A stretch of 61,125 nt of DNA, taken from positions 1 through 61,125 of the forward strand of contig JAYELL010000114.1 in the NCBI GenBank assembly GCA_034717495.1. Reading direction: 5' to 3'. Source of the stretch: Chloroflexota bacterium (GTDB lineage: Bacteria > Chloroflexota > Anaerolineae > JAAEKA01). Every line of letters starts with the position of its first letter. Position 1 is the stretch's first letter. Positions 1 to 61,125 of this stretch are shown in pieces. Under the pieces are notes generated by a model. The model was not told where the DNA came from. It did no database searches and saw only the letters and a list, made by a program, of their open reading frames with translations. Made by a program: the position numbers and the translations under genes.

Positions 1-493
1 ATCCGGTGTTGTGTCCGGACAGCGATGTGAACACGCAGGGAGATTTCAATGTGGCGGTGCAGGGGGCCTTTAACCAGGGGGCATTGTATCTGCAGTGGAT
101 GGGGCATGGCAATCCGGTCCATTGGGGTGGTGGGCCCGATTTCCGCTATGATCACATCGACGGGATGCAGGCAAACACGAGGTGGCCGGTGACAGGACAC
201 TATGCCTGCAACACAGGTTGGTTTGTGTACCTGGACAATGGCAGGCAGACATTGGGAGAGAGTTTTGTGGTGCGGTATGGGGATAGGGGGTCGGTGGCGG
301 ACCTGGCGGGTGCGGGATTGCACACCAGATCGTCGATGTGGACATACGATCAGGGGGTGGTCAAGTCGATGTTCCAGGATCGCATTGAGCGTGTGGGTGA
401 CATGGTCAACGCCTCCAAGCTCCACTATTTCGGCGCAACCCCCACTTACCATGACGTCATCGACACCATGACCCTGTTCGGCGATCCTGCTAC
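1..493 (+). repeat. Direct repeat copy A (peptidase catalytic core)
   Basis: Bases 1-493 match 3612-4104 with about 14 substitutions and no gaps by eye. Identity stops abruptly at a Thr codon after the conserved FGDPAT motif. Copy A may begin before the window. Confidence 0.95.
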
Positions 494-1055
494 CAGGCTG
501 CGATTGCCAGCCGCTCCGGACTTGAGCGGTGCCATGTTGCAGACCCACAGGAACTGGCTACCGCCGGCTCAGCCGGTGACGGTGACCATGACTCTTAGCA
601 ATAGCGGCAACGCGCCATCCATCGGTACATCGGTGACGATGACACTGCCAACAGAGTTAGCTGCGCCTCACTGGCTGTCGGCTACGACATCAAGTCTGGT
701 ATACCACCCCGACAGCCATGAACTGCATTGGAGTGGCGACCTGGCCCCCGCGGCTCAGGAGGTCCTGGCCTTTGCCAGCATCATCTCGCCAACGTTGACA
801 TCGTGTGGACAATTCGATATTCAGGGTACAGTGACAGATGAGCTACTTGTCACTACTCAGCTTAGCGCGACGGTCAATCTGGCTGTACCTGACGTAACCT
901 GTGACGGCCTGGTGGATATCGTCGATATTCAACAGGTGGCCGGTCGCTGGGGCAGCTTGACCGGCGATGGCCTCTACGAGCCTCGCTATGATCTGGATGC
1001 TGATGATCAGATCACAGTAATGGACGTGATTGCAGCGGCTCAAGTCTGGCAATAA
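1..1055 (+). CDS. C25 (gingipain-like) secreted peptidase, 5'-truncated, dockerin-like C-terminus
   Basis: Only the 3' part of the gene is in the window: the frame is open from base 3 and the paralog at 1265 shows that about 780 residues precede it. The fragment begins inside the peptidase domain. The family's catalytic His lies in a GHG motif (codon 105-107) and the Cys in ACNTG (codon 207-209). After the catalytic part come a beta-sandwich of DUF11/CARDB type (about bases 520-880) and two calcium-loop repeats of dockerin type I style (about 885-1050; DxxCDGLVD and DLDADDQITVMD). The first 493 bases are nearly identical to part of the next gene, while the tail is unrelated. Family members are secreted cysteine endopeptidases; the substrate is unknown. 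A strong terminator follows. Confidence 0.85.
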   Translation, partial: PVLCPDSDVNTQGDFNVAVQGAFNQGALYLQWMGHGNPVHWGGGPDFRYDHIDGMQANTRWPVTGHYACNTGWFVYLDNGRQTLGESFVVRYGDRGSVADLAGAGLHTRSSMWTYDQGVVKSMFQDRIERVGDMVNASKLHYFGATPTYHDVIDTMTLFGDPATRLRLPAAPDLSGAMLQTHRNWLPPAQPVTVTMTLSNSGNAPSIGTSVTMTLPTELAAPHWLSATTSSLVYHPDSHELHWSGDLAPAAQEVLAFASIISPTLTSCGQFDIQGTVTDELLVTTQLSATVNLAVPDVTCDGLVDIVDIQQVAGRWGSLTGDGLYEPRYDLDADDQITVMDVIAAAQVWQ

Positions 1056-1112
1056 CCCCCGGCGTCCCCGGCTGAACGCCGTGAGATGTCCGGCCCGGTG
1101 AATGAAAACCAA

Positions 1113-1143
1113 CGGACTCCGGCGCGCGCCGGAGTCCGCTTTT
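1113..1143 (+). terminator. Rho-independent terminator after the truncated peptidase
   Basis: A perfect 26-base palindrome (CGGACTCCGGCGC and its complement, 1113-1138) is followed by CTTTT. It lies 58 bases after the stop codon at 1053-1055. Confidence 0.8.
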
Positions 1144-1164
1144 GTGCCAGGATTCCCTTGTTTG

Positions 1165-1173
1165 TGATATAAT
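1165..1173 (+). promoter_or_regulatory. Candidate extended -10 promoter for the second C25 peptidase
   Basis: TGATATAAT fits the extended -10 pattern TGnTATAAT. No good -35 is visible at normal spacing. It lies between the terminator at 1113 and the start codon at 1265. Confidence 0.5.
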
Positions 1174-1264
1174 CGGCAATTGTGCTGGTTACCGTGGCTG
1201 TCACCGCTCGAGGAAAAAAGCTTTTGACCAGCATCGTTGGCACACCCACTGGAGGTTCTGACTG

Positions 1265-4200
1265 ATGAGACGGAAAACCCTGCAATCGATGAAACGACTA
1301 TTGCTAATGCTCCTGGTGAGCATCCTGATTGTTGCACAGCCCTCCCTGGTTGCGGCAGCGCCAGAAGGCGATTCTGGAGAGATTATCCGTCGGGTGGAGA
1401 CGTTGGCATACGAGTTGGATGAGGGTGGTGTACGGATTCCGGGCTATGGGATGAGCAGCGAGCCTGGGGCGCCAAGGTTGCCAGTGTCTACATTTGCGGT
1501 GGAGATTCCTGGGCAGACCGGCTGGCAAGTGAGCTACCAGTCGTTGGGTGGACGTGATCTGCAGGAACGGGCAACCATTACAGCGGTGCCGGTGGCGGAA
1601 TGGGACTCGCCCGTTGATCTTGTGGCAGGGTTTCCGGAGTATGTGCCGGAGGTGGATCGGCCAGATCCGGCAATCTACCAGGTGGATCGGTTTTACCCAC
1701 CGGAGCCGGTGGTGTGGGGAGAGCCACAGCGGCAGCGGGGGCAGTGGCTGTTGCCCGTGCAGGTATATCCCTTTCAATACAATCCTGTGACAGGTGAATT
1801 GCGCTATCATCCCGACGTGACGGTGCGGATCGACGTGTCGGGAGTGGCGAGAGGTGAGGAAAAGCGGGGATGGGTGAAAGAGCCGACAGGTCTGTTGGGA
1901 GAAGGGGATTGGCTGCGAATCCGCACGGGAGAGCGGGGGATGTACCGCTTGACGCATGGAGAGTTGCTGGCAGCCGGCGTACCGGTGGAAACGGTGGATC
2001 CTGGGACGTTCCGGATGCTATACGAAGGGCAGGAGATCGACATCGAGGTAATCGGGGAGAATGATGGCAGCTTCGACGATGGGGACCTGGTGGTGTTTTT
2101 CGCGGAGCCCTACGAGCAACGCTGGCAGAACCACAACGTGTACCAGTTCGGCTGGGGAGTTGGAGCGGGAGCTCGGATGGGCAGCCGAGGAGGCGATAGT
2201 GGGATGCCGGTGGTGACGACCGTGACGCGGACGATGCATGTGGAGAATGATCTGGAGTATTGTACCTGGTGTCCCCGGCCTGTGGAGGCGGATCACTGGT
2301 TTGATGATTGGCTGATGGCATCGAGTTCGAATCCCACTGTAACGTGGAGTTTTCCGTTAGGGTTGGGGCATCCGTTGATAACGGGCAATGTGGAAGTGCG
2401 AGCGGTAATCCACTCGGTACTTGCGTCAGGGGTGAATCCCGATCACTACGCCGGATTGTATCTGAATGGCAATCAAGTAGGTGAGTATTGGTGGGATAAG
2501 GACAGTGCCAGCGAGTACTGGATCAGCGAGACGGTGCCTGCAAGCTGGCTGAATGGGGCCAGCGATCAGCTCGTGATCGTGGCGGATCGGAACCAGTTGG
2601 GGTTGGATTATTATCTGATGCCTGATTGGGTAGAGTTGGCGTACGGGGCGGAAGCGATCGTCGATGCGGGAAGCGAGAAGAGCTACTACGTAGAGCAAGG
2701 GGCTGCGGGGGCTGCCGGGTTGGAGGTGAGGGGTTTCAGCACAGATGCGATTGCGGTGTATGAGATAGCAAATGGTTGGCATCCGGTCAAGATGGAGACG
2801 GTGGAGAGCGAGCTGGATGGCGGAGAGTACACGGTGCGGTTCTGGGACGACGAGATGGCCGCAGGGTCGTATACGATGAGTGCGTTGGAGAAAGATGTGT
2901 TGCTGGCGCCGTTGGCCGTCGAGGTGGACGAACCGACGAGTTGGAGCACACCCGGACACAGCACCGACTACATCGCGATCATTGGCTCATCGCGGACACG
3001 GATAGCCTTAGGGAATTCGATAGGCGAGCAGTTGAGTGCTGCGGTGCAGCCGTTGCTGGCGCACCGGGCTGCAGAGGGGTATCGCGTGGTGGAGATCGAC
3101 GTGCAGGACATCTACGACGAGTGGAGCTATGGGCGTGCGCATCCGCAGGCGATCCGGGATTTTCTGACCTATGCTTACTGGAACTGGAATGAAGGTGAGG
3201 ATCCTGTGGGATATGTGATGCTGGTGGGGGATTCGACCTATGATCTGCGGGATGTTCTGGCTAGCCCGTTGCAGACGTTAATACCGCCCTATCTGGCCCA
3301 TGTGGATCCATTTGTAGGCGAGGTGCCGGCGGATAGCCGCTACGTGAGTGTGGATGGGCCTGATGATTACCTGCCGGACATAGCGATAGCGCGGTTGCCG
3401 GCCAACGATGGGGTGGAGGCGGCCAACGCGGTCGCCAAGATCCTGGCCTATGAGGATCCGGCACAGGCTGCACCCGGCGACTGGCAACAGCGGGTGTGGT
3501 TCACCGCGGGCAAGTGCAATGACTCTGGAGGGAACTTGCAGGAGCCGAGCAATGAGATACGTGCCGACTGGTTACCGGCGGACTATCTGGATCTTCAGAT
3601 CTACTATGGGGATCCGGTGTTGTGTCCGGACAGCGATGTGAACACGCAGGGAGATTTCAATGTGGCGGTGCAGGGGGCCTTTAACCAGGGGGCATTGTAT
3701 CTGCAGTGGATGGGGCATGGCAATCCGGTCCATTGGGGAGGTGGGCCCGATTTCCGCTATGATCACATCGACGGGATGCAGGCAAACACCAGGTGGCCGG
3801 TGACAGGACACTATGCCTGCAACACAGGTTGGTTTGTATACATGGACTATGGCCGGCAGACGTTGGGAGAGAGTTTTGTGGTGCGGTATGGAGATAGGGG
3901 GTCGGTGTCAGATCTGGCGGGTGCGGGCTTGCACACCAGATCGTCGATGTGGACATACGATCAGGGGGTGGTCAAGTCGATGTTCCAGGATCGCATTGAG
4001 CGTGTGGGTGACATGGTCAACGCCTCCAAGCTCCACTATTTCGGCGCAACCCCCGCTTATCATGACGTCATCGACACCATGACCCTGTTCGGCGATCCTG
4101 CTACAAAGATTCGTTATCCTGGCACTGCCCTTTCGGTCGAACTTGACTATTTCATCGCTACCGCTTACACCGATCATATACTGCTGGAATGGGAAACCGT

Positions 4201-4666
4201 CAGCGAGATCGACACAGCGGCTTTCCGGCTTTATCGTGCCACGGTGAACGACCCTGGTCTTCCGACCTTGATTTCGCCAGTAATCCCGGCCCATCCGGGA
4301 TCGGTGCTAGGCTACTACTACGATTATCCGGATACATTTGACCTGGTTCCAGGTACGGCCTATTGGTACTGGATTGAGGACATGAACCTCAGTGGTATCT
4401 GGACGCTAAACACCGAACCCGAACTGGTACCCAGCGCCACCTTCCTTGGAGTCGATTGCTCCCGCTACGACTTCGACTGCAACGGCCATATCGACACCGG
4501 GGATATCACGGCCGCGGCAGACCGTTGGGACTGCGCGACCGGCGACACCTGTTATGCCTCCACCTACGATCTGGATAATAATGGCCGGGTTGCCGTCAAG
4601 GATATCATGACCGATGCCGGATTCTGGGGGTGCAATTTCAACCAGGCCTGTTACCTGCTGCCCTGA
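1265..4666 (+). CDS. C25 (gingipain-like) secreted peptidase with dockerin-like C-terminus
   Basis: The protein has 1133 residues. The ATG at 1265 has GGAGG at 1251-1255. A Sec signal peptide covers about residues 1-31 (ends AVAAA-like). A long propeptide region follows, with paired 'FPFQYNP' and 'GDLVVFFAEPYE' blocks shared with the paralog at 6804. The peptidase domain spans about 565-960, with His818 in GHG and Cys852 in ACNTG, the dyad expected for clan CD family C25. A fibronectin-like module (LEWETVSEID...FRLYRA) spans about 965-1065. Two EF-hand-like dockerin repeats cover about 1070-1130 (DFDCNGHIDTGD, DLDNNGRVAVKD). Dockerin-like tails usually bind a cohesin partner, but no cohesin gene is in the window. 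The role is inferred as extracellular or surface proteolysis. Confidence 0.9.
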   Translation: MRRKTLQSMKRLLLMLLVSILIVAQPSLVAAAPEGDSGEIIRRVETLAYELDEGGVRIPGYGMSSEPGAPRLPVSTFAVEIPGQTGWQVSYQSLGGRDLQERATITAVPVAEWDSPVDLVAGFPEYVPEVDRPDPAIYQVDRFYPPEPVVWGEPQRQRGQWLLPVQVYPFQYNPVTGELRYHPDVTVRIDVSGVARGEEKRGWVKEPTGLLGEGDWLRIRTGERGMYRLTHGELLAAGVPVETVDPGTFRMLYEGQEIDIEVIGENDGSFDDGDLVVFFAEPYEQRWQNHNVYQFGWGVGAGARMGSRGGDSGMPVVTTVTRTMHVENDLEYCTWCPRPVEADHWFDDWLMASSSNPTVTWSFPLGLGHPLITGNVEVRAVIHSVLASGVNPDHYAGLYLNGNQVGEYWWDKDSASEYWISETVPASWLNGASDQLVIVADRNQLGLDYYLMPDWVELAYGAEAIVDAGSEKSYYVEQGAAGAAGLEVRGFSTDAIAVYEIANGWHPVKMETVESELDGGEYTVRFWDDEMAAGSYTMSALEKDVLLAPLAVEVDEPTSWSTPGHSTDYIAIIGSSRTRIALGNSIGEQLSAAVQPLLAHRAAEGYRVVEIDVQDIYDEWSYGRAHPQAIRDFLTYAYWNWNEGEDPVGYVMLVGDSTYDLRDVLASPLQTLIPPYLAHVDPFVGEVPADSRYVSVDGPDDYLPDIAIARLPANDGVEAANAVAKILAYEDPAQAAPGDWQQRVWFTAGKCNDSGGNLQEPSNEIRADWLPADYLDLQIYYGDPVLCPDSDVNTQGDFNVAVQGAFNQGALYLQWMGHGNPVHWGGGPDFRYDHIDGMQANTRWPVTGHYACNTGWFVYMDYGRQTLGESFVVRYGDRGSVSDLAGAGLHTRSSMWTYDQGVVKSMFQDRIERVGDMVNASKLHYFGATPAYHDVIDTMTLFGDPATKIRYPGTALSVELDYFIATAYTDHILLEWETVSEIDTAAFRLYRATVNDPGLPTLISPVIPAHPGSVLGYYYDYPDTFDLVPGTAYWYWIEDMNLSGIWTLNTEPELVPSATFLGVDCSRYDFDCNGHIDTGDITAAADRWDCATGDTCYASTYDLDNNGRVAVKDIMTDAGFWGCNFNQACYLLP
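3612..4104 (+). repeat. Direct repeat copy B (peptidase catalytic core)
   Basis: Nearly identical partner of bases 1-493 (offset 3611). It covers the His and Cys catalytic segments of the peptidase at 1265-4666. See findings. Confidence 0.95.
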
Positions 4667-4698
4667 TTCCAGGGTGATTATCAATCGTTGCATCAGCA

Positions 4699-4731
4699 CG
4701 GCGCCATGAACGATTGAAGCTCGTGGCGCCG
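4699..4731 (+). terminator. Hairpin after the second C25 peptidase
   Basis: The stem is CGGCGCCA (4699-4706) with TGGCGCCG (4724-4731). The T-rich stretch starts only about 10 bases later (4739-4744), so termination is possible but not typical. Confidence 0.4.
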
Positions 4732-4791
4732 AATTCTCCCTTTTCGTGTATCCTCTGTTTTCCCTTCGATAGTTGGACTTAGGCCGGTACT

Positions 4792-6612
4792 ATGAACACT
4801 GGTGATCAACGAGTCGAACCAGGCAATCGGATTGATCGTTGGATAACCTGTGTTATCTCTGCCAATCCACCCAGGTGGGCAGTTGGCGCTGTTCTTCTGG
4901 CCTTGATAGCCTTTGTCATGATACAGGCCGCTATGGCGTGGCGTCATTTCCCGGGATTTGTGGGGGATCACGGGTGGTATTTGCAGGTGGCGAATCGTGT
5001 CAGCCAGGGAGAGATCCTTTATCGCGATGTGGCGTGGGCTTATGGACCGCTGCCGGCGCAAACACTGGCTGCCATGTTTGCGTTCTTTTCTGCCGATGCG
5101 GCCTGGGCTAGTTTGGTAAATCTTCTGCTGACGTGTCTATCGGTGTTGCTTACCTACGGAGTTCTCCGCTGTCTGTTGCCGGCCGGCATTTCCCTGGTCT
5201 TCACACTGTTCGCCCTTCTAGCAGGTCCTTATGTATGGGGCAATCTATTCCACACGCATTATTACGTTTACACTCAGGCAGTCGCATGGGGTTCGGTCGC
5301 CAGCCTGTCCACCTTGTTAGCCGCGCTGCAATGGCAGCAAACGAAGACCCAGTCTTGGCTGATTGTGGCCGGAGTCCTGTCAGGGTTTGCCATCCTGAGT
5401 AAGCCGGAATTTGGCCTTACCGCTGTGGCCGCATCAGTCGCTGTCATGGTAGCAGCTCGAGCATCGATCGGCGCTTGGATTCGGTTCCTGCTGGGGGCCG
5501 GATTTTCAGCGATAGTCGGATTCGGTGGGCAAGCGAACCTGGCGGGTTGGCAAGCTGTTTGGCGGGGTTACTCAGGCTACGATCAACTTAGGCAGCGAGC
5601 TCTTTGGGGAACTAGATCAGGCGACATCCTCAGGTCCCTTGGATTCTACAGCCTGTGGGCAGCTGTGTTAGCTCTTTGGATGGCGAAACGCCATCCACGA
5701 AGGCGAGTTGTTGCGGTGGTTGCAATGATAGTAGCAATCCTCGCTGCTCTGGTACTGTTCTGGCCGGATCTCGCCGGCGTAGGTCGGCGAGCGTTACTTT
5801 CCGGGATTGGCACGGGTGAATGGGAATCAGTCGATCCAAGACCGGAGAACCTGCTGCTTCTCGTTGTGGCAACTCCATGGGCTCTTTTATTTTGGATTCT
5901 GTTGTGGGCTGGGTGGCGCGGTTACAGCCATAATGCTCCTCCGGTCTGGTGGGGTCTGTGGGCATTCTCGCTTCTGTCGAACCTGCGTTTAGTTTTCACC
6001 GGTTTTGCCAGCGGTTTTGCAGCTGCCCCTGCACTGGGAGTACTGTGGTGGCTCCTGGTTGACGCCAATGAAGACCAGGATAGGGCGTTGCGACTAGGGC
6101 GATCAGCTTTGATCGGTCTAGGAATCCTTCTCACGGTCAATCTTGTGGCCCAGTTAATAGTACCGAACCCCTTTTTCAATGGCGCGCGCGCCCGCTTAGA
6201 AACAGAGTTGGGCGCGATCGTGACTGCCCAGACATATGCGCGAGAAGCCGAGATTGTTCAAACGAAGCTAAGGACTGACCTTTCGAAATCGTCTTCTCTG
6301 TTTTCCCTCGGCTGGGGTGCGGACTGGTACCTGCTGTCGGGGAGTTCAAACCAAACCCAATTCGATCTGGTGCTTGCCGGCCTTGGGACCACCGAACCGG
6401 AATCTGTTCGACTCCAGGAATCGCTGGTTGATAATCCACCACAAGCCGTGGTTGTGCCATCCGGCTGGTTGAACTACAACAGTCCAGGCAATCGGGATGC
6501 TCAATCTTTTCAGGAAGGATTGCCAGTTTTCTGGCAGACATTGAATCGCGATTACGTCGATCAAACTCCCGAGGGCGTATCGAGCTGGGTGCTAAAGGTG
6601 ATGCCAAAATGA
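4792..6612 (+). CDS. GT-C/PMT-like polytopic membrane glycosyltransferase
   Basis: The protein has 606 residues and about a dozen hydrophobic segments starting near residue 33. After the first segment comes GDHGWYLQVANRVSQGE, then ILYRDVAWAYGP. This is the first extracytoplasmic loop pattern of ArnT/PMT-type (GT39/GT83) enzymes, where an acidic residue and a downstream Tyr-Asp are catalytic or structural. Such enzymes move a sugar from a polyprenyl-phosphate donor to protein or lipid outside the membrane. It sits alone between two C25 peptidase genes on the same strand, so glycosylation of secreted neighbours is possible but unproven. The substrate cannot be read from the sequence. The ribosome binding site is weak. 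Confidence 0.7.
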   Translation: MNTGDQRVEPGNRIDRWITCVISANPPRWAVGAVLLALIAFVMIQAAMAWRHFPGFVGDHGWYLQVANRVSQGEILYRDVAWAYGPLPAQTLAAMFAFFSADAAWASLVNLLLTCLSVLLTYGVLRCLLPAGISLVFTLFALLAGPYVWGNLFHTHYYVYTQAVAWGSVASLSTLLAALQWQQTKTQSWLIVAGVLSGFAILSKPEFGLTAVAASVAVMVAARASIGAWIRFLLGAGFSAIVGFGGQANLAGWQAVWRGYSGYDQLRQRALWGTRSGDILRSLGFYSLWAAVLALWMAKRHPRRRVVAVVAMIVAILAALVLFWPDLAGVGRRALLSGIGTGEWESVDPRPENLLLLVVATPWALLFWILLWAGWRGYSHNAPPVWWGLWAFSLLSNLRLVFTGFASGFAAAPALGVLWWLLVDANEDQDRALRLGRSALIGLGILLTVNLVAQLIVPNPFFNGARARLETELGAIVTAQTYAREAEIVQTKLRTDLSKSSSLFSLGWGADWYLLSGSSNQTQFDLVLAGLGTTEPESVRLQESLVDNPPQAVVVPSGWLNYNSPGNRDAQSFQEGLPVFWQTLNRDYVDQTPEGVSSWVLKVMPK

Positions 6613-6803
6613 CCGACTTCCAAATCGTGATGAAATGATCAATAAAGAAGAGGTACTGGCGCAAATGGGTTTTGCCATGTATACTAACCGAGCCAGGGAT
6701 CACATTGACCAGCCCAGGGGGCAACCCCAAAATCGTGTTGTGATCGCGGCGCGCGAGAAGGGAAGGACCGCTGAAATGGTGCTGCCCAAAGAGGTGGACG
6801 GCG

Positions 6804-9734
6804 ATGCGATGCATGAAAAACAGGCAGGGATGGACGATCACGCTGTGCGTAGTGGTAGCACTGTTATTGGCGTCTTGGTCACCCTCTGTCCCGGGGGCAC
6901 AGGCACAAGAAGTGCCCGCGGCTTCTTCTGGCATGGAGCCAGACAATCATGAGATAAAGTTGCAGGTCGCGACTCCGGATTATTCCATCGGACTTCGCGG
7001 TGTGCACGTGGATGGCTATGCACTCTATGATAGCCCCGGTGCACCTGAATTGCCCGTATGGCGAACCGTTGTTGAGCTACCGGATGTCGGTGGATGGGTC
7101 CTCTCATTTGAATCAGCGGGTAGCCGGCAGCTGCCATTTGATGGAACAATCAGGTCTGTGCCGGTGCCCGATCTGAATCTTGCAGGCGCCGACAACTGGC
7201 TGGACCGCCGGGATTTGCCAACGAGTGTTCCTGAGATCGATCTTCCCGACCCGTCCATATATGGCAGGGATGCTTTTTTCCCGGCTGTGCCAGTACAGGC
7301 TGGCGCGGAACAGTGGTACCGGGGACGGCGCCTGCTGGCAATCGAGGCTTTTCCTTTCCAGTACAATCCAGTATCTGGGATTCTGCAGTATCACCCCGAC
7401 CTCAGAATAACGATACGGATCGATGTTGATCAGAGTGCCGCCAAGCCAGACTCCAAGAGGGTCGCACGCTTGATGCCCGGTGTCTCGCAGATGATGGATG
7501 GGGCAGTGCGTGTGCGCACCGGGCAGCGCGGCCTTCATCGCCTGACCTATTCTGACCTGCAGTCTGCAGGAGTGCCGCTTGATTCCGTCGACCCTGCAAC
7601 TTTCGCGATGTCCTATCTGAGCCAACCGGTCGATATCCAGGTCGCCGACGGGAACGACGATAGCTTCGATCCAGGTGACCTGGTGATTTTCTATGCCGAG
7701 CCCTATGAAGGCCGATACATGACACACAACGTGTACCGGTTTTCCTACGGCGGCATGGCCTCCGCGGATCGAATGGATCAGCGAGCTGTGATACCGACCG
7801 GTTCCGAGCCCTTGATCACCACGATTACCCAGACCGTTCGAGTAGAGGAAAACCGCGATTACCGGAGCAACTACCAACTGGCCAGAGATGCAGATCACTA
7901 TTTTGATAATGTGCTCTATCCCAACATCGCCTTTCCCACGGTGACGGTCACCTATCCCCTGGATCCACTGGTAGCTCTCCAGGCTGCTCCGGGCACGGCC
8001 CTGGTGAAAGCCTCTCTTCATGGAGGAACCGATCAGGTGGCGAGTCCCGATCAGTCCGTCGTTGTCCGCCTCAACGACCATGAAATTGGTACCTTTCAGT
8101 GGAATGGAAGCGTTCCCTATCTGGCAATAGCTTCGGTCCCCTCTCATTGGCTGGATGGCCTGCCCAACGTTATCACGCTGGAAGCGGCCACCAGCCAGTT
8201 ACCCGATCTGTTTTTTTATTGGGTCTCTCCTGACTGGGTGGAAGTTACCCTGCCGGCCTATCCCGTGCCCATTGACGACCGCATTGATATTGAGGCGATT
8301 TCCGTAGCTGGCCAGAGGGCTCAGGTTCAGGTCCCCGGCTTTTCGACGGATACCATATCTGTGTATGATGTTCGAGATCCTCGCCACCCGGTCCAGCTAA
8401 CAACAGTCCAAGCCAATGGCAGTGGGGGTAATCACACCATCGCATTCTGGGACGAATGGGCTCATTCTGCGCCCACTCCGAGTTATTCCCTCTCTTCCCG
8501 GGAAGCCCTGCTCGTGCCGCTGGCGGAAGAGATCGATTCACTCTCTTCCTGGGCATCTCCCGAGAACAGGGCAGATTACATTGCCATCTTGCATCGTTCC
8601 CTGTGGAATGAGATCGACCCTCTGTTGGATCATCGGGCTTCCGAGGGCTTGCGTGTAGCCAAGATTGATGTCCAGGATCTTTTCGATGAGTTCAGCGGTG
8701 GCAGGCTGGACCCTGAGGCCATTCGCAGTTTTCTTGCCTATGCCTTCGGTAACTGGAATCAGGCTGAGGAGCCGCCGCAATTCGTGCTCCTGGTCGGCGA
8801 CGGGCACTTCGATTTTCGTGACGACGAGGAGACCGGCCTGCCCAATCTGATTCCCCCCTACCTGATTCATATCGACCCATGGCTGGGAGAGACGGCATCC
8901 GATAACCGCTATGTGAGCATCGACGGCCCTGATGATTTCCTGCCGGACATGGCGATCGGGCGAATTCCTGCCAAGACGGGTGCCGATGTGAGCGCTGTTG
9001 TAGACAAGATCCTGGCTTACGAAGAAGCGCCGCGTTCAGGAGACTGGCGGCAACGTGCCGTGTTCGTGGCAGATAACAATATGGACCCTGCCGGTTCTTT
9101 CCACAGCTACAGCGATGACATCATCGATAATTGGCTGCCGCCATCCTATGAAGCTGAACGGGTATACTACCGCATGGACCCCGCTCATGATACCGGTGAG
9201 GAAATGCGCACGGCGATAAAGGAAGCATTTGATGGAGGGGCGGTTTACTTGCAGTGGTTCGGCCATGCCTCGCAACACCGCTGGGGTTCCGTGAGTATGT
9301 ACGACATTCTTGACCCTGCATCGTTGGTGCCAACTGACCAGCATCCCTTTGCAGTGCACTACAGCTGTTGGTCTGGCTACTTCATCGGTATCGATGGGGA
9401 TTTCCAGTATGGAGACAACGAGCAGTCTCTGGGTGAGGTTTTGCTGTTGACGCCGGAGCGCGCTGCTGTAGCTGATCTATCCCCCAGTGGTTTGCATATC
9501 GGCAGCGCGCTGCGCAATATGAATCGCGGTCTTGTGAAAGCTATGTTTCAAGACCGCTTGCCCCGGGTAGGCCAGGTTGTTGATTCTGCACGACTGTTTT
9601 TCTTTGAAAACAGCGGCTATTCTCACGATTTGATCGATACATCGATCCTTTTTGCCGATCCTGCTTTGAACCTGAAGGCTCCAAGCATGATGTATTTGCC
9701 TTACCTGGTGGCGGAGACGTCTCAAGGGTACTGA
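6804..9734 (+). CDS. C25 (gingipain-like) secreted peptidase without dockerin, short LP-type tail
   Basis: The protein has 976 residues. The ATG at 6804 has GAGGTGG at 6791-6797. A Sec signal peptide covers about residues 1-35 (cut near GAQAQE). The propeptide and peptidase resemble the 1265 protein throughout, with His821 in WFGHASQ and Cys855 in HYSCWSG. The catalytic motifs are more diverged than between the other two copies, so this is an older paralog. It lacks the fibronectin-like and dockerin-like modules and ends soon after the peptidase with MMYLPYLVA. That short hydrophobic Leu-Pro tail recalls the RFMPMV end of the protein at 60068. The stop is only 3 bases before the next start, so it is probably co-translated with the nucleotidyltransferase, S26-like and HprK-like genes. 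This implies a role linked to them. Confidence 0.88.
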   Translation: MRCMKNRQGWTITLCVVVALLLASWSPSVPGAQAQEVPAASSGMEPDNHEIKLQVATPDYSIGLRGVHVDGYALYDSPGAPELPVWRTVVELPDVGGWVLSFESAGSRQLPFDGTIRSVPVPDLNLAGADNWLDRRDLPTSVPEIDLPDPSIYGRDAFFPAVPVQAGAEQWYRGRRLLAIEAFPFQYNPVSGILQYHPDLRITIRIDVDQSAAKPDSKRVARLMPGVSQMMDGAVRVRTGQRGLHRLTYSDLQSAGVPLDSVDPATFAMSYLSQPVDIQVADGNDDSFDPGDLVIFYAEPYEGRYMTHNVYRFSYGGMASADRMDQRAVIPTGSEPLITTITQTVRVEENRDYRSNYQLARDADHYFDNVLYPNIAFPTVTVTYPLDPLVALQAAPGTALVKASLHGGTDQVASPDQSVVVRLNDHEIGTFQWNGSVPYLAIASVPSHWLDGLPNVITLEAATSQLPDLFFYWVSPDWVEVTLPAYPVPIDDRIDIEAISVAGQRAQVQVPGFSTDTISVYDVRDPRHPVQLTTVQANGSGGNHTIAFWDEWAHSAPTPSYSLSSREALLVPLAEEIDSLSSWASPENRADYIAILHRSLWNEIDPLLDHRASEGLRVAKIDVQDLFDEFSGGRLDPEAIRSFLAYAFGNWNQAEEPPQFVLLVGDGHFDFRDDEETGLPNLIPPYLIHIDPWLGETASDNRYVSIDGPDDFLPDMAIGRIPAKTGADVSAVVDKILAYEEAPRSGDWRQRAVFVADNNMDPAGSFHSYSDDIIDNWLPPSYEAERVYYRMDPAHDTGEEMRTAIKEAFDGGAVYLQWFGHASQHRWGSVSMYDILDPASLVPTDQHPFAVHYSCWSGYFIGIDGDFQYGDNEQSLGEVLLLTPERAAVADLSPSGLHIGSALRNMNRGLVKAMFQDRLPRVGQVVDSARLFFFENSGYSHDLIDTSILFADPALNLKAPSMMYLPYLVAETSQGY

Positions 9735-9737
9735 GCA

Positions 9738-10940
9738 GTGACTATAGATATGCCTCTCACTGTCCCTCTGGAGGGAAACACCCGACGGTTTCTCCAATCC
9801 TGCATTCGAAGCCGCTGGAATCCCGAATCGATGATCCAGGCGAAGCGACTTGCCAGACACGGGAATGTCGACTGGGATACCTTTTTGGATTTTGCGATTC
9901 AGTCCAGGATAGCTCCTCTGCTCTGGGGGTGTGTGCGCGATTATCCCGACCTGATACCGCGCCGGGTAGGAACAATGCTGGAGGCCTGTTATCAGAACGC
10001 GGCTATCCGAAACACACTCTATTCAGTCGAACTTGGTCAGGTTCTGGATGGCCTCTCATGTAGGGGACTCCCGGTGATTGTGCTCAAGGGTGCGGCTCTT
10101 GGAGATACGCTGTACCAGAACAAGGCCCTACGTCCCATATCGGATATTGATCTGCTTCTGCGTAAACCAGATATCTCGGCTGTTCTTGATCATCTTGGCA
10201 CGGACGGCTATCGACGGGATGTCAGCGAACCTCGAGATGGCATGGCGTTGGACTACGAAAGTGAATTGGTGGTGCAAAAACCAGGGCCAATTGATCTCAC
10301 GGTGGATCTGCACTGGCACCTGGTGGATTCTCCCTATTACCAACGACGAATGCCGTTGGACTGGTTTTGGAGCACTGCGGAGGAAGCTCGTATTGGCGGC
10401 ACTGAGGCGTTGGTGCTGGGCCTGGAGGCCAATCTCCTCTATCTGAGCGCTCATCACGTATTGCACCATCAGGGAGAGGGGGTTCGTTGGCTTATCGACA
10501 TCGCTGGATTGATCTCTGAGAACAAGGATCGCATTGACTGGGATTTGCTCCTCTTGAAGGCACAGGCATTTCAATTAGTTACGGCAATTCGGGTCGTATT
10601 GGCTCAACTGACCATTGAATGGGAGCTTCCTGGCCTGACGCCCCACCTGCTTGCGGCACAGTCGCTGCCGATAAGTAGAGAAGAGCGGCGGATCGTCAGC
10701 TGGATGATTGCCGATAACCGACCGGTCGTCCAGAGATTCTGGGCAGATCTTGCCAGCCTACCTGATTGGCGGTCCCGTATCCCTTATGCTTTCGCCAATC
10801 TTTTTCCAAATCCTGCGTACATGCAAGAACGCTACGGTCTCTCCAGTTCAGTGCTTGTGCCGTTGGCATATCCATATCGCTGGGTCTTAGGTTTATGGGA
10901 GCTGGCGTCGAGTCGGCGGGCCATGGAGGACGATGGATAG
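9738..10940 (+). CDS. Nucleotidyltransferase family protein (NTP_transf_5 type)
   Basis: The protein has 400 residues. GTG start at 9738 with AAGGG about nine bases before; ATG at 9750 is the alternative. The segment LPVIVLKGAAL (about 112-121), followed by LRPISDIDLLLR with Asp136 and Asp138, is the hallmark of the PF14907-type nucleotidyltransferase fold. There the DxD pair binds the metal-nucleotide. The remainder is alpha-helical with conserved His and Trp (LHWHLVDSPYY). Members of this family recur in gene clusters with PqqD-like proteins, S24/S26 peptidases and HPr-kinase-like proteins that tailor ribosomal peptides. The next two genes fit that set. The modified substrate is unknown. 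Confidence 0.75.
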   Translation: MTIDMPLTVPLEGNTRRFLQSCIRSRWNPESMIQAKRLARHGNVDWDTFLDFAIQSRIAPLLWGCVRDYPDLIPRRVGTMLEACYQNAAIRNTLYSVELGQVLDGLSCRGLPVIVLKGAALGDTLYQNKALRPISDIDLLLRKPDISAVLDHLGTDGYRRDVSEPRDGMALDYESELVVQKPGPIDLTVDLHWHLVDSPYYQRRMPLDWFWSTAEEARIGGTEALVLGLEANLLYLSAHHVLHHQGEGVRWLIDIAGLISENKDRIDWDLLLLKAQAFQLVTAIRVVLAQLTIEWELPGLTPHLLAAQSLPISREERRIVSWMIADNRPVVQRFWADLASLPDWRSRIPYAFANLFPNPAYMQERYGLSSSVLVPLAYPYRWVLGLWELASSRRAMEDDG

Positions 10941-11395
10941 TGTCCGACATGCGGGCCTCTTCGGGCAACGATTTTCCTCCTCTGCGGGATTGGCTGCCTT
11001 TATTGCAGGAAAGCCTGGCCCAGTCGGGGCGATTTCGCTGGCGGTTGCAGGGAACCAGCATGATGCCTACCCTGCCGCCTGGCTGTGAAATCGAGATTGT
11101 TCCGGCTCCAAAAGAGCTTCGATCGGGCCTCTTGGTCGTTTTTTCCAACGGCGCAACCCTGGTCGCACACCGGGTGGTACATCGGGACGGTCAATACTGG
11201 ATAACCCAGGGTGACGGGCGCTGGCATCCTGATCTCCCCCTGGATGCCGACCAAGTGCTGGGAACTGTGGCATCGGCCTATCAGGGCGAAAAACGTATAT
11301 GGCCCCGCCGTTTCGGGCGAGTCACCCGTTGGTTCTGGGTGGCCCGGGCCCATTTGTTGTGGACGCTTCGCCAGGCATGGCGCCTGACCCATTAA
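10940..11395 (+). CDS. S24/S26-type signal-peptidase-like protein
   Basis: GTG start at 10940 overlaps the upstream TAG by one base (TAGTG), with GGAGGA at 10925-10930, giving 151 residues. The start chosen avoids a long overlap with the nucleotidyltransferase. GTSMMPTLPPG (Ser40) is the S26 nucleophile box. LVAHRVV (His77) and ITQGDGRW (Asp92) match the Ser-His-Asp arrangement of archaeal/ER/SipW-type signal peptidases rather than the Ser-Lys dyad of bacterial LepB. There is no clear membrane anchor, which is unusual for a signal peptidase. Its role is probably processing a peptide within the cluster. An inactive or regulatory homolog cannot be excluded. Confidence 0.7.
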   Translation: MSDMRASSGNDFPPLRDWLPLLQESLAQSGRFRWRLQGTSMMPTLPPGCEIEIVPAPKELRSGLLVVFSNGATLVAHRVVHRDGQYWITQGDGRWHPDLPLDADQVLGTVASAYQGEKRIWPRRFGRVTRWFWVARAHLLWTLRQAWRLTH

Positions 11396-11422
11396 GCCGC
11401 CAGTCGGATCCGCCAGGACGCC

Positions 11423-12247
11423 ATGCAATCATCCCTTGACCTCTCGATTGCCAACATCGAATTCAGAATAACGACCCCATCGCCTGAATGGACGCAGCAC
11501 CTTCGCAGCCACTACGGTGATTTTTTAGCCGATGATCAGGCCACCTGGACAATCGACGTGGTGCAGGATTCCAATGTCAACCCACTTTCCGAGTCATGGG
11601 TTGTTCACGAGGAATCAGTGACCCGGTTTTGGATTGGAATCTACGGCGGGACGATCAATCTGGCTAACCAGGTAGCCCGGGTGGGTGTGGCAACACCACA
11701 GCAAGCCCCCTTCGCAGTTGATCGAGTGCTGGCCTTTGTCTGCATGCAGGTGCTTGCCCGGGAGGGCAGGGGGCTATTGCTTCATGGAGCAGGAATCGAG
11801 CGCCATGGGCAGGGGTTGGCCTTTTGCGGACCATCGGGGGCAGGCAAAACGACGGTATCACGTCTGGCCACCGACCCGCATGCAGTGCTGACCGATGAAA
11901 CCCCGATCGTATTGTTGACTGAGTCCCTTGCTATGCTGCGAAGTACACCTTTTTGGGGTGCCAGCACACCAGATGAACTGATCTCAAGAAGCAACCGGCA
12001 AGTGCCATTGCGCGCCCTGTTGTTCCTGGAGCAATGGCCGGCGTTTGAGTTGACGCCTTTGCAGCCGAGCGAGGCAGTCATGGCCCTGTTGGCGACCGAG
12101 AAAGTAGCGACCGAGCGAGTATCCAGCGCAATGGCATGGCTGACAGTGGCTGGCAAACTGGTTTCCCAGGTACCATCCTTCAGGCTGCGCTTCAGGCCTG
12201 ATCAGGAGCTCTGGGGCTTTCTCGACCGGGAACTCTTTGAGCGTTAA
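11423..12247 (+). CDS. HPr kinase-like (HprK-type P-loop) protein
   Basis: The protein has 274 residues. The central block LLLHGAGIERHGQGLAF is followed by the P-loop GPSGAGKT (136-143, Lys142) and then LTDE (Asp158). This is the layout of the C-terminal kinase domain of HPr kinase/phosphorylase. The N-terminal DRTGG domain and the HPr-specific loop are not recognisable, so carbon-catabolite control is unlikely. HprK-like proteins of this size occur in lasso peptide and related RiPP clusters, where some phosphorylate the peptide. It starts 27 bases after the S26-like gene and closes the set. A 343-base gap follows. Confidence 0.75.
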   Translation: MQSSLDLSIANIEFRITTPSPEWTQHLRSHYGDFLADDQATWTIDVVQDSNVNPLSESWVVHEESVTRFWIGIYGGTINLANQVARVGVATPQQAPFAVDRVLAFVCMQVLAREGRGLLLHGAGIERHGQGLAFCGPSGAGKTTVSRLATDPHAVLTDETPIVLLTESLAMLRSTPFWGASTPDELISRSNRQVPLRALLFLEQWPAFELTPLQPSEAVMALLATEKVATERVSSAMAWLTVAGKLVSQVPSFRLRFRPDQELWGFLDRELFER

Positions 12248-12407
12248 GATAGTCACCCGCGATGGCATAAAATGCGTGTCAATCGATTGGGTCCTATGTG
12301 CGGGAATGACGATTTCGAGGCGAGGGTTGCGCACATCCAATAGACGCAGTTACCGCCCCGCTGACCTTCCCCCTGCTTTTGATACACAATCCGTTTGATA
12401 GTGCAAT

Positions 12408-12435
12408 TTGTGGCATTTGGGACCCGTGGTATAAT
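12408..12435 (+). promoter_or_regulatory. Candidate sigma-70 promoter for the PD40 protein and tyrosine kinase
   Basis: TTGTGG (12408-12413), a 16-base spacer, then TATAAT (12430-12435). It lies 155 bases before the next start codon. Confidence 0.5.
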
Positions 12436-12556
12436 GATCATCTGGGCCAGACTCCGATCCCGGTATCTGCAGCTTCGATCTCTTACACTGGGCTGTCAAC
12501 CCTCTCTGCCGAAAGAGTACTGTAGGGGCGTTGCACAAACACTTTTAGTCTTCTAA

Positions 12557-12576
12557 ACCGGGGGCGGTCTCCCGGT
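12557..12576 (+). promoter_or_regulatory. Leader hairpin just before the PD40 gene
   Basis: ACCGGG (12557-12562) pairs with CCCGGT (12571-12576), followed by CTTGTTTG. It lies in the leader, directly ahead of the start codon, so it could affect read-through or initiation. The stem is short. Confidence 0.35.
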
Positions 12577-12589
12577 CTTGTTTGATGTT

Positions 12590-15031
12590 ATGGCAAACGA
12601 CCATGGTACCTGTCCCTACCTGGGACTGGAATTCGACTCTTCTGTCAGGCTAAGCTATGCCGATTCAGGGCATAGTTGTTTTGCTCTTCCCCAAAAAGGG
12701 CAGATAAGACCAGATCTCGAACATCAGACCCGCTTCTGCCTGGTTTCGAGCTTCCCGGCTTGCCCGAATTTCCAGACAGCGGAAAAAGGGGATCGGGCGC
12801 CAGAACCTGCGTCGCCACCTGCCAAAGAATCAAGCTCGGTGCCCTGGTGGCAGTTGGCCCTCTGGGCAATTGCCTTGTTGGCAGCAATTGGGGTTGTCTG
12901 GCGCCTGACAGATGTTTTGGCTCAACCTGACACAGCGAGTCAGGACACCCAGCCTGTTACTCAGGATACCACGCCCGTACCCGGTGATGAAACTCCCGCC
13001 GATTGGCCCACACCTGACCCGGCATACGTGGCCGCGGCAATTGTGGACGATCAATCGCCAACACCTGAACCAATGCCGCAAACTACGCCTAAACTGCTGG
13101 CGGATGAGACTCTGGTCTCATTGGTTCCTGAGCAGGGAGCTGTGGGCTGGGTCGGCAGCCAGCAGGCCAACGGAAGCAATCTAGGTGATTCCTACCTGCA
13201 TGCGGGGATTGTTCAGGGAGAGATATTTTACGGCATCCTTCAGTTCGATCTGTCCCGCCTGAAAAGGGGGGCGCCGGTTCGGCAAGCCGCGCTGCTGTTA
13301 ACTGGTCTGGACGATAAACGTCTCAACATGAATGGCAACGGCTCCTGGCAGGCTCGTTGGCTGGATCCTGAGATCAACGAGAGGTGGAGCCGGCAAGCCT
13401 TTCAGGATTTTCACAACGCGACCATATTGCAGTCGTTGTTGCCGGCTGTCGGCCCGACTGAATTATCACCCCTTGTTCCCAACAAGTTCGTGTTCAACGA
13501 TGATCAGGTGAGGTCTCTTGAACAAGCTATCTACGATGAAAGCTACCTGGTTGCCTTCCGCCTCGATGGGCCATTGACCACATCTTCGTGGACCGACGAA
13601 GATGGCAATCTTAGGGATGAGGATCTTTTTTCTTGGGACAGCGGCTATGGGCCTGCAACGCGGGGCAATTCTCCCGTGCTGCAACTTGTCATGGGTTCTG
13701 CTCCCGCAACGCCACCTGCTGTTCCGACCAGGGACTTAATTGTGGTCACCAGTACGCCAACCCCTGAAAATGTTTTGACCGTGGCAGCGCAGCTCCATAC
13801 GGCCACTGCTATCGCTGTTACTACTGGCACCCCCACCCCTACCCCCAGGGCCATGGTGACGGCGACACCCACGCCGGTCAATGAAGCCACGGCTCGGGCA
13901 GATCGGTTTTTTCTGGGCTTGCCACTGGTGATCACCGAGACCCCAACTCCGGCCAACGTGCTGACGGCAACCATGATTGCAATGCTTCAAACCGCCGAGG
14001 CTTTCACGACAGGCACGCCGACTCCCCTTCCCGAGGGATACATCATGGCGACACCTACGCCGACCTTTGTCGTCATTACTAATACACCCACGGCTCAAAG
14101 TGCCCGGGAATTGCTGGACCGAACCATCATCGAGGCGACCCGTACGGCGACAGCCGGTCCGCCGACGGAGATTCCCGTGGGAGTAGCTACCGCTACACCC
14201 ACACCAACCGGCACACCGCTGCCATTGAATCAGACCACGGTGGAGGCCAGGATCCTTCTGCAGACTGTAGAGGCCTTGACCATTGGGACATGGACGCCGA
14301 CGCCCACGGCAACCTGGACCCCGACGGCTACACCAAGCCCCACACCGGCAGCAGATGGAACGTCCCAACCCACAGTTGTGGTGCCCGAGGAGCCGGAATC
14401 TCTCACAGTGCCAATTCCTGAGCCGACGCGGGTTCCCTTGGGATCCACGCTTGGAACTGTAGCGGGTAAGCTTCTTTTCCTGTCGGATCGACTTGGCGAG
14501 ACCCGTATCTTTGCAATTGACAGTGATTGCGTGTATTCTCCTGAAGGCTGTGGCAACGTCCAGGCTGATCCTCTGGTCCAGGAAACTGCCTACATTCTGG
14601 CTCGGGATCAACAGAGTCTTGATATTGGCGGCAGCAGGCGAGTGATTGTACAATTGGACGCCCGCGGTGTCCCACAGCTTGCTGTAGTCGAGCTTGACAG
14701 CCATGACTCGAATGCGATTACCTCCCTTGAGGGCGCTGCGTACGATCCAGCGTGGTCGCCAGTGGACGATCTCATCGTGTTCGTATCCAATGATCCCGGC
14801 AACGATGAGATATTTACCATTGCCGCGGATGGATCTGGAGAGACCCGGCTGACCAACGTAGCTGCTTTTGACAAGCATCCTACCTGGTCTCCCGATGGTC
14901 AGACTATAGTCTTTTATTCCGATCGAGCGGGAGACCGTCGTCAGTTGTGGGTCATGAATGCTGACGGCTCTCAGCAACGCAACATAAGCAACAACCAATT
15001 CAACGATTGGGACCCCATTTGGGTAGAGTAA
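12590..15031 (+). CDS. Membrane-anchored Cys-rich / DNRLRE-like / Thr-Pro linker / PD40 protein
   Basis: ATG at 12590 is preferred (813 residues); TTG at 12578 is in frame. The N-terminus holds a compact Cys/His region (Cys8, Cys30, Cys50, Cys58, with His28 and His45) starting HGTCPYLGLE, which may bind metal. A single membrane segment lies near 87-107. Outside the membrane come a beta-sandwich of DNRLRE style (about 150-370; GILQFDLSRL), a long linker with many (A/T)TPTPT units (about 385-600) and a C-terminal PD40/TolB-like propeller with DPAWSP, HPTWSPDGQ and DWDPIWVE. The stop is 6 bases before the tyrosine kinase start, so the two are co-transcribed. A role in sensing or organising the cell envelope is inferred. 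It shares its linker and propeller design with the protein at 38233. Confidence 0.75.
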   Translation: MANDHGTCPYLGLEFDSSVRLSYADSGHSCFALPQKGQIRPDLEHQTRFCLVSSFPACPNFQTAEKGDRAPEPASPPAKESSSVPWWQLALWAIALLAAIGVVWRLTDVLAQPDTASQDTQPVTQDTTPVPGDETPADWPTPDPAYVAAAIVDDQSPTPEPMPQTTPKLLADETLVSLVPEQGAVGWVGSQQANGSNLGDSYLHAGIVQGEIFYGILQFDLSRLKRGAPVRQAALLLTGLDDKRLNMNGNGSWQARWLDPEINERWSRQAFQDFHNATILQSLLPAVGPTELSPLVPNKFVFNDDQVRSLEQAIYDESYLVAFRLDGPLTTSSWTDEDGNLRDEDLFSWDSGYGPATRGNSPVLQLVMGSAPATPPAVPTRDLIVVTSTPTPENVLTVAAQLHTATAIAVTTGTPTPTPRAMVTATPTPVNEATARADRFFLGLPLVITETPTPANVLTATMIAMLQTAEAFTTGTPTPLPEGYIMATPTPTFVVITNTPTAQSARELLDRTIIEATRTATAGPPTEIPVGVATATPTPTGTPLPLNQTTVEARILLQTVEALTIGTWTPTPTATWTPTATPSPTPAADGTSQPTVVVPEEPESLTVPIPEPTRVPLGSTLGTVAGKLLFLSDRLGETRIFAIDSDCVYSPEGCGNVQADPLVQETAYILARDQQSLDIGGSRRVIVQLDARGVPQLAVVELDSHDSNAITSLEGAAYDPAWSPVDDLIVFVSNDPGNDEIFTIAADGSGETRLTNVAAFDKHPTWSPDGQTIVFYSDRAGDRRQLWVMNADGSQQRNISNNQFNDWDPIWVE

Positions 15032-15037
15032 AGGCCA

Positions 15038-16657
15038 ATGGAACTTCGCCAGTATTTTGACACCTTACGCAAGTGGTTATGGCTGATATTGTTATCAACG
15101 GCTATAGCTACCGTGGCCAGTTTTCTGGCGACGCGCCAACAAGCACCTATCTATAGCGCCAGTACGACCCTGATGGTGGGTCAGACCCTGGAGAATCCCA
15201 ACCCGACAGGAAATGAAGTGTGGCTGTCCCAGCAGCTTGCTCAGACCTATGCAGAGCTTGCCAAACGTGATACCGTCAAGCGAGCTGCCATGAAGGAACT
15301 CAACCTGAGTTGGCTACCGGAATACACGGTTTCACTTGTGCCGAACACCCAGCTTCTGGAGATTCGGGTTGTTGATGTTGATCCTGTCAGGTCCCGGGAT
15401 GTAGCCAACTCGTTGGCTAACCAGTTGATATTGCAGAGTCCCAGCGAATCGGACCAGGATCGACAGGATAGACAACTCTATGTCCGGCAGCAACTTGACG
15501 AACTCGAAGAAAACATAGATTCGACTAAGGGGCGCATCGGTGAGTTACAGGGCGACCTGAGCGAGATGTTCAGCGCCAGGCAGATTGCTGACACACAGAC
15601 CCAGATTTTTGCGCTGGAACAGAAGCTCAATGGCTATCAGGCTAACTACGCGTCACTTTTGGGCTTCCTCGAGGGAGGGATCAATACGCTGCGGGTGGTA
15701 CAGGAAGCCAATCTCCCGGCTACCGCGATCGGACCACAGAAAATGATGACTATCCTGTTAGCTGCAGCAATTGGCCTTTTGCTGGCAGTGGCAGCCGCGT
15801 ATTTCCTTGAATATTTGGACGATACCCTCAAGGACCCGGATGATATCAAGGATGCGATTGATCTGTCGACTCTGGGTGCGATTACCCGCATTGAGGGCGA
15901 AGGTCCCGAAGAAAAACTGGTGACAGCTCTGCAACCGAAATCTCCGGTTTCTGAGGCTTATCGGATTCTGCGTACTAATATCCAGTTTTCGGCACTGGAT
16001 GACCCCCCGAAGACACTGTTGGTAACCAGTTCCAATCCTACCGAGGGCAAGAGCACTACCCTGGCCAATCTGGGCGTTGTGATGGCACAGCAAGGACAAA
16101 GTGTTGTGATCATCGATAGCGATCTGCGCCGTCCAGTCCAGCACCGGATCTTCCAGGTGCCTAACAACGCCGGGTTAACCAATGCGCTGCTTCAAGATAA
16201 ACCATCAGCAACTGATTTTCTGCAAACCACCCGGATCGATAACCTGAAGGTTCTTACTTCCGGGCCCCTTCCCCCGAACCCTGCCGAGCTGTTGGGATCG
16301 AGCCGCTTTCGGGAAATGCTCAAAGATATGGAGAATCAAGTCGACATTGTTTTACTCGATAGCCCCCCAGTGCTGGCGGTGACCGACGCGGCAATTCTCG
16401 GACGGCAGGTTGACGGCGTATTGCTAATTATCGACGCAGGAAAGACCCGTCGGCAGATGGCTGTTAGTGCCAAAGATTCAATGGAGAAAATCGGAACCAA
16501 TATTCTCGGCGTCGTGCTCAACCGACTCAAACCCCAGGGCTCAGGCTATTACTATTACTATTACAATCGCTATTACACCTATGGCGAGGATGGCACAGAT
16601 CAGAAAAAACGGCGAAGAGGGCCACGTCGACCCAGGACGGATCAAGCAAAGGCGTGA
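15038..16657 (+). CDS. Polysaccharide co-polymerase/BY-kinase (Wzz-CpsD fusion)
   Basis: The protein has 539 residues. The N-terminal Wzz domain starts LRQYFDTLRKWLWLIL (membrane segment about 14-31), then an extracytoplasmic coiled region (about 140-200), then a second membrane segment (about 237-258). The cytoplasmic kinase domain has Walker A around Lys338 (SNPTEGKST), Walker A' VVIIDSDLRRP and Walker B IVLLDSPP. A tyrosine cluster near 504-514 (GYYYYYYN, RYYTY) is the autophosphorylation tail of bacterial tyrosine kinases. Such fused proteins set chain length and export of surface polysaccharides through cycles of phosphorylation. No polymerase or flippase is adjacent. Confidence 0.9.
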   Translation: MELRQYFDTLRKWLWLILLSTAIATVASFLATRQQAPIYSASTTLMVGQTLENPNPTGNEVWLSQQLAQTYAELAKRDTVKRAAMKELNLSWLPEYTVSLVPNTQLLEIRVVDVDPVRSRDVANSLANQLILQSPSESDQDRQDRQLYVRQQLDELEENIDSTKGRIGELQGDLSEMFSARQIADTQTQIFALEQKLNGYQANYASLLGFLEGGINTLRVVQEANLPATAIGPQKMMTILLAAAIGLLLAVAAAYFLEYLDDTLKDPDDIKDAIDLSTLGAITRIEGEGPEEKLVTALQPKSPVSEAYRILRTNIQFSALDDPPKTLLVTSSNPTEGKSTTLANLGVVMAQQGQSVVIIDSDLRRPVQHRIFQVPNNAGLTNALLQDKPSATDFLQTTRIDNLKVLTSGPLPPNPAELLGSSRFREMLKDMENQVDIVLLDSPPVLAVTDAAILGRQVDGVLLIIDAGKTRRQMAVSAKDSMEKIGTNILGVVLNRLKPQGSGYYYYYYNRYYTYGEDGTDQKKRRRGPRRPRTDQAKA

Positions 16658-16693
16658 ATGATCCTGAAGACCACGGCACACTCAATATGCGAT

Positions 16694-16711
16694 CTGCGTA
16701 ACTCCAGTTAT
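16694..16711 (-). repeat. 18-base element, copy 1 (inverted relative to copy 2)
   Basis: The minus strand reads ATAACTGGAGTTACGCAG, identical to 45323-45340 on the plus strand. It overlaps the last codon of the radical SAM gene. Confidence 0.7.
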
Positions 16712-17889
16712 TGGATGGGAAGTGAGAGCTGGTGAGCCGGTTGACATCCGTCCAGGAGGATGTACGTGGCAGCCTTGTTTGCCCGGACCCCCAATTTCCT
16801 TAGATCCGACAGGGCTCGAAGTCTGGCCTGTCTGCGAGCACGCACGATAGCTGCAGCACCGACCGGGCCGATCCCTGGTACCCTGAGCAGCTGTGACTGA
16901 GACGCATCGTTTATCTCCAGGGGAAAATAATCAGGGTGTGATTCAGCCCAGGCGACTTTAGGATCCGCGTCGATGGGCAGATTGCCCGCCTGGCTAAATG
17001 GAAGTTCACTGGCACTGAATCCGTACTGGCGGATCAGGAAGTCAGCCTGGTACAGACGGTGTTCTCTCAGCGGGAGAGTCGGCGCCACTTCTTCCATGGG
17101 TGTGTCTTCCACAGGGCTGAAGGCCGAGTAGTACGCCCGGCGCAGCCCGACTTGCCGATAGAGCATCTGGCTTGTGAGCAACAGTTCCTGGTCGCTTTCA
17201 CCGGCCGGCCCGACCACAAACTGGGTGGTGGCGCCGGCACTTAACAGCTGCCTTCCCTTGTTTCGTTGATTCCGCACAATCTGCCACGCTCGCTCAAGGG
17301 GTTGGATAAGTCCTTGACGGAAATCTTTTTTGGGGGCCAGGTAGGCCAGACGCTGCTGGTTTGGAGCTTCAAGATTCACAGATAGACGATCAGCCAACTC
17401 TGCCGCTCGTTCAATCTGGGCCTGTTCAGCATCGGGCAATATCTTCAGGTGGATGTATCCTCGCCACTCGTATTTCTGTCGCACCAGCTCAACCGTGGCG
17501 ATCATTCGGTCCATGCTGCGAACCGTGCCAACAATCCCTGAACTCAGGAACAGGCCTTCTACCAGGCCCCTGCGCTGCATCTTGTCAAATGCTGCAGCAA
17601 GCTGTTCTGGTTCAAGGGTTGCCCGTTTCATGGAGCGACCGGCCCGGAAGGGACAGTAATAGCAGTTCTTTTCGCAGGCACTGGTCTGCATGATTCGCAG
17701 CAAGGGCACAGACCTGCCTCCTCGCCCCACAACCGTGGCTACCGACTCGCGCACGTCCGGAATTCTGCTGGAACGCTCAAGTTCGGTCAGAGGTGTTGGT
17801 CGACCGTTGACAGCACAAAGATCATATTGGGCGGCCCGGCCCAATAGGTTAAGCTTTTCTCGAAGATCGGGAGTACTATGTACATGCAT
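16708..17889 (-). CDS. Radical SAM protein with C-terminal helix-hairpin-helix (COG4277-like, putative DNA repair/modification)
   Basis: ATG at 17889 has GAGGAG about nine bases upstream (393 residues). A longer frame up to 17970 would run through the promoter. The cluster-binding motif is CEKNCYYC (Cys72, Cys76, Cys79; CxxxCxxC). The C-terminus carries a helix-hairpin-helix (LLRVPGIGPVGAAAIV, then ALSDLRKLGV), a non-specific DNA-binding element. The family is described as a putative DNA modification/repair radical SAM protein; in many genomes it neighbours a uracil-glycosylase-like gene, which is absent here. Its promoter is consensus and holds a LexA-type box, supporting a DNA-damage role. 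The reaction is unknown. Confidence 0.85.
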   Translation of the reverse strand: MHVHSTPDLREKLNLLGRAAQYDLCAVNGRPTPLTELERSSRIPDVRESVATVVGRGGRSVPLLRIMQTSACEKNCYYCPFRAGRSMKRATLEPEQLAAAFDKMQRRGLVEGLFLSSGIVGTVRSMDRMIATVELVRQKYEWRGYIHLKILPDAEQAQIERAAELADRLSVNLEAPNQQRLAYLAPKKDFRQGLIQPLERAWQIVRNQRNKGRQLLSAGATTQFVVGPAGESDQELLLTSQMLYRQVGLRRAYYSAFSPVEDTPMEEVAPTLPLREHRLYQADFLIRQYGFSASELPFSQAGNLPIDADPKVAWAESHPDYFPLEINDASQSQLLRVPGIGPVGAAAIVRARRQARLRALSDLRKLGVRANKAATYILLDGCQPAHQLSLPIQ

Positions 17890-17938
17890 CGCCGTGGGCT
17901 CCTCTTGAGAGGTCAAGGAACAGGTGTTCTTTGAATCC

Positions 17939-17967
17939 ATTATACGAACAAATGTTCCCGTTGTCAA
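17939..17967 (-). promoter_or_regulatory. Consensus sigma-70 promoter of the radical SAM gene
   Basis: On the minus strand TTGACA (17967-17962), a spacer of exactly 17 bases, and TATAAT (17944-17939). Both hexamers are perfect. The predicted transcript starts about 40 bases before the ATG at 17889. Confidence 0.85.
17945..17958. promoter_or_regulatory. Candidate LexA (SOS) box inside the promoter spacer
   Basis: CGAACAAATGTTCC fits the Gram-positive SOS operator pattern GAAC-N4-GTTC (half sites 17946-17949 and 17954-17957). It lies directly between the -10 and -35 hexamers, where a bound repressor would block RNA polymerase. Confidence 0.7.
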
Positions 17968-18101
17968 CACGATGGCTTCGCGCGAGACTGTTTCACCTTG
18001 GCAGGCGCGGCAAGCTATTTGATGCCGCCTCCTTGATAGAATCCGCCAACGGTGCTAGAATCGCTGACAAACCGTTGTCGAAAGGAGACATCCCGGGACT
18101 T

Positions 18102-18689
18102 ATGCCATTAGCAAACCGCGAGGAAGCCTGGAATCTATTGTGCGAATGGGTCGAGTCGGACAGCCTGCGCAAGCACATGGTGGCCGTCGAGGCTGCCATG
18201 CGTGCCTATGCGAATAAGTATGGTGAAGATGAGAACTTATGGGGAATCACCGGGTTGCTGCACGACCTGGATTTCGAACGCTATCCCGACATGAACGACC
18301 CGATCAATGGTCATCCCCGCACGGAACTGCGCCTTTTCCGGGAGTTGGGTTACCCTCCGGAACTCATTCGCGCGGTTGAGGGACACGCTCCCTATCTGGG
18401 CATTCCCCGCACGACGAAAATGGACAGCGCGCTGGTAGCCGTGGACGAACTCACTGGCTTGATCATGGCAGTAGGCTACGTGCGCCCAAGCAAGAACCTT
18501 GGGGATGTACAGGTGAAATCGGTGCGAAAGAAGTGGAAGGATAAGCGGTTTGCTGCCGCTATCGACCGCCAGGAGATCGCCGAGTATACCGCCGAGCTCG
18601 GCGAGGACCTGAATGATCATATTGGTTTCGTGCTGGCAGCCATGCAAGAGGTTGCGGGTGATCTGGGTTTGGACGGGCGAGATCAGTGA
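18102..18689 (+). CDS. HD-domain phosphohydrolase family protein
   Basis: ATG at 18102 gives 195 residues. AAGGAG lies at 18082-18087, slightly far away. The frame is open upstream, but that part overlaps the divergent promoter and does not resemble the family. His25 (LRKHMVAVE), the His54-Asp55 pair (LLHDLDFERYP) and a later GHA form the HD metal site pattern. Small single-domain HD proteins of this size are usually metal-dependent phosphohydrolases for nucleotides or related phosphates; the substrate is unknown. It is followed by three genes with gaps of 15-26 bases, a probable operon. Confidence 0.75.
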   Translation: MPLANREEAWNLLCEWVESDSLRKHMVAVEAAMRAYANKYGEDENLWGITGLLHDLDFERYPDMNDPINGHPRTELRLFRELGYPPELIRAVEGHAPYLGIPRTTKMDSALVAVDELTGLIMAVGYVRPSKNLGDVQVKSVRKKWKDKRFAAAIDRQEIAEYTAELGEDLNDHIGFVLAAMQEVAGDLGLDGRDQ

Positions 18690-18704
18690 GCTTCACATTC
18701 GCTT

Positions 18705-19145
18705 ATGAGAAGCAGTGAATTCATGCGGTTGGTCGCTCCGGCCGTGCAACAGCATCTTCCCGATGGTCTCACACTGGCCAGAGGCCGCGTGTGGAGTTTC
18801 GGCGCGCAGTTGTACGATGACAATCCCCCCTTCCACTATGAAATAGTTCGCGTTCCCAAGCGGATGGGGGACAGACTGGAACTTGGCTTGCATTTCGAAA
18901 GTCGGAGCCGACAGCACAATGTGACCATGTTGAGTGGGTTTTCGCCCCGCCTGTTGGAAATCAAGGGTGAGCTAGGGGGCGGTTTCGAGGCTGAGCTTTG
19001 GGATCGGGGATGGACCAAGGTCTACGAGACCGTTCCGCTGGAGGCCTACGAGACTGCCTATCTCGATATGGTGGCTCAACGCATGGGCGCAATTATCCGG
19101 GTACTTCATCCGATCTATCGTTCAATGCGCCAACGTGCCAGATGA
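18705..19145 (+). CDS. Conserved-looking protein of unknown function
   Basis: The protein has 146 residues, is soluble, and has no signal peptide or membrane segment. I do not recognise the family. The sequence alternates beta-rich stretches (HYEIVRVPKR, RLELGLHFES) with an amphipathic C-terminal helix rich in Arg. It lies 15 bases after the HD gene and 26 bases before the oxidase-like gene, so it is likely part of the same transcript. No catalytic motif stands out. Confidence 0.65.
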   Translation: MRSSEFMRLVAPAVQQHLPDGLTLARGRVWSFGAQLYDDNPPFHYEIVRVPKRMGDRLELGLHFESRSRQHNVTMLSGFSPRLLEIKGELGGGFEAELWDRGWTKVYETVPLEAYETAYLDMVAQRMGAIIRVLHPIYRSMRQRAR

Positions 19146-19171
19146 AAACGCTTGAAGAAGGATAGACAACC

Positions 19172-19630
19172 GTGGAACAAGTTGCTCCCATTGACCCCGT
19201 ATTGCAATCATTGGCCGAACGCTTCGCTACCTCGCCGTGTTGCTGGTTTAGCAGCGTCCGACCGGATGGACGCGCACACAGTGCCCCTGTGTGGCACGTG
19301 TGGCTTGCGGAGAGAATATACGTGATATGCAGGGCGGATGCCGTACGGGTTGACAACATCCAAAACAATCCGTGGGTGGTACTTGCGCATCCCGATCCAA
19401 TTAGCCCTGTCATCATCGAGGGAATCGCCGCGTTGGCGCCCGATTCTATGCCAACGTTGCGTCCCCTCTTCAAGAAAAAGTATGATTGGGATCCTGGTGC
19501 CAGTTCTGATTATGATTCCGTATTGGCGGTTATGCCCAGTAAACTGATGGCTTGGGGCGAGTTTGGAGAAGGTCGTTGGTCGGGAGAGCAGATACAAAAA
19601 GTCAAAGATGTGTCCTATGTGTTGGAATGA
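19172..19630 (+). CDS. Pyridoxamine 5'-phosphate oxidase-like flavin protein
   Basis: GTG start at 19172 follows AAGGA (152 residues). The pattern CCWFSSVRPDGRAHSAPVW, then an IYVICRADAVRVDNIQNNPWVVL stretch, matches the split-barrel FMN/F420-binding fold: a beta strand with a DGR turn, then an arginine-containing strand before NIQxNP. Members oxidise or reduce small cofactors or bind heme or F420; which one applies cannot be told. Gaps of 26 bases (upstream) and 16 bases (downstream) suggest it is in the HD operon. Confidence 0.75.
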   Translation: MEQVAPIDPVLQSLAERFATSPCCWFSSVRPDGRAHSAPVWHVWLAERIYVICRADAVRVDNIQNNPWVVLAHPDPISPVIIEGIAALAPDSMPTLRPLFKKKYDWDPGASSDYDSVLAVMPSKLMAWGEFGEGRWSGEQIQKVKDVSYVLE

Positions 19631-19646
19631 GAGAAAGCCACCGATT

Positions 19647-20981
19647 ATGACAACGATCCGTCCGCGAAAGCGAGGGTTTCTTGTCGCCGCGGCGATAGCG
19701 GTCTTTTTGATGGCCGTAATCGGCTGCGGTAGCGAGGTCGGCCCGACTCCTGCAGCTACCGGGGCCGCAATGCCGGCCACTTCGGCCGAGCCCGCATCCG
19801 TGGCAGCCATAATCCCTTCGCCGGAGCCAGTGCCGGATGCAAGAGATGTTCTTGAGCTCACCTGGTGGACCGTGCCGCAGTTTTCCCCTTTTGGTGAGGC
19901 CAAGGCTGACCAACTGGTTGCAACCCAGATCGGTCAGTTTGTTAGCGGCAATCCCGATTTATCGGTTGAGACTGTGGTGAAAGCCCCCTACGGCCGAGGT
20001 GGGGTGCTCGATTTCCTTCTGAGAACCCAGAAAGTCGCTCCCTCGCTGTTACCCGATGTAGTCTCCCTGGATGCCGATGAGTTGGGCATCGCCATCCGGG
20101 CTGGCCTGCTTCAACCGATCGAAGAGGACTTAATCAGAGAACTTCTCACCGATCTGTTCCCCTTCTCGATTAGTGCAGGGCGCCAGGATGGGCTGCTCTA
20201 TGCTCTGCAATACGAAGGAGATATCGAACATATCGTGGTCGATACGACGCAGGTCGACGCTGTGCCGCGAAACTGGATGGATATTCTCGATGGAGAACAT
20301 CCCTATTTTTTCTCACCAGGGCCTTCGGGCAACCCCAGCGATGCCTTTTTGGTGCAGTACCAGGCATCGGGTGGTGTCCTTGGTGGGAAAAATGAACCAT
20401 TTGTACTGGACGAACAAGCGTTGTTCAGTGTACTGACATTTTATGAGCACGGCCAAGAGCGTGGCGTGATTCCGGCCGAGGTTTTGGACCTGGACAATAC
20501 CGAAGAGATTTGGCCGATTTTTGATGCTGGTCAGGCACAGGTAGCCCATGTGAGATCATCACGCTTTCTGAAGGAACGGAGAAACAAAACGGGAATGGCC
20601 TTTGGAACTATCCCGGCGGCAACGGAACAACCCACCAACATCGGTCGGGGCTGGACCCTGGCAGTGGTGGCGCAGGACCCGGAGCGCCAAGCTGCATCGG
20701 TGCGCTTTATCGAGGCAATGCTGGCATCTGAATTCAACGCGACCAGATCGTTGGCAGCCGATCGGTTGCCGGTCCGGCGAAGCGCCCTCGACCTGTGGGA
20801 CCCGGATGATCCTTATGTTTCCTTTGTGCGCTGGCAACTGGAGGCTGCCGCTACCCACCCGTCGGGAGCCAGTTACCTGCACGCTGCACCTATCCTCTCG
20901 GAGGCAGCTCGCTCGGTATTGAGCGGTGATGTGACAGCGCGAGAAGCAACTGAACAGGCAACAGGGATGAGTGTTCCCTGA
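19647..20981 (+). CDS. Extracellular solute-binding lipoprotein (ABC sugar-type), orphan
   Basis: ATG at 19647 (444 residues). A longer frame from 19563 overlaps the previous gene. The signal peptide ends in the lipobox MAVIGC (Cys27), so it is a lipoprotein anchored outside the membrane. A Pro/Ala/Thr-rich linker is followed by LELTWWTVPQFSPFG and an alternating alpha/beta fold of family 1 solute-binding proteins (GRGWTLAVVAQDPERQAASVRFIEAML is typical of the C-terminal half). No permease or ATPase gene is adjacent, so it may work with transporters elsewhere. The ligand is unknown, possibly an oligosaccharide. Confidence 0.75.
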   Translation: MTTIRPRKRGFLVAAAIAVFLMAVIGCGSEVGPTPAATGAAMPATSAEPASVAAIIPSPEPVPDARDVLELTWWTVPQFSPFGEAKADQLVATQIGQFVSGNPDLSVETVVKAPYGRGGVLDFLLRTQKVAPSLLPDVVSLDADELGIAIRAGLLQPIEEDLIRELLTDLFPFSISAGRQDGLLYALQYEGDIEHIVVDTTQVDAVPRNWMDILDGEHPYFFSPGPSGNPSDAFLVQYQASGGVLGGKNEPFVLDEQALFSVLTFYEHGQERGVIPAEVLDLDNTEEIWPIFDAGQAQVAHVRSSRFLKERRNKTGMAFGTIPAATEQPTNIGRGWTLAVVAQDPERQAASVRFIEAMLASEFNATRSLAADRLPVRRSALDLWDPDDPYVSFVRWQLEAAATHPSGASYLHAAPILSEAARSVLSGDVTAREATEQATGMSVP

Positions 20982-20997
20982 ACAACTCATTATTCAC

Positions 20998-21026
20998 TTG
21001 ACATATCCAACTTTCCATATTATAAT
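20998..21026 (+). promoter_or_regulatory. Consensus sigma-70 promoter of the gene at 21186
   Basis: TTGACA (20998-21003), 17-base spacer, TATAAT (21021-21026); both hexamers are perfect. It lies 160 bases before the ATG, leaving a leader of about 150 bases in which I see no obvious riboswitch. Confidence 0.8.
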
Positions 21027-21185
21027 AGTCATAATGGTGGGTTATGGTCGATTAATAAACAATCGATCATCGGGTAATGCCTGATCAAGGCACAACAACA
21101 ATTCCTTGCGACAACATCCCTGCAGCTCGCAGATGGACGGGATGGTATATTCCCTTTTCCAGCGCGGGTACAAGGAGTTGTAGCT

Positions 21186-22604
21186 ATGTCTGTTCTTTCA
21201 GCCAGCAATGGCAGGTTCAATGGAGGCACTGCCACTGCTGTACGCAGCCAGGCTGAGGTCTTGGAAGAGATTGATGTCTATCTAAGAACCGCAGCAGAGG
21301 CACTACTCAAGGCCCAGTTGCTCTTACCACCATACATGAGTCAGCCATCCCGGGCAGGGATGGGCTTTCATGCTGGGTCCTCAAACAATCCCGAAGTCAC
21401 ATCCGATGCCAGTCCGGGGCGCATTGCCGTGCCCCCGATACCCTCGCTAGTTCAGCAGCACACACCAGAGGACGATAGCGCTCAATTTGATGACCTGTCT
21501 GCAGGTCTGCCACCGGTCGAAGCGATTCAACCGAAAGCAGGACAAGGGAAAATGCTGCGTGCTGCGGCAAGTGAGCAGCAACCCCCGTCCGAAGCTATAG
21601 ATGATCGAGAAGTAGAGTATCCAATGGCCGATCAGGCTGCTTCTTCGCCGCCCGGCGAACCGGCGAATACATCCAACCCCGCTTCGGCAAACAATGAAGC
21701 GAAGGGTGTGGGCGTGCCCGGAGTAAACGATGGTGGACCCTATACGGCTGTCGGAATCCTCACGGAACCAACGGATAGCGGACTGTCGGAAGAACTGGTG
21801 GTCCGTCAACCCGAAGTGATGACAGAGGATGACGCCAAGGAGGTCCTGAGCCGGATTTCGACCCGGGACCTGTCGCGCGTCGATGGCGAGGTTTCCAGGC
21901 TATATGATGAGGTGGTAACATCTCTCAGCAGCAGTCCAGCGGAAGCCAATGTGGCGCTGGAAGTGCTACGCAAATCCCGCCAGATACTTCTGAAAGACCC
22001 TGAGCAGTTTGCCGAAGCCGAATTCCTGGTTCAAAAGGTTCGGACGAAGCTCTCGCAGGTTCAGCGAAGTCGGGATTTCGGCGCCTATTTCGGACCGCGG
22101 TTATTCGCCTACGAAGTGCTGTGGTTGGTGTTTCTGGCCGGCCTGGCCATCGTTACGACCGTCAACGGCGCAGCCGTCGCCCGGTCGTTTGCCTATCTGC
22201 TCGGTGTTCCAATCGATAGCGAAGCGCTAAACTGGGCTATCATGTTCATGAGTACTGTGGCGTGGGGTGGCATAGGCGGTGTGACAAGCGCTTTGTGGTC
22301 GTTGCATCATCACATTTCGGTGGCCAAAGACTACGATCCGGTGGAGAATATGTGGTATCTTTCCCAGCCGGTGATGGGCATGGTACTGGGCGGAATCGTC
22401 TATCTCATAGTGGCATCTGGTTTCCTCGTCGTGCAGGTGGACCTGTCATCTCAGGGAACAGCTTTCGGTGCCCGGCTGCTACCTGCCGCCATCGCTGTGG
22501 TAGTGGGTTTCCGCCAAACGGTTGTGTTAACCCTGGTTGAACGAGTAGTGCAATTGCTGGTGCCCACCGATGATGGTGACAGCTCTACTCGGCCACCGAT
22601 TTGA
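21186..22604 (+). CDS. Unknown four-segment membrane protein with long soluble N-terminus
   Basis: The protein has 472 residues; ATG at 21186 follows AAGGAG. Residues 1-200 are a low-complexity Pro/Ala/Ser/Glu-rich region, likely disordered. Residues about 205-300 are helical and charged (VLSRISTRDLSRVDGEVSRLYDE is cut here to its idea: repeated Asp/Glu/Arg heptads). The C-terminal 170 residues contain about four membrane segments with the conserved-looking motifs WGGIGGVTSALWSLHHHI and YDPVENMWYLSQPVMGMVLG. I do not recognise the family. Its strong promoter suggests substantial expression. It is monocistronic: the rpmH promoter overlaps its stop codon. Confidence 0.7.
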   Translation: MSVLSASNGRFNGGTATAVRSQAEVLEEIDVYLRTAAEALLKAQLLLPPYMSQPSRAGMGFHAGSSNNPEVTSDASPGRIAVPPIPSLVQQHTPEDDSAQFDDLSAGLPPVEAIQPKAGQGKMLRAAASEQQPPSEAIDDREVEYPMADQAASSPPGEPANTSNPASANNEAKGVGVPGVNDGGPYTAVGILTEPTDSGLSEELVVRQPEVMTEDDAKEVLSRISTRDLSRVDGEVSRLYDEVVTSLSSSPAEANVALEVLRKSRQILLKDPEQFAEAEFLVQKVRTKLSQVQRSRDFGAYFGPRLFAYEVLWLVFLAGLAIVTTVNGAAVARSFAYLLGVPIDSEALNWAIMFMSTVAWGGIGGVTSALWSLHHHISVAKDYDPVENMWYLSQPVMGMVLGGIVYLIVASGFLVVQVDLSSQGTAFGARLLPAAIAVVVGFRQTVVLTLVERVVQLLVPTDDGDSSTRPPI

Positions 22605-22629
22605 CGGAAAACAGGGCCACAGGTATAAT
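22601..22629 (+). promoter_or_regulatory. Sigma-70 promoter of the rpmH operon
   Basis: TTGACG (22601-22606), 17-base spacer, TATAAT (22624-22629). The -35 overlaps the stop codon of the upstream gene. The leader to the rpmH ATG is about 170 bases. Confidence 0.75.
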
Positions 22630-22682
22630 ATCTTTCGCTCATATTCGGCAATCCTGATTGTCGATTGCTGGCGAAGCAAAAG

Positions 22683-22719
22683 CGGGCGAGGAGCGCGTCT
22701 TTACCTCTCCCGTTTTTTT
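22683..22719 (+). terminator. Terminator-like hairpin in the rpmH leader (possible attenuator)
   Basis: CGGGCGAGG (22683-22691) pairs with CCTCTCCCG (22704-22712) with one mismatch, followed by seven T. It lies between the promoter and rpmH. It may be an attenuator or the terminator of the preceding gene. Confidence 0.65.
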
Positions 22720-22808
22720 GCTGTTTAATGCCCATACTGGTGTGTCATGTCGTGGCATTGCTGCACGCACTCGGGCAGAAAAGAAATAAAGAGGAGCACA
22801 AAGGATTA

Positions 22809-22973
22809 ATGCCAAAGAGAACGTATCAGCCAAAGGTTCGACGTCGTCTGCGGGTCCACGGTTTCCGCAAGCGAATGAGCACCGGCGAAGGTCAGAATGT
22901 CGTCAAGCGTCGCCGACAGCGCGGGCGCAAGAGAATGGCGGCTAGCGTAAGCTACCGTAAACGTACCTGGTAA
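22809..22973 (+). CDS. rpmH: 50S ribosomal protein L34
   Basis: The protein has 54 residues, slightly longer than the usual 44-47. It opens [19 protein letters not shown] and carries RKRM..[16 protein letters not shown], the L34 signature, with a TW-ended extension typical of some lineages. AAAGGA sits four bases before the ATG. It is a basic component of the large ribosomal subunit. It is first in the classical rpmH-rnpA-yidD-yidC-khpB order; dnaA is not in the window. Confidence 0.97.
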
Positions 22974-23004
22974 ACTACCCACGGTTCACAGGGATCGACT
23001 GGCA

Positions 23005-23403
23005 TTGAAGCGGTACCAGCGGTTGCGACCCAGCGGTCGCTTTGGAAAGGTGCGCCGCGAAGGCAAGTGCTGGGCTGCCCGGTTAATGGTGGTATGTGTG
23101 TTACCCAACAATCTCGACACGAGTCGGTTCGGGTTTTCGGTGAGTAAGCGGGTTGGAAAGGCAGTTGTGCGCAATCGTGTCCGGCGCCGGATTCGGGAGG
23201 TTGTGCGTCTTCGGCAACATCAAATCGCTCCTGGTTGGGATATCGTGTTTATTGCCCGGTCACCCATTGCCAGGGCCAATTATGGCGAAGTCGAACTGAC
23301 GTGTGACCGGTTACTGGACAGGGCAGGTTTGTGGTTAGCTGTTCCCGGCCCCTCGGAAGAAATCAATGCGGGCATGTCTTCAGGTGGAAATACTGGTTTA
23401 TGA
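23005..23403 (+). CDS. rnpA: Ribonuclease P protein component
   Basis: 132 residues from a TTG start at 23005 with AGGGA ten bases upstream; no ATG or GTG lies in frame between the rpmH stop and this codon. The core [28 protein letters not shown] is the RNR motif of RnpA that binds the RNase P RNA and the tRNA 5' leader. The C-terminal tail (about residues 110-132) is longer than usual and low in conservation. It overlaps yidD by four bases (ATGA), showing translational coupling. Confidence 0.95.
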
Positions 23404-23609
23404 GTTGGTTTGTGGTCACGCTTATCAAAGGATATCAGCGGTTTATTTCACCCTTCCTTGCCTCGAACTGTCGTTTTGAGCCAACCTGTTCGCATTATAC
23501 GGTGGAAGCCGTTGAGCGCTACGGCGCCGCAAAGGGGTTGTGGCTGGGTGCAAAGAGAATCAGCCGGTGTAATCCTTTCAATGACGGCGGACCCGACCCG
23601 GTACCATAG
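23400..23609 (+). CDS. yidD: Membrane protein insertion efficiency factor YidD
   Basis: 69 residues. The ATG at 23400 overlaps the rnpA stop. The sequence includes [20 protein letters not shown], then SHYTVEA and a [15 protein letters not shown] end. The family signature is the Cys-bearing 'CRFxPTCSxYxxEA' and 'RCxPxxxGGxDPVP'. It is a small amphipathic membrane-associated protein assisting YidC-dependent insertion. It sits directly before yidC, as expected. Confidence 0.95.
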
Positions 23610-23636
23610 ACCTGGACAAAGGATAAAATAACAGTT

Positions 23637-24608
23637 ATGTTGAACAAACGGGCAATAGGCCTGTTGCTAGTATTGGGGATCCTGGTGCTTTTGATGTCAG
23701 GTTGTGCACCCGTTGAACAGCCTGATGGCACATTAAAACCTCCAACCTGGATTGCTCCTATCGCAGCTCCCCTCCAGTGGGTTATCGAGTTTGTATACAA
23801 CAGCATATTGACGCCGATCGGCCTCGCTTCCTACGGGCTTGCCATTATCCTGGTTACGGTCCTGATCCGCATGGCTCTCTATCCTCTGACACGCAAGCAG
23901 ATGAGTTCCATGAAAAAGATGCAGGAAATCCAGCCTCGCATGAAGGAAATCCAGGATAAATATGGCAAGGATCGGGAAAAACTAGCGCAGAAGCAAATGG
24001 AATTGTACAAGGAGGAAGGGGTCAATCCGGCAGGGGGCTGTTTACCCATGCTGGTCCAGATGCCCATCCTTTTTGCCTTTTACTACGCGTTGTTGAGCCT
24101 GGGGGACAAACTGGCAGAACCCTTCCTGTGGATCCCCGATCTATCTTTTCCGGAATATCGGGAAGGCATGACATGGCTCTCACCGGTGACAATTGAGCAC
24201 ATATTTTCACCGGCGGTGCTTCCCTACCTGGTATTGCCCATCGTTTACATCCTGTCTCAGTTTGTGATGCAGAGAATGAGCACAGCAGCCAACCCATCTT
24301 CTCAGATGGCGGGTGGCACCGGCAATATCATGAAGCTGATGCCATTGATGTTTGGGTACATAACACTGATCGTTCCTTCTGGTTTGACGTTGTATTGGGT
24401 CACGTCAAACGTTGTCCAGATCATCCAGCAGGGCTTCACAACAGGGTGGAGTAGCTTGTGGCCCGGCAAGAAGGAAGAACCAGCCCTCGCTGCTGCCTCC
24501 GGCAGTTCAAAGCAAACAGTGCCCGTAACCAGTGACGGCTCAACCACAGATACCCAATCCACCGTGTCAGCCGGCCGGCGGCGAAAACTACGAAAGAAAA
24601 AGAGGTAA
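23637..24608 (+). CDS. yidC: Membrane protein insertase YidC/Oxa1 family, lipoprotein type
   Basis: 323 residues. A lipobox LMSGC (Cys23) ends the signal sequence, as in Gram-positive SpoIIIJ/YqjG-type YidC. The large periplasmic domain of proteobacterial YidC is absent. Five membrane segments follow, with IRMALYPLTRKQMSSMKKM after the first and a cytoplasmic hairpin IQPRMKEIQDKYGKDREKLA, both diagnostic. A basic tail (RRRKLRKKKR) may contact the ribosome. It inserts and folds membrane proteins with or without Sec. AAAGGA lies at 23618-23623. Confidence 0.95.
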   Translation: MLNKRAIGLLLVLGILVLLMSGCAPVEQPDGTLKPPTWIAPIAAPLQWVIEFVYNSILTPIGLASYGLAIILVTVLIRMALYPLTRKQMSSMKKMQEIQPRMKEIQDKYGKDREKLAQKQMELYKEEGVNPAGGCLPMLVQMPILFAFYYALLSLGDKLAEPFLWIPDLSFPEYREGMTWLSPVTIEHIFSPAVLPYLVLPIVYILSQFVMQRMSTAANPSSQMAGGTGNIMKLMPLMFGYITLIVPSGLTLYWVTSNVVQIIQQGFTTGWSSLWPGKKEEPALAAASGSSKQTVPVTSDGSTTDTQSTVSAGRRRKLRKKKR

Positions 24609-24611
24609 ACT

Positions 24612-25430
24612 ATGGTGTCGTCCCCCGGCGGCGAATTTCGCGGCAAAACAGTCAAGGAAGCGACCGATGCCGGCTTGGCCCAATTAGGGCTGACCAGTAA
24701 TCAGGTCGAAATCGAGGTTCTAAGTAAAGGTAGTCGAGGTGTGCTGGGCTTTGGCGCCGAAGATGCTCGTGTCCGTATCACGCCAGTGACATCGTCCGAG
24801 TCATCCGCAAAGCTTTCAACTGAAGAAGCCGTGCAGCCTGAAGAAACAGCCATTGCCGAAACGGTTGAGAAGAGCATGGTCGTGGCGAGCGAGCCTGCTG
24901 CTGTCGAGCAGGTGGAAGATCAACAGCCCGTCGAAAGTGATCCAGAGGCAGCTGAGCCAGATGTGGCTGCCATTTCCGTCGGTCTGCTTCAAGGTTTGCT
25001 GGATCATATGGATGTTCACACCAACGTTCGAGCGGTGGAATACCAGGGTGTCCTGGACGCAGGCCAGGAACCGCCCCTGGTATTAAACATCGAGGGCGAA
25101 GACCTGGGCATTTTGATCGGACGGCGGGGCGAAACCCTGGCCGCGATTCAATACATCACGCGCCTGATGGTTAACCATCAGGTCCACCGGTGGACAAATC
25201 TGGTGGTGGATGTGGAGGGCTACAAGGCGCGACGAGAGCAGCAGTTGGTTCAGTTGGCGGAAAGAATGGCTGATCGAGCCGTTGAGTCTGGCCGCCCGGT
25301 TGTGTTGGAAGCCATGCCCGCCCGGGAGCGACGCATTGTTCATATTGCCCTGCGCAACAACCCCAACGTGTCGACGGAAAGCGTCGGTGAGGGTGATAAT
25401 CGCAAGGTGACCATCATTCCCGTCGAATAG
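24612..25430 (+). CDS. khpB: RNA-binding protein KhpB/Jag (Jag-N, KH, R3H)
   Basis: 272 residues starting 3 bases after yidC. The Jag-N domain (about 7-58) holds GKTVKEATDAGLAQLGL and KGSRGVLGFGAEDARV. An acidic linker rich in Glu and Val follows (about 60-120). A KH domain with the GIGRRGE-like loop LIGRRGETLAAIQYI is centred near residue 175, and an R3H domain ends the protein (MPARERRIVHIAL, then NPNVSTESVGEG). In Firmicutes KhpB pairs with KhpA and binds many RNAs. A strong terminator follows, closing the operon. Confidence 0.95.
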   Translation: MVSSPGGEFRGKTVKEATDAGLAQLGLTSNQVEIEVLSKGSRGVLGFGAEDARVRITPVTSSESSAKLSTEEAVQPEETAIAETVEKSMVVASEPAAVEQVEDQQPVESDPEAAEPDVAAISVGLLQGLLDHMDVHTNVRAVEYQGVLDAGQEPPLVLNIEGEDLGILIGRRGETLAAIQYITRLMVNHQVHRWTNLVVDVEGYKARREQQLVQLAERMADRAVESGRPVVLEAMPARERRIVHIALRNNPNVSTESVGEGDNRKVTIIPVE

Positions 25431-25461
25431 TTCCGTAGCTATCGGCACAAAAGGAAAACCG

Positions 25462-25492
25462 AAGCGCCTCCGGAAAACCTGGAGGCGCTTTT
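25462..25492 (+). terminator. Rho-independent terminator after khpB
   Basis: AAGCGCCTCC (25462-25471) pairs perfectly with GGAGGCGCTT (25481-25490), followed by T residues to 25492. It lies 31 bases after the stop codon. Confidence 0.85.
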
Positions 25493-25508
25493 GATTCCGG
25501 CGAGTGTT

Positions 25509-26306
25509 TCAAGAGGCGTTGTGGGCAATGGTGACCATATCACCGGGAGCCGGCACCAGGACTCGTCTCGCAAAGTATCGTTCAGCCGCGATACGGTAGG
25601 CCTGGCTGGCAGTAGATCCGGTATCTTGCCGGTGCACCAGGGCCAGTTGTCTCACTCCCACTTCCTGGGCCATGCTTGCAGCCGTCGCGGCATCGGAATG
25701 TTTGGCTGCGTTCTCAGCAGGTGGGACAAGGTAGAATGAATCATGGATCAACAGATCCGCCCCCCTGGCCAGGTCGGCAATGTCCTCTTTGGGTCCTGTG
25801 TCCGAACTGTACACAACGATAGAGCCGTCTGTTGTAATCAGGCGAATGCCAAAACTGGGCACTGTGTGGTTACCGCGCGCCAACCGGTATTTCATGGACT
25901 CGGCACCAGGCAGCGAAAGCTCGCTCGTTTTTATCGACAGCGGGACAGAGTGGATGATTGGCTTCATGCGTTCCGCCAGGTTGGGATAGGCTGTAGAGAC
26001 GAGTCGCCACGCAGCGGTCAAGACAGCAGGCACACCGATGATGAAAAGCCCCTGGTCGGGCCAAAAAAGGGTTCGGTTTAGGAGAAGCATTGGCAGCCCG
26101 AGAGTGTGATCGCCATGTTGATGGGATATGAATACATGGGTCAATTCCCCCGGATCGATGCCGGCGTCCTCCAGCTGGCGCATGATCGCCGGTCCACAGT
26201 CCAGAAGAATGGAAGTGCCGCCCTCGCGAACCAGAAGAGCCGTATGGTCGCTGGCCGGGAAAACTGCCATGGCGCCACCGACACCGAGAAAGAGGATCTC
26301 TGTCAT
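25509..26306 (-). CDS. Metallo-beta-lactamase fold hydrolase (RNase Z/PhnP-like)
   Basis: ATG at 26306 (265 residues) follows AAGGAAA. Family start MTEILFLGVGGAM; the longer frame upstream overlaps the TPR gene. The metal motif is SHQHGDH (His62, His64, Asp66, His67), followed by a later SDTG (metal Asp), LIHDSFY and ALVHR. The domain matches the RNase Z/elaC-like branch of MBL hydrolases (SGGxIxxYSSDTGP-like strand). The tRNA-specific exosite arm is not evident, so a phosphodiesterase or general esterase role is as likely. It is second in an operon behind the giant TPR gene, 22 bases away. Confidence 0.85.
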   Translation of the reverse strand: MTEILFLGVGGAMAVFPASDHTALLVREGGTSILLDCGPAIMRQLEDAGIDPGELTHVFISHQHGDHTLGLPMLLLNRTLFWPDQGLFIIGVPAVLTAAWRLVSTAYPNLAERMKPIIHSVPLSIKTSELSLPGAESMKYRLARGNHTVPSFGIRLITTDGSIVVYSSDTGPKEDIADLARGADLLIHDSFYLVPPAENAAKHSDAATAASMAQEVGVRQLALVHRQDTGSTASQAYRIAAERYFARRVLVPAPGDMVTIAHNAS

Positions 26307-26328
26307 AGAAAGTTTCCTTGCGTTTAGA

Positions 26329-29300
26329 TCACCCCGTGCCGGTAAGCTGGCGCAGGTGTTGGCGCGCCACATCGGCGTACTCTCCGTTGGGCGCTTGCTT
26401 CAGATAGGATCGCCACTGTTCAATCGCCTCGCGATCCTGCTCCAGGGCTTCAAATGAAAGGGCCAGTCCCCGCATGGCTTGAGTCCGCTGAGGACTGATA
26501 TCCAATACTGCCTGATAGAGTTCCAGGGCATCCGACCACAACTCCTGTTCCAGCAGGATATCTGCCTGGAGCATCAGCGAACCCACCTGATCATCAGGAG
26601 CGGCTATCGACTGGGCCACTCGCGCGGAATCCAGCGCTTGTGCAAGCTCGCCCTGGGCCCAATAGGTATTGGCAAGGCGCATGTGATACCATTGCTCATC
26701 CCGGTACTCCGGCCGGCGTGCCAGGGCTTGTTCGAAGGCTTCAAGGGCGAAGTCTGGCTGATCCGCCAACAGGTAAGCGTCACCCAGGAGAACGCGGTAC
26801 CAGGCGTTTTCGGGTTGGATGTCCACCGCCTGTTGGTAGGAGTCCAGGGCATCTTCCAATTGGCCTGCATCACGGTAGGCGTGTCCGAGTCTGACATGGG
26901 CTGTTGTGTTGCTGTCATCCAGGGCGAGAGCAGCAACATAGTGTTCAATGGCCTGCTCTGGCCGGCCATTGAGCCGGTAGGTTTCACCTATTTCAATGGT
27001 AGCTGACAGGTTTTCCGGGTCCCGGGCCACGGCTGCTTCGAGATCCTCCACAGCGGCATCGATGCGCCCATCCTCCCTGCGGAGGATACCGCGTTGCATC
27101 AGGACACGTGCTGCCAATGCATCTCGTTGTGTGAGGCCCAAGGCACGGTTCAGCAGAATCTCGGCCCGTGAGATGTTGCCAATTTCGACCAGCGCCTCAC
27201 TTAATTGCATGTAGGCTTCCACGTAATTGGGGTCAATGTCGGTAGCCAGTTCCAGTTCGACGATAGCATCACGTGCCTGTTCTGCCCTCAGGTAGGCTTT
27301 ACCCAGTTCGAAATGAGCTTCAGCATTGTCGGGATTTGTCTCGACAGCAGTCTGGTATTGGCGCAAGGCCTCGTCAGTCTTGCCCTGCCTTGTGAGTGCA
27401 TCACCCAGCTGCAGGTGGGCGCCAAGAAAGGCTGGATCGACAACCAGGGCGTCATAATAGTATTCCACCGCTCCCGCGAGGTTATCCTGGCTTTTCGCGA
27501 GGTTTCCCAGCTTGGTAAACGCCTGGGCACTGGACTCACCTTCCCCGATGGACTCGCTCATGATTTCACGAGCCTTCTCAATCTCTCCGGCATTCTGGTA
27601 GGCAACTCCCAGCTGAAGCCGGATATCGGTATGGTCCGGGTCGAGAGAAAGCGCCTGTTCCAGGTTTTCGATGGCCTCGCCCAAACGACCCTGTTGCCGG
27701 TATAGCTCTCCGAGATGAAAAAAGGCCAGGGCCAGATCCGGATGCAGGTCGATCGCGCGCAGGAAGCGGCGTTCCGCGGCGTCATCCTGTCCCATTACCT
27801 GGTAGGCCAGACCCATTTGAATGTATGCACCTGGGAAATCTTCTCCACCGGGCATTGCCAGAAGATCGGCAAAGGCAGCGATCGCCTCTTGCGGTTGGCC
27901 TGCCTTACGGTAGGCCTGGCCGAGTCTTAACATGGCCTCCGGATCCTCTGGTACCAGCTGGACCGTTTTCGAGTAATGATCCAGGGCCGCCGGCAGTTCG
28001 TCCTGCTCTTCGAGTGCCTTGCCCAGCGTTAAATGAGCCTGCCAGGTATCTGGCTGGATCGAAAGCGCCGTTGTAAGAGCGTCGGTGGCCAGTTCCGGTT
28101 GATCCGAATGGTAGTAGGTCTGACCCAGGCGGAGGTAAAGATCTGCGTTTTCGGGCAACGCGGCGATCCCGGCCTGATAGGTGTCGATGGCAGCTGTGAG
28201 ATCACCCTGGCGGTCGTACAGCGAGCCCATCTGGAAATAGGTGCCGGAGTAGGCTGGATCCACTTCCAGTGCCAGACCATAGCTTTCCAATGCCTCAGCG
28301 ATGTTGCCCTCACTTGCCAGCGTGTTGCCCTTTTTTGTATAGGCTGCGGCAAGGCTCCTGGCATCCGTTTCCCCCAGGCCGCCGATTTCCGCCAGGACAG
28401 TTTCTGCCTCTTCCTTCTTTCCCTGAGCCAGCAGGATTTCGCTCAACTGGAGATAGGCATCGACGAAGTCCGGATCGATATCCGTGGTTTTGCGAAAATA
28501 GGTCTCGGCGGCTTCCAGCTTGCCCTGGAGCCGATTAACCTCACCCAAGTGGAAGTGGATCTGCGGAAGTTCAGGGTCAAGAGCCAGGGCAGTCTCCAGC
28601 GTTTCGCTTGCTTCCTCATACTGGGCAAGTCCAATCAAAGCAATTCCCAGTTGAATGAGACCGTAGGGGTTCTCCGGATCAATCTGTGCCAGAGCCTGGA
28701 GTTGCTCCACGGCTTCATCCAGGTTCCCCTGCTTCCGATAGATCTGTCCCAGTCGCAGCATGGCCTCCGGGTCATCCTGTCTGATAGCCAAAGCTTTTTG
28801 ATAGCTCTCTGCAGCAGCATCCAGCGCTTCCTGCTGCTCGTACAGTTTTCCCAGTTCCAACATTGCCTGGTGCATCACCGGGTTGAGTTCGATTGCCTGA
28901 GCCAACCGTTGTTCCGCATCGTTCAGGCGACCGGCCCGGCGATAGGCCTGACCCAGCCGGAAATGGGCCTCGGCGTCCCGGTCATCTGCCTCGACCGCGC
29001 GTTCGTAGGTGGCAAGCGCCTCCTCGCCGCGCGCTTGTTGTTCAAAAAGGTTGGCGAGTTGGAAATAGCTGCCAACATAGGAAGGGTCTGCCCCTTGAGC
29101 TTCCTTGTAGCGACCCTCGGCTGCCTCCAGGTCTCCCGCCTGTCGAAACACGTTGCCCAGTTTGGTCAGTGCCTGCGCAGCCTGGCGGGGTTGATCCGAT
29201 GCGCCCTGCAAAACCCGGGCGAACGTCTCCACTGCTTTGGCCTGGTTGCCCAGGACCTGATAGGCGACTCCCAGTTCCACCAATAGATTGGCATCGGAAG

Positions 29301-30381
29301 GACTGGATTCAAGCAATTGTTCATAGTGTTCAACCGCCGCGGCAAAATCGCCGCCATCGCGATAGCTATTGGCAAGGACCAGGCGGAGATCATCGTTTCC
29401 AGGAATCTGCTGCAGGGCTTCGAGATAAAGCTCGATGGCCTCTGCGGAGCGATCCCGGGTCGCCAGAACCTGGCCCAACCAGAGATAGTTCCGCGGGCTT
29501 CCGGTATCGAGCCGGATTGCCTCGCGCAAATGGGGCTCGGCCTGGTCAAGTTGTCCCAGGCGTGCGTAGGTCTGGCCCAAAAAGAAGTTGGCATTTGGAT
29601 TGTCTTGTGCTGCGGATACGGCACCCTCAAACTGCTGAAGGGCCTGGGACAACTGACCCCCGTTTAGATAGATCTGTCCCAGCTGGATAAACGATCCGGC
29701 AAAGTCATCCGCGATTTCCTGGGCCTGCTGATAGAGGGCAATGGCCTGATCGGTCTTCCCCTCCAGCGCGTCCAGATTGCCCAGGCGGGTCAGCGCAGAG
29801 GCCTGCGCGCGCGGATCGGTGACCGCAATCTCCAGGGCCTGCTCGAACTGATCCCGCGCATCCTCCAGCTTTCCCTGAGCCTGATAGATGCTGCCGATCT
29901 GTATGATTGCATCGGCAAAGGATGGGTTGGTGTTGAGAGTCTTGCGATATTGGCTGATGGCCCCACTGTCGTTTCCCTGTTCCCGGTAGATTTCCCCCAT
30001 CTGGAAGTGGGCAAGGGCATAGTCGGGGTCCTTCTCCAGGGCAAGTTGGTACTGCTCGATAGCCTGCCCGGCCAAACCCTGGGCAATGTAGATGTTGCCC
30101 CGCTTAAACGCTGGCGCAGGAGAGATGGAATCGGCTGCTTCTGCCTGGTTGTAGCTGGCGAGAGCTGCCTCGAAATCGCCGGCGGCCATCAGGTCGTCGC
30201 CTTCCTTGAGAGCCCTGTTAAAAACGATGGCATCGATCTGAACAGGCGTTACCGGATCGGGCTGAAGGCCGGCAGCCAATAACAGGCCGGCCACGACAAA
30301 AAGGGGAAGCAACACCACGGCCACTAATGCAAATTTGACAGGTGTTGATAAACGAGACAATCGTTGGCTAAGAGAATTCAC
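26329..30381 (-). CDS. Giant membrane-anchored TPR protein (more than 30 repeats)
   Basis: 1350 residues from GTG at 30381. One membrane segment (about 16-38) near the N-terminus anchors it, and nearly the whole remainder is tetratricopeptide repeats of about 34 residues (consensus AxxxxxxAL.LDP....A...LGxxY...G..EEA). Some 35 or more units are present by length. TPR arrays are protein-binding scaffolds; orientation of the anchor suggests the array is exposed outside the membrane, although no loop charge test is decisive. Insertions between repeats (for example SPxxxPxxxxL blocks) may mark functional subsections. No enzyme domain is seen. A good promoter lies upstream. Confidence 0.9.
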   Translation of the reverse strand: MNSLSQRLSRLSTPVKFALVAVVLLPLFVVAGLLLAAGLQPDPVTPVQIDAIVFNRALKEGDDLMAAGDFEAALASYNQAEAADSISPAPAFKRGNIYIAQGLAGQAIEQYQLALEKDPDYALAHFQMGEIYREQGNDSGAISQYRKTLNTNPSFADAIIQIGSIYQAQGKLEDARDQFEQALEIAVTDPRAQASALTRLGNLDALEGKTDQAIALYQQAQEIADDFAGSFIQLGQIYLNGGQLSQALQQFEGAVSAAQDNPNANFFLGQTYARLGQLDQAEPHLREAIRLDTGSPRNYLWLGQVLATRDRSAEAIELYLEALQQIPGNDDLRLVLANSYRDGGDFAAAVEHYEQLLESSPSDANLLVELGVAYQVLGNQAKAVETFARVLQGASDQPRQAAQALTKLGNVFRQAGDLEAAEGRYKEAQGADPSYVGSYFQLANLFEQQARGEEALATYERAVEADDRDAEAHFRLGQAYRRAGRLNDAEQRLAQAIELNPVMHQAMLELGKLYEQQEALDAAAESYQKALAIRQDDPEAMLRLGQIYRKQGNLDEAVEQLQALAQIDPENPYGLIQLGIALIGLAQYEEASETLETALALDPELPQIHFHLGEVNRLQGKLEAAETYFRKTTDIDPDFVDAYLQLSEILLAQGKKEEAETVLAEIGGLGETDARSLAAAYTKKGNTLASEGNIAEALESYGLALEVDPAYSGTYFQMGSLYDRQGDLTAAIDTYQAGIAALPENADLYLRLGQTYYHSDQPELATDALTTALSIQPDTWQAHLTLGKALEEQDELPAALDHYSKTVQLVPEDPEAMLRLGQAYRKAGQPQEAIAAFADLLAMPGGEDFPGAYIQMGLAYQVMGQDDAAERRFLRAIDLHPDLALAFFHLGELYRQQGRLGEAIENLEQALSLDPDHTDIRLQLGVAYQNAGEIEKAREIMSESIGEGESSAQAFTKLGNLAKSQDNLAGAVEYYYDALVVDPAFLGAHLQLGDALTRQGKTDEALRQYQTAVETNPDNAEAHFELGKAYLRAEQARDAIVELELATDIDPNYVEAYMQLSEALVEIGNISRAEILLNRALGLTQRDALAARVLMQRGILRREDGRIDAAVEDLEAAVARDPENLSATIEIGETYRLNGRPEQAIEHYVAALALDDSNTTAHVRLGHAYRDAGQLEDALDSYQQAVDIQPENAWYRVLLGDAYLLADQPDFALEAFEQALARRPEYRDEQWYHMRLANTYWAQGELAQALDSARVAQSIAAPDDQVGSLMLQADILLEQELWSDALELYQAVLDISPQRTQAMRGLALSFEALEQDREAIEQWRSYLKQAPNGEYADVARQHLRQLTGTG

Positions 30382-30492
30382 AGGTTCACCGATTGGCCGG
30401 GAGAAACCGGGTGAGTGGCTTGCCGCCAGTCGCTTGTGTGCACGGCTAACGGACCACCAGGCCCCGGGCTGCTAAACAATTCAGGTCCGGTC

Positions 30493-30521
30493 ATTATACT
30501 TTGGACGAGCGGTGGGGACAA
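30493..30521 (-). promoter_or_regulatory. Sigma-70 promoter of the TPR-MBL operon
   Basis: On the minus strand TTGTCC (30521-30516), a 17-base spacer, TATAAT (30498-30493). It is 112 bases before the GTG start. Confidence 0.65.
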
Positions 30522-30545
30522 GAAAGGGGATGGTATGATGCCATG

Positions 30546-30585
30546 ATGTCATTATGTCATTATGTCACAATGGCGCAATGGCGCA
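30546..30585 (+). repeat. Octamer tandem repeat, copy 1
   Basis: Five 8-base units: ATGTCATT, ATGTCATT, ATGTCACA, ATGGCGCA, ATGGCGCA, followed by a diverged sixth. The same octamer in the other orientation (ATGACATG-like) recurs at 42112-42151. Confidence 0.75.
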
Positions 30586-30620
30586 AGTGGCGCAGGAAGC
30601 AGCCCCGCGTTATCATAGGA

Positions 30621-30692
30621 GTCGAGGCTTTAGCTAAACTGAAGCCAGAATGGGAACAGGAGTTTTCGTAGGTCCGGCTACCAGCCGGACGA
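30621..30692. repeat. REP-like palindromic intergenic element
   Basis: Two short palindromes: GGCTT...AAGCC (30626-30646) and GTCCGGCT...AGCCGGAC (30672-30690). Neither is followed by a T run, so it does not look like a terminator. Dispersed palindromes of this kind are common in intergenic DNA of related bacteria. Confidence 0.5.
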
Positions 30693-30734
30693 TCTGGTAC
30701 ACCAGAGATGTCACGCTGATACGGAGAACTGGTG

Positions 30735-31112
30735 CTACCCGATCCCTTTTTCGTAACCCCGCAGCGCCAGTTGATCTCCCACCTCGGTGCCAGTGGCCGC
30801 GGCAGTCCCGGCCGGCAGCTCGACCACAAAGCGGGAGTCGCGGTGGATTCGACCGAAGCGCCATGGTTGCATCCCATGGTCGACGGCAACGACCCGAAGA
30901 TCCCGGCTGACGTAAAGGACGTCGATGGGAAAACGCATGAAGTGGCTGTGGATCGAGTTGCAGGGCAGGATGAGCAGACCCTGGCCATCGGCCAGGTCTT
31001 TGCTGCCCATCAGGCCAACCAGGCGGGGCAAAAAGCTATCGGCCACCCGACCACGGGAGACGATGGTCCTGCTTCGGGTGAGGTTATCGATCTGTAACGC
31101 GTTGTTTTTCAT
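30735..31112 (-). CDS. DUF192 family protein
   Basis: 125 residues. The core SIHSHFMRFPIDVLYVSRD and the later VVELPAG are the DUF192 hallmarks: a small all-beta fold of unknown function. Many members are exported, but no signal peptide is visible here. It is last in the Tad block, downstream of the prepilin peptidase. DUF192 genes are often found beside Tad genes, which hints at a link to pilus assembly or secreted-protein handling without proof. Confidence 0.85.
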   Translation of the reverse strand: MKNNALQIDNLTRSRTIVSRGRVADSFLPRLVGLMGSKDLADGQGLLILPCNSIHSHFMRFPIDVLYVSRDLRVVAVDHGMQPWRFGRIHRDSRFVVELPAGTAAATGTEVGDQLALRGYEKGIG

Positions 31113-31136
31113 TGGAGACTGGGTAGGAATTGAATA

Positions 31137-31160
31137 TTGACCATTGATCGTTGACCATTG
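31137..31160 (+). repeat. TTGACCATTG tandem pair
   Basis: Two copies of TTGACCATTG (31137-31146, 31151-31160) with a 14-base period, in the gap between the DUF192 gene and the prepilin peptidase gene. It is followed by CAATTGAATT. Confidence 0.5.
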
Positions 31161-31169
31161 TCAATTGAA

Positions 31170-31826
31170 TTACCCTGGCCACAAGCCCCAGGTTTGCAGC
31201 AAGACCAACCATGCACCCAGCGCCAGGTAAGGCCCGTAGGCAATGGGATCCTTGCGGCCGGCCCGGCGGGTGATCAAGAGTAGGGCGGCCGCTATGCCGC
31301 CGGCGATGACGCCCAGCAGTATGGCGCTGAGGATGACAGGGAAACCCAGCAGCGCGCCAAGAGCCGCCTCCAACTTGACATCGCCCATGCCCATGGTGCC
31401 GCGGCTGGCGAAGCGCAGGGTCAGAAACAGGCCGCCACCTATCAGGAGACCGATCAATGCCGCCGGCAAGCCTGGTTGTTGCAGCCAGGCGAGCTGCACT
31501 GCCGCCCACACCAACAGACTCGCTACCAGGGGGTTGGGAATGCGCCGCACCTGGAAATCGACCAGGGAGATGCACAGCAACAGGGCGGTGACCACCAGCG
31601 CAGCTACGACCACAGTCAACTCGGAGGCCTGCCAGCCCACGTACGCGCCCCACAGCATCATGAAGGCGAGAGTTGCTGCTGCCAGTAGGGGAAACTCGCG
31701 CGCATCCAGAGGTTTCGCGTCCAGTGTATCAACGCGGTAATGAGCCACGAAATGTTCGGCGGCCAGCCATACCAGCCAACCCACGACTAGTCCAGCCACG
31801 CCAGCCGCGCCTGCCTGCCATGTCAT
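31170..31826 (-). CDS. Type IV prepilin peptidase (A24 family, CpaA/TadV-like)
   Basis: 218 residues from ATG at 31826; a GTG at 31898 is in frame but adds a non-hydrophobic leader. The protein is almost entirely membrane segments. Two aspartate motifs mark the A24 aspartic peptidase: LVDFQVRRIPN in one loop and GMGDVKL (GxGD motif) in another. The N-terminal methyltransferase domain with its Cys quartet is absent, as in the small TadV/CpaA branch. It cleaves the leader of the Flp pilin and probably of the TadE-like pseudopilins. Confidence 0.85.
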   Translation of the reverse strand: MTWQAGAAGVAGLVVGWLVWLAAEHFVAHYRVDTLDAKPLDAREFPLLAAATLAFMMLWGAYVGWQASELTVVVAALVVTALLLCISLVDFQVRRIPNPLVASLLVWAAVQLAWLQQPGLPAALIGLLIGGGLFLTLRFASRGTMGMGDVKLEAALGALLGFPVILSAILLGVIAGGIAAALLLITRRAGRKDPIAYGPYLALGAWLVLLQTWGLWPG

Positions 31827-31916
31827 TATTGAACCATCCGATAGTGTCAGGAAAGAAAACCTCCGAAGAGAACACTTCTCTCCGGAAGTTGTATGCACCT
31901 CACAAAAGTAGAGTTG

Positions 31917-32969
31917 CTACTCGATCAGGCTGACGGCATTGACCCCACCAGGAATGGGAGGCGTTCCGCTGGTGCTGCCACAGAAGGTGTCGCATGGAGT
32001 GCAGGAGACGCTGACAACGATAACCTTGTCCTTCCATGGGGGCACTCCCCCGTCCAGCCTGGGCAATTCGAATTGCTGGATCCATCCGATCACGTCGATA
32101 CAGCCGAGGCCAGTTATGTGGTAGGTAGTGCCGCCCGGACAGGAAATGCCGGGGCATCCCGTGTAGTCGAAAATGGGAACACTCACCTGATCACCTGCTC
32201 GGGCTTCCACATCACTCCGGGCAGCTGCACGCACACCGTTATCGCCGGCAAAGCATGCCGGTATGGTAATCTGAGCTGCTGAATCGTTCAGAATCCAGCA
32301 TCTGAGTTCGCTGGTGCCGCATCCTGACTGTGCGCAGGTTTCCCCATAGGTATCGTCAACGACATCGGAAAAATCAAGCCAGGAGCGACCGGTGCTGTTC
32401 AGCACGTCGATTATCCCGTCGACATCTACATCGCAATCATAGATCAAACAATCGGCGTCCTGGTTCATGTTGTTGCCAGCCCAGACGTAGAATGGCGTGC
32501 CGCAGGGTCGGGATGGATCGAGGAGCTGAAGCCATTGCGATTCCGAGAATCCAATGGGCCACAATCCACAGACCCGATCTGCGCCACCACAGACGGCGGT
32601 TGCCCGTGCACCCGGGTTGAACTGACTCTGGCCCAGGACACTGGCTGCCAGGGAGGGAATCGTCTGGCTAACGACCACGGTCATGTGGTAGGCGCTGGCT
32701 GGCGTAGGAAACCCAATGCCGGCCCCTGTAGCGTAGGTCAGGGCGACCGTGGTCGCCGGGCCCTGTGCCGCCGCCCAGGTTTGATCCTCGAAACAGATCT
32801 GGCGCGCACCTTCCAACGCCCCGGCATCGGCGGCATTCTGGAGTTGCCGGCGCTTAAGGTAGACCTGGCCCACGTCGACAGCCAGCGCCAGGAAGCCCAG
32901 AAGCACCACCAACATCAACGCGACCTGGACCAGGGTCTGGCCGTCGTTCTGTTTACGCTGTTCGCTCAT
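31917..32969 (-). CDS. TadG-like pilus assembly protein, Cys-rich
   Basis: ATG at 32969 follows GGAGA (350 residues). The N-terminal membrane segment GQTLVQVALMLVVLLGF, followed by LAVDVGQVYLKRRQLQNAAD and AGALEGAR, is the TadE/G-like domain (PF13400). The remainder is extracytoplasmic with 16 Cys residues and an acidic loop DCDVDVDGIIDVLN resembling an EF-hand or dockerin calcium site. It lacks the von Willebrand factor domain found in many TadG proteins. It probably is a minor pilus-tip or anchor component stabilised by disulfides. Confidence 0.8.
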   Translation of the reverse strand: MSEQRKQNDGQTLVQVALMLVVLLGFLALAVDVGQVYLKRRQLQNAADAGALEGARQICFEDQTWAAAQGPATTVALTYATGAGIGFPTPASAYHMTVVVSQTIPSLAASVLGQSQFNPGARATAVCGGADRVCGLWPIGFSESQWLQLLDPSRPCGTPFYVWAGNNMNQDADCLIYDCDVDVDGIIDVLNSTGRSWLDFSDVVDDTYGETCAQSGCGTSELRCWILNDSAAQITIPACFAGDNGVRAAARSDVEARAGDQVSVPIFDYTGCPGISCPGGTTYHITGLGCIDVIGWIQQFELPRLDGGVPPWKDKVIVVSVSCTPCDTFCGSTSGTPPIPGGVNAVSLIE

Positions 32970-33065
32970 TGACCGGTCTCCTGCCAAAAACCACCACACT
33001 CAAGTACGCACTGTACATGCTAAATCCAAATACCCATACCAAGGACCGACAAAAATGACATTGCC

Positions 33066-33533
33066 CTAACCGGAGTCGTTTCCAAACCAATCCATGCGCG
33101 CTCGCGCCGTGAGTGTGAAATTACCCATACCGGTAATGCCGGTCATCCACATGATATGGGGATAGGTAACAGTGACGACATACTGCCTGTTACCCGTTGT
33201 CGGGCATCCGGTATTTACCGGGTCGGGCTGAATCGTTATGTTGGCGCTCGTTAACGTGATCCCGCTGCCAGCCGCCTCGGCGATAACCGCATCCTGAATA
33301 GCGGTTTTCAGTGCTGCACGCTGGGTTGCATTGGTAGGCTGGCATGGCAGCCGGATGGCATAACGCGCGCCGTCCCGGGCGGCGTTGGCGATGGTGATAT
33401 AGCCACGAAACATGCGCCCCAGATCCCATACGCCCGCCACCAGCAACGCGAGCAGCACAAACACGACCGCCAGCTCGACTAACTGGGAGCCACGGTCTTC
33501 ACGGGTGCGCCGGATTCTATCCGCCCGGTTCAT
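33066..33533 (-). CDS. tadE: TadE-like pseudopilin (second copy)
   Basis: ATG at 33533 follows GAGGGAAA (155 residues). The N-terminus RGSQLVELAVVFVLLALLVAGVWDLGRMF, shortened in this note, has the Glu at the position expected for TadE after a basic prepilin leader, then one membrane segment, then NAARDGARYAI, the TadE signature. The C-terminal half is beta-rich. It has its own consensus promoter just upstream, separating it and the TadG-like gene from the rest of the locus. Confidence 0.85.
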   Translation of the reverse strand: MNRADRIRRTREDRGSQLVELAVVFVLLALLVAGVWDLGRMFRGYITIANAARDGARYAIRLPCQPTNATQRAALKTAIQDAVIAEAAGSGITLTSANITIQPDPVNTGCPTTGNRQYVVTVTYPHIMWMTGITGMGNFTLTARARMDWFGNDSG

Positions 33534-33579
33534 TGATCGATTTCCCTCGCTATCTCTTGCCCTGTTCTCTTGTATATCT

Positions 33580-33608
33580 ATTATAAGGCCTGAACACGCC
33601 CTTGTCAA
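33580..33608 (-). promoter_or_regulatory. Consensus sigma-70 promoter before the second TadE and TadG-like genes
   Basis: On the minus strand TTGACA (33608-33603), a 17-base spacer and TATAAT (33585-33580); both hexamers are perfect. It is 47 bases before the tadE ATG. Confidence 0.8.
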
Positions 33609-33777
33609 TGGACATAGGCCATGTTTACAACCCAGTTTTCCCAAGTGTGTTTGAGACTGCCACGTCGATCTCGCTGGATTGCTCCCGCAGCCTTTACTCA
33701 ATTACTGCCGTCGCTCGATCTCCTCGCAGTGACAGATTTCCTGATGCTGTCATTATGGAGAATTACTGCCCTGACGC

Positions 33778-35622
33778 TCATTCACCCTCCAGCGAGGCCG
33801 GTGGTGTTGGTGTAACCGCTGGGCTGATCTCTCCAGGCCGGTCGTAGAGCCATAGGTTGACCTGATCGACGCCCTGTTGCGTCGCATCGTTCAGCTCTTG
33901 CAAACCCTGCTCGAGCCACGATTCGGCGGTTTCAATGGTGCCAGCTTCGGTCAACTGGTTCCAGGTGGGGCTGGCCAGCCGTATGCCGGCGGAAAGGGCT
34001 GCTATCAGCGCCATGGCCGCCAGGGCAACCAGGCCCGGTTGGAGCAGTGAACGCCGCTCAGACGATAGCGGCGAATCGTCCGCCAACCTTGCCGCGCGCA
34101 TCTCGCTCACGGTTGCCGGTATGATGGACAGTCCCATGGTTATCAAGACCAACTGCAGGCCATCGTTGGTAGCCAATTCCGGTCCATTCCGTCCAGACAG
34201 GGCGTTCCAGAGCAGAAGGCCCACGACCGCTGTTGCTCCCAGTGCCAGCATCCATAGAATGATCTTGACCAGATAGCGCATCGTTGCATAGGGTACAGTC
34301 CATGCCGTGCGCTGGCCCAGTCCCCGCACCAGGCCGAAAACGGCCCACAACAGTCCGATGGCCAGAGCCCAGAACAGCGTAGGCGAGGTGAAGGAAGCAG
34401 GTGCTGCCAGGCCGCCGATTTCGCCCAACAAAGCGCCGATACCCCCACCTACCAGGCCGGCTACCAGGCCGTCAAGGAGAGGACGAAGGCCGTAACGACT
34501 GAGAGTCGCCGGCTCGCCACTCACCCTCACTTGCACGGGCACCGCCACGGGTTGGGTCGCTGCACTGGAGTCGATCAGCAAATCGGCCTGCCAGGGGGTG
34601 GCGCTGATGGGCAGGCTTGAGGTGTCAACGGTAATCACGGCTTCCTGGGGCCCACCGCTGAAACTGCGCGGTTCCACCTGGAGCCACGGTTGGCTGGCGC
34701 TGATGTTTCCGAATAGATAGCCGCGCCCCGGGCCTTTGCGTATCTTCACACGCCCGCGACAGGACCCACCTGATACCACACAGCCCAGGTTTAGAGGCCA
34801 GGGATGTACGTTCAGCCGAGGTCGATCTACCAGGCCTGTGCCGATCAGAAACATCTCCAGGGGCACCCTTGGGTCGCTTTCGCGCCCCTGCAGAACCTGC
34901 TGAGCCAGGTCGGCCAGATCAAGAGCACCCTCTGCCTCCAGCCATGCTTGCAACGTGCCGTTGTTAAGGTGATAGATTCCAACCTCGGGGTGGCGGTCCA
35001 TATGCTGTACTGCGTCCCGAACCGTCCAGGCTTTTTTGCCACCAAACAGGCCCCCGGAGCGAAAGATGAAAGGGGTTTTTGTTCGTTGGGAGGCAGACAG
35101 CCTGCGGGCGTGCAACGCGTGAGCCAGATTGCGCCTGTCATAGCGATCTGGCAAACCACCGACGCTGGGAACCGGCATGGTCACGATTACACTTACCACG
35201 TTACCGGGGAAGGTCACCATCATGTCTGGTGCCACGCCGGGCACCAGGCGGGCATCGGGGTTGGTAAGCACCAGCAAGTGGTAAATGGCCGGTGCCTCCT
35301 GGCTTCGCAACTCATCGCGCGCAAATGTGGCCAGAAACGCGGTGTTCTTTTGGGCTTCAGCGGCCGGGTCTGGATAGGTGCCCGGCTGGCCATCAGGTGT
35401 TATCACCTGCCAGGGCTTGCCCGGCACCGGCCGGACTTCCCCGGCCCAGTCCTTCAGGTGCAGGACAAAGAGGCCCTGCGATCCAACGACTACCATATCC
35501 AGGGCATGTCCCTGAACGGTGGGTCGCTCGACGACCACGTAGTCATCAGGCAGCGTCTCGCTCAGGATCGCCCCAAGCGAGTCCGGCTCTGGCCAGCCAT
35601 CGTTCATTAAGAACTCTGCCAT
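33778..35622 (-). CDS. NERD-domain multi-pass membrane protein in the Tad locus
   Basis: 614 residues; ATG at 35622 follows a G-rich ribosome site. Residues about 15-130 match the NERD (nuclease-related) pattern: an Asp followed by MVVVGSQGLFVLHLKDWAGEV, with the usual 'E-x-K' replaced by 'H-L-K'. A helical region (about 150-290) is followed by a beta-sandwich (about 300-370; QPWLQVEPRSFSG, a BACON/abnormal-spindle-like pattern). The C-terminal 230 residues hold about four to five membrane segments. NERD proteins are usually linked to DNA or RNA processing. Its role in a pilus locus is unknown. The missing acidic residue suggests it may not be a nuclease. Confidence 0.7.
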   Translation of the reverse strand: MAEFLMNDGWPEPDSLGAILSETLPDDYVVVERPTVQGHALDMVVVGSQGLFVLHLKDWAGEVRPVPGKPWQVITPDGQPGTYPDPAAEAQKNTAFLATFARDELRSQEAPAIYHLLVLTNPDARLVPGVAPDMMVTFPGNVVSVIVTMPVPSVGGLPDRYDRRNLAHALHARRLSASQRTKTPFIFRSGGLFGGKKAWTVRDAVQHMDRHPEVGIYHLNNGTLQAWLEAEGALDLADLAQQVLQGRESDPRVPLEMFLIGTGLVDRPRLNVHPWPLNLGCVVSGGSCRGRVKIRKGPGRGYLFGNISASQPWLQVEPRSFSGGPQEAVITVDTSSLPISATPWQADLLIDSSAATQPVAVPVQVRVSGEPATLSRYGLRPLLDGLVAGLVGGGIGALLGEIGGLAAPASFTSPTLFWALAIGLLWAVFGLVRGLGQRTAWTVPYATMRYLVKIILWMLALGATAVVGLLLWNALSGRNGPELATNDGLQLVLITMGLSIIPATVSEMRAARLADDSPLSSERRSLLQPGLVALAAMALIAALSAGIRLASPTWNQLTEAGTIETAESWLEQGLQELNDATQQGVDQVNLWLYDRPGEISPAVTPTPPASLEGE

Positions 35623-35712
35623 CTGACGTGCCCCCTTCCCGCTATGAGAAGCCTGTGCAATGGCGCTTCAGCGATAGGCAACCGGAGCGGGAGGTGAATT
35701 CGAACAGCTTGT

Positions 35713-36801
35713 TTATTCCAGAACCAGTTTTTCATCCACCAGGCGTTCCCTTACGAAACGCCCCTCGGTAATGAAGCGAAAGTGGGCCGCGTCGAGCCGG
35801 TACTCCATATCCACGGCGTTGCGGCCAGCCCGGTTCTTCTCCACAGTCATCACAACCCAACCGCGCATGGCGTCGGCCATCCCGGGGTTGTAGACCATAT
35901 GCTCGCGGCTGACAATGGCCCATTTGTTGTTGAGGATCAGTCCGACATCGGCCTCGTATTGCAATGCAGAGCTGCCGCGCAGGTCGCTCAGACGCATACG
36001 CTTTGATTTCAGGCCGATCCGGTCGGAAGCCGCGATCGCGACGACCTGGACTCCCAGCGCCATGGCCAGCTCCTTCAGCCCCTGGGTCAGGTGGGTGGTG
36101 ACCTCGGTTTCAGGTTGAAGGGTTGCCCAGTTGACCGGGATTTTCTGCAGGTAGTCCACCACCACCACTAGCTGCCCGGTGCCCGCCCTGGCAGCGTCAT
36201 TCACCCAGCGCCGAACATCGTCAAGGGTCGAAGTATCGCCGCTGGCCTTGACCAGGATCAAACGATCGCCGTAATCGGCCATCGTTTCAACCACCGGGCG
36301 GTAGCGCGGGGTCATCTGGAGGCGGTTGATCAGCCCGGCACCTGTGCTAGCGTCCTGGGCCATCTGGGCCAGGCGGCGCAGGGTGAGCGCCTGGTCGCCA
36401 TCCCCTCGTTCGGCGCTCTCCAGGCAAAGCAGACGGGACATGAGGTGGTCCCGGTCGTGTTCGTAGCAGATATACATGGCGCGCGCGTTCGGGTTGGATC
36501 GCACGATATTGCGAGCCATCTGCAGGCCGAAAATGGTCTTGCCGACGCCAAAGGCGCCGCCGATGATCAGCAACTCACCCCGCCGCATACCACCGTTGAG
36601 GATATCATCCAGGGGATCGAAGCCGGTGGGCAACGAGATGTAGCGCGAGGTCTCGCCGCGCGCGGCTTCCTCTTCAACCCGGGTCATCACCTCTGCCAGG
36701 GTGGCTGGCCCGGTGCGTTCCATTTCAATGATATGGGGCGAGTGATGGCGAGCCTCCAGCACGATTCCGTCGCCTGAGCCGCCGCCTCCAGGATCTGTCA
36801 T
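35713..36801 (-). CDS. DnaB/KaiC-like RecA-fold ATPase in the Tad locus
   Basis: 362 residues. Walker A GGAFGVGKT (81-89, Lys88), Walker B LVVVVDYLQ (Asp216) and the C-terminal block LRGSSALQYEADVGLIL match the RecA-like core of DnaB helicases (which have LRGSGALEQDADV). The DnaB N-terminal primase-binding domain is lacking. The reading frame is free of membrane segments. Hexameric translocase or KaiC-like regulatory activity is possible. It sits between TadA and the NERD protein, with gaps of 56 and 90 bases, and shares their strand. It is not a known part of Tad systems. Confidence 0.8.
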   Translation of the reverse strand: MTDPGGGGSGDGIVLEARHHSPHIIEMERTGPATLAEVMTRVEEEAARGETSRYISLPTGFDPLDDILNGGMRRGELLIIGGAFGVGKTIFGLQMARNIVRSNPNARAMYICYEHDRDHLMSRLLCLESAERGDGDQALTLRRLAQMAQDASTGAGLINRLQMTPRYRPVVETMADYGDRLILVKASGDTSTLDDVRRWVNDAARAGTGQLVVVVDYLQKIPVNWATLQPETEVTTHLTQGLKELAMALGVQVVAIAASDRIGLKSKRMRLSDLRGSSALQYEADVGLILNNKWAIVSREHMVYNPGMADAMRGWVVMTVEKNRAGRNAVDMEYRLDAAHFRFITEGRFVRERLVDEKLVLE

Positions 36802-36857
36802 AACGTCGTATCCACCTTCAACAATCTGTGGGATCCATGGTTAGCTGTCAATAAAGC

Positions 36858-38207
36858 TCACCAGCGTCGTTTCTGCTGCACTGGTGAGAAGGTGCTCGGC
36901 GGAACCGAGAGACCTTCCGCCTGAATCTTGTCCATGAACTTGGGGCGCACGCCGGTGGCGGTGAAATGGCCCTCCACCTTGCCGTTTTTTACACCGCTTT
37001 GCACGTAACGGAAGATGTCCTGCATTACAATGACATCTCCCTCCATGCCCTGCACCTCAGTGATCTGTACCACGCGCCGGGTACCGTCCACCAGGCGATC
37101 CAGGTGCACGATAAGGTCGAAGGCCGAGGCGATCTGCTCGCGCACAGCCTTTAGCGGCAGGTCCATGCCAGCCATGAGTACCATGGTCTCGACGCGATGC
37201 AGCGTATCGCGCGGGCTGTTGGAGTGGGCAGTGGTCAGAGAGCCGTCGTGGCCAGTATTCATGGCCTGCAGCATGTCCAGGGCTTCCCCACCACGCACCT
37301 CACCGACCACGATGCGGTCGGGACGCATGCGCAACGAATTGATCACCAGTTGGCGGATCCTCACCTCCCCTTTGCCTTCCACGTTGGCCGGCCGCGCTTC
37401 CAGGCGGACCAGGTGGCGCTGGTGGAGCTGCAACTCGGCTGCATCCTCGATAGTGACGATACGCTCGCCGTCGGGTAGAAAGCTGGAAAGCACATTGAGC
37501 AGGGTGGTTTTTCCGGTGCTGGTGCCACCCGACACCACGAAATTCAAGCGGGCCTGGACACAGGTGCGCAGAAAGTCGAGCCACTCCCGTGGCAAAGTGT
37601 CCAGGCGCACCATGTCCTCGCCGGTGAAAGCGGCGCGAGAGAATTTACGGATGCTGATGCATGGTCCCATCAATGACAGGGGTGGGATGATGACATTGAC
37701 GCGCGAGCCATCGGGCATACGTGCATCGACCATGGGGCTGCTCTCGTCCACTCGCCGGCCCAGGGGAGAGACAATGCGATCGATGATTCGCATCAACTCC
37801 TGGTCATCACGAAAACTCAGATCCGTTTCCTGCAAAATGCCATTGCGTTCGATGTAGATCTGATTCGGCCCGTTAACCAGGACTTCGGTGATGCTCTCGT
37901 CGCGCATGAGCGGCTCCAGCACGCCGAAACCCAGGATGTCGGACACGATCTTCTCGAAGAATTCTGCTCGCTCCGTGCGGCTAAGGGGTAACCCTTCATC
38001 GACGATGACTTCGTTGAAGATACGTTCGAGGGCCCGGCGGACCTCGTCGGGATTCTCCGAGGTGACCGCGGGACTCAACTCCGACAGCAGTCGTCGTTGC
38101 ACACGGTCGCGCACCTGGTTATAGGCGCCGTTATCATTCAGTGGGGAGCCGTAAGCCCGCGAACGCGAACTATTGACCCGGGGTGAGTTTCGTTTAAGGT
38201 TGACCAT
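36858..38207 (-). CDS. tadA: Tad secretion ATPase TadA/CpaF
   Basis: 449 residues. Walker A GGTSTGKTT (227-235, Lys233), the Asp box TIEDAAEL, the Walker B region RPDRIVVGEVRGGEA and the His box TGHDGSLTTAHSNS are complete. The N-terminal domain (LGFGVLEPLMRDESITEVLVNG) is that of VirB11/CpaF-type ATPases. It forms a hexameric motor in the cytoplasm that powers both extension and retraction of Flp pili. AGGAA precedes the ATG by five to six bases. Confidence 0.95.
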   Translation of the reverse strand: MVNLKRNSPRVNSSRSRAYGSPLNDNGAYNQVRDRVQRRLLSELSPAVTSENPDEVRRALERIFNEVIVDEGLPLSRTERAEFFEKIVSDILGFGVLEPLMRDESITEVLVNGPNQIYIERNGILQETDLSFRDDQELMRIIDRIVSPLGRRVDESSPMVDARMPDGSRVNVIIPPLSLMGPCISIRKFSRAAFTGEDMVRLDTLPREWLDFLRTCVQARLNFVVSGGTSTGKTTLLNVLSSFLPDGERIVTIEDAAELQLHQRHLVRLEARPANVEGKGEVRIRQLVINSLRMRPDRIVVGEVRGGEALDMLQAMNTGHDGSLTTAHSNSPRDTLHRVETMVLMAGMDLPLKAVREQIASAFDLIVHLDRLVDGTRRVVQITEVQGMEGDVIVMQDIFRYVQSGVKNGKVEGHFTATGVRPKFMDKIQAEGLSVPPSTFSPVQQKRRW

Positions 38208-38232
38208 TTAGATTCCTATCGTTTCAATACTG

Positions 38233-40149
38233 TTACTTGATCCACACCGGGTTGTACTCGTCCCAGGTGGTGCTGCTGACCTTGGTCCACAGGCGCATAT
38301 CATCGGCGTCGATGACGTAGATCTGCTTGGTGCCCTCGCGGTTGGACCAGAATACGATGTGCTGGCCGTCCGATGACCAGGAGGGATGTTTATCCCACTC
38401 CCAGTCGTTATGAGTCAGGTTCCATTGCTCGGTGCCATCCTGCGAGTTGGCGATCCAGATGTCGTCGCTGGTCTTGTTCTGGCTGACGAAGGCGATGCGC
38501 CGGCCATCGGGGGACCAGACCGGGTCATAGGCCACCTTGGTCAATCCCTGGGAGATCTTCCAGGTGGGCAAGATATCCTGGACGCCGCCGGGTGGCGGCT
38601 GGCACTGGGCGTAGACGGCCGGATAATCATCGTCGCCGGTCTGGATGGTATAAGTGCGGCAGTTGCCGTCAGGCGACCAGGTTTCCCGCTCGCGCACCAG
38701 TTCGTACATCTCCTTCAGTTCGGGAGCATCGCCCAGATAGGTACGCCCGGTGCCGTCACCGTTCATGACCCACCAGCCTCTCTGTTCCGGTTTGTCGGCC
38801 CGGAAGAGGATTTTGCCCCGGTAGCGCTGGACGAGCGCTTCTGCCGAGAGTGGTGTGGGCGTCGGCGCTGGCGGTGCAGTCGGTCGCGGCGTGGGCGTGG
38901 GCGTCGCTGTCGGCGTGGCTGTCGGCGTCGCTGTGGGGGTGCTGGTGGGTGTTACACAGGCTACCGCTTCCTCGAAACGGGAGCAGGCCAGCGTATTGTC
39001 GTCCACCGGCAACTCCTGGCACCCCTTGCGATACTGTTCGTAGGCATCGTTGCAGTTGCCGGCAGCGCGGAATCGGTCACCACTGCCCACATAGGCATCG
39101 TAGAGGGTGTTGAGGGCCAGCCCATCCAGGTAGCCTGGGTTCAGGTCGTAGACGGAACGCAGCAAGGGCAGCGCCTGGTCCACCTGATCGTTGTCGAAGC
39201 GCTCCTTGCCCACGAGGAAACGGCTGGCCAGGTCGCGCTGCAGGGATGCCTCGGCAGCCTTGGGGCGCAGCACCAGCGTTTTTTCGAAGTGCTCCAGCGC
39301 CACGGGCAACTGGGACACCTGGGGCGGGACCTGGATGACAATCTCCTGGCCCAGTGCCAGATGACAATCGGCCAGGTAGCGCTCGACCTTGGGACGCTGA
39401 TAGTCAAGGTCGGTGTTGCGCACCTGTTCCAGCTTGACCAGCGCCTCCTGGCAGTGTCCGGCCTGGGCCAGGACCGCACCTTCCTGGAAGTTCTGGATCA
39501 TTTTCTGGCGCTTTTTGATCTGTTGCAGGTATGTCTCCAAGTCGGCGTTTCGCCAGCCAGGATAACGTTCCTGCAAATCCAAAAAGGCCAGTTGCGCTGC
39601 CGTGAGTTCTCCCTCATTCAAGCTGGCTATGGCATTCTCAAGAAGGCCCCTGCGTTCCTGGCCGATGGTTATTTCATTCAGCAGTTCGGCTGCACCTGGG
39701 TATTCGGGCGCTTCCGCCAGCAGTTCGTTGAGGGTTGTTTGTGCCAGGTCGTAATCTTCGTTTTCGACACCCGTCTCTGCCCTGCTGAACAGTGATTGAC
39801 GCCGTATCCTGTCCTGTTGCGCTTGCTGCCAGGGAATGAGTTGACTGTTAACCAGGTTGATACCCTGGTAAACCATAAAAACAAGCAAGGCCAGAATGAG
39901 CCCGCGCACCAGCCATTTGCGCCAGGGGAAGGTAGAGCGTTTGGGCCGTACCCGCACAGCGCTGTCCAGTTTGGCCTTGAAGCGCGCTTCCGCCAACATC
40001 TGTTCTACCGAGCTATCGTCCGGATACTGCTGCGCCAGGGCCTCAAAGCAGCGAATAGCCTCCTGCCAGCGGCCTGCCTGCAGATGGGCCATGCCCTGGC
40101 TATAGAGGGGATCGTCGTATCCCAGGTTTTGTCCGGAAGCTATCGTCAC
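38233..40149 (-). CDS. TPR / Thr-Pro linker / PD40 membrane protein of the Tad locus
   Basis: 638 residues from GTG at 40149. Residues 1-50 hold one TPR (YSQGMAHLQAGRWQEAIRCFEAL), then a membrane segment (about 78-98). Outside it come several further TPR-like helical repeats (to about 390), a Thr-Pro linker of TPTATPT units (about 402-435) and a PD40/TolB-like propeller (DPVWSPDGRR, HPSWSSDGQH, NPVWIK at the end). The ending and linker mirror the protein at 12590. It lies 25 bases before tadA and 28 after tadC. The propeller may bind peptidoglycan or a protein partner, as in TolB. It is not a standard Tad protein. Confidence 0.75.
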   Translation of the reverse strand: MTIASGQNLGYDDPLYSQGMAHLQAGRWQEAIRCFEALAQQYPDDSSVEQMLAEARFKAKLDSAVRVRPKRSTFPWRKWLVRGLILALLVFMVYQGINLVNSQLIPWQQAQQDRIRRQSLFSRAETGVENEDYDLAQTTLNELLAEAPEYPGAAELLNEITIGQERRGLLENAIASLNEGELTAAQLAFLDLQERYPGWRNADLETYLQQIKKRQKMIQNFQEGAVLAQAGHCQEALVKLEQVRNTDLDYQRPKVERYLADCHLALGQEIVIQVPPQVSQLPVALEHFEKTLVLRPKAAEASLQRDLASRFLVGKERFDNDQVDQALPLLRSVYDLNPGYLDGLALNTLYDAYVGSGDRFRAAGNCNDAYEQYRKGCQELPVDDNTLACSRFEEAVACVTPTSTPTATPTATPTATPTPTPRPTAPPAPTPTPLSAEALVQRYRGKILFRADKPEQRGWWVMNGDGTGRTYLGDAPELKEMYELVRERETWSPDGNCRTYTIQTGDDDYPAVYAQCQPPPGGVQDILPTWKISQGLTKVAYDPVWSPDGRRIAFVSQNKTSDDIWIANSQDGTEQWNLTHNDWEWDKHPSWSSDGQHIVFWSNREGTKQIYVIDADDMRLWTKVSSTTWDEYNPVWIK

Positions 40150-40177
40150 GGGATGTCCTTGATTGTCAGCTTCTCAT

Positions 40178-41125
40178 TTAGCCGCCGCCGAGGGTGCGGA
40201 AGAGATCGATAAAGGCTGGGATGGTGGGACCCAGGATCACCACCAACATGGCTGGAAAGATGAACAGCGCCAGGGGGATAACCATCTTGACGCCCGCCTG
40301 GCGGGCCAACTCCTCGGCTCGCTGGCGCCGTTTGACCCGCATCTGGGCCGCCTGGGTATGCAGCACCTCCGCAATGCTGACTCCCAGGGTGCTGGACTGG
40401 ATCAACACGGCCACAAAGGTACGCAGGTCCTGCACGCCGGTACGTTCCACCATGCGCTGCAGGGCCACGTTGCGGGAGGTACCCATGCGCATTTCAGCCA
40501 CGGCCCGGCGAAACTCCTGGGTCAGGGGGTTGTCCCAGCGCTCCCCTACCCGCAACAGAGCCGATTCAAAGGCCAGGCCGGCTTCCACGCCGATGGTCAA
40601 CATATCCAGGGCATCGGGCAAAGCCCGCTGGATCTGGTACTGGCGCTTGCGCACTCTCCGTTTGAGCCAGTAGGTCACCAGCAGATAGCCCATGACCGCC
40701 ATGGCCAGGCTGAACAACAATGACCGGGTGAAACCCTGATTGCGGTTCACCAACAGGAACGCGCCCACTGCCATCAGCAGCGCCACCAGCACACGCAGGC
40801 CCATAAAATCGAGGGCGGTCATGCTGCCCGGGTTACCCGCCATGACCAGCTGGTGCTGGATGGCAGGGATAGACCCCTGGGGCAATATGCGTCCCAGCAG
40901 GCTCAACCCACTGCGGGCAGGGGGCAGGATCACCCGGCTGACGAAGGGCTGGCTCATCTCCCCTTCCAGCACCATGTCGGCCCGGTCCAGGTAATCCTCC
41001 AGTCGCTCCTCCACCTGCCTGGGTGGGCGCGCCGGTGCAAAGGCCATCCATACCAGAACCACCGCCAGGGCAACCAGGGCGGCAAACAAAAAGGGGGAAA
41101 CCAGGCCAGCAAATTCCGTTAACAT
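40178..41125 (-). CDS. tadC: Tad platform protein TadC
   Basis: 315 residues with the type II secretion F-like domain: a long cytoplasmic region (IQRALPDALDMLTIGVEAGLAFESAL) between membrane segments and a C-terminal pair ending VVILGPTIPAFIDLF. GLAFESAL and the 'LG..iaevL..qa...R' pattern are diagnostic. It forms the inner-membrane platform with TadB. ATG at 41125. Confidence 0.92.
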   Translation of the reverse strand: MLTEFAGLVSPFLFAALVALAVVLVWMAFAPARPPRQVEERLEDYLDRADMVLEGEMSQPFVSRVILPPARSGLSLLGRILPQGSIPAIQHQLVMAGNPGSMTALDFMGLRVLVALLMAVGAFLLVNRNQGFTRSLLFSLAMAVMGYLLVTYWLKRRVRKRQYQIQRALPDALDMLTIGVEAGLAFESALLRVGERWDNPLTQEFRRAVAEMRMGTSRNVALQRMVERTGVQDLRTFVAVLIQSSTLGVSIAEVLHTQAAQMRVKRRQRAEELARQAGVKMVIPLALFIFPAMLVVILGPTIPAFIDLFRTLGGG

Positions 41126-41170
41126 TCGGCGTCTCAGATGATGGGCTAAGGGCGTTCTCTTAACTTTTTT

Positions 41171-42118
41171 TTACACGTCGATGTCCACGATACGGCGGAT
41201 AATCAGAAAACCGATGAGCTGCAGAATCAGGGCAGCCACCGGCAGCAGGCGGATCCAGCCGGGCTCAAACAGGCGGCTGATGTACATTGGCACGATGAGG
41301 AACATGGCCAGGCCGACGATGAAGGGCAGCGCAGCCAGCACATAGCCGGTGAAGCGCTGTTGAGCGGTCATGACCTGAACATCGCGCAGCAGGCGGATGC
41401 GGTCACGAACGGTGTAACTGATGGTGTCGAGAGTCTGGGCCAGGTTGCCACCTGTCTCATATTGGACGTTGATGGCGGTCACCACCATATCCCAGTCCAC
41501 ACTGCCGACGCGCTCGGCCATGTCGGAAAGGGCTCGCTGCATCGGTACGCCCAGGGTGATGGCCTGCATGACCCGGGAAAATTCCTTTGAGGCTGGCTCT
41601 GCCATCTCGTCCACCAGCAGGCCCATGGCCTGGGTCAGGCCGTAACCGGCCCGCAGGGCGCCTACCATCAAGGTGAGAATGTCCGGTATCTGCTCGGTGA
41701 AGGCCCTGCGGCGGCGGTTTTCCCGCACCCGCAGGTAAAAGAGAGGCAGGAACCCACCCAGGGCCGCCAGCACCAGGGCCAGCAGGACACCGCCGCGCCA
41801 CAGGCCGATCAGCAGGCCGGCCAGGGCCGCACCGAAAATGATCAGGAAATACTCGGCTGCCGTCATGGATATGTCGGCCCGGGTAAGCGACCCGGCAAGG
41901 CGGGGCCCAAAACCGAAACCGGCCAACGTACGATTCAGCGCCGGCAGGCGACTGCGTTGGCCCAGGTAGCCTTCCGCGCCGGTATCGAGGGTGCCGCTGT
42001 ATTCGGTCAGCCGTTCTTCCACCGGGTTGGCCGCGCCGAACATGCGCCAGAGGGCCATAAAGCCCATGAGCACGGAAAGTGCTACCAGCAATGAGACGAG
42101 TATTGGTCCAAATGTCAT
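41171..42118 (-). CDS. tadB: Tad platform protein TadB
   Basis: ATG at 42118 (315 residues; the frame is open further upstream to 42259). The T2SSF domain has FTEQIPDILTLMVGALRAGY, GLTQAMGLLVDEM and GVPMQRALSDMAERV, and ends with two membrane segments. It pairs with TadC in the platform. No ribosome binding site is visible before the start: the 34 bases between TadZ and TadB are taken up by an octamer repeat, so translation may depend on coupling or on another in-frame start (ATG at 42139). Confidence 0.92.
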   Translation of the reverse strand: MTFGPILVSLLVALSVLMGFMALWRMFGAANPVEERLTEYSGTLDTGAEGYLGQRSRLPALNRTLAGFGFGPRLAGSLTRADISMTAAEYFLIIFGAALAGLLIGLWRGGVLLALVLAALGGFLPLFYLRVRENRRRRAFTEQIPDILTLMVGALRAGYGLTQAMGLLVDEMAEPASKEFSRVMQAITLGVPMQRALSDMAERVGSVDWDMVVTAINVQYETGGNLAQTLDTISYTVRDRIRLLRDVQVMTAQQRFTGYVLAALPFIVGLAMFLIVPMYISRLFEPGWIRLLPVAALILQLIGFLIIRRIVDIDV

Positions 42119-42151
42119 GGTGACATGATGACACGATGACATATTGACATC
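42112..42151 (+). repeat. Octamer tandem repeat, copy 2, overlapping the tadB start
   Basis: Five 8-base units: ATGTCATG, GTGACATG, ATGACACG, ATGACATA, TTGACATC. It covers the tadB start codon and the region where its ribosome binding site should be. Confidence 0.75.
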
Positions 42152-42152
42152 A

Positions 42153-43415
42153 TCATGATTGTGATTCCACCGCTTTGGAGCGGCGGAAGAGGCGATCCAG
42201 GAAGCTGCTACCGGACTGAGTTTGCACGCCTTGCCAGGTGGGGTCCTCGCGCGCCACATCCTCGATCAGGCTTTGCGAGAAGCTCTTGAAGGAGCGGGCC
42301 AGCGAACTGCGGCCATGACTCATGGTCAGCGGCACGCCCCGGTTGACACTATGGGTGGCCAGCGCCTGGTCGTCGGGAATGCGCTGTTGAACCGATACCC
42401 GCAGGCGCTCTTCGATGTCGCTCACCGGTATGCCACCTTTCATGCTGGCACGGTTGAGTACCAGCCAGACCCGCTCGTCGGGATAACCCCGTTCATGGAG
42501 CAGGTCCATCATCAGGCGTGTGTTGCGCAGCCCCACCATTTCGGGCAGCACCGACATGACAATGCGGTCGGCGCCGTCCAGAAAGGCGAATGCCGTTTCA
42601 TCCATGGGCAGCCCCAGGTCCACGACTACCCAGGGAAACATGCGTTTGAGCAACGCCAGGATTTGCTGAACCTGCGGCAGCGAGATGGGGTTCGAAAGGT
42701 CAGCCGGCGGTGGCGCCAGCAGCACCTGGACGCCAGATACATGCGGCATCATAACGCCCATGATCAGGTCGGGGTCCAGCCTGGCCAACCGGGGCAACAG
42801 ATCCAACACCGTGCGCTGTCCGGGCAGATTCAGGGCGACATCGATGGCCGGGGCAGCATAATCGGCGTCCACCAGGGCGACCGGCTGACCGGTGACCTGG
42901 TGCAGGCTGATGGCGGTGTTGATGGCCAGGGTGGTGCGACCGGTACCCCCTTTGGGCGCACAGAAAACTACGCTGCGACCGGGCTGAATCTCCGTCCCAA
43001 TCTCACTATAGGCAGCCACGGCGGCGGGACGGCCAAGCAGCTGGCGCAAGGAAGCCTCCAGGTCCTCGGCCTGCAGCGGTTTAACCACAAAACCGCGGGC
43101 ACCGGCCAGCACCGCCTGCTGGGCCATTTCCATGGCATCGGCGGGCACCAGCATCAGGATGGCCGCACCGGGGGCCCGGGTCTGAAGCTGGCGGATCAAG
43201 CCGGCTACATCGGCGTTGCCCAGGGCATTGTCCAGCAGCACCACGTGGGGGATCAGGTCCTGGGCGCGCAGGGGAGCCAGATCCGGTTGGGATATCCAAT
43301 AAAGCCGGTACTCGCCGATTCGCCCGGTCAGGGCTTCAGTTACCTCGTCGCGAACGTTTTCTTCGACGCTGACAAGCAACATGCGAAGGGTTTCGCCTGG
43401 AATCAATCCTGCCAC
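42153..43415 (-). CDS. cpaE: Pilus assembly ATPase CpaE/TadZ with atypical Walker A
   Basis: GTG at 43415 follows GGAGAA (420 residues). Residues 10-125 form a receiver-like domain (HVVLLDNALGNADV, ILMLVPADAM, GFVVKPL) without the usual acidic pair, so probably not phosphorylated. Residues about 148-390 are a MinD/ParA-like domain: the deviant Walker A reads KGGTGRTT, with signature Lys155 present but Arg160 where the catalytic Lys normally stands. Walker A' LVDADYAAP and WVVVDLGLP follow. The family localises the Tad machine to the cell pole or envelope. Confidence 0.9.
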   Translation of the reverse strand: MAGLIPGETLRMLLVSVEENVRDEVTEALTGRIGEYRLYWISQPDLAPLRAQDLIPHVVLLDNALGNADVAGLIRQLQTRAPGAAILMLVPADAMEMAQQAVLAGARGFVVKPLQAEDLEASLRQLLGRPAAVAAYSEIGTEIQPGRSVVFCAPKGGTGRTTLAINTAISLHQVTGQPVALVDADYAAPAIDVALNLPGQRTVLDLLPRLARLDPDLIMGVMMPHVSGVQVLLAPPPADLSNPISLPQVQQILALLKRMFPWVVVDLGLPMDETAFAFLDGADRIVMSVLPEMVGLRNTRLMMDLLHERGYPDERVWLVLNRASMKGGIPVSDIEERLRVSVQQRIPDDQALATHSVNRGVPLTMSHGRSSLARSFKSFSQSLIEDVAREDPTWQGVQTQSGSSFLDRLFRRSKAVESQS

Positions 43416-43476
43416 GCCGGTTCTCCGTTAACCTGAATTAGCCAGAAACACGAAGGGGGTTGAAAAGACATAACGA

Positions 43477-44262
43477 TTATCGCCCCACGGCGTTGGGAAT
43501 CTCGTAACGGTCCAGCATGTAATCCACATCCACCGGTTCCGTCTCAAAGGGCCCCTCATCTCCGGGTGCCCGCACCACAATGTCGACGATACCGCCGGCA
43601 TCCTTGACATACTTGAGGGTCAACGCATCCTGGGGGGTAACGGTCAATAAAATGGCTTGCGGCGCGTTGCTCGTGCCACCGGTGGTGGTTTCTCCGCCGA
43701 CGATGGCAGCGATGGTCAGGTTCTGCAGAAGGTTAAAGGTTGCCTGCTCCGTGTCATCTCTGCCCTCGACGCCCCGGTCGGTGGGGAAGTCCAGCGAAAA
43801 GAGCAGATCGACGTGGTCTCCTGGCTTGAGGAACGCAATCCGGCTCATCAGGTCCTCGATGGGAAAAGCCATCAGCACCTCGCCGTCGGAGAGAACCAAA
43901 GCTATGCGCCCGTCGCCGGAGATGAGATTGGGATCGGCCAGGCGTTCAGCCAGCAACACCTCGCCGGGGACGAGATTGCCCAAGGTAATCTTGCCGATGG
44001 CATTCTCCAGGTCGTCCACATATCCCTCAGGTACGGCACCGGCCGGGACATCCCGTGCCTCCAGCATATCTGCCGTGAGCAGGGTACCCACCTCGATATT
44101 CTGGGTGGCCACCACCACCGGGCGCTCGGCACCGGCAACCAAGGGCCCTTGCCCGTCCGGGGTCTCGCTGAGCTGGTTCAGGGTCAGGAACGCGACAACG
44201 CCGGCCAGGATGGCCACCACCACGCCGGCCGTAAGCCACAGGCATCCACGAGTGCGCACCAT
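43477..44262 (-). CDS. cpaB: Flp pilus assembly protein CpaB/RcpC
   Basis: 261 residues. ATG at 44262 has AGGAG seven bases upstream. One N-terminal membrane segment (about 9-30) is followed by an SAF domain (VVVATQNIEVGTLLTADMLEARDVP and GKITLGNLVPGEVLL), then an RcpC domain (LKPGDHVDLLF, LLQNLTIAAIV, LTVTPQDALTLKYVKDAG). These are diagnostic of CpaB. The SAF fold resembles antifreeze/flagellar P-ring proteins and in Gram-negatives links to the secretin. No secretin (RcpA/CpaC) gene is present in the window, consistent with a single-membrane or atypical envelope. Confidence 0.92.
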   Translation of the reverse strand: MVRTRGCLWLTAGVVVAILAGVVAFLTLNQLSETPDGQGPLVAGAERPVVVATQNIEVGTLLTADMLEARDVPAGAVPEGYVDDLENAIGKITLGNLVPGEVLLAERLADPNLISGDGRIALVLSDGEVLMAFPIEDLMSRIAFLKPGDHVDLLFSLDFPTDRGVEGRDDTEQATFNLLQNLTIAAIVGGETTTGGTSNAPQAILLTVTPQDALTLKYVKDAGGIVDIVVRAPGDEGPFETEPVDVDYMLDRYEIPNAVGR

Positions 44263-44271
44263 ATAGTGCTC

Positions 44272-44712
44272 CTATTCTAGCCGCATGGTTGACCGGCTGC
44301 CCAGGGTCAGGCCGCTGGGCAAAAAGGGCTCGATCAAGCCGAAGAAAGGGTTGTAATCGTAGCGGATCTCCACGCTGATCTCGGCTGCGTTGGGCCTGGA
44401 CACGGTGACCGCCAACTGACCGGGATCCAGGGCGAGCGCTTTGGTACATGCTGCGACAACAACAGCGTGAGTGCCTGGACAGGTCTCATTGACCGATCCG
44501 CCGATAGCCGGAATATAGGTGCTGGGATCTGGACTCGACCGGCGCACTACCGACCAGCGCGCGCCCTCGCGCGCCACGTTGGTAACGCTGTTTTGGGAGA
44601 ATATGATAATGCCGAACTCGATAATCCCCAAAATCAGCAGGAATAGCACGAAAAAGACAATGGCGTATTCCACTAACTCCTGGCCGCCGTTATCTTTTCG
44701 ACACAAAGGCAT
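44272..44712 (-). CDS. tadE: TadE-like pseudopilin (first copy)
   Basis: ATG at 44712 has GGAGGG six bases upstream (146 residues). The leader MPLCRKDNGGQELVEYAIVF has the Gly before the mature end, Glu at position +5-like and a Flp-style EYA box. One membrane segment follows, then NVAREGARWSVV, the TadE signature. The C-terminal part is beta-rich. It lies between the pilin gene and cpaB. Confidence 0.88.
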   Translation of the reverse strand: MPLCRKDNGGQELVEYAIVFFVLFLLILGIIEFGIIIFSQNSVTNVAREGARWSVVRRSSPDPSTYIPAIGGSVNETCPGTHAVVVAACTKALALDPGQLAVTVSRPNAAEISVEIRYDYNPFFGLIEPFLPSGLTLGSRSTMRLE

Positions 44713-44865
44713 GGCATTCCCTCCGGATGCGGATATCAACGGTACCGCCCCCAGTATACCTGATATGGAATAGAGTTACAAGCCAAAAACAGGGGAACGC
44801 AGCCAAATGGCAGCGGCCTTGCAGATCGTGCCGCTGCCATTTGGTGCCTGAGGGCTTAACGCCGA

Positions 44866-45057
44866 TTAGCTACTAAACCAGCCACTAATGTTGGTGCTGA
44901 AGTTGCCAAATACGGTGCTGAGATTGGTGCCGACGGCGACCACCGCCAGCAATACAACCATGGCAATCAGCCCCAACAGAATGGCATACTCGGCCAGGTC
45001 CTGGCCCTCTTCATCGGAAAAGATCGAGGTAAGGTAAGTGAACAGATACTGTAACAT
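44866..45057 (-). CDS. flp: Flp-type pilin
   Basis: 63 residues. ATG at 45057 has GGAGGA about nine bases upstream. The signature EEGQDLAEYAILLGLIAM gives a prepilin cleavage site just after a short leader, Glu at +5 and the Flp box with a Tyr. One hydrophobic helix and a short Ser/Asn/Gly-rich tail (FSTNISGWFSS) follow. It is the major subunit of the Tad pilus, cleaved by the A24 peptidase at 31170. It is the first gene of the minus-strand Tad locus. Confidence 0.95.
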   Translation of the reverse strand: MLQYLFTYLTSIFSDEEGQDLAEYAILLGLIAMVVLLAVVAVGTNLSTVFGNFSTNISGWFSS

Positions 45058-45216
45058 GGTTTGGGTCCTCCGTGGTTGAAATGGATTGCCGCCCGCTGTT
45101 CAGGCAGCATGTTGGTTGAGATAGTGGAACACAGGTCCCGCTCTCCTGGTGAGGTTACCAGCCTCTCGTTGGTTCTTGCGGTGGTACCAACAAATAGTGG
45201 ATTTTTCCGCGTCTTA

Positions 45217-45225
45217 ATTATAGCA
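45217..45225 (-). promoter_or_regulatory. Extended -10 promoter of the Tad locus
   Basis: On the minus strand TGCTATAAT (45225-45217) fits TGnTATAAT. No good -35 is visible. It is about 160 bases before the pilin ATG. Confidence 0.55.
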
Positions 45226-45295
45226 CCAAAACTCTCCGCACGACGGCGCCAGTTCTTAGAACATCCTTAGAAGGTCGATAAAACTGCAGCGGCGC

Positions 45296-45324
45296 TTGTC
45301 AAATTGTCTGCTTCAGGCTAATAT
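45296..45324 (+). promoter_or_regulatory. Candidate sigma-70 promoter of the GT-C operon
   Basis: TTGTCA (45296-45301), 17-base spacer, TAATAT (45319-45324). Spacing is ideal; the -10 matches the consensus only partly. Confidence 0.45.
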
Positions 45325-45340
45325 AACTGGAGTTACGCAG
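45323..45340 (+). repeat. 18-base element, copy 2
   Basis: ATAACTGGAGTTACGCAG, identical to the minus strand at 16694-16711. It overlaps the end of the candidate -10 and would cover the start of transcription. Confidence 0.7.
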
Positions 45341-45394
45341 GTAACGGTCGGTGGTCAGCAGTCGGCGTAACATCAATTTCTAATACGCGTTGTC

Positions 45395-46972
45395 ATGCAA
45401 AAGCAAGTTTTTCGCCCGCGAAACTGGATAGCTGGCCTGCGTATCGAGCATGTGTGGGCACTATCGGTGCTCTTTGTGATTTTCTTTTTTGCCAGTACCC
45501 ATCCTCTGCGTCCCCACGACTTCTGGTGGCATCTGCGAGCTGGCCAGGTGATTGCAGCGACCGGGGCAATCCCGACTGTCGACCAGTTTTCATACACCAT
45601 GGCCGGAACACCCTACGACAACTTCGCGGCCTTCTGGCTGGTGGAACTGGCGTTTTTCGGCCTCTACTCCCTCGGTGGGCCGGCTTCAGTCATCTTCTCC
45701 AACGCTGTTGTCATCACGGCGGCGTGTGCCGTACTACTGGTCCTATGTTGGCAGGTATCTGGCAATTGGCGGGCTGCGGCCGCCGGCACCTTTTTTGCTG
45801 CCCTGCTGGGCTATAACGACTGGAATGTGCGGCCCCAGGATGCGGCCTTTCTGTTGGGGGCAATATTCCTCTGGGCCATCTACGCGTACCGCCGTCAGCC
45901 GCGAAGCTGGCTGTTGGCGGTCTTTCCGATGACGATGCTTCTCTGGGCCAATAGCCATGGCTCGTTCACGGTGGGATTTCTGATGCTGGGAATCTGGCTG
46001 GCCAATGCGGTCGGACAGGCACTATACCGGCGAGTTGCCTCCGGGGAATGGATTTCGGCCCGCCAGGTGGTCCCACCGGCGGCAGCGTTGGGGCTCTCGG
46101 CGATGGCGGCGCTGGTCAACCCCAGGGGAGCGGGCCTGATCAGCTATGTGGGATCTCTGGCAGCCAATCCTGCAGTGCAGAAGCTGGCGACCGAGTGGGC
46201 GGCGCCCTCGTTCGGTACGGTGTCAGGTACGATCTTCTTTCTCGGGTTGTTATTGGTTGTGGTATTGTTAGTGGTCTCGCCGCTGCGTCCAGGTCTTTTT
46301 GAGGTACTCACTCTGCTGCTATTTGCCGGCCTGGCGCTGCGCACTTCGCGCGGCATTTCGTGGTTTGGCCTGGCGCTGGCGCCGATCGTGTCCAGGCATC
46401 TGGTGGCGGCCGCCAACCGGGTTGGGTCGATGCCAGACAGGAGAGTACCAGAAGGCTCGGTTCGGGAGGGGGATGGCCGCCAATATCCAGTCCTCAACTA
46501 TCTCATCGCTGCAGGCCTGGTTGTTGGCATGGTGTTTTCCACCCCCTGGTTGAAGGATCGATTGCCCTTGCCGGCGTTTCGTCGCAACTTGATCTCCGAC
46601 GAGACTCCGGTAGTTGCCACCGACTTCATGAAACAACAGCAGCTACCGGGTAAACTGTTTCACGAGATGGGCTTTGGCAGCTATCTGATCTGGGCTGCCT
46701 ATCCCGACTACCAGGTCTTTGTGGATCCCAGGATTGAGCTTTACCCCCTGTCCCTATGGCAGGAATACCAGTCGCTCTCGGCCGCCGAGGGCGACTGGCA
46801 GCAACGGCTGGTGGACATGGGAGTCAACACCCTGATGCTTGGCCCGAAAAATCAACGAGGGTTGGTCGAGGCTGCCAGGCAATCCCCGAATTGGCGTCAG
46901 GTTTACACGGATCCGGCCGCTGTGATATTTATCCGTACCGGTGGTCCGCCAACGGCAGAGGGAACGCCGTGA
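45395..46972 (+). CDS. Polytopic membrane protein, GT-C-like (paralog 1)
   Basis: 525 residues with about 10-12 membrane segments. After the first segment comes HDFWWHLRAGQVIAATGAIP, followed by DQFSYTMAGTPYDN, a conserved Asp-Trp-Trp-His motif. The C-terminal extracytoplasmic domain has GFGSYLIWAAYPDYQVFVDPRIE-like strands (shortened). The next gene shares both blocks. The topology and first loop with an acidic residue are those of GT-C glycosyltransferases, but the donor and acceptor are unknown. It is first of five co-directional genes. Confidence 0.65.
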   Translation: MQKQVFRPRNWIAGLRIEHVWALSVLFVIFFFASTHPLRPHDFWWHLRAGQVIAATGAIPTVDQFSYTMAGTPYDNFAAFWLVELAFFGLYSLGGPASVIFSNAVVITAACAVLLVLCWQVSGNWRAAAAGTFFAALLGYNDWNVRPQDAAFLLGAIFLWAIYAYRRQPRSWLLAVFPMTMLLWANSHGSFTVGFLMLGIWLANAVGQALYRRVASGEWISARQVVPPAAALGLSAMAALVNPRGAGLISYVGSLAANPAVQKLATEWAAPSFGTVSGTIFFLGLLLVVVLLVVSPLRPGLFEVLTLLLFAGLALRTSRGISWFGLALAPIVSRHLVAAANRVGSMPDRRVPEGSVREGDGRQYPVLNYLIAAGLVVGMVFSTPWLKDRLPLPAFRRNLISDETPVVATDFMKQQQLPGKLFHEMGFGSYLIWAAYPDYQVFVDPRIELYPLSLWQEYQSLSAAEGDWQQRLVDMGVNTLMLGPKNQRGLVEAARQSPNWRQVYTDPAAVIFIRTGGPPTAEGTP

Positions 46973-47000
46973 TGTCCGTACGTGTAACGAGAGGTGGATC

Positions 47001-48506
47001 GTGACAGAACATACAGTCGATTCTGGATCAGCCGATATTCTGCCGGTTCGCAGGGCCTGGGGCCGTACAATTCTGTTGTTGGTCCCTCTCATGATCCTGG
47101 TGGCGGGCTCCTACTTTTTCCGCAACACTGATCCTGACTACTGGTGGCACGTGCGTACCGGCCAGATGATCGTCGAGACGGGCATGTTGCCTCGCCAGGA
47201 TATTTTTTCCTATACCACGGCCGGTCGGCCCTGGATTACCCATGAGTGGCTGAGCCAGGTAGTGTTTTTTCTCGTGCAACGGGGTGCAGGCTACCGGGCC
47301 AACGTGTTACTTTTCGGCTTACTGGGTTGTCTGAGCCTGCTAGCGGTCTACGCCGCTTGCCGTCTGCGTGGGCTTGGCGAACTGGGAGCCAGCCTATTGG
47401 CCTTGACTGCTATCATGGTCGGCTTCGCATCGGCCAACGTGCGCCCGCAGATGGTAACGGCACTTCTGGTGGCGGTCACGGTCCTTATTCTTAGCTACGC
47501 CAAGCTCGAAGGAAAGCTGCGCTCACTCTGGATCCTGCCCGTGTTGTTCGTGGCCTGGGTCAACTTCCACGGTGGCTATGTGATCGGCCTGGTGTTGCTA
47601 TGGCTGGCCGTGGTCGGTGAAACTTTGACCAGCCGCCGTAGAGATGTCTCGATCCCGTTACGGATCCTGTTGCCGGTCGCGCTGCTCAGCACCGTGGCCG
47701 TGCTGCTCAATCCTCATGGCTTGGAAGCCCTCCTATATCCGTTTTCTTACGCGGGCACAGAAAACGCATCCATGCGTTTCATCATGGAGTGGCAATCGCC
47801 CGACTTCCACGTTCCAGGATTCTTGGGCTTCGCCATTGTTCTACTTGTAACTACGGTCGTCGGGCTGGGGGGTAAACCCCTGGGACTGACGGAAGTGCTC
47901 TGGTCGCTGCTGCTGGGCTTCCTGGCACTGCGTTCGGTGCGTCATGTTCCGCTCTACGCAATCGCGGTGATGCCCTTGTTGGGTGCCCGACTATTGACCT
48001 GGCTTCCAGTGTTAGGGCAGCAGCTGGCAACATGGCGCCGAACAATGCCTTTGCTGGTGCTATGGTTGCTCTTGCCCATCACATTGCTGTGGGCATTTGT
48101 CAGGATTAATCAGGGCGAGTTGAACCTGCAAACAGGACAGCAACCAAGCACAGTTAGCTATCCCTCGGAGGGTGTCGCATATCTGCGCAACAACGATCTT
48201 CCCGGTAACTTGCTCAACGAGTATGCCTGGGGCGGCTACCTGATCTATGAGCTGTTTCCTGAGCGTCTTGTTTTCATTGACGGCCGGGCCGATGTCTACG
48301 GAGACGCCTTTATGGATCGTTATGGCGAGGTAGCCGGGGTGCGTCCCGGCTGGCGTCAGGTGTTGGAGGATTACGACATTCAGGTGGTCCTTCTTCCCCA
48401 AGATAGCCCGGCCGCCGTACTGTTTCAAAGCGCAAGAGAATGGGAGCAGGTTTTCGAAGGCGAGGAGGAAGTGATATTTGTCCGCGAAATCCCCAATCAG
48501 GAATAG
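47001..48506 (+). CDS. Polytopic membrane protein, GT-C-like (paralog 2)
   Basis: GTG at 47001 follows GAGAGGTGG (501 residues); an upstream frame would overlap the previous gene. DPDYWWHVRTGQMIVETG and DIFSYTTAGRPWITHEW correspond closely to paralog 1. The C-terminus has LLNEYAWGGYLIYELFPE and a RLVFIDGRADVYGD block, similar to the same domain in the first. The pair probably arose by duplication. It may act in the same glycan pathway; specificity is unknown. Confidence 0.65.
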   Translation: MTEHTVDSGSADILPVRRAWGRTILLLVPLMILVAGSYFFRNTDPDYWWHVRTGQMIVETGMLPRQDIFSYTTAGRPWITHEWLSQVVFFLVQRGAGYRANVLLFGLLGCLSLLAVYAACRLRGLGELGASLLALTAIMVGFASANVRPQMVTALLVAVTVLILSYAKLEGKLRSLWILPVLFVAWVNFHGGYVIGLVLLWLAVVGETLTSRRRDVSIPLRILLPVALLSTVAVLLNPHGLEALLYPFSYAGTENASMRFIMEWQSPDFHVPGFLGFAIVLLVTTVVGLGGKPLGLTEVLWSLLLGFLALRSVRHVPLYAIAVMPLLGARLLTWLPVLGQQLATWRRTMPLLVLWLLLPITLLWAFVRINQGELNLQTGQQPSTVSYPSEGVAYLRNNDLPGNLLNEYAWGGYLIYELFPERLVFIDGRADVYGDAFMDRYGEVAGVRPGWRQVLEDYDIQVVLLPQDSPAAVLFQSAREWEQVFEGEEEVIFVREIPNQE

Positions 48507-49920
48507 TCAGGCATGGTTGCTGGCGCTGTTGGCCGGTTTGGGTCTGGCGTTGACAGTGCTCTTCGTGTTGTATATTCTGCTTTTCATCAACTATCCGCCT
48601 GGTTACGACTCTCCCTATGGCCTGAACTTACAATCGATCACGTTGTTTGGCGATTTGTGGTCGTATCCCAGGTTGGCGATCAGCCCCGAGGATTTCCGCC
48701 GTGGTGCCATATTGACCACTGTTGGCCTTTGGCTGGTCTTTCTGGTGACAGTTCCCGTAGCTCAACGCCTGGAGAAAGGTGCGCAGCGACGCCGGAGCAT
48801 CTATTTTGCGGGGGGATACTTCCTGTTTTTGAACGCCTTACTTGCTCTCTTCATGCCCCCGGTCCTGTCCTCAGATGTGAATCACTTTTCGCTCTACGGG
48901 CGCATCGTCGTTCATTACAACCTAAACCCTTACGTTGTGTCAGGAGCGGCTGTACCCGAGGATCCTTTTTCGCTGTTGACCGCATTCAACCCGACGACCA
49001 GCCGTCTCGGTCCGCTGTGGACCATTATTTCCTCAGGCCTCGTTGCACTTGGTGGCGACAGCATCTTAAAGACCGTGCTGCTGTTCAAGGTGTTCGCGGC
49101 GATGTGTAACCTCGTGGCCGGCAGCGTCGTATTCCTCCTGGCTCGTCGCCTTACGGGTGCGTTTGGCCTGGTTTCCTTCCTTCTCTATGGCTGGAATCCG
49201 CTGATATTGCTCGAAACCGCCGGCAGCGCTCACCTGGATGCAGCAATGCTCGCTCTGGCCGTTCTGGGAATCTTCATAGCTGTCCAGGGGAGCGTGCTGT
49301 TGGGATGGCTTTCCCTTCAGCTCTCAGTGGCCACAAAGCTGACCACGGCGCTGATACTTCCTCTATTCGTGGTATACTATCTCGCGAGGCAACAGACCTG
49401 GCGCGAGCGCGGCCGCTTCATTCTCGAGACAGCACTTGTTGCTATTCTCGCTTGGGGCCTGCTGGTCCTGCCTTTGACCCTGGGAAAAGCGAGCCCGGTA
49501 AGGGTAATATTTCCGGCCAGTCCAGCCGACAACCTTATGCCGAACCCGCTGTGGCTGTCATTATACGGTCGCTTCACAACAACTAGCCAGGTCTTCGACT
49601 GGACCCGATTGCAATCCAACACCCTTGATACCTTCGTGCTCACTCTGAGCCTGGCGTTTCTTGGGCTGTTGATTGTCGTGATAATCATGGCAATCAAAAA
49701 TCAGTACGACTGGCCACATCTAATATGGTGGTGGGGCGTACTTACGTTCCTTTACCTTTTTGTTGTGCACGGTGGCAGCTTTCCCTGGTACATGATTGTG
49801 CCTTTTGCCGCGACCAGTATCTCGTGGCCGGCGGGCCGCACCCACTTCTTCTGGGGCTTCTGTGTATTGTTATCGGTTGTATCTATGCTCATCTACGGCG
49901 TATTGCGGACAGCCACATGA
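48478..49920 (+). CDS. GT-C glycosyltransferase-like protein (MptB/GT87-like)
   Basis: TTG start at 48478 with GGAGGAA at 48464-48470 and seven-base spacing; it overlaps the previous gene by 29 bases. 480 residues, about 12 membrane segments. The loop LSSDVNHFSLYGRIVVHYNLNPYVV and a downstream RLGPLW match polyprenol-phosphate-mannose-dependent mannosyltransferases (MptA/MptB style: an Asp pair, then a GxNPY motif and a GPLW). It most likely elongates a lipid- or polysaccharide-linked mannan-like glycan from the outer face. Confidence 0.7.
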   Translation: MSAKSPIRNSQAWLLALLAGLGLALTVLFVLYILLFINYPPGYDSPYGLNLQSITLFGDLWSYPRLAISPEDFRRGAILTTVGLWLVFLVTVPVAQRLEKGAQRRRSIYFAGGYFLFLNALLALFMPPVLSSDVNHFSLYGRIVVHYNLNPYVVSGAAVPEDPFSLLTAFNPTTSRLGPLWTIISSGLVALGGDSILKTVLLFKVFAAMCNLVAGSVVFLLARRLTGAFGLVSFLLYGWNPLILLETAGSAHLDAAMLALAVLGIFIAVQGSVLLGWLSLQLSVATKLTTALILPLFVVYYLARQQTWRERGRFILETALVAILAWGLLVLPLTLGKASPVRVIFPASPADNLMPNPLWLSLYGRFTTTSQVFDWTRLQSNTLDTFVLTLSLAFLGLLIVVIIMAIKNQYDWPHLIWWWGVLTFLYLFVVHGGSFPWYMIVPFAATSISWPAGRTHFFWGFCVLLSVVSMLIYGVLRTAT

Positions 49921-49933
49921 CAGGAAAAAACCT

Positions 49934-51409
49934 GTGTCACCCAAACACCGTCTGTGGATTGACAGAATCGGGCTGCTTTTCATTCTGACCATCCTTGCGA
50001 TTACCTTTTTGCGCACGAATCAATATTGGGCAAGGATGCTCCGCCATCCCTATTCAGTGGACTATGGAGAGGGCCCTCTTCTCCACCAGGCTCGCGTGTT
50101 ACTGTCCGGCAATACGATCTACCCAGTAGGATGGACCGATTATCCGTATACCGTCTCCAATTACCCCCCCTTATACATCACTGCCCTGGCAATGAGTAGT
50201 ACCATGTTCAAATCGGAATTGATGGCTGGCCGCGTTGTTACGCTTTCCGCAGCTATCGCTTCGGTCGTGTTCATAGGGTTGATAATCCATTCGCTGACCC
50301 AGGATCTCGGCGCAAGTGTAATCGCTGCCTTGATTTTTGCTGCGTCTCCGATTTTTGTAAGGTGGGCAACTCTTATTCGGGTAGACATGCTGGCTCTGGC
50401 TCTAAGCCTGCTGGCAATACTCATAGCCGTGAGATTCTGGTCAACAACTTGGTCGCCGTGGTTAGTTACTTTGCTTGTAACCGCAGCATTTCTTACACGT
50501 CAGACCACGCTGCTTGCTGCCACTGTGGCAGTGTTCGTTTGGTTTCTTTCCCACGATGGCAAAAAAGCCCGCGCCTTCCTGTTGATCGGCGGGATATCTG
50601 TTCTGGGAGTATTCACGGGGCTAAACCTAGTCACCAGGGGCGGTTTCTTTTTGCATACCATTGTGGCGAACATGAACGACTATTCTCTTGGACGAGTGTT
50701 GCCCATGTTCACCATATTTGCACTTACAATGCCAATACTTATCGCAATTGCCTTGAGCGAAATCGGTGGCGCCGTGATTGCAAAGCGACCTGTCATGATG
50801 TTACCGGCCTCATACGCTGTTGCAGCAATAGGCGTTGGCTTGGCAGCTGGAAAAATCGGCGCAGGATACAATTATTTCCTGGAACTGTCCGTTGTACTCG
50901 CTCTATTCTGTGGAACTGTATTAGCTCGCTGGCGGGCATCTGGGCAAAAAACCCTTCCGGCTTTGTATCTATTGTTGGCCGTACAGAGCGTGATTCTCGT
51001 TTCCACAAACTACACATTGTTTTATTCGACCGGTCTTGATGATTCGGCCAGAATCCAACTGGACAAGCTTGCGGGGCTTATCGAGGCCGAAACTGAACCG
51101 GTTCTGGCTGACGAGCATCTCGCAGAGGTGGTGCTTCGCCAGGGGCAGATTGTATTGCAGCCATTCGAGATGACTCAACTTTCGAGACAAGGTGTGTGGG
51201 ATCAGACCCCATTGGTCGAAGATATTCGTACAGGGAAATTCGGACTAATCCTGGTAAGTCATCCACCTTCTTCCCACAGCAGCAATGCCGCACAATCAAC
51301 TCATTGGACCCAAGAGATGTGGACAGCGATTGTTGAGGCATACGAGCCAGAAGGAATCTGGGCCGACGCCACGATTTACCGACCAATGGCAATAGATGCG
51401 CAGCAGTGA
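49934..51409 (+). CDS. GT-C/ArnT-like (GT39/GT83) membrane glycosyltransferase
   Basis: GTG at 49934 with AGGAA upstream (491 residues); a longer upstream frame is not preferred. The first loop has VDYGEGPLLHQARVLLSGN, then YPPLYITAL, the ArnT/PMT pattern of an acidic residue in the loop and a conserved Tyr-Pro-Pro. About 11-12 membrane segments follow, then a periplasmic tail. It is expected to use a polyprenyl-phosphate sugar donor. The acceptor is unknown. It starts 13 bases after the previous stop. Confidence 0.7.
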   Translation: MSPKHRLWIDRIGLLFILTILAITFLRTNQYWARMLRHPYSVDYGEGPLLHQARVLLSGNTIYPVGWTDYPYTVSNYPPLYITALAMSSTMFKSELMAGRVVTLSAAIASVVFIGLIIHSLTQDLGASVIAALIFAASPIFVRWATLIRVDMLALALSLLAILIAVRFWSTTWSPWLVTLLVTAAFLTRQTTLLAATVAVFVWFLSHDGKKARAFLLIGGISVLGVFTGLNLVTRGGFFLHTIVANMNDYSLGRVLPMFTIFALTMPILIAIALSEIGGAVIAKRPVMMLPASYAVAAIGVGLAAGKIGAGYNYFLELSVVLALFCGTVLARWRASGQKTLPALYLLLAVQSVILVSTNYTLFYSTGLDDSARIQLDKLAGLIEAETEPVLADEHLAEVVLRQGQIVLQPFEMTQLSRQGVWDQTPLVEDIRTGKFGLILVSHPPSSHSSNAAQSTHWTQEMWTAIVEAYEPEGIWADATIYRPMAIDAQQ

Positions 51410-51441
51410 TAGTCAAAAATATTGGTGAGGTCACGGCGATC

Positions 51442-52644
51442 ATGCTGAAACTGTTCACGCGTAGATCTTCAATTCGTCGCACGCTTATTTTTGGTCTCCT
51501 CGTCGGTGTGCTGATTACTCTCGCCTGGCGCGCAGATACATTCATGTCTTCCAACCTGTTACAGGTGGATGACTACGTGGAATACTGGGCAGCCGGCTAC
51601 CTGAACATGACCGGGGGCAACCCTTTTGCGCCGGACGAGCTGCTCCCAGTACAGCTAGAAATCGGCCGGCACGAGGGGGTACCGGTGATGATGTGGAATC
51701 CTCCCTTTACGCTCGCCATCGCCATGCCGCTGGCTCTGTTGTCCTATCCAAGCAGTCGCTTTCTCTGGTTCCTACTGCAGATGTTTGTAATAGCGCTGTC
51801 GGCAAGCTGGCTGTGGCACGCGTTCGACGGTCCCCCGCGCAACTACTGGCTCGCCTGGTTGATCGCGTTCACATTCTATCCAACGTTTGCCTTGCTACAG
51901 ACTGGCCAGATCGGCGGCCTGTTGCTTCTGGGAGTGGCCGGATTCCTTTTTTTTGAAGGGAGACGACGACCTTGGGTTGCGGGCATGTTTGCTTCTTTGA
52001 CCGCAATCAAACCGCACTTACTTTACTTATTCTGGATAGCTCTCGTGCTGTGGACCATATCACACCGACGGTGGAGGGTGCTTGCCGGCGCGGCTACAAC
52101 CTTGCTTGGGGGATTGATGATTGCTTCTATTGTCAACCCTCCGGTGATCCTGCAATACCTGCACGCGGCCACGAGTTATCCACCGAACGACTGGGCCACG
52201 CCTACACTGGGCGGTTTCCTCCGCTGGGTGTTTGGCGCTCGATACACCGTCCTGCAAATCCTGCCCGTGTCACTGGGCTTTGCGTGGCTGGCCGTTCGCT
52301 GGTGGCATGATGGTAGTCAATGGCGTTGGATTGAACAAATGCCGGCAGTCGTGTTAGTGTCGGTGTTGACCGCGGCCTACGGCTGGTCCTCGGACAAGAT
52401 CGTGTTGCTTGTGATACTGATTCCTCTTGCCATCTGGTTGGTCACCAATCCTCCGCCTCGGATAGCTGTCCTGTTGATATCGGCATCATACCTGATGATC
52501 AACCTGCTAGCATTGGTCCGCCACGGTGGAAACAACGATTTTGAGTATGTCTGGTTCGGGCCAGCTCTCTTGCTGTGGTACCTATGCGTAGAGTGGTATC
52601 GATCCCGCCGAGAAAAGGGGCAAGTGAAGGTAAAAACCGTGTGA
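51442..52644 (+). CDS. GT87-like (DUF2029) membrane glycosyltransferase
   Basis: ATG at 51442 has GTGAGG ten bases upstream (400 residues); a GTG at 51406 overlaps the previous stop and also remains possible. The first loop YVEYWAAGYLNMTGGNPF is the GT87 pattern (D/E, 'yw.aa..l..G.nPf'). Later LLQTGQIGGLLLLGVAGF and AIKPHLLYLFW match the family (Q-x-n-x-lll; Kp). About 9-10 membrane segments. GT87 enzymes transfer mannose or related sugars from polyprenyl-phosphate donors. It is last in the five-gene operon; a 153-base gap follows. Confidence 0.75.
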   Translation: MLKLFTRRSSIRRTLIFGLLVGVLITLAWRADTFMSSNLLQVDDYVEYWAAGYLNMTGGNPFAPDELLPVQLEIGRHEGVPVMMWNPPFTLAIAMPLALLSYPSSRFLWFLLQMFVIALSASWLWHAFDGPPRNYWLAWLIAFTFYPTFALLQTGQIGGLLLLGVAGFLFFEGRRRPWVAGMFASLTAIKPHLLYLFWIALVLWTISHRRWRVLAGAATTLLGGLMIASIVNPPVILQYLHAATSYPPNDWATPTLGGFLRWVFGARYTVLQILPVSLGFAWLAVRWWHDGSQWRWIEQMPAVVLVSVLTAAYGWSSDKIVLLVILIPLAIWLVTNPPPRIAVLLISASYLMINLLALVRHGGNNDFEYVWFGPALLLWYLCVEWYRSRREKGQVKVKTV

Positions 52645-52796
52645 TACTCTCCGGGGTCACGGGACTGACCACGTCAATTTTGCAACCTATTCCCTCCATC
52701 TGTGTAATTGCCAATATCATCCTCTATCGAACGGTTGGAAAGCGCTGTTGGGCTGTGGGATGCGGCAGTGCTTTCGATGCATTACTCGCCTTCGTT

Positions 52797-53813
52797 TCAC
52801 CACGCGGGAGGTCGGGCATAGGGATGCTGCAGCCTTTCGATCGAGCCGCCCACAACGTCAATCCGGTTCGGTTGCCCTATGCCTGTCAGCACAGCAAGGG
52901 AAAGATGAGGGATATCGTTGAGGTCGAAACCCATAAGCTGGGCACAAAGCCCGTCCACAGCCACGGGATCGGCCCCAACTGCTAGTAGTCCGTGGCGCAC
53001 CGGCGTGCCAAACAACGGTCCATCACCTTCCATGCCGATGATGCCGTCCACAACCGAGACCACTAGAGGAACTGCATGGAAAATGCCCAGGATACTCAGG
53101 GCGATTCCGTTGACGTGCAACATGTTCTTTGGCCATCCGTAACGCACACCGGGTACCACGCCGAACAGATTCTTTAGGCTCAAAGACACCCCCGCCCAAT
53201 GATGGGTTTTTAACTTGGGCACCGATACGATCAGGTCGGCCTCTCTTACATGGAGAGGCAGCCACAGTTCCCTCTGCTGTAGAAACCACTCACGACCCAC
53301 AGGGACAGGCCGCGGGTCATCATAGTTCAGATCCACAAAGCTGATTCCACGGTGGGCCAGCACCGCCGCCAGGCCGCTGGCTTCTGCAACGGGGGCTGCG
53401 TCGCGTCGAAAGCCAGGTCCATCGCCAACGATTACCCTGGCTGCACCCAACTCAGCCAGAAGGTCCAGGACCGCGGCGACAACCTGGGGCGCCGTGGTAG
53501 CGGGATGTCCCTCGATGTGGTCGATCAGGTTGGGCTTGACCAGCACCCTTTTGCCGGCCACGTCAGGCATGGCCGATTGGCGCCACAGGTCGCGCAGGCA
53601 GTCCAGTGTATCATCGTAGCTGGGACAGGATGCCAGGCCGACCACGGCGGGTTTCGATGAGAGTTTTTGGGTTTGCCCACGCACTAACCAGGGCACAGCT
53701 CGCGCCAGGCCTATGGGCTGGACCATTCGATCCAGCGCCACTACGCCAGCACCGGCCGTTGCAAGGGTGGCCAATCGAAGGAACGCGCGGCGGCTGAGTC
53801 TCGGTGAGGTCAT
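52797..53813 (-). CDS. Tat-exported DUF362 domain protein
   Basis: ATG at 53813 (338 residues). The N-terminus RLSRRAFLRLATLATAG is a twin-arginine signal, so the protein is exported folded, usually with a cofactor. The core has RVLVKPNLIDH, DGPGFRRDAAPV, SVPKLKTHHWAG and SLKNLFGVVPG, the DUF362 pattern of a family in which an iron-sulfur cluster is sometimes present; no CxxC cluster is visible here. It is the second gene of a pair with the toroid protein, 13 bases away. Its substrate is unknown. Confidence 0.85.
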   Translation of the reverse strand: MTSPRLSRRAFLRLATLATAGAGVVALDRMVQPIGLARAVPWLVRGQTQKLSSKPAVVGLASCPSYDDTLDCLRDLWRQSAMPDVAGKRVLVKPNLIDHIEGHPATTAPQVVAAVLDLLAELGAARVIVGDGPGFRRDAAPVAEASGLAAVLAHRGISFVDLNYDDPRPVPVGREWFLQQRELWLPLHVREADLIVSVPKLKTHHWAGVSLSLKNLFGVVPGVRYGWPKNMLHVNGIALSILGIFHAVPLVVSVVDGIIGMEGDGPLFGTPVRHGLLAVGADPVAVDGLCAQLMGFDLNDIPHLSLAVLTGIGQPNRIDVVGGSIERLQHPYARPPAW

Positions 53814-53826
53814 TGTTGGCCAGCGG

Positions 53827-54687
53827 TTACCATGGGACCGTTCTGCCAGTTGCCATAAAGGCAACCGCAGTGTGATAGGGATTGGCATTCCAACTGCCGT
53901 TGGGCTGTTGTTGCGCCACCAATCGATCGGAAGCGGCACTGTCGTCCAGGCCCAGGTCTTTTTGTGCCAACAGTCCCCAGGCCAATGCCAGGGCGCCGCC
54001 GTCGTCGGCCATGGCTTCGCGCACTGCTGCCACATCTTGCGACATGATTGTCTCAGGGGCAATACGCGATAGCGCCAGCAGTGCCCAGGCCGTGGGATGG
54101 GCGCGGGGGGGCAGGGGCTGGCTGAACATGACCGGGTTGCCTACGTTCCAGCCACCACCCGGGCAGCGTCGATCGGTGAGATATCGGACCGCGTTCGTGA
54201 CGCGCGGCGAGTCGGCATGGCCGGCCACAGCTAATGCCAGCATGGCAAGGGCTGTGGGTTCGATCCAGGTGGCCTGTCCCGGTAACCAGGGCCAGCCCTT
54301 GAGCGTCAGGTCGATTTCCAGAAGTGGTTGTAGTTGCTGCATGGCATCGGCGCTGGGTTCGGGCGTATCCACGTCCAACAGCCACTGGGCGCTTCTGGCG
54401 ACTGAGTCCTCGGCACTACCTGCCGTGACTATCGCCAGCAACCCCCAGGCGGTTTGCCAGCCACTCTGCTGGTCGTCAGCCGAAATGCCCCAGCCACCGT
54501 CGCGGTGTTGGGCGGCATCCAGCCAGTCAAGCGCACGGACCCGTGCTTCCGGCATTTTTGGGTCGTCACTTGTTGCGATGACAACTGCAGCAGTGGCCTC
54601 GACGCTGGAGTCCTGCGCGATTGCGTATCCCCAACCTCCATCGGGGTTTTGTGCTTCAGCCAGAAATGCCCATCCGCTCGGTTGCAT
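53827..54687 (-). CDS. Prenyltransferase/squalene-oxidase-repeat (alpha-alpha toroid) protein
   Basis: 286 residues from ATG at 54687. QW-type repeats recur: NPDGGWGYA, RDGGWGI, PGGGWNVGN and QPNGSWN. They form an alpha-alpha toroid like the beta domain of squalene-hopene cyclases or the beta-subunit of protein prenyltransferases. The cyclase DxDD motif and a signal peptide are not visible, so catalysis is not supported. The start falls inside a repeat-like region and the ribosome binding site is weak. It precedes the DUF362 gene on the same strand and may hold its substrate or partner. Confidence 0.75.
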   Translation of the reverse strand: MQPSGWAFLAEAQNPDGGWGYAIAQDSSVEATAAVVIATSDDPKMPEARVRALDWLDAAQHRDGGWGISADDQQSGWQTAWGLLAIVTAGSAEDSVARSAQWLLDVDTPEPSADAMQQLQPLLEIDLTLKGWPWLPGQATWIEPTALAMLALAVAGHADSPRVTNAVRYLTDRRCPGGGWNVGNPVMFSQPLPPRAHPTAWALLALSRIAPETIMSQDVAAVREAMADDGGALALAWGLLAQKDLGLDDSAASDRLVAQQQPNGSWNANPYHTAVAFMATGRTVPW

Positions 54688-54838
54688 GTTACTCGCTCAT
54701 TGGTCGATGGCATCCAGACCCAGCCAGGTTCGCGATACGGTAGTTGCATTGAAGTTACCACACTTGGATCTCTTACTTCACCCTTCATTCTACCACAAAA
54801 AGCCATCTCCGTTTATTGGGAATCTCTTGGAATCGCCA

Positions 54839-55618
54839 ATGGATCAATTTCAACTACATATTCTCTCCGATAACTTGAGATTCTCATTCGTAGTCTCATT
54901 CCGTCCAGCCGGTCATTTCTTGATCAACGAATTGGGCACACCGGGCCAGACGCACGAGGTCCTGGCCACGCTGCTTGGTCCTGCGGCGGGCCTGGCACCG
55001 GTCGGCGGACGGACGATCGAATTCGAAATCTCGGCTGGTCCCAATGCTCCGGCGGCCGACAATGGTGCGACGGATGCCGGCGGCGTGGCATCGTATGAGT
55101 ACACGGCCGTGCAAGGGCCGGCTGGCCTTGGCACCGACACCATTGAGGCGTGCGTTACCCTCAACGATCCACTGGGTGAGACAGGCTGCACAGATGTCAC
55201 CAAGGATTGGGTAGATACCACACCTCCGGACGCGTTCTGCACGCCAACTGTTAACCCCCACGGCAACAACAATCCCAACGCGCCCGGCCAGGGCGGGCAG
55301 GGCCAGAACCAGGATGGATTCTACGAGATGACGGCCGAAGACCTGGTTTGGCCCCCGGAAGACCTTGAGATGTTCGTGACCGATACCGGAAGTGGCACGG
55401 TCTTTGGACCCTATCCCGTCGGCACGAAAATCAAGTACACGGAAGATTCGAACGCGACGCCCATTGCCAAGCTGATGGGAGGCCAGGGGCAGGGCAACCA
55501 GGCACACGCCATCGACTGGCACATCATCGGCAACGGCGACGCTGCGGTGACAGCAGTCGCCGGTTCCGGCAACATGAGCGTGCCGGCTGCCTGCCTCGTG
55601 CCTCCCCCTCCGATGTAG
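54839..55618 (+). pseudogene. Remnant of an Ig-like (Big_1/invasin-like) surface protein
   Basis: The open frame from 54839 carries NELGTPGQTHEVLATLLGP and VGGRTIEFEISAGPNAP, the start of a bacterial Ig-like domain, then TDAGGVASYEYTA. A Gly/Asn/Gln-rich stretch follows (GNNNPNAPGQGGQGQNQ), then a second beta-rich part. There is no signal peptide, and the residues before NELGTPG do not resemble the family. No clear ribosome binding site precedes the start. It therefore looks like the 3' end of a longer surface-protein gene, now cut off. A good terminator follows, so it was once transcribed. A complete short gene is the alternative. Confidence 0.55.
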
Positions 55619-55682
55619 TCCAGCAGAAGCGGAAATGGCGGTGATCCGCCCGATCACTGCAAGCCGCCAGATAGATTCCCTG

Positions 55683-55716
55683 AAGCAGGCGAGGCATAAC
55701 TGCCTCGCCTGCTTTT
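55683..55716 (+). terminator. Strong terminator after the Ig-like remnant
   Basis: AAGCAGGCGAGGCA (55683-55696) pairs perfectly with TGCCTCGCCTGCTT (55701-55714) across a four-base loop, followed by T to 55716. Confidence 0.85.
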
Positions 55717-55807
55717 ATCTGTGCGCTATGATTGGTTAGGTCTGCCGGTGTGCTCACGCGGTCATTGCTGGCAGGCAAGTGCTTGCGGCTGTGGAGCCGG
55801 TGCTCGC

Positions 55808-56497
55808 TTAATCATCACGGGAGATGAAGCGATATCCTATCCCCCACTCTGTGACAATGTACCGGGGCCTTTCAGGTTCGTCTTCAATTTTCTTGCGTAC
55901 GTAACGGATATAAACCGGCAGAATGGCCGTATCCTCGGCATACTCCGGCCCCCAGACGTCGGTCAATAACTCCACATGGGGCACTACCTGGTCAGCCCGC
56001 CGGACCAGAGAAGTCAACAGGCGAAACTCGGTAGGTGCCAGATGCACCGGCTTGCCGGCCCTCGTCACCACCCGGTGTTTTTCATCGATGCTCAATGTGC
56101 CATCGTCATAGAGTACGGCTCGCTGTCTGCGCTCCTCCGGGCTGCGGCGCAACAGAGCCTGCACCCTCAACAACAGCTCGCGCCGGTCAAAAGGTTTACG
56201 AATGTAGTCGTCGGCGCCCAATTCCAGCCCCTGGATCACATCCTCCTGCGTGCCCCTGGCTGTCAACATGATGACGGGCACGTCCGATACGCTGCGCAGG
56301 TGACGGCATACCTCCCAGCCAGTCATCACCGGCATCATGACATCCAGAATCACCAGGTCTGGAGACTGTTCCAGGGCCATGTTCAACCCCTCATGACCAC
56401 CGAATGCTGTGATGACCTCGTAGCCCTCGTGGCGTAGCTGCAGCGCCGTCAGGCGGTTCAACGAGACATCATCCTCAATAAGCAGAATCCGTTTCAA
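55808..56497 (-). CDS. OmpR-family response regulator
   Basis: TTG start at 56497, with AGGGAGG about six bases upstream, gives 229 residues and the standard MKRILLIEDD opening. An upstream start would add 31 residues of no family match. Receiver residues: Asp9, Asp10, phospho-acceptor Asp52 (VILDVMMP), Thr79 (MLTARG) and Lys101 (DYIRKPF). The winged-helix domain is C-terminal (LAPTEFRLLTSLVRR, VWGPEY, VRYVRKKIE, VTEWGIGYRF). The gene overlaps the kinase end by 23 bases, so the two are co-translated. It binds DNA as a dimer; the targets are unknown. Confidence 0.92.
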   Translation of the reverse strand: MKRILLIEDDVSLNRLTALQLRHEGYEVITAFGGHEGLNMALEQSPDLVILDVMMPVMTGWEVCRHLRSVSDVPVIMLTARGTQEDVIQGLELGADDYIRKPFDRRELLLRVQALLRRSPEERRQRAVLYDDGTLSIDEKHRVVTRAGKPVHLAPTEFRLLTSLVRRADQVVPHVELLTDVWGPEYAEDTAILPVYIRYVRKKIEDEPERPRYIVTEWGIGYRFISRDD

Positions 56498-58910
56498 GGG
56501 TTTCCTCCCTGACCCTGCGCAGGCTGAAGCAGAACCTGCTGCCCAGGCCTCCAGGGCCATTCTCCACCCAAATCTTCCCACCCATGGCATTCACCAGGTT
56601 TCGGGCCAGGTACAGGCCCAGGCCGTGGCCGTAGACCGTTTGGGCATCGCTGGCATCCAAACGGTAGAAGCGTTCGAAAATCAGGTCCCTGAATTCCTCG
56701 GGAATCCCTGGACCCTGGTCCTGGACAGCAACCGTTACCGTGTCGGCTGTATCAGACACGATGGAGAGTTCAACAGGTCGCCCAGGCGGCGAGTATTTGT
56801 TGCCATTGTCCACCAATGTGTTAAGGATCGTCTCCAGGGCTGTTTCATCTGCCCAGGCCCACAAATGCACAGCGGGTCCCGGCATGTCCAACGGTCGTTC
56901 AGGCATTGCCGCGCGCCACTGCTCCAGCATGCCATTCAGTACGAGGCCCACCGGTATGGGCCGGGTCTCCAGGCTGAGCCTGCCGCCATCGTGGCGCGCC
57001 ACGTCCAGCATTTTGCCCGCGAACTCGGCTAGGCGTTGGCTTTCGGCCCTCAAGATATCCAGATACTCAGCCTGTCCGGCCGCATGCGTCACCTGCCCAT
57101 CAGCCAGCATATCAGCAATGGCAATGATGCTGGCCAATGGCGTGCGCAGTTCGTGGGAAAAGGCGCCGATCAGGTCGCGCTGGAACTGCTCAATCTCGTG
57201 CCGCTCGGTAATGTCGTGTAATAATACCACCAACTCTTCGTTGACACCGTCTACCGGTGGCAGTGGCGCTGCGCTCAGGGTAACCACCCGCTGACTGCCC
57301 GCCCGCTGCCCGATGATCCAATGGGCGTCTCGTACGATCTGAGGGGCGCGTAAGGCCGCCATCAACTTGCAGTCCTCGGCGCACGCCTCTCCCCGGGTGC
57401 AGATCAATACATCGCAGAGCAAATGGCCGGCGGCCTCCTCAGCTCGCCACCCGGTCAATCGTTCGGCAGCCGGGTTGAACCCTGTGATGCGCCCGTCGTG
57501 ATCGACGGTCAACAGAGCATCGGCGATACTGGTCACGATCTGTTCGTAGATTTGTTTTTGCTGCACGATCTGTTCGTAGAGACTGGCATTCTCCAGGGCG
57601 ATAGCAGCCTGATCGGCAACCCCGGCCAGCGCTCGCTGAACCCCAGGCCCGAAGACCCCGGGCCGGTCATCTTCCAGGGCAATGAAACCCAGTGTCTGCT
57701 GGTCACGGTGAAGTGGCATCAAGATCTGGGAGGCGGGCTGGGAAAGAAACATCGGCGCGTCAAGGGGGGCGACCGGATCTATCGCCTTTCCCGAACGGTG
57801 GCGCGCCAGTTGAGCCAGGTGGCTAACCGATGCAGCATCCGGATCGACGTTCCAGCCTTGAAATACTGGCGAGATTCCGTCTGCCTCTACAGCCACCAGC
57901 CCGCTGGTAGCGCCGCTGATCTCCACGGCAGCGACTAACGTCTCGTGAGCGATTCGCGTGGGATCGAGGCTGGCATTCAGCTCGCTGGCAGCATGTTGAG
58001 TAACCGTCAGACGGCGAACCTGTTTAGCCAGGTCTTCATCTATCCGGGCCATGACACCGGCCTGAATCATCGCCTGGCCACCGGCCATCGTCAGGCTTTC
58101 GATGGCGGCCAGATCCTGAGGTCCGAAGCACCGGTCACCGTACCTGAGTAACACTAATATGGCCAGCGGAGTGCCATCTGGCAAACGCAAGGGCTGGGCC
58201 AACAGGCTGGTCGCGGTTGGTGCATCAACAAAACGGGGATCGCTGTCAAGATCACCCATCAATTGGGAGGTGTTTCGTTCAACCAGCCATTTGGCCAAAG
58301 TCAATTGTCCGGCCGGCTCACTCAAGGAACGAACCTCCGGAACACCTCGGTCGACGGTTACAGCTTGCCAGGAGGATGTAACCGGATCCTGCATCAGTAG
58401 TGTAGCCTCATCGGCCGAGGTAGTAGCAGTGGCCTCCTGCAGGACAAAGGTGATTACCTGGTTCAGGTCGGTAGCCCGGTCCAACAACGCCTCCCGCTCG
58501 CGAACCGCGCCGCGCAGCGCTGTGCGGGTCTGCTGAAAACCAGCGATGCTTCCGGCCAGGTAGCCGACGATGGCCAGGAAGAGCGTGTAGGAGATGAATT
58601 GTAATGCGATGACGCCGAACTCGGGTGTTCCCCAGGCCGCCAGTGTGACGGGCAGGTAGGAAGCGCTGAAGAAACCGACCAGGATCAGCGTGAATCCCCT
58701 GTTGCGGCAACCATAGGCAGCCACGATCAAAGGAATCACGGCCAGGAACCGGATCCAGGCCAGCGAGGATGGCCGGAAAACCTGGGCAAGCACCATGATA
58801 GCCATGGTGGCTGCCGTTACCGAGGCAAGAATGGCGAAGAAACGGTCGCTCAGCGCCGGTCCCGCCAACTGCTTTGCCTGCCGATTTCCAAATGCGAAGA
58901 GGTTATTCAT
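56475..58910 (-). CDS. Membrane sensor histidine kinase with two GAF domains and a Cys-bearing PAS domain
   Basis: 811 residues. N-terminal membrane segments (about 25-45, 55-65, 75-95, 105-125) are followed by a first GAF domain (about 145-290), a second (about 310-440), a PAS domain (about 455-570), a HisKA domain with His586 in FSHELRTPL and an HATPase domain (N box LVDNGNKYS, G1 DQGPGIP near 731, G2 GHGLGLYLA near 761). The PAS domain carries Cys499, Cys504, Cys510 and Cys514 in one short loop, an unusual cluster that could bind an iron-sulfur centre or metal. Its start overlaps the protease stop (ATGA). The likely partner is the regulator at 55808. Confidence 0.92.
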   Translation of the reverse strand: MNNLFAFGNRQAKQLAGPALSDRFFAILASVTAATMAIMVLAQVFRPSSLAWIRFLAVIPLIVAAYGCRNRGFTLILVGFFSASYLPVTLAAWGTPEFGVIALQFISYTLFLAIVGYLAGSIAGFQQTRTALRGAVREREALLDRATDLNQVITFVLQEATATTSADEATLLMQDPVTSSWQAVTVDRGVPEVRSLSEPAGQLTLAKWLVERNTSQLMGDLDSDPRFVDAPTATSLLAQPLRLPDGTPLAILVLLRYGDRCFGPQDLAAIESLTMAGGQAMIQAGVMARIDEDLAKQVRRLTVTQHAASELNASLDPTRIAHETLVAAVEISGATSGLVAVEADGISPVFQGWNVDPDAASVSHLAQLARHRSGKAIDPVAPLDAPMFLSQPASQILMPLHRDQQTLGFIALEDDRPGVFGPGVQRALAGVADQAAIALENASLYEQIVQQKQIYEQIVTSIADALLTVDHDGRITGFNPAAERLTGWRAEEAAGHLLCDVLICTRGEACAEDCKLMAALRAPQIVRDAHWIIGQRAGSQRVVTLSAAPLPPVDGVNEELVVLLHDITERHEIEQFQRDLIGAFSHELRTPLASIIAIADMLADGQVTHAAGQAEYLDILRAESQRLAEFAGKMLDVARHDGGRLSLETRPIPVGLVLNGMLEQWRAAMPERPLDMPGPAVHLWAWADETALETILNTLVDNGNKYSPPGRPVELSIVSDTADTVTVAVQDQGPGIPEEFRDLIFERFYRLDASDAQTVYGHGLGLYLARNLVNAMGGKIWVENGPGGLGSRFCFSLRRVREETLETDSAY

Positions 58911-59821
58911 GTCGCAAAGATGAGAATGGCCAGGGTTGCGAAAACGATGCGACAGACCATACCGGGCAACAGGGATCTCTGCCGATAGCGTAGATACGTA
59001 GTGAGTAATGCCAGGACAACTGAATAAGCCAGGAACCAGAACACCCCAGATACTCCCTGGAGGTTAAAACTGGGCCACAATCCCAGGTAGACGATCGAAT
59101 TCAATAGCACGATGCGCAGTCCAGGAACAATGGGATTTCCTGGCTGACTGCCGATCAACAGATCATAGGCCAGGCCGCGAAACAGAATCTCCTCTCCGAC
59201 AGCCAAGAGTCCGGCCTGGAAACATAGAGTCCAAACCAACAGGGTGAGCATGGCCGCACTGGGTTGCGCAAGCCCCATGGTAAGTCCGGCTGAAAACAAG
59301 AGATGCAATCCAAGGGCTGCACCTGCCGCGGCGCCGATCACCAGATTGGCTGGCCACCCCATGGTCGTAAACCCCAGGGCCCGGGTGCGGGTTGGGAACC
59401 GCCGGACTAACCAGGCCAGCACCGGCCAGGTGAGCGCGGGAATCATTGCGCTCAGAATAAGGATATTCTGCCCTTCATTGCCGGTTACAGCGGCAGGTGC
59501 GGAAATGATGGCAATGAGCATCGCTGCCAATAACAAGCCAAGGATTGGCAGTATGCGTAACAGGGCTGGACCCACTGTCATCTGGGTGCGTAAAAGCGTC
59601 CATATGGGCAGAATCCAGAAAGCCAGTGAAAACAGCGCAAAAGGTAGAATCCGGGCCCCGGGCCAGGAGGGGAAGAGAAGGGGAACTGTCAGCGCGACCA
59701 GGGACATCAAGGCCACGACGATCTCGATGGCGCGCCAAAGCCGCAGGCGACGCATCGAATTCTCCTGGGTTAGGGTCTGCCAGTCGTGGTGAACCGTGCT
59801 CTCAAGCACTGGTTGGGGCAT
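58907..59821 (-). CDS. CPBP family intramembrane metalloprotease
   Basis: ATG at 59821 (304 residues); a TTG at 59872 is in frame. About eight membrane segments. GEEILFRG is the metal-binding Glu-Glu-Arg motif of CPBP/CAAX-type proteases, with conserved Phe and downstream NSIVYLGLW. Some members process peptides or control immunity to bacteriocins; others regulate membrane proteins. It is the first gene of a three-gene unit with the kinase and the regulator, and its stop overlaps the kinase start. A palindrome around a candidate -10 lies upstream. Confidence 0.85.
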   Translation of the reverse strand: MPQPVLESTVHHDWQTLTQENSMRRLRLWRAIEIVVALMSLVALTVPLLFPSWPGARILPFALFSLAFWILPIWTLLRTQMTVGPALLRILPILGLLLAAMLIAIISAPAAVTGNEGQNILILSAMIPALTWPVLAWLVRRFPTRTRALGFTTMGWPANLVIGAAAGAALGLHLLFSAGLTMGLAQPSAAMLTLLVWTLCFQAGLLAVGEEILFRGLAYDLLIGSQPGNPIVPGLRIVLLNSIVYLGLWPSFNLQGVSGVFWFLAYSVVLALLTTYLRYRQRSLLPGMVCRIVFATLAILIFAT

Positions 59822-59873
59822 GGGTAACTGCTCTCGGTTTAGGTGGGTTGTAGTGTTAGCCGTTGTTACCAAT

Positions 59874-59910
59874 ACCGATATTCCATATTATACCACAATT
59901 TGATATCGGT
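59874..59910 (-). promoter_or_regulatory. Candidate -10 with flanking palindromic operator for the protease-kinase-regulator operon
   Basis: On the minus strand TATAAT lies at 59892-59887, flanked by an inverted repeat: ACCGATAT (59874-59881) and ATATCGGT (59903-59910), both perfect halves. No convincing -35 is seen. The repeat spans the -10, as a repressor or activator site would. Confidence 0.5.
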
Positions 59911-60067
59911 GCACGCAAGGAAAACCGAGTACTATGCGAAACATTTTTTCCGTTTCTCCGTCATCATATCCAGAGCACTGCTGGTCTACCATGGGCTTCG
60001 TCATCTTTCCCCAACCTGCTTCCCCATCACCAGATGACCAGCAACCCGGATCAACGAGGCCTATACC

Positions 60068-60880
60068 ATGAATCGAGAAAGAGCGACACTGAATCACCGG
60101 CTGTTTCGCACTCTTTGCCCAAGGCATCGGGCCTCGGGGCTGCCCTTTTTACTGTTGCTTTCATTGACGTTTGTCATGATAGCGGGATTGCTGCCGGTTG
60201 GCAGTGACGCCCGGTCCCGGTGGCAAATGACGGTGCCGCCGATGCCCGCTGAGCCCCCAGGCGGCGAGACCCTGTTTTGTTACAACGCGATCATCAACCC
60301 CAGCTTCGAGCGCACTGAATCCTGGACGATTACCGACACCATGTATTGGGCCAATTACTCCACGGCGCAGGCCTACACGGGCCACCGGTCCATGCGCACC
60401 GGTATTCCCCCGGGCGGGCCGGATGTTCGCGCCTATTCCTCGGTCCGTCAGGCGGTCGAGATTCCAGCCGACGCTGTGTCAGCCACATTGAGACTCTGGT
60501 ATTATCCACTGTCTCAAGAATCCATGATGCAGGAAGGGGGCACGCGGGTTGCATCGATCCAACCTGGGCCAGGCATGCTGGCCGACCGTATGCCCCTGGA
60601 CAGCGACCGGCAATATGTCTTGCTGCTGGATGCCCGCAATGCCATCATGGAGTTCCTGATGTGGCAGACCTCCAATGCCGGGCAGTGGCTGGCGGAGACC
60701 TATGACGTAACCGCCATGGCCGGCATGACGATCAAGCCCCACATCGGTACCTATAACGACGGTGTGGGCGGCATCACAACCATGTATGTGGATGATGTGA
60801 CGCTGAGAATCTGCCGGGACGTGGTGGTGTATGAGCGGTTCATGCCCATGGTCTGCCGGGGGCGGGGGCCAGGGGCATGA
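60068..60880 (+). CDS. Secreted carbohydrate-binding-like protein with short C-terminal tail
   Basis: ATG at 60068 (270 residues). A long signal peptide covers about residues 1-48 (a basic stretch, then PFLLLLSLTFVMIAGLLPVG). The mature part is beta-rich and begins FCYNAIINPSFER, then ITDTMYWANYS, an opening typical of galactose-binding/CBM4-9-like jelly rolls (NPSFE is characteristic). The C-terminus is VVVYERFMPMVCRGRG, a short hydrophobic Met-Pro tail like the YLPYLV tail of the peptidase at 6804. Such short tails are common in exported proteins of Chloroflexota. Ligand unknown. Confidence 0.7.
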   Translation: MNRERATLNHRLFRTLCPRHRASGLPFLLLLSLTFVMIAGLLPVGSDARSRWQMTVPPMPAEPPGGETLFCYNAIINPSFERTESWTITDTMYWANYSTAQAYTGHRSMRTGIPPGGPDVRAYSSVRQAVEIPADAVSATLRLWYYPLSQESMMQEGGTRVASIQPGPGMLADRMPLDSDRQYVLLLDARNAIMEFLMWQTSNAGQWLAETYDVTAMAGMTIKPHIGTYNDGVGGITTMYVDDVTLRICRDVVVYERFMPMVCRGRGPGA

Positions 60881-60931
60881 TCGTTCCGCTAGGAGAGTTT
60901 GGCGTATGAACCTCTCCGACGGAACGATCAT
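60877..60931. repeat. Long hairpin overlapping the stop codon of the secreted protein
   Basis: ATGATCGTTCCG (60877-60888) pairs with CGGAACGATCAT (60920-60931), and within the loop GGAGAG (60892-60897) pairs with CTCTCC (60912-60917). No T run follows, so termination is doubtful. Confidence 0.7.
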
Positions 60932-60975
60932 GCCCATACAATCGCGACGGTGCCACGGGCCGTCTGTCATCGGGT

Positions 60976-61019
60976 GTAGAGACGTTGCACGGCGATGTCT
61001 GCAATGCCATGCAACGTCT
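60976..61019 (+). repeat. GTAGAGACGTTGCA repeat, copy 1
   Basis: A 44-base unit that opens GTAGAGACGTTGCA and closes TGCAACGTCT, forming inverted ends. Identical to 61082-61125. Confidence 0.9.
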
Positions 61020-61034
61020 TTACGATTCATTCAC

Positions 61035-61049
61035 GTAGAGACGTTGCAT
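61035..61049 (+). repeat. GTAGAGACGTTGCA repeat, partial copy 2
   Basis: The opening GTAGAGACGTTGCAT is present but the closing half is missing. Confidence 0.8.
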
Positions 61050-61081
61050 TGTCACGCCAACATATGTCGTTGGTCATCCAG

Positions 61082-61125
61082 GTAGAGACGTTGCACGGCG
61101 ATGTCTGCAATGCCATGCAACGTCT
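61082..61125 (+). repeat. GTAGAGACGTTGCA repeat, copy 3
   Basis: Identical in all 44 bases to copy 1. It runs to the window end and may continue beyond. Confidence 0.9.

Follow-up and report, generated by a model that had tools for sequence, protein, structure and literature searches.

The linear polyphosphorylated peptides (LPP) of Bacillota, described in 2026, are encoded by lppA-K-B-S-D-N clusters that lie in capsule loci (PMC13381572). According to that paper, the kinase LppK phosphorylates Ser, LppS is a SipW-like peptidase that needs its Ser, His and Asp, and the precursor is cleaved at the residue 15 past the Y (Y-16, T-1). A further mark of LPP is that a single core Ser bears multiple phosphates. 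The same paper calls LPP and paeninodins restricted to Bacillota and their role unknown. Elsewhere, the Ser phosphorylated by PadeK is a C-terminal one, and hexoses are added by PsmN (PMC9266682).

Here, we analyse a 61,125-nucleotide contig of a Chloroflexota bacterium (the window), in which a secreted C25 peptidase gene is followed by genes for an NTP_transf_5 protein, an S26-like peptidase and an HprK-like kinase. Judged by sequence, the closest known kind is LPP of Bacillota. Our main reading, to which we assign a probability of about 0.7, is that this operon forms the downstream half of a linear phosphorylated-peptide-type RiPP locus, which lies within an exopolysaccharide locus and is linked genetically to secreted C25 peptidases. 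The four genes probably form one end of a larger locus, interrupted by an assembly gap, which would make a small modified peptide together with secreted proteases and surface sugars. The relevant features of the window are as follows.

1-127, + strand: repeat with which the contig opens; the second C25 gene contains the identical sequence at window 3612-3738
6-1055, + strand: first C25 gene, 3' end, with a dockerin-like C-terminus; the 5' end lies off the window (Pfam scan)
1265-4666, + strand: second C25 peptidase, secreted, with a dockerin-like C-terminus (Pfam scan)
4792-6612, + strand: glycosyltransferase-like membrane protein (weak PMT_2 match under the cut-off)
6804-9734, + strand: third C25 peptidase of the window (Pfam and motif reading)
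9738-10940, + strand: NTP_transf_5 protein, LppN/PsmN-like (Pfam NTP_transf_5, E 8.4e-49)
10940-11395, + strand: S26B/SipW-like peptidase, LppS-like (alignment, family profiles, fold search)
11423-12247, + strand: HprK-like kinase, LppK/PadeK-like (NCBIfam matches, alignment, structure model)
12578-15031, + strand: TolB-like beta-propeller protein, which recurs beside the trio in relatives
15038-16657, + strand: Wzz/bacterial tyrosine autokinase of exopolysaccharide export, also recurring beside the trio

Gene order and spacing are as an earlier note on this DNA had read them: 3 bases separate C25 from NTP_transf_5, the latter overlaps the S26-like frame (start codon GTG at 10940) by one base, and 27 bases lie between that frame and the kinase gene. 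The product of 6804-9734 matches Peptidase_C25 (E 1.4e-71) and Propeptide_C25 in the Pfam scan, and its signal peptide was read by eye. It carries FGHAS and SCWSGYF, which we take, from the gingipain motifs, to be the motifs of the catalytic His and Cys. When 62 long C25 proteins were scanned for simple versions of the two catalytic motifs, 49 had both.

Pfam yields no match for the kinase, and its NCBIfam matches all fall below the cut-offs, namely ScmC (1e-11; 44.8 of 125 bits), HprK_rel_A (29.1 of 200 bits) and HprK_rel_B. Its AlphaFold2 model (pLDDT 92.8) adopts an HprK/PEPCK-type fold (PEPCK Z 16.7, rmsd 4.6, 248 aligned); the best 50 rows of the structure comparison (VIA-align) included no HprK entry, which we do not count against HprK identity. 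The alignment reveals invariant His121, Lys142, Asp158 and Glu159 and 37-52% identity to the closest trio-bearing relatives, and the protein is probably a peptide Ser kinase. Taken alone, the S26-like protein gives a weak Peptidase_S24 match (3.6e-4, below cut-off), and in a fold search its single match with E <0.001 was SipA (8.6e-4). Ser40, His77, Asp92 and Asp98 are invariant across 18 sequences, 14 of which match sigpep_I_arch (best 1.1e-15), and the window member is 43-53% identical to those of the closest trio-bearing relatives. By analogy with LppS (PMC13381572), it is probably a leader peptidase, and analogy with PsmN (PMC9266682) suggests that the NTP_transf_5 protein probably transfers a sugar or nucleotide to the phosphorylated peptide.

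That the three genes constitute RiPP-tailoring machinery, as previously proposed, holds up in relatives. The order NTP5-S26-HprK occurs in the window and in four relatives (L042, L046, L103 and L106), two of which carry complete clusters in the order NTP5-S26-HprK-PqqD-radical SAM-precursor-C25 (L103 and L106). A complete RiPP core using these genes elsewhere had been named as an outcome that would refute the earlier idea; such cores exist, but with C25 among their genes, so that they complete it. The other such outcome, a trio with no consistent link to C25, was not observed: C25 adjoins HprK in all five same-family relatives, with S26 between them in four and NTP5 in one. The exact four-gene order is found only in the window among the loci compared, and across the six same-family genomes NTP5 is absent from the operon in four and S26 in one.

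The precursor family comprises 48 peptides (E up to 1e-5) from loci fetched for a kinase, PqqD, C25 or precursor match, and linkage counts are accordingly biased upward. The leader reads [WY]xxPx[IV], and in 47 of the 48 an Ala stands 15 residues on, a position partly fixed by the alignment used for finding the precursors. The family is present in 32 of 100 relatives in addition to the window's own genome, and the 52 precursor places have PqqD within 10 kb in 27 cases and C25 within 10 kb in 24. W-type cores start QGG, QGP or QDP, Y-type cores mostly have Ser at position 2, and those of the same family mostly end in Ser. Core Cys tracks radical SAM closely, being present in 17 of 18 precursors with an adjacent radical SAM gene versus 3 of 30 without (Fisher 4e-9, related sequences each counted singly). 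For L039 and L043, dN is 0.04 versus a dS of 0.63. The idea that PqqD always adjoins the kinase was dropped, as there is a same-family variant without local PqqD.

The operon had been described as lacking PqqD, cyclase, radical SAM and precursor. This is accurate for the window, where Pfam scans of 30 ORFs found no PqqD and no lasso cyclase and the best match to the precursor model has E 1.2, but probably not for the locus. A second contig of the same genome, labelled C25 (a contig label, not the peptidase family), encodes another HprK, a PqqD (E 4.6e-18) and a precursor whose C-terminus reads ...GPFGPLTS. Its final 127 bases equal window 1379-1505 exactly, within the second C25 gene, while the 127 bases that open the window repeat farther downstream in that same gene. 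Both contig ends fall in one C25 repeat, the matches agreeing in order and strand, and the exact identities argue that the assembly probably broke at a tandem C25 duplication. On this sequence evidence, a join based on repeat k-mers, not reads, the window is probably the downstream half of the locus, and PqqD and precursor most likely lie just past its edge, leaving the cassette probably not coreless. As the earlier note said, no cyclase and no peptide-type radical SAM were found at the locus; the latter fits the cysteine-free core of the contig C25 precursor.

Other candidates in the window were set aside. The leader fits none of the small frames beside the four genes (6560-6960 and 12200-12650), and eight [WY]xxPx frames at 4.7-14.3 kb look like chance matches. 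A lasso cluster was rejected, since Pfam scans of the window genes in 1-17 kb and of L072 (whose 496-aa gene is labelled by homology only) gave neither cyclase nor B2. No ABC gene was seen in these regions either; in L075 and L076 the precursor has an ABC pair beside it. Transglut_core3 has a single match in the genome, on contig C84.

These observations suggest the following scheme. PqqD would bind the precursor leader at WxxP, and the HprK-like kinase would phosphorylate a core Ser, in this family most likely the one that ends ...GPFGPLTS. A sugar or nucleotide could then be placed onto the phosphate by NTP_transf_5, the S26B peptidase would cut behind the Ala that lies 15 residues beyond the W/Y, and the product may be exported together with polysaccharide. 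Where present, radical SAM probably acts on the core cysteines. In the weakest step of the scheme, C25, encoded just after many precursors, would most likely trim the peptide after export or position it on the cell surface; we infer its role (maturing, anchoring or being controlled by the peptide) and the chemistry alike. A more speculative and doubtful extension is an Anaerolineae RiPP class in which a dedicated clan CD (C25) maturase or ligase (compare legumain-type ligation) acts outside the cell and attaches a phosphorylated, possibly glycosylated and partly radical-SAM-modified peptide to surface proteins or exopolysaccharide.

How firmly C25 belongs to the system bears on two alternatives. 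A C25 domain lies within 10 kb of at least 27 of 52 kinase-matching places in 101 genomes, against about 1% expected, and the association is therefore not chance; the count took in 150 C25 places among the matches listed and 83 PqqD places, the PqqD list omitting most long-open-frame matches and sub-cut-off rows and keeping one 341-aa frame. C25 could still be a bystander of a trio that serves the RiPP, protease and peptide merely sharing a surface/exopolysaccharide island, and we regard this as possible, if clearly the lesser prospect: C25 genes are widespread in the class (70 of 100 relatives), 116 of the 150 C25 places among the matches listed lie away from HprK, and 13 of 48 precursors lack a C25 gene within 5 kb (contig permitting at least 900 bases). 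Against it, 23 of the 48 have a C25 gene starting within 700 bases downstream on the same strand, and at least 30 of 32 precursor-bearing genomes also have C25 among the matches listed. The same adjacency would suit a modified peptide that regulates C25, as inhibitor or activator, rather than serving as its substrate, and C25 proteins carry propeptides, so their activation is controlled; we consider this unlikely. Our search of open papers showed, among the matches listed, none linking C25 peptidases with RiPPs.

Less likely still, contig C25 and the window would overlap by coincidence, through duplication of C25 genes, and the four-gene operon would be truly coreless, acting in trans. Each same-family genome (six in all) contains C25-HprK pieces with no PqqD beside them, in the four of genus g3 on contigs other than the PqqD/precursor locus, and the window and contig C25 HprK proteins would have to share the work, which counts against our preferred reading. 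Yet coincidence would have to account for both contig ends matching exactly inside one repeat, and for the same precursor-C25-PMT order in L039. We think it least likely of these alternatives that the kinase and nucleotidyltransferase act on a polysaccharide or lipid-linked sugar, with S26 a plain signal peptidase. The Wzz-BYK, TolB-like and glycosyltransferase neighbours would fit, but in relatives PqqD, radical SAM and a conserved precursor come after the trio, and Bacillota LPP clusters also lie within capsule loci (PMC13381572).

A kind related to LPP, precursors included, recurs in roughly one third of the relatives sampled among uncultivated Chloroflexota, and its frequent partner C25 is a lead on peptide function. 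The natural switch, with core Cys present where radical SAM is, makes the chemistry testable, and the locus illustrates that a complete cluster may appear coreless when the assembly breaks at tandemly arranged protease genes.

Several known systems resemble parts of the locus. The third C25 peptidase shares with PorU and gingipains the C25 domain, the propeptide and the catalytic His and Cys motifs; PorU is a type IX sortase, and the T9SS_sortase model NF033707 reaches 183.4 of its 420-bit cut-off. For SynChlorMet/HPr-rel-A (NCBIfam names), the HprK-like and PqqD-like proteins match ScmC and ScmD (32.3 of 100 bits) and the relatives' SPASM radical SAM proteins match ScmE, all far below the NCBIfam cut-offs; a literature search on SynChlorMet gave, among the matches listed, just unrelated uses of 'SCMC'. 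The paeninodin and pseudomycoidin lasso clusters share kinase, NTP transferase, PqqD and a WxxP leader, and the terminal Ser of most same-family cores is PadeK's target residue. However, neither macrolactam cyclase nor B2 peptidase was found at the locus, which has an S26-like leader peptidase instead, and lasso kinases are said to have Asp-Asp where the window kinase has Asp-Glu.

LPP clusters share more. Both have an HprK-like kinase and an NTP transferase, a SipW-like Ser/His/Asp leader peptidase (the window member being weak alone), a discrete PqqD-type RRE (on contig C25, if the contig link holds), a short precursor with a [Y/W]xxPx[V/I] leader and a cleavage site predicted 15 residues beyond the Y/W, and a polysaccharide-locus setting; a cyclase was found in neither. 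Under the LPP precursor rule (35-200 aa, YxxPxVLxHQxIxFETxxS), length and [W/Y]xxPx[IV] agree; the remainder departs, with [IV][IV]xExxLExxA in place of VLxHQxIxFETxxS and many leaders WxxP. LPP core Ser3 is not conserved here, and the MsbA-like exporter, a core LPP gene, was not seen at this locus. In contrast to LPP, described without this protease, the present kind belongs to Chloroflexota (Anaerolineae/Caldilineales), is linked to C25 and has radical SAM in part of its clusters, with matching core Cys.

Re-reading the genes bears out the earlier note's four reading frames and the spacing between them, which it had likened to a RiPP-tailoring cassette without the usual core enzymes. Searches of Pfam and NCBIfam give clear identities for C25 peptidase and NTP_transf_5 protein (NTP5) but weak ones for the S26-like and HprK-like proteins, which were settled through relatives. 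Ser40, His77, Asp92 and Asp98 are invariant in an alignment of 18 S26 sequences, 14 of which match sigpep_I_arch, and His121, Lys142, Asp158 and Glu159 are kept across 12 aligned kinases. The kinase model (pLDDT 92.8) predicts a PEP carboxykinase-type P-loop fold (Z 16.7, rmsd 4.6, 248 aligned), a fold family that also includes HprK.

The window is contig C114 in a genome of 5.0 Mb. Another contig of this genome, contig C25 (a label unrelated to the peptidase family), runs out inside a C25 gene, of which it keeps the 5' end; before this gene come glycosyltransferase genes, then an HprK-like kinase, PqqD and a precursor. L072, a stretch of this contig, contains:

8134-9138, HprK-like kinase
9135-9452, PqqD
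9593-9781, precursor

Window 1379-1505 is an exact copy of the final 127 bases of contig C25, and 3612-3738 of the window's opening 127 bases. Both matches fall inside the window's second C25 gene, the pattern of an assembler stopped by a tandem repeat. The window opens with the 3' end of a C25 gene, fitting what contig C25 needs, and in L039, a relative's locus, the PMT_2-like membrane glycosyltransferase (PMT) gene likewise comes after the precursor-adjacent C25. From the matches, the 3' end and the L039 order, we read contig C25 as probably joined to the window, giving a putative locus glycosyltransferases-HprK-PqqD-precursor-C25-C25-PMT-C25-NTP5-S26-HprK-TolB-BYK (TolB, TolB-like beta-propeller; BYK, Wzz/bacterial tyrosine autokinase).

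Short reading frames in the neighbourhood of kinase, PqqD or radical SAM (rSAM) genes, compared all against all, yielded one peptide family across 20 loci, which grew to 48 members once searched with a model. Its leader reads [WY]xxPx[IV], then approximately LExxA, and 47 of the 48 have Ala 15 residues past the W/Y. Cores of the W type continue with Q/D and frequently have a GPL motif, while most of the Y type continue with GSP. The L039 and L043 precursors differ with dN 0.04 and dS 0.63, values that fit a constrained protein-coding gene. Core Cys occurs in 17/18 precursors that have a radical SAM gene no more than 300 bases away versus 3/30 without (Fisher 4e-9; 14/15 versus 1/18 with contig ends excluded), figures inflated by shared ancestry. 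At these loci, picked by the very genes counted, a same-strand C25 gene starts no more than 700 bases downstream of 23 of the 48 and lies within 5 kb of six more; 13 have none and six lack contig room. Precursor-like peptides also occur at L117, L118 and L120-L126, several in the single genome G099, with no C25, PqqD or HprK genes seen up to 8 kb away in the stretches analysed.

The family is present in 32 of 100 relatives, besides the window's own genome; under a stricter limit, it was found in at least four of 301 genomes across the phylum (the own, two of the same class and one outside it), a search whose misses are soft, having scored at most 21 candidates per genome. The named relatives are MAGs of Caldilineales and other Anaerolineae; 37 of 100 related genomes have kinase relatives, 70 C25 and 68 PqqD. 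Among the places listed, C25 lies within 10 kb of 27 of 52 kinase places (expectation about 1%) and PqqD of 32 of 52, while C25 without PqqD marks seven: the window, five same-family relatives and one further genome.

Two public contigs place the genes in one run: BYK-NTP5-S26-HprK-PqqD-rSAM-precursor-C25 (L103) and TolB-BYK-NTP5-S26-HprK-PqqD-rSAM-precursor-C25-surface protein-HprK-NTP5 (L106). The window has C25-NTP5-S26-HprK-TolB-BYK, four same-family genomes C25-S26-HprK and one C25-NTP5-HprK-TolB-BYK, so the exact four-gene order was observed in the window alone. Other families have a second block, precursor-C25-S26-PqqD-FN3-like/TM protein-C25 (L075, L076, L078, L079). The own genome holds a second PqqD, HprK-like and B12-binding radical SAM locus (L071 4657-15558; contig C101, about 110.7-121.6 kb), with a short peptide bearing a lasso-like leader, YxxPxLxxxxxLxxxT, and adjoining C25-FN3-like-C25; L077 has a similar gene set, and L084, L089 and L090 the peptide type.

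Several features concern the cell surface. The class's secreted proteins frequently finish in a short YLPLV-like tail (window 9700-9731, and many C25 and surface protein C-termini in L031-L068), which may be a signal for sorting or processing at the C-terminus. Two C25 peptidases carry C-terminal dockerin-like repeats (window 900-1055 and 4500-4666; also in relatives, L039, L044, L062), which suggest an extracellular assembly. Surface proteins adjoin C25 genes at L045 16957-17817, L040 9585-12674 and L071 11820-13247, some with a C-terminal transmembrane stretch and Arg tail; Pfam scans of the L045 and L071 proteins gave no family. Elsewhere in the window lie:

16708-17970, minus strand, radical SAM protein with a helix-hairpin-helix motif, of a type other than the peptide radical SAM
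31170-44262, minus strand, Tad-type pilus cluster

PMC13381572 describes Bacillota clusters for linear polyphosphorylated peptides (LPP) that combine the four enzyme types found here with an exporter, within capsule loci, in which LppK phosphorylates core Ser3 and the SipW-like LppS, assisted by the RRE LppB, cuts the leader 15 residues past its Tyr. According to PMC9266682, PadeK modifies a lasso precursor by phosphorylating its C-terminal Ser, to which PsmN attaches hexoses. The contig C25 precursor ends in Ser, as do three of four genus-g3 precursors of its type (L039, L043, L044; L041 ends in Thr). By analogy, the HprK-like kinase would phosphorylate this Ser, the NTP_transf_5 protein would decorate it, and the S26 protein would cut the leader after Ala. 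The absence of a radical SAM gene at the locus fits cores without cysteine. Adjacency, secretion signal and propeptide lead us to guess that C25 is a surface maturase or anchor.

The locus is not a lasso cluster, and every match to the SynChlorMet, HPr-rel-A and PorU models fell under cut-off. It has most defining parts in common with LPP clusters and would work alike, but differs in phylum, C25 partner and optional radical SAM. Given that its precursors depart from the full LPP leader consensus and that no ABC exporter gene was seen in window 1-17 kb or L072, with an ABC pair flanking the precursor in L075 and L076, we stop short of calling it an LPP cluster proper and treat it as a variant beside LPP.

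Follow-up and report, generated by a model that had tools for sequence, protein, structure and literature searches.

The locus and its promoter

The window analysed here, a stretch of 61,125 nucleotides from a Chloroflexota bacterium (contig C114), carries on its minus strand an intact radical SAM gene (ATG at 17889, stop at 16708). The sequence upstream of this gene reads TTGACA ACGGGAACATTTGTTCG TATAAT from 17967 to 17939, with perfect -35 and -10 elements separated by 17 bp. The features of the locus are as follows.

17962-17967, minus strand: -35 element TTGACA (from sequence)
17939-17944, minus strand: -10 element TATAAT, at a 17-bp spacing (from sequence)
17946-17957, minus strand: SOS box 1, GAACATTTGTTC, within the promoter spacer (from sequence; same 12-mer as box 2 of the lexA2 promoter)
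17918-17929, minus strand: SOS box 2, GAACACCTGTTC, perfect, covering the predicted transcription start at about 17932 (from sequence)
17900-17906, minus strand: likely ribosome-binding site AAGAGGA (from sequence)
16708-17889, minus strand: radical SAM/helix-hairpin-helix (HhH) protein of 393 aa, divergent TIGR03916 (rSAM_link_UDG, COG4277-type; NCBIfam and Pfam)
17653-17676, minus strand: CxxxCxxC motif (residues 72-79; C72, C76 and C79, the sole invariant cysteines among 15 orthologs)
16801-16917, minus strand: HhH region (LLRVPGIGPVGAAAI; Pfam HHH_3, E = 1e-5; ComEA chains of the PDB)
18102-18689, plus strand: divergent HD-domain gene with its own promoter-like sequence (same neighbour in close Caldilineales relatives)

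The first-pass annotation had described a perfect TTGACA-N17-TATAAT promoter with a GAAC-N4-GTTC SOS box in its spacer, and both were borne out, the palindrome at 17946-17957 being GAACAAATGTTC. It had reported a single operator, however; the box in the spacer is real, but a second had been overlooked. Two GAACN4GTTC palindromes overlap the promoter, box 2 lying exactly 28 bp downstream of box 1. The HD-domain gene is probably outside the system, and a search around the orthologs for conserved operon partners found none in common beyond close relatives. A 146-aa reading frame at 18705-19145 of the window (plus strand) gave no match in Pfam or NCBIfam.

The arrangement was compared with 200 dinucleotide shuffles of the window. 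TTGACA-N17-TATAAT occurs three times in the window and in none of the 200 shuffles, and the same holds for a consensus promoter with a box in its spacer (1 versus 0) and for two boxes 28 bp apart, which are present in the window and absent from its shuffles. The GAACN4GTTC motif alone is not rare in the window (4 strand-hits versus 1.5 expected), and many of its genomic sites fall within genes; its bare genome-wide count was dropped as evidence for being too close to background (73 versus 59 in the reversed control). It is therefore the position of the box, and not the box alone, that beats chance, since the shuffles lack a promoter-embedded box while the lone box is common. The two further perfect TTGACA-N17-TATAAT promoters of the window, at 20998-21026 (plus strand) and 33580-33608 (minus strand), are both without an SOS box.

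Boxes in the genome and across Chloroflexota

It had been suggested that the same motif be sought upstream of lexA, recA and imuB. Two LexA proteins are encoded in the genome (TIGR00498, 177 and 179 bits, cut-off 111), both of which show Ala-Gly, the GDSM Ser and a Lys, and both lexA genes proved to have GAACN4GTTC in their own promoters. That of lexA2 reads TTGACA-TAGAACAGTTGTTCTGA-TATAAT and is followed by a second box, GAACATTTGTTC, identical to box 1 of the radical SAM gene, while that of lexA1 reads TTGACA-TAGAACGGGCGTTCGTGG-TACAAT, with an 18-bp spacer and a degenerate second box, GAACAGATATTC. The double-box pattern GAACN5TTC-N16-GAACN5TTC, which was drawn up after the three promoters had been viewed and so was not blind, occurs in the 5.0-Mb genome at exactly three places, lexA1 (C76), lexA2 (C46) and the radical SAM gene (C114), and what this search adds is the absence of any fourth place. 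The reversed control gave 0 matches in the whole genome. This three-member class suggests that few genes of the genome are under tighter LexA control than the radical SAM gene. The lexA2 gene (C46:18168-21353) directly precedes an FtsK/SpoIIIE-like ATPase gene, after repeated GC-rich sequence, and may be a mobile-element gene.

For recA the expectation held in part: the promoter of the gene on C63 (TTGACA-ATATAGAACATTCGTGC-TACACT) contains a box with one mismatch, at the same spacer position as in the radical SAM promoter, whereas no box was found at the second recA 5' end of the genome. A perfect box lies just downstream of a -10 at uvrB, at an imuA/recA-like gene and, as anticipated for imuB, at an imuB/dinB-like gene; none was found at the canonical DinB/PolIV gene on C1. 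Because boxes are present in the promoters of lexA1, lexA2, recA, uvrB and the imuA/recA-like and imuB/dinB-like genes, the SOS genes of this genome appear to use the Gram-positive-type motif, with the radical SAM gene in the set. Use of GAACN4GTTC has reportedly been described in Dehalococcoides, another member of the Chloroflexota. The motif is that of Firmicutes and Actinobacteria, and the Bacillus subtilis SOS box GAAC-N4-GTTC is the same palindrome, although the host here is from another phylum (PMC3323433). As a separate observation, the two recA 5' ends (contig ends C63, C33 and C107), one with and one without the SOS-like promoter, enter the same core and break at the same base; this could reflect two copies of recA that share an identical core, or it could be an artefact of assembly.

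Ortholog loci were drawn from public genomes and from 400 Chloroflexota genomes, giving 87 distinct loci. A strict box is present in the promoter region of 27 of the 87 (28.4 kb of promoter sequence), compared with 4 such boxes over the 383 kb of their other sequence, and 27 of the remaining 60 have a one-mismatch box adjoining a -10 (0.007 expected per locus). Nearly all of the strict loci, including those of Ktedonosporobacter, Ardenticatenia, Aggregatilineales and Caldilineales, keep the order TTGAC, box, TATAAT at near-fixed spacing; the N4 loop varies among orthologs, whereas half-sites and promoter hexamers are conserved. In the protein tree, 42 of the 49 loci of the large clade that holds the radical SAM gene have a strict or one-mismatch box; the box is sparse in the lineages outside this main clade, where 26 of 38 loci are without the motif. 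Of the 87 loci, only that of the window's own genome showed the second box. Judged by sequence comparison, the putative operator embedded in the promoter is conserved at the same promoter position across Chloroflexota. Two orthologs from Anaerolineae genomes (L079 and L089) contain an in-frame stop codon (TAG and TAA, respectively).

The enzyme and the missing glycosylase partner

The protein matches nearly the full NCBIfam model TIGR03916 with an E-value of 2.1e-93, its score of 313.7 bits being under the curated cut-off of 343.5. The two protein motifs named by the first-pass annotation were both recovered, the CxxxCxxC motif within a Pfam Radical_SAM domain (E = 7e-11) and the DNA-binding-type HhH as a C-terminal HHH_3 match just below Pfam's cut-off. 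A single cluster is likely, since only the three CxxxCxxC cysteines are invariant. In the PDB only the HhH match was significant, ComEA being closest, and no significant relative spanning the catalytic half was obtained. The structure model has a moderate pLDDT of 74, low around the cluster motif, so the substrate is unreadable from it; its fold matches are generic radical SAM barrels, and its resemblance to lipoyl and biotin synthases does not extend beyond the barrel. Weak sequence matches to ThiH, LipS2, CofG and HydE were returned by the family search.

Radical SAM proteins of COG4277, which form one family with TIGR03916, are widespread; no report of their chemistry was found in the open literature searched. 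The window protein shares with plasmid-borne members of this family full-length homology (35-46% identity) and the radical SAM plus HhH layout. LexA control has been predicted there too, for the COG1573-COG4277 operon in Bacteroidetes (PMC8565304) and for CAC3343 of Clostridium acetobutylicum (PMC3828012); the former paper also cites such control of COG1573-COG4277 as reported for Verrucomicrobia and Alphaproteobacteria. LexA regulation is therefore not new in kind. Spore photoproduct lyase SplB (COG1533) is likewise an SOS-regulated radical SAM DNA-repair enzyme (PMC8565304), but it belongs to a separate radical SAM family, and the family search gave no SplB match for the window protein.

Besides scoring under the family cut-off, the Chloroflexota protein differs from its relatives in its genetic setting. 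In SOS contexts, a gene-neighbourhood study linked DUF4130 with genes for radical SAM proteins and uracil glycosylases (PMC3765255), and two family members that we checked elsewhere have a UdgX-family gene directly downstream. Here, neither DUF4130 nor TIGR03915 occurs in the genome, whether beside the radical SAM gene or elsewhere. The three UDGs that were considered as partners elsewhere in the genome are unlinked and have no box upstream. In the Chloroflexota sample, 0 of 69 genomes with the radical SAM gene have DUF4130, which occurs in 6 genomes of one genus only, none of them with the radical SAM gene. A solo gene with a predicted operator built into its core promoter is the new part of the Chloroflexota version, and this branch separates SOS control from the glycosylase partner. 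Since SOS control appears to be kept without that partner, the radical SAM protein would have an independent function connected with damage, and the solo gene provides a single-gene system for testing this role.

Proposed regulation and role

We place at roughly 0.88 the probability that the radical SAM gene is under LexA/SOS control via the operator pair. The LexA-type regulation proposed at first pass is supported by the boxes at the SOS genes listed above and by the phylum-wide conservation; this comparative evidence is strong, and from here we infer LexA binding and induction. In the undamaged cell, dimers of LexA1 or LexA2 would occupy box 1, between the -35 and the -10, as well as box 2 at the transcription start, thereby keeping RNA polymerase off a strong consensus promoter. 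Upon DNA damage, RecA filaments would trigger self-cleavage of LexA and the gene would be switched on. The solo TIGR03916/COG4277 enzyme would then generate a 5'-deoxyadenosyl radical at a single [4Fe-4S] cluster to which SAM is bound, with its HhH domain binding DNA, and would most likely reverse or remove a DNA base lesion without a uracil-glycosylase/DUF4130 partner.

A role of the enzyme in DNA repair is probable, with DNA as the substrate that we infer, and any specific chemistry is put forward at low confidence. More tentatively, the solo LexA-controlled COG4277 branch of Chloroflexota might constitute self-sufficient DNA-lesion repair by direct reversal or base removal, with no uracil glycosylase and distinct from spore photoproduct lyase.

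The promoter could also be LexA-controlled while the enzyme modifies a non-DNA target such as a tRNA, a protein or a cofactor, its HhH making RNA or protein contacts only. The weak matches to ThiH, LipS2, CofG and HydE and the closeness of the fold to lipoyl and biotin synthases would fit such a role, but SOS control and the UdgX/DUF4130 operon elsewhere point to DNA, the HhH is nearest to that of ComEA, and the single set of invariant cysteines distinguishes the protein from those sulphur-inserting enzymes that carry a second cluster; we regard this reading as unlikely. Less probable still is that the box is bound mainly by a mobile-element regulator, LexA2, which would place the gene in a damage circuit specific to that element and not in the chromosomal SOS regulon. 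In favour of this reading, lexA2 has both this very 12-mer and the double box at 28-bp spacing, and it adjoins the FtsK/SpoIIIE-like reading frame. Against it, the double box is arranged in the same way at lexA1, and the orthologs that carry the box across the phylum do so in gene neighbourhoods unrelated to one another. That the palindrome arose by chance or is an unrelated operator in an ordinary strong constitutive promoter, as the near-background genome-wide count of the lone motif might suggest, is very improbable given its position within the promoter, the second box at lexA spacing and the phylum-wide conservation.

Returning to LexA/SOS control in the remainder of the genome, TTGACA-N17-TATAAT followed by GAACATATGTTC was observed at C87:9480, before a glyoxalase-like (VOC) reading frame that lacks a clear start codon and may be an additional or a truncated SOS gene.
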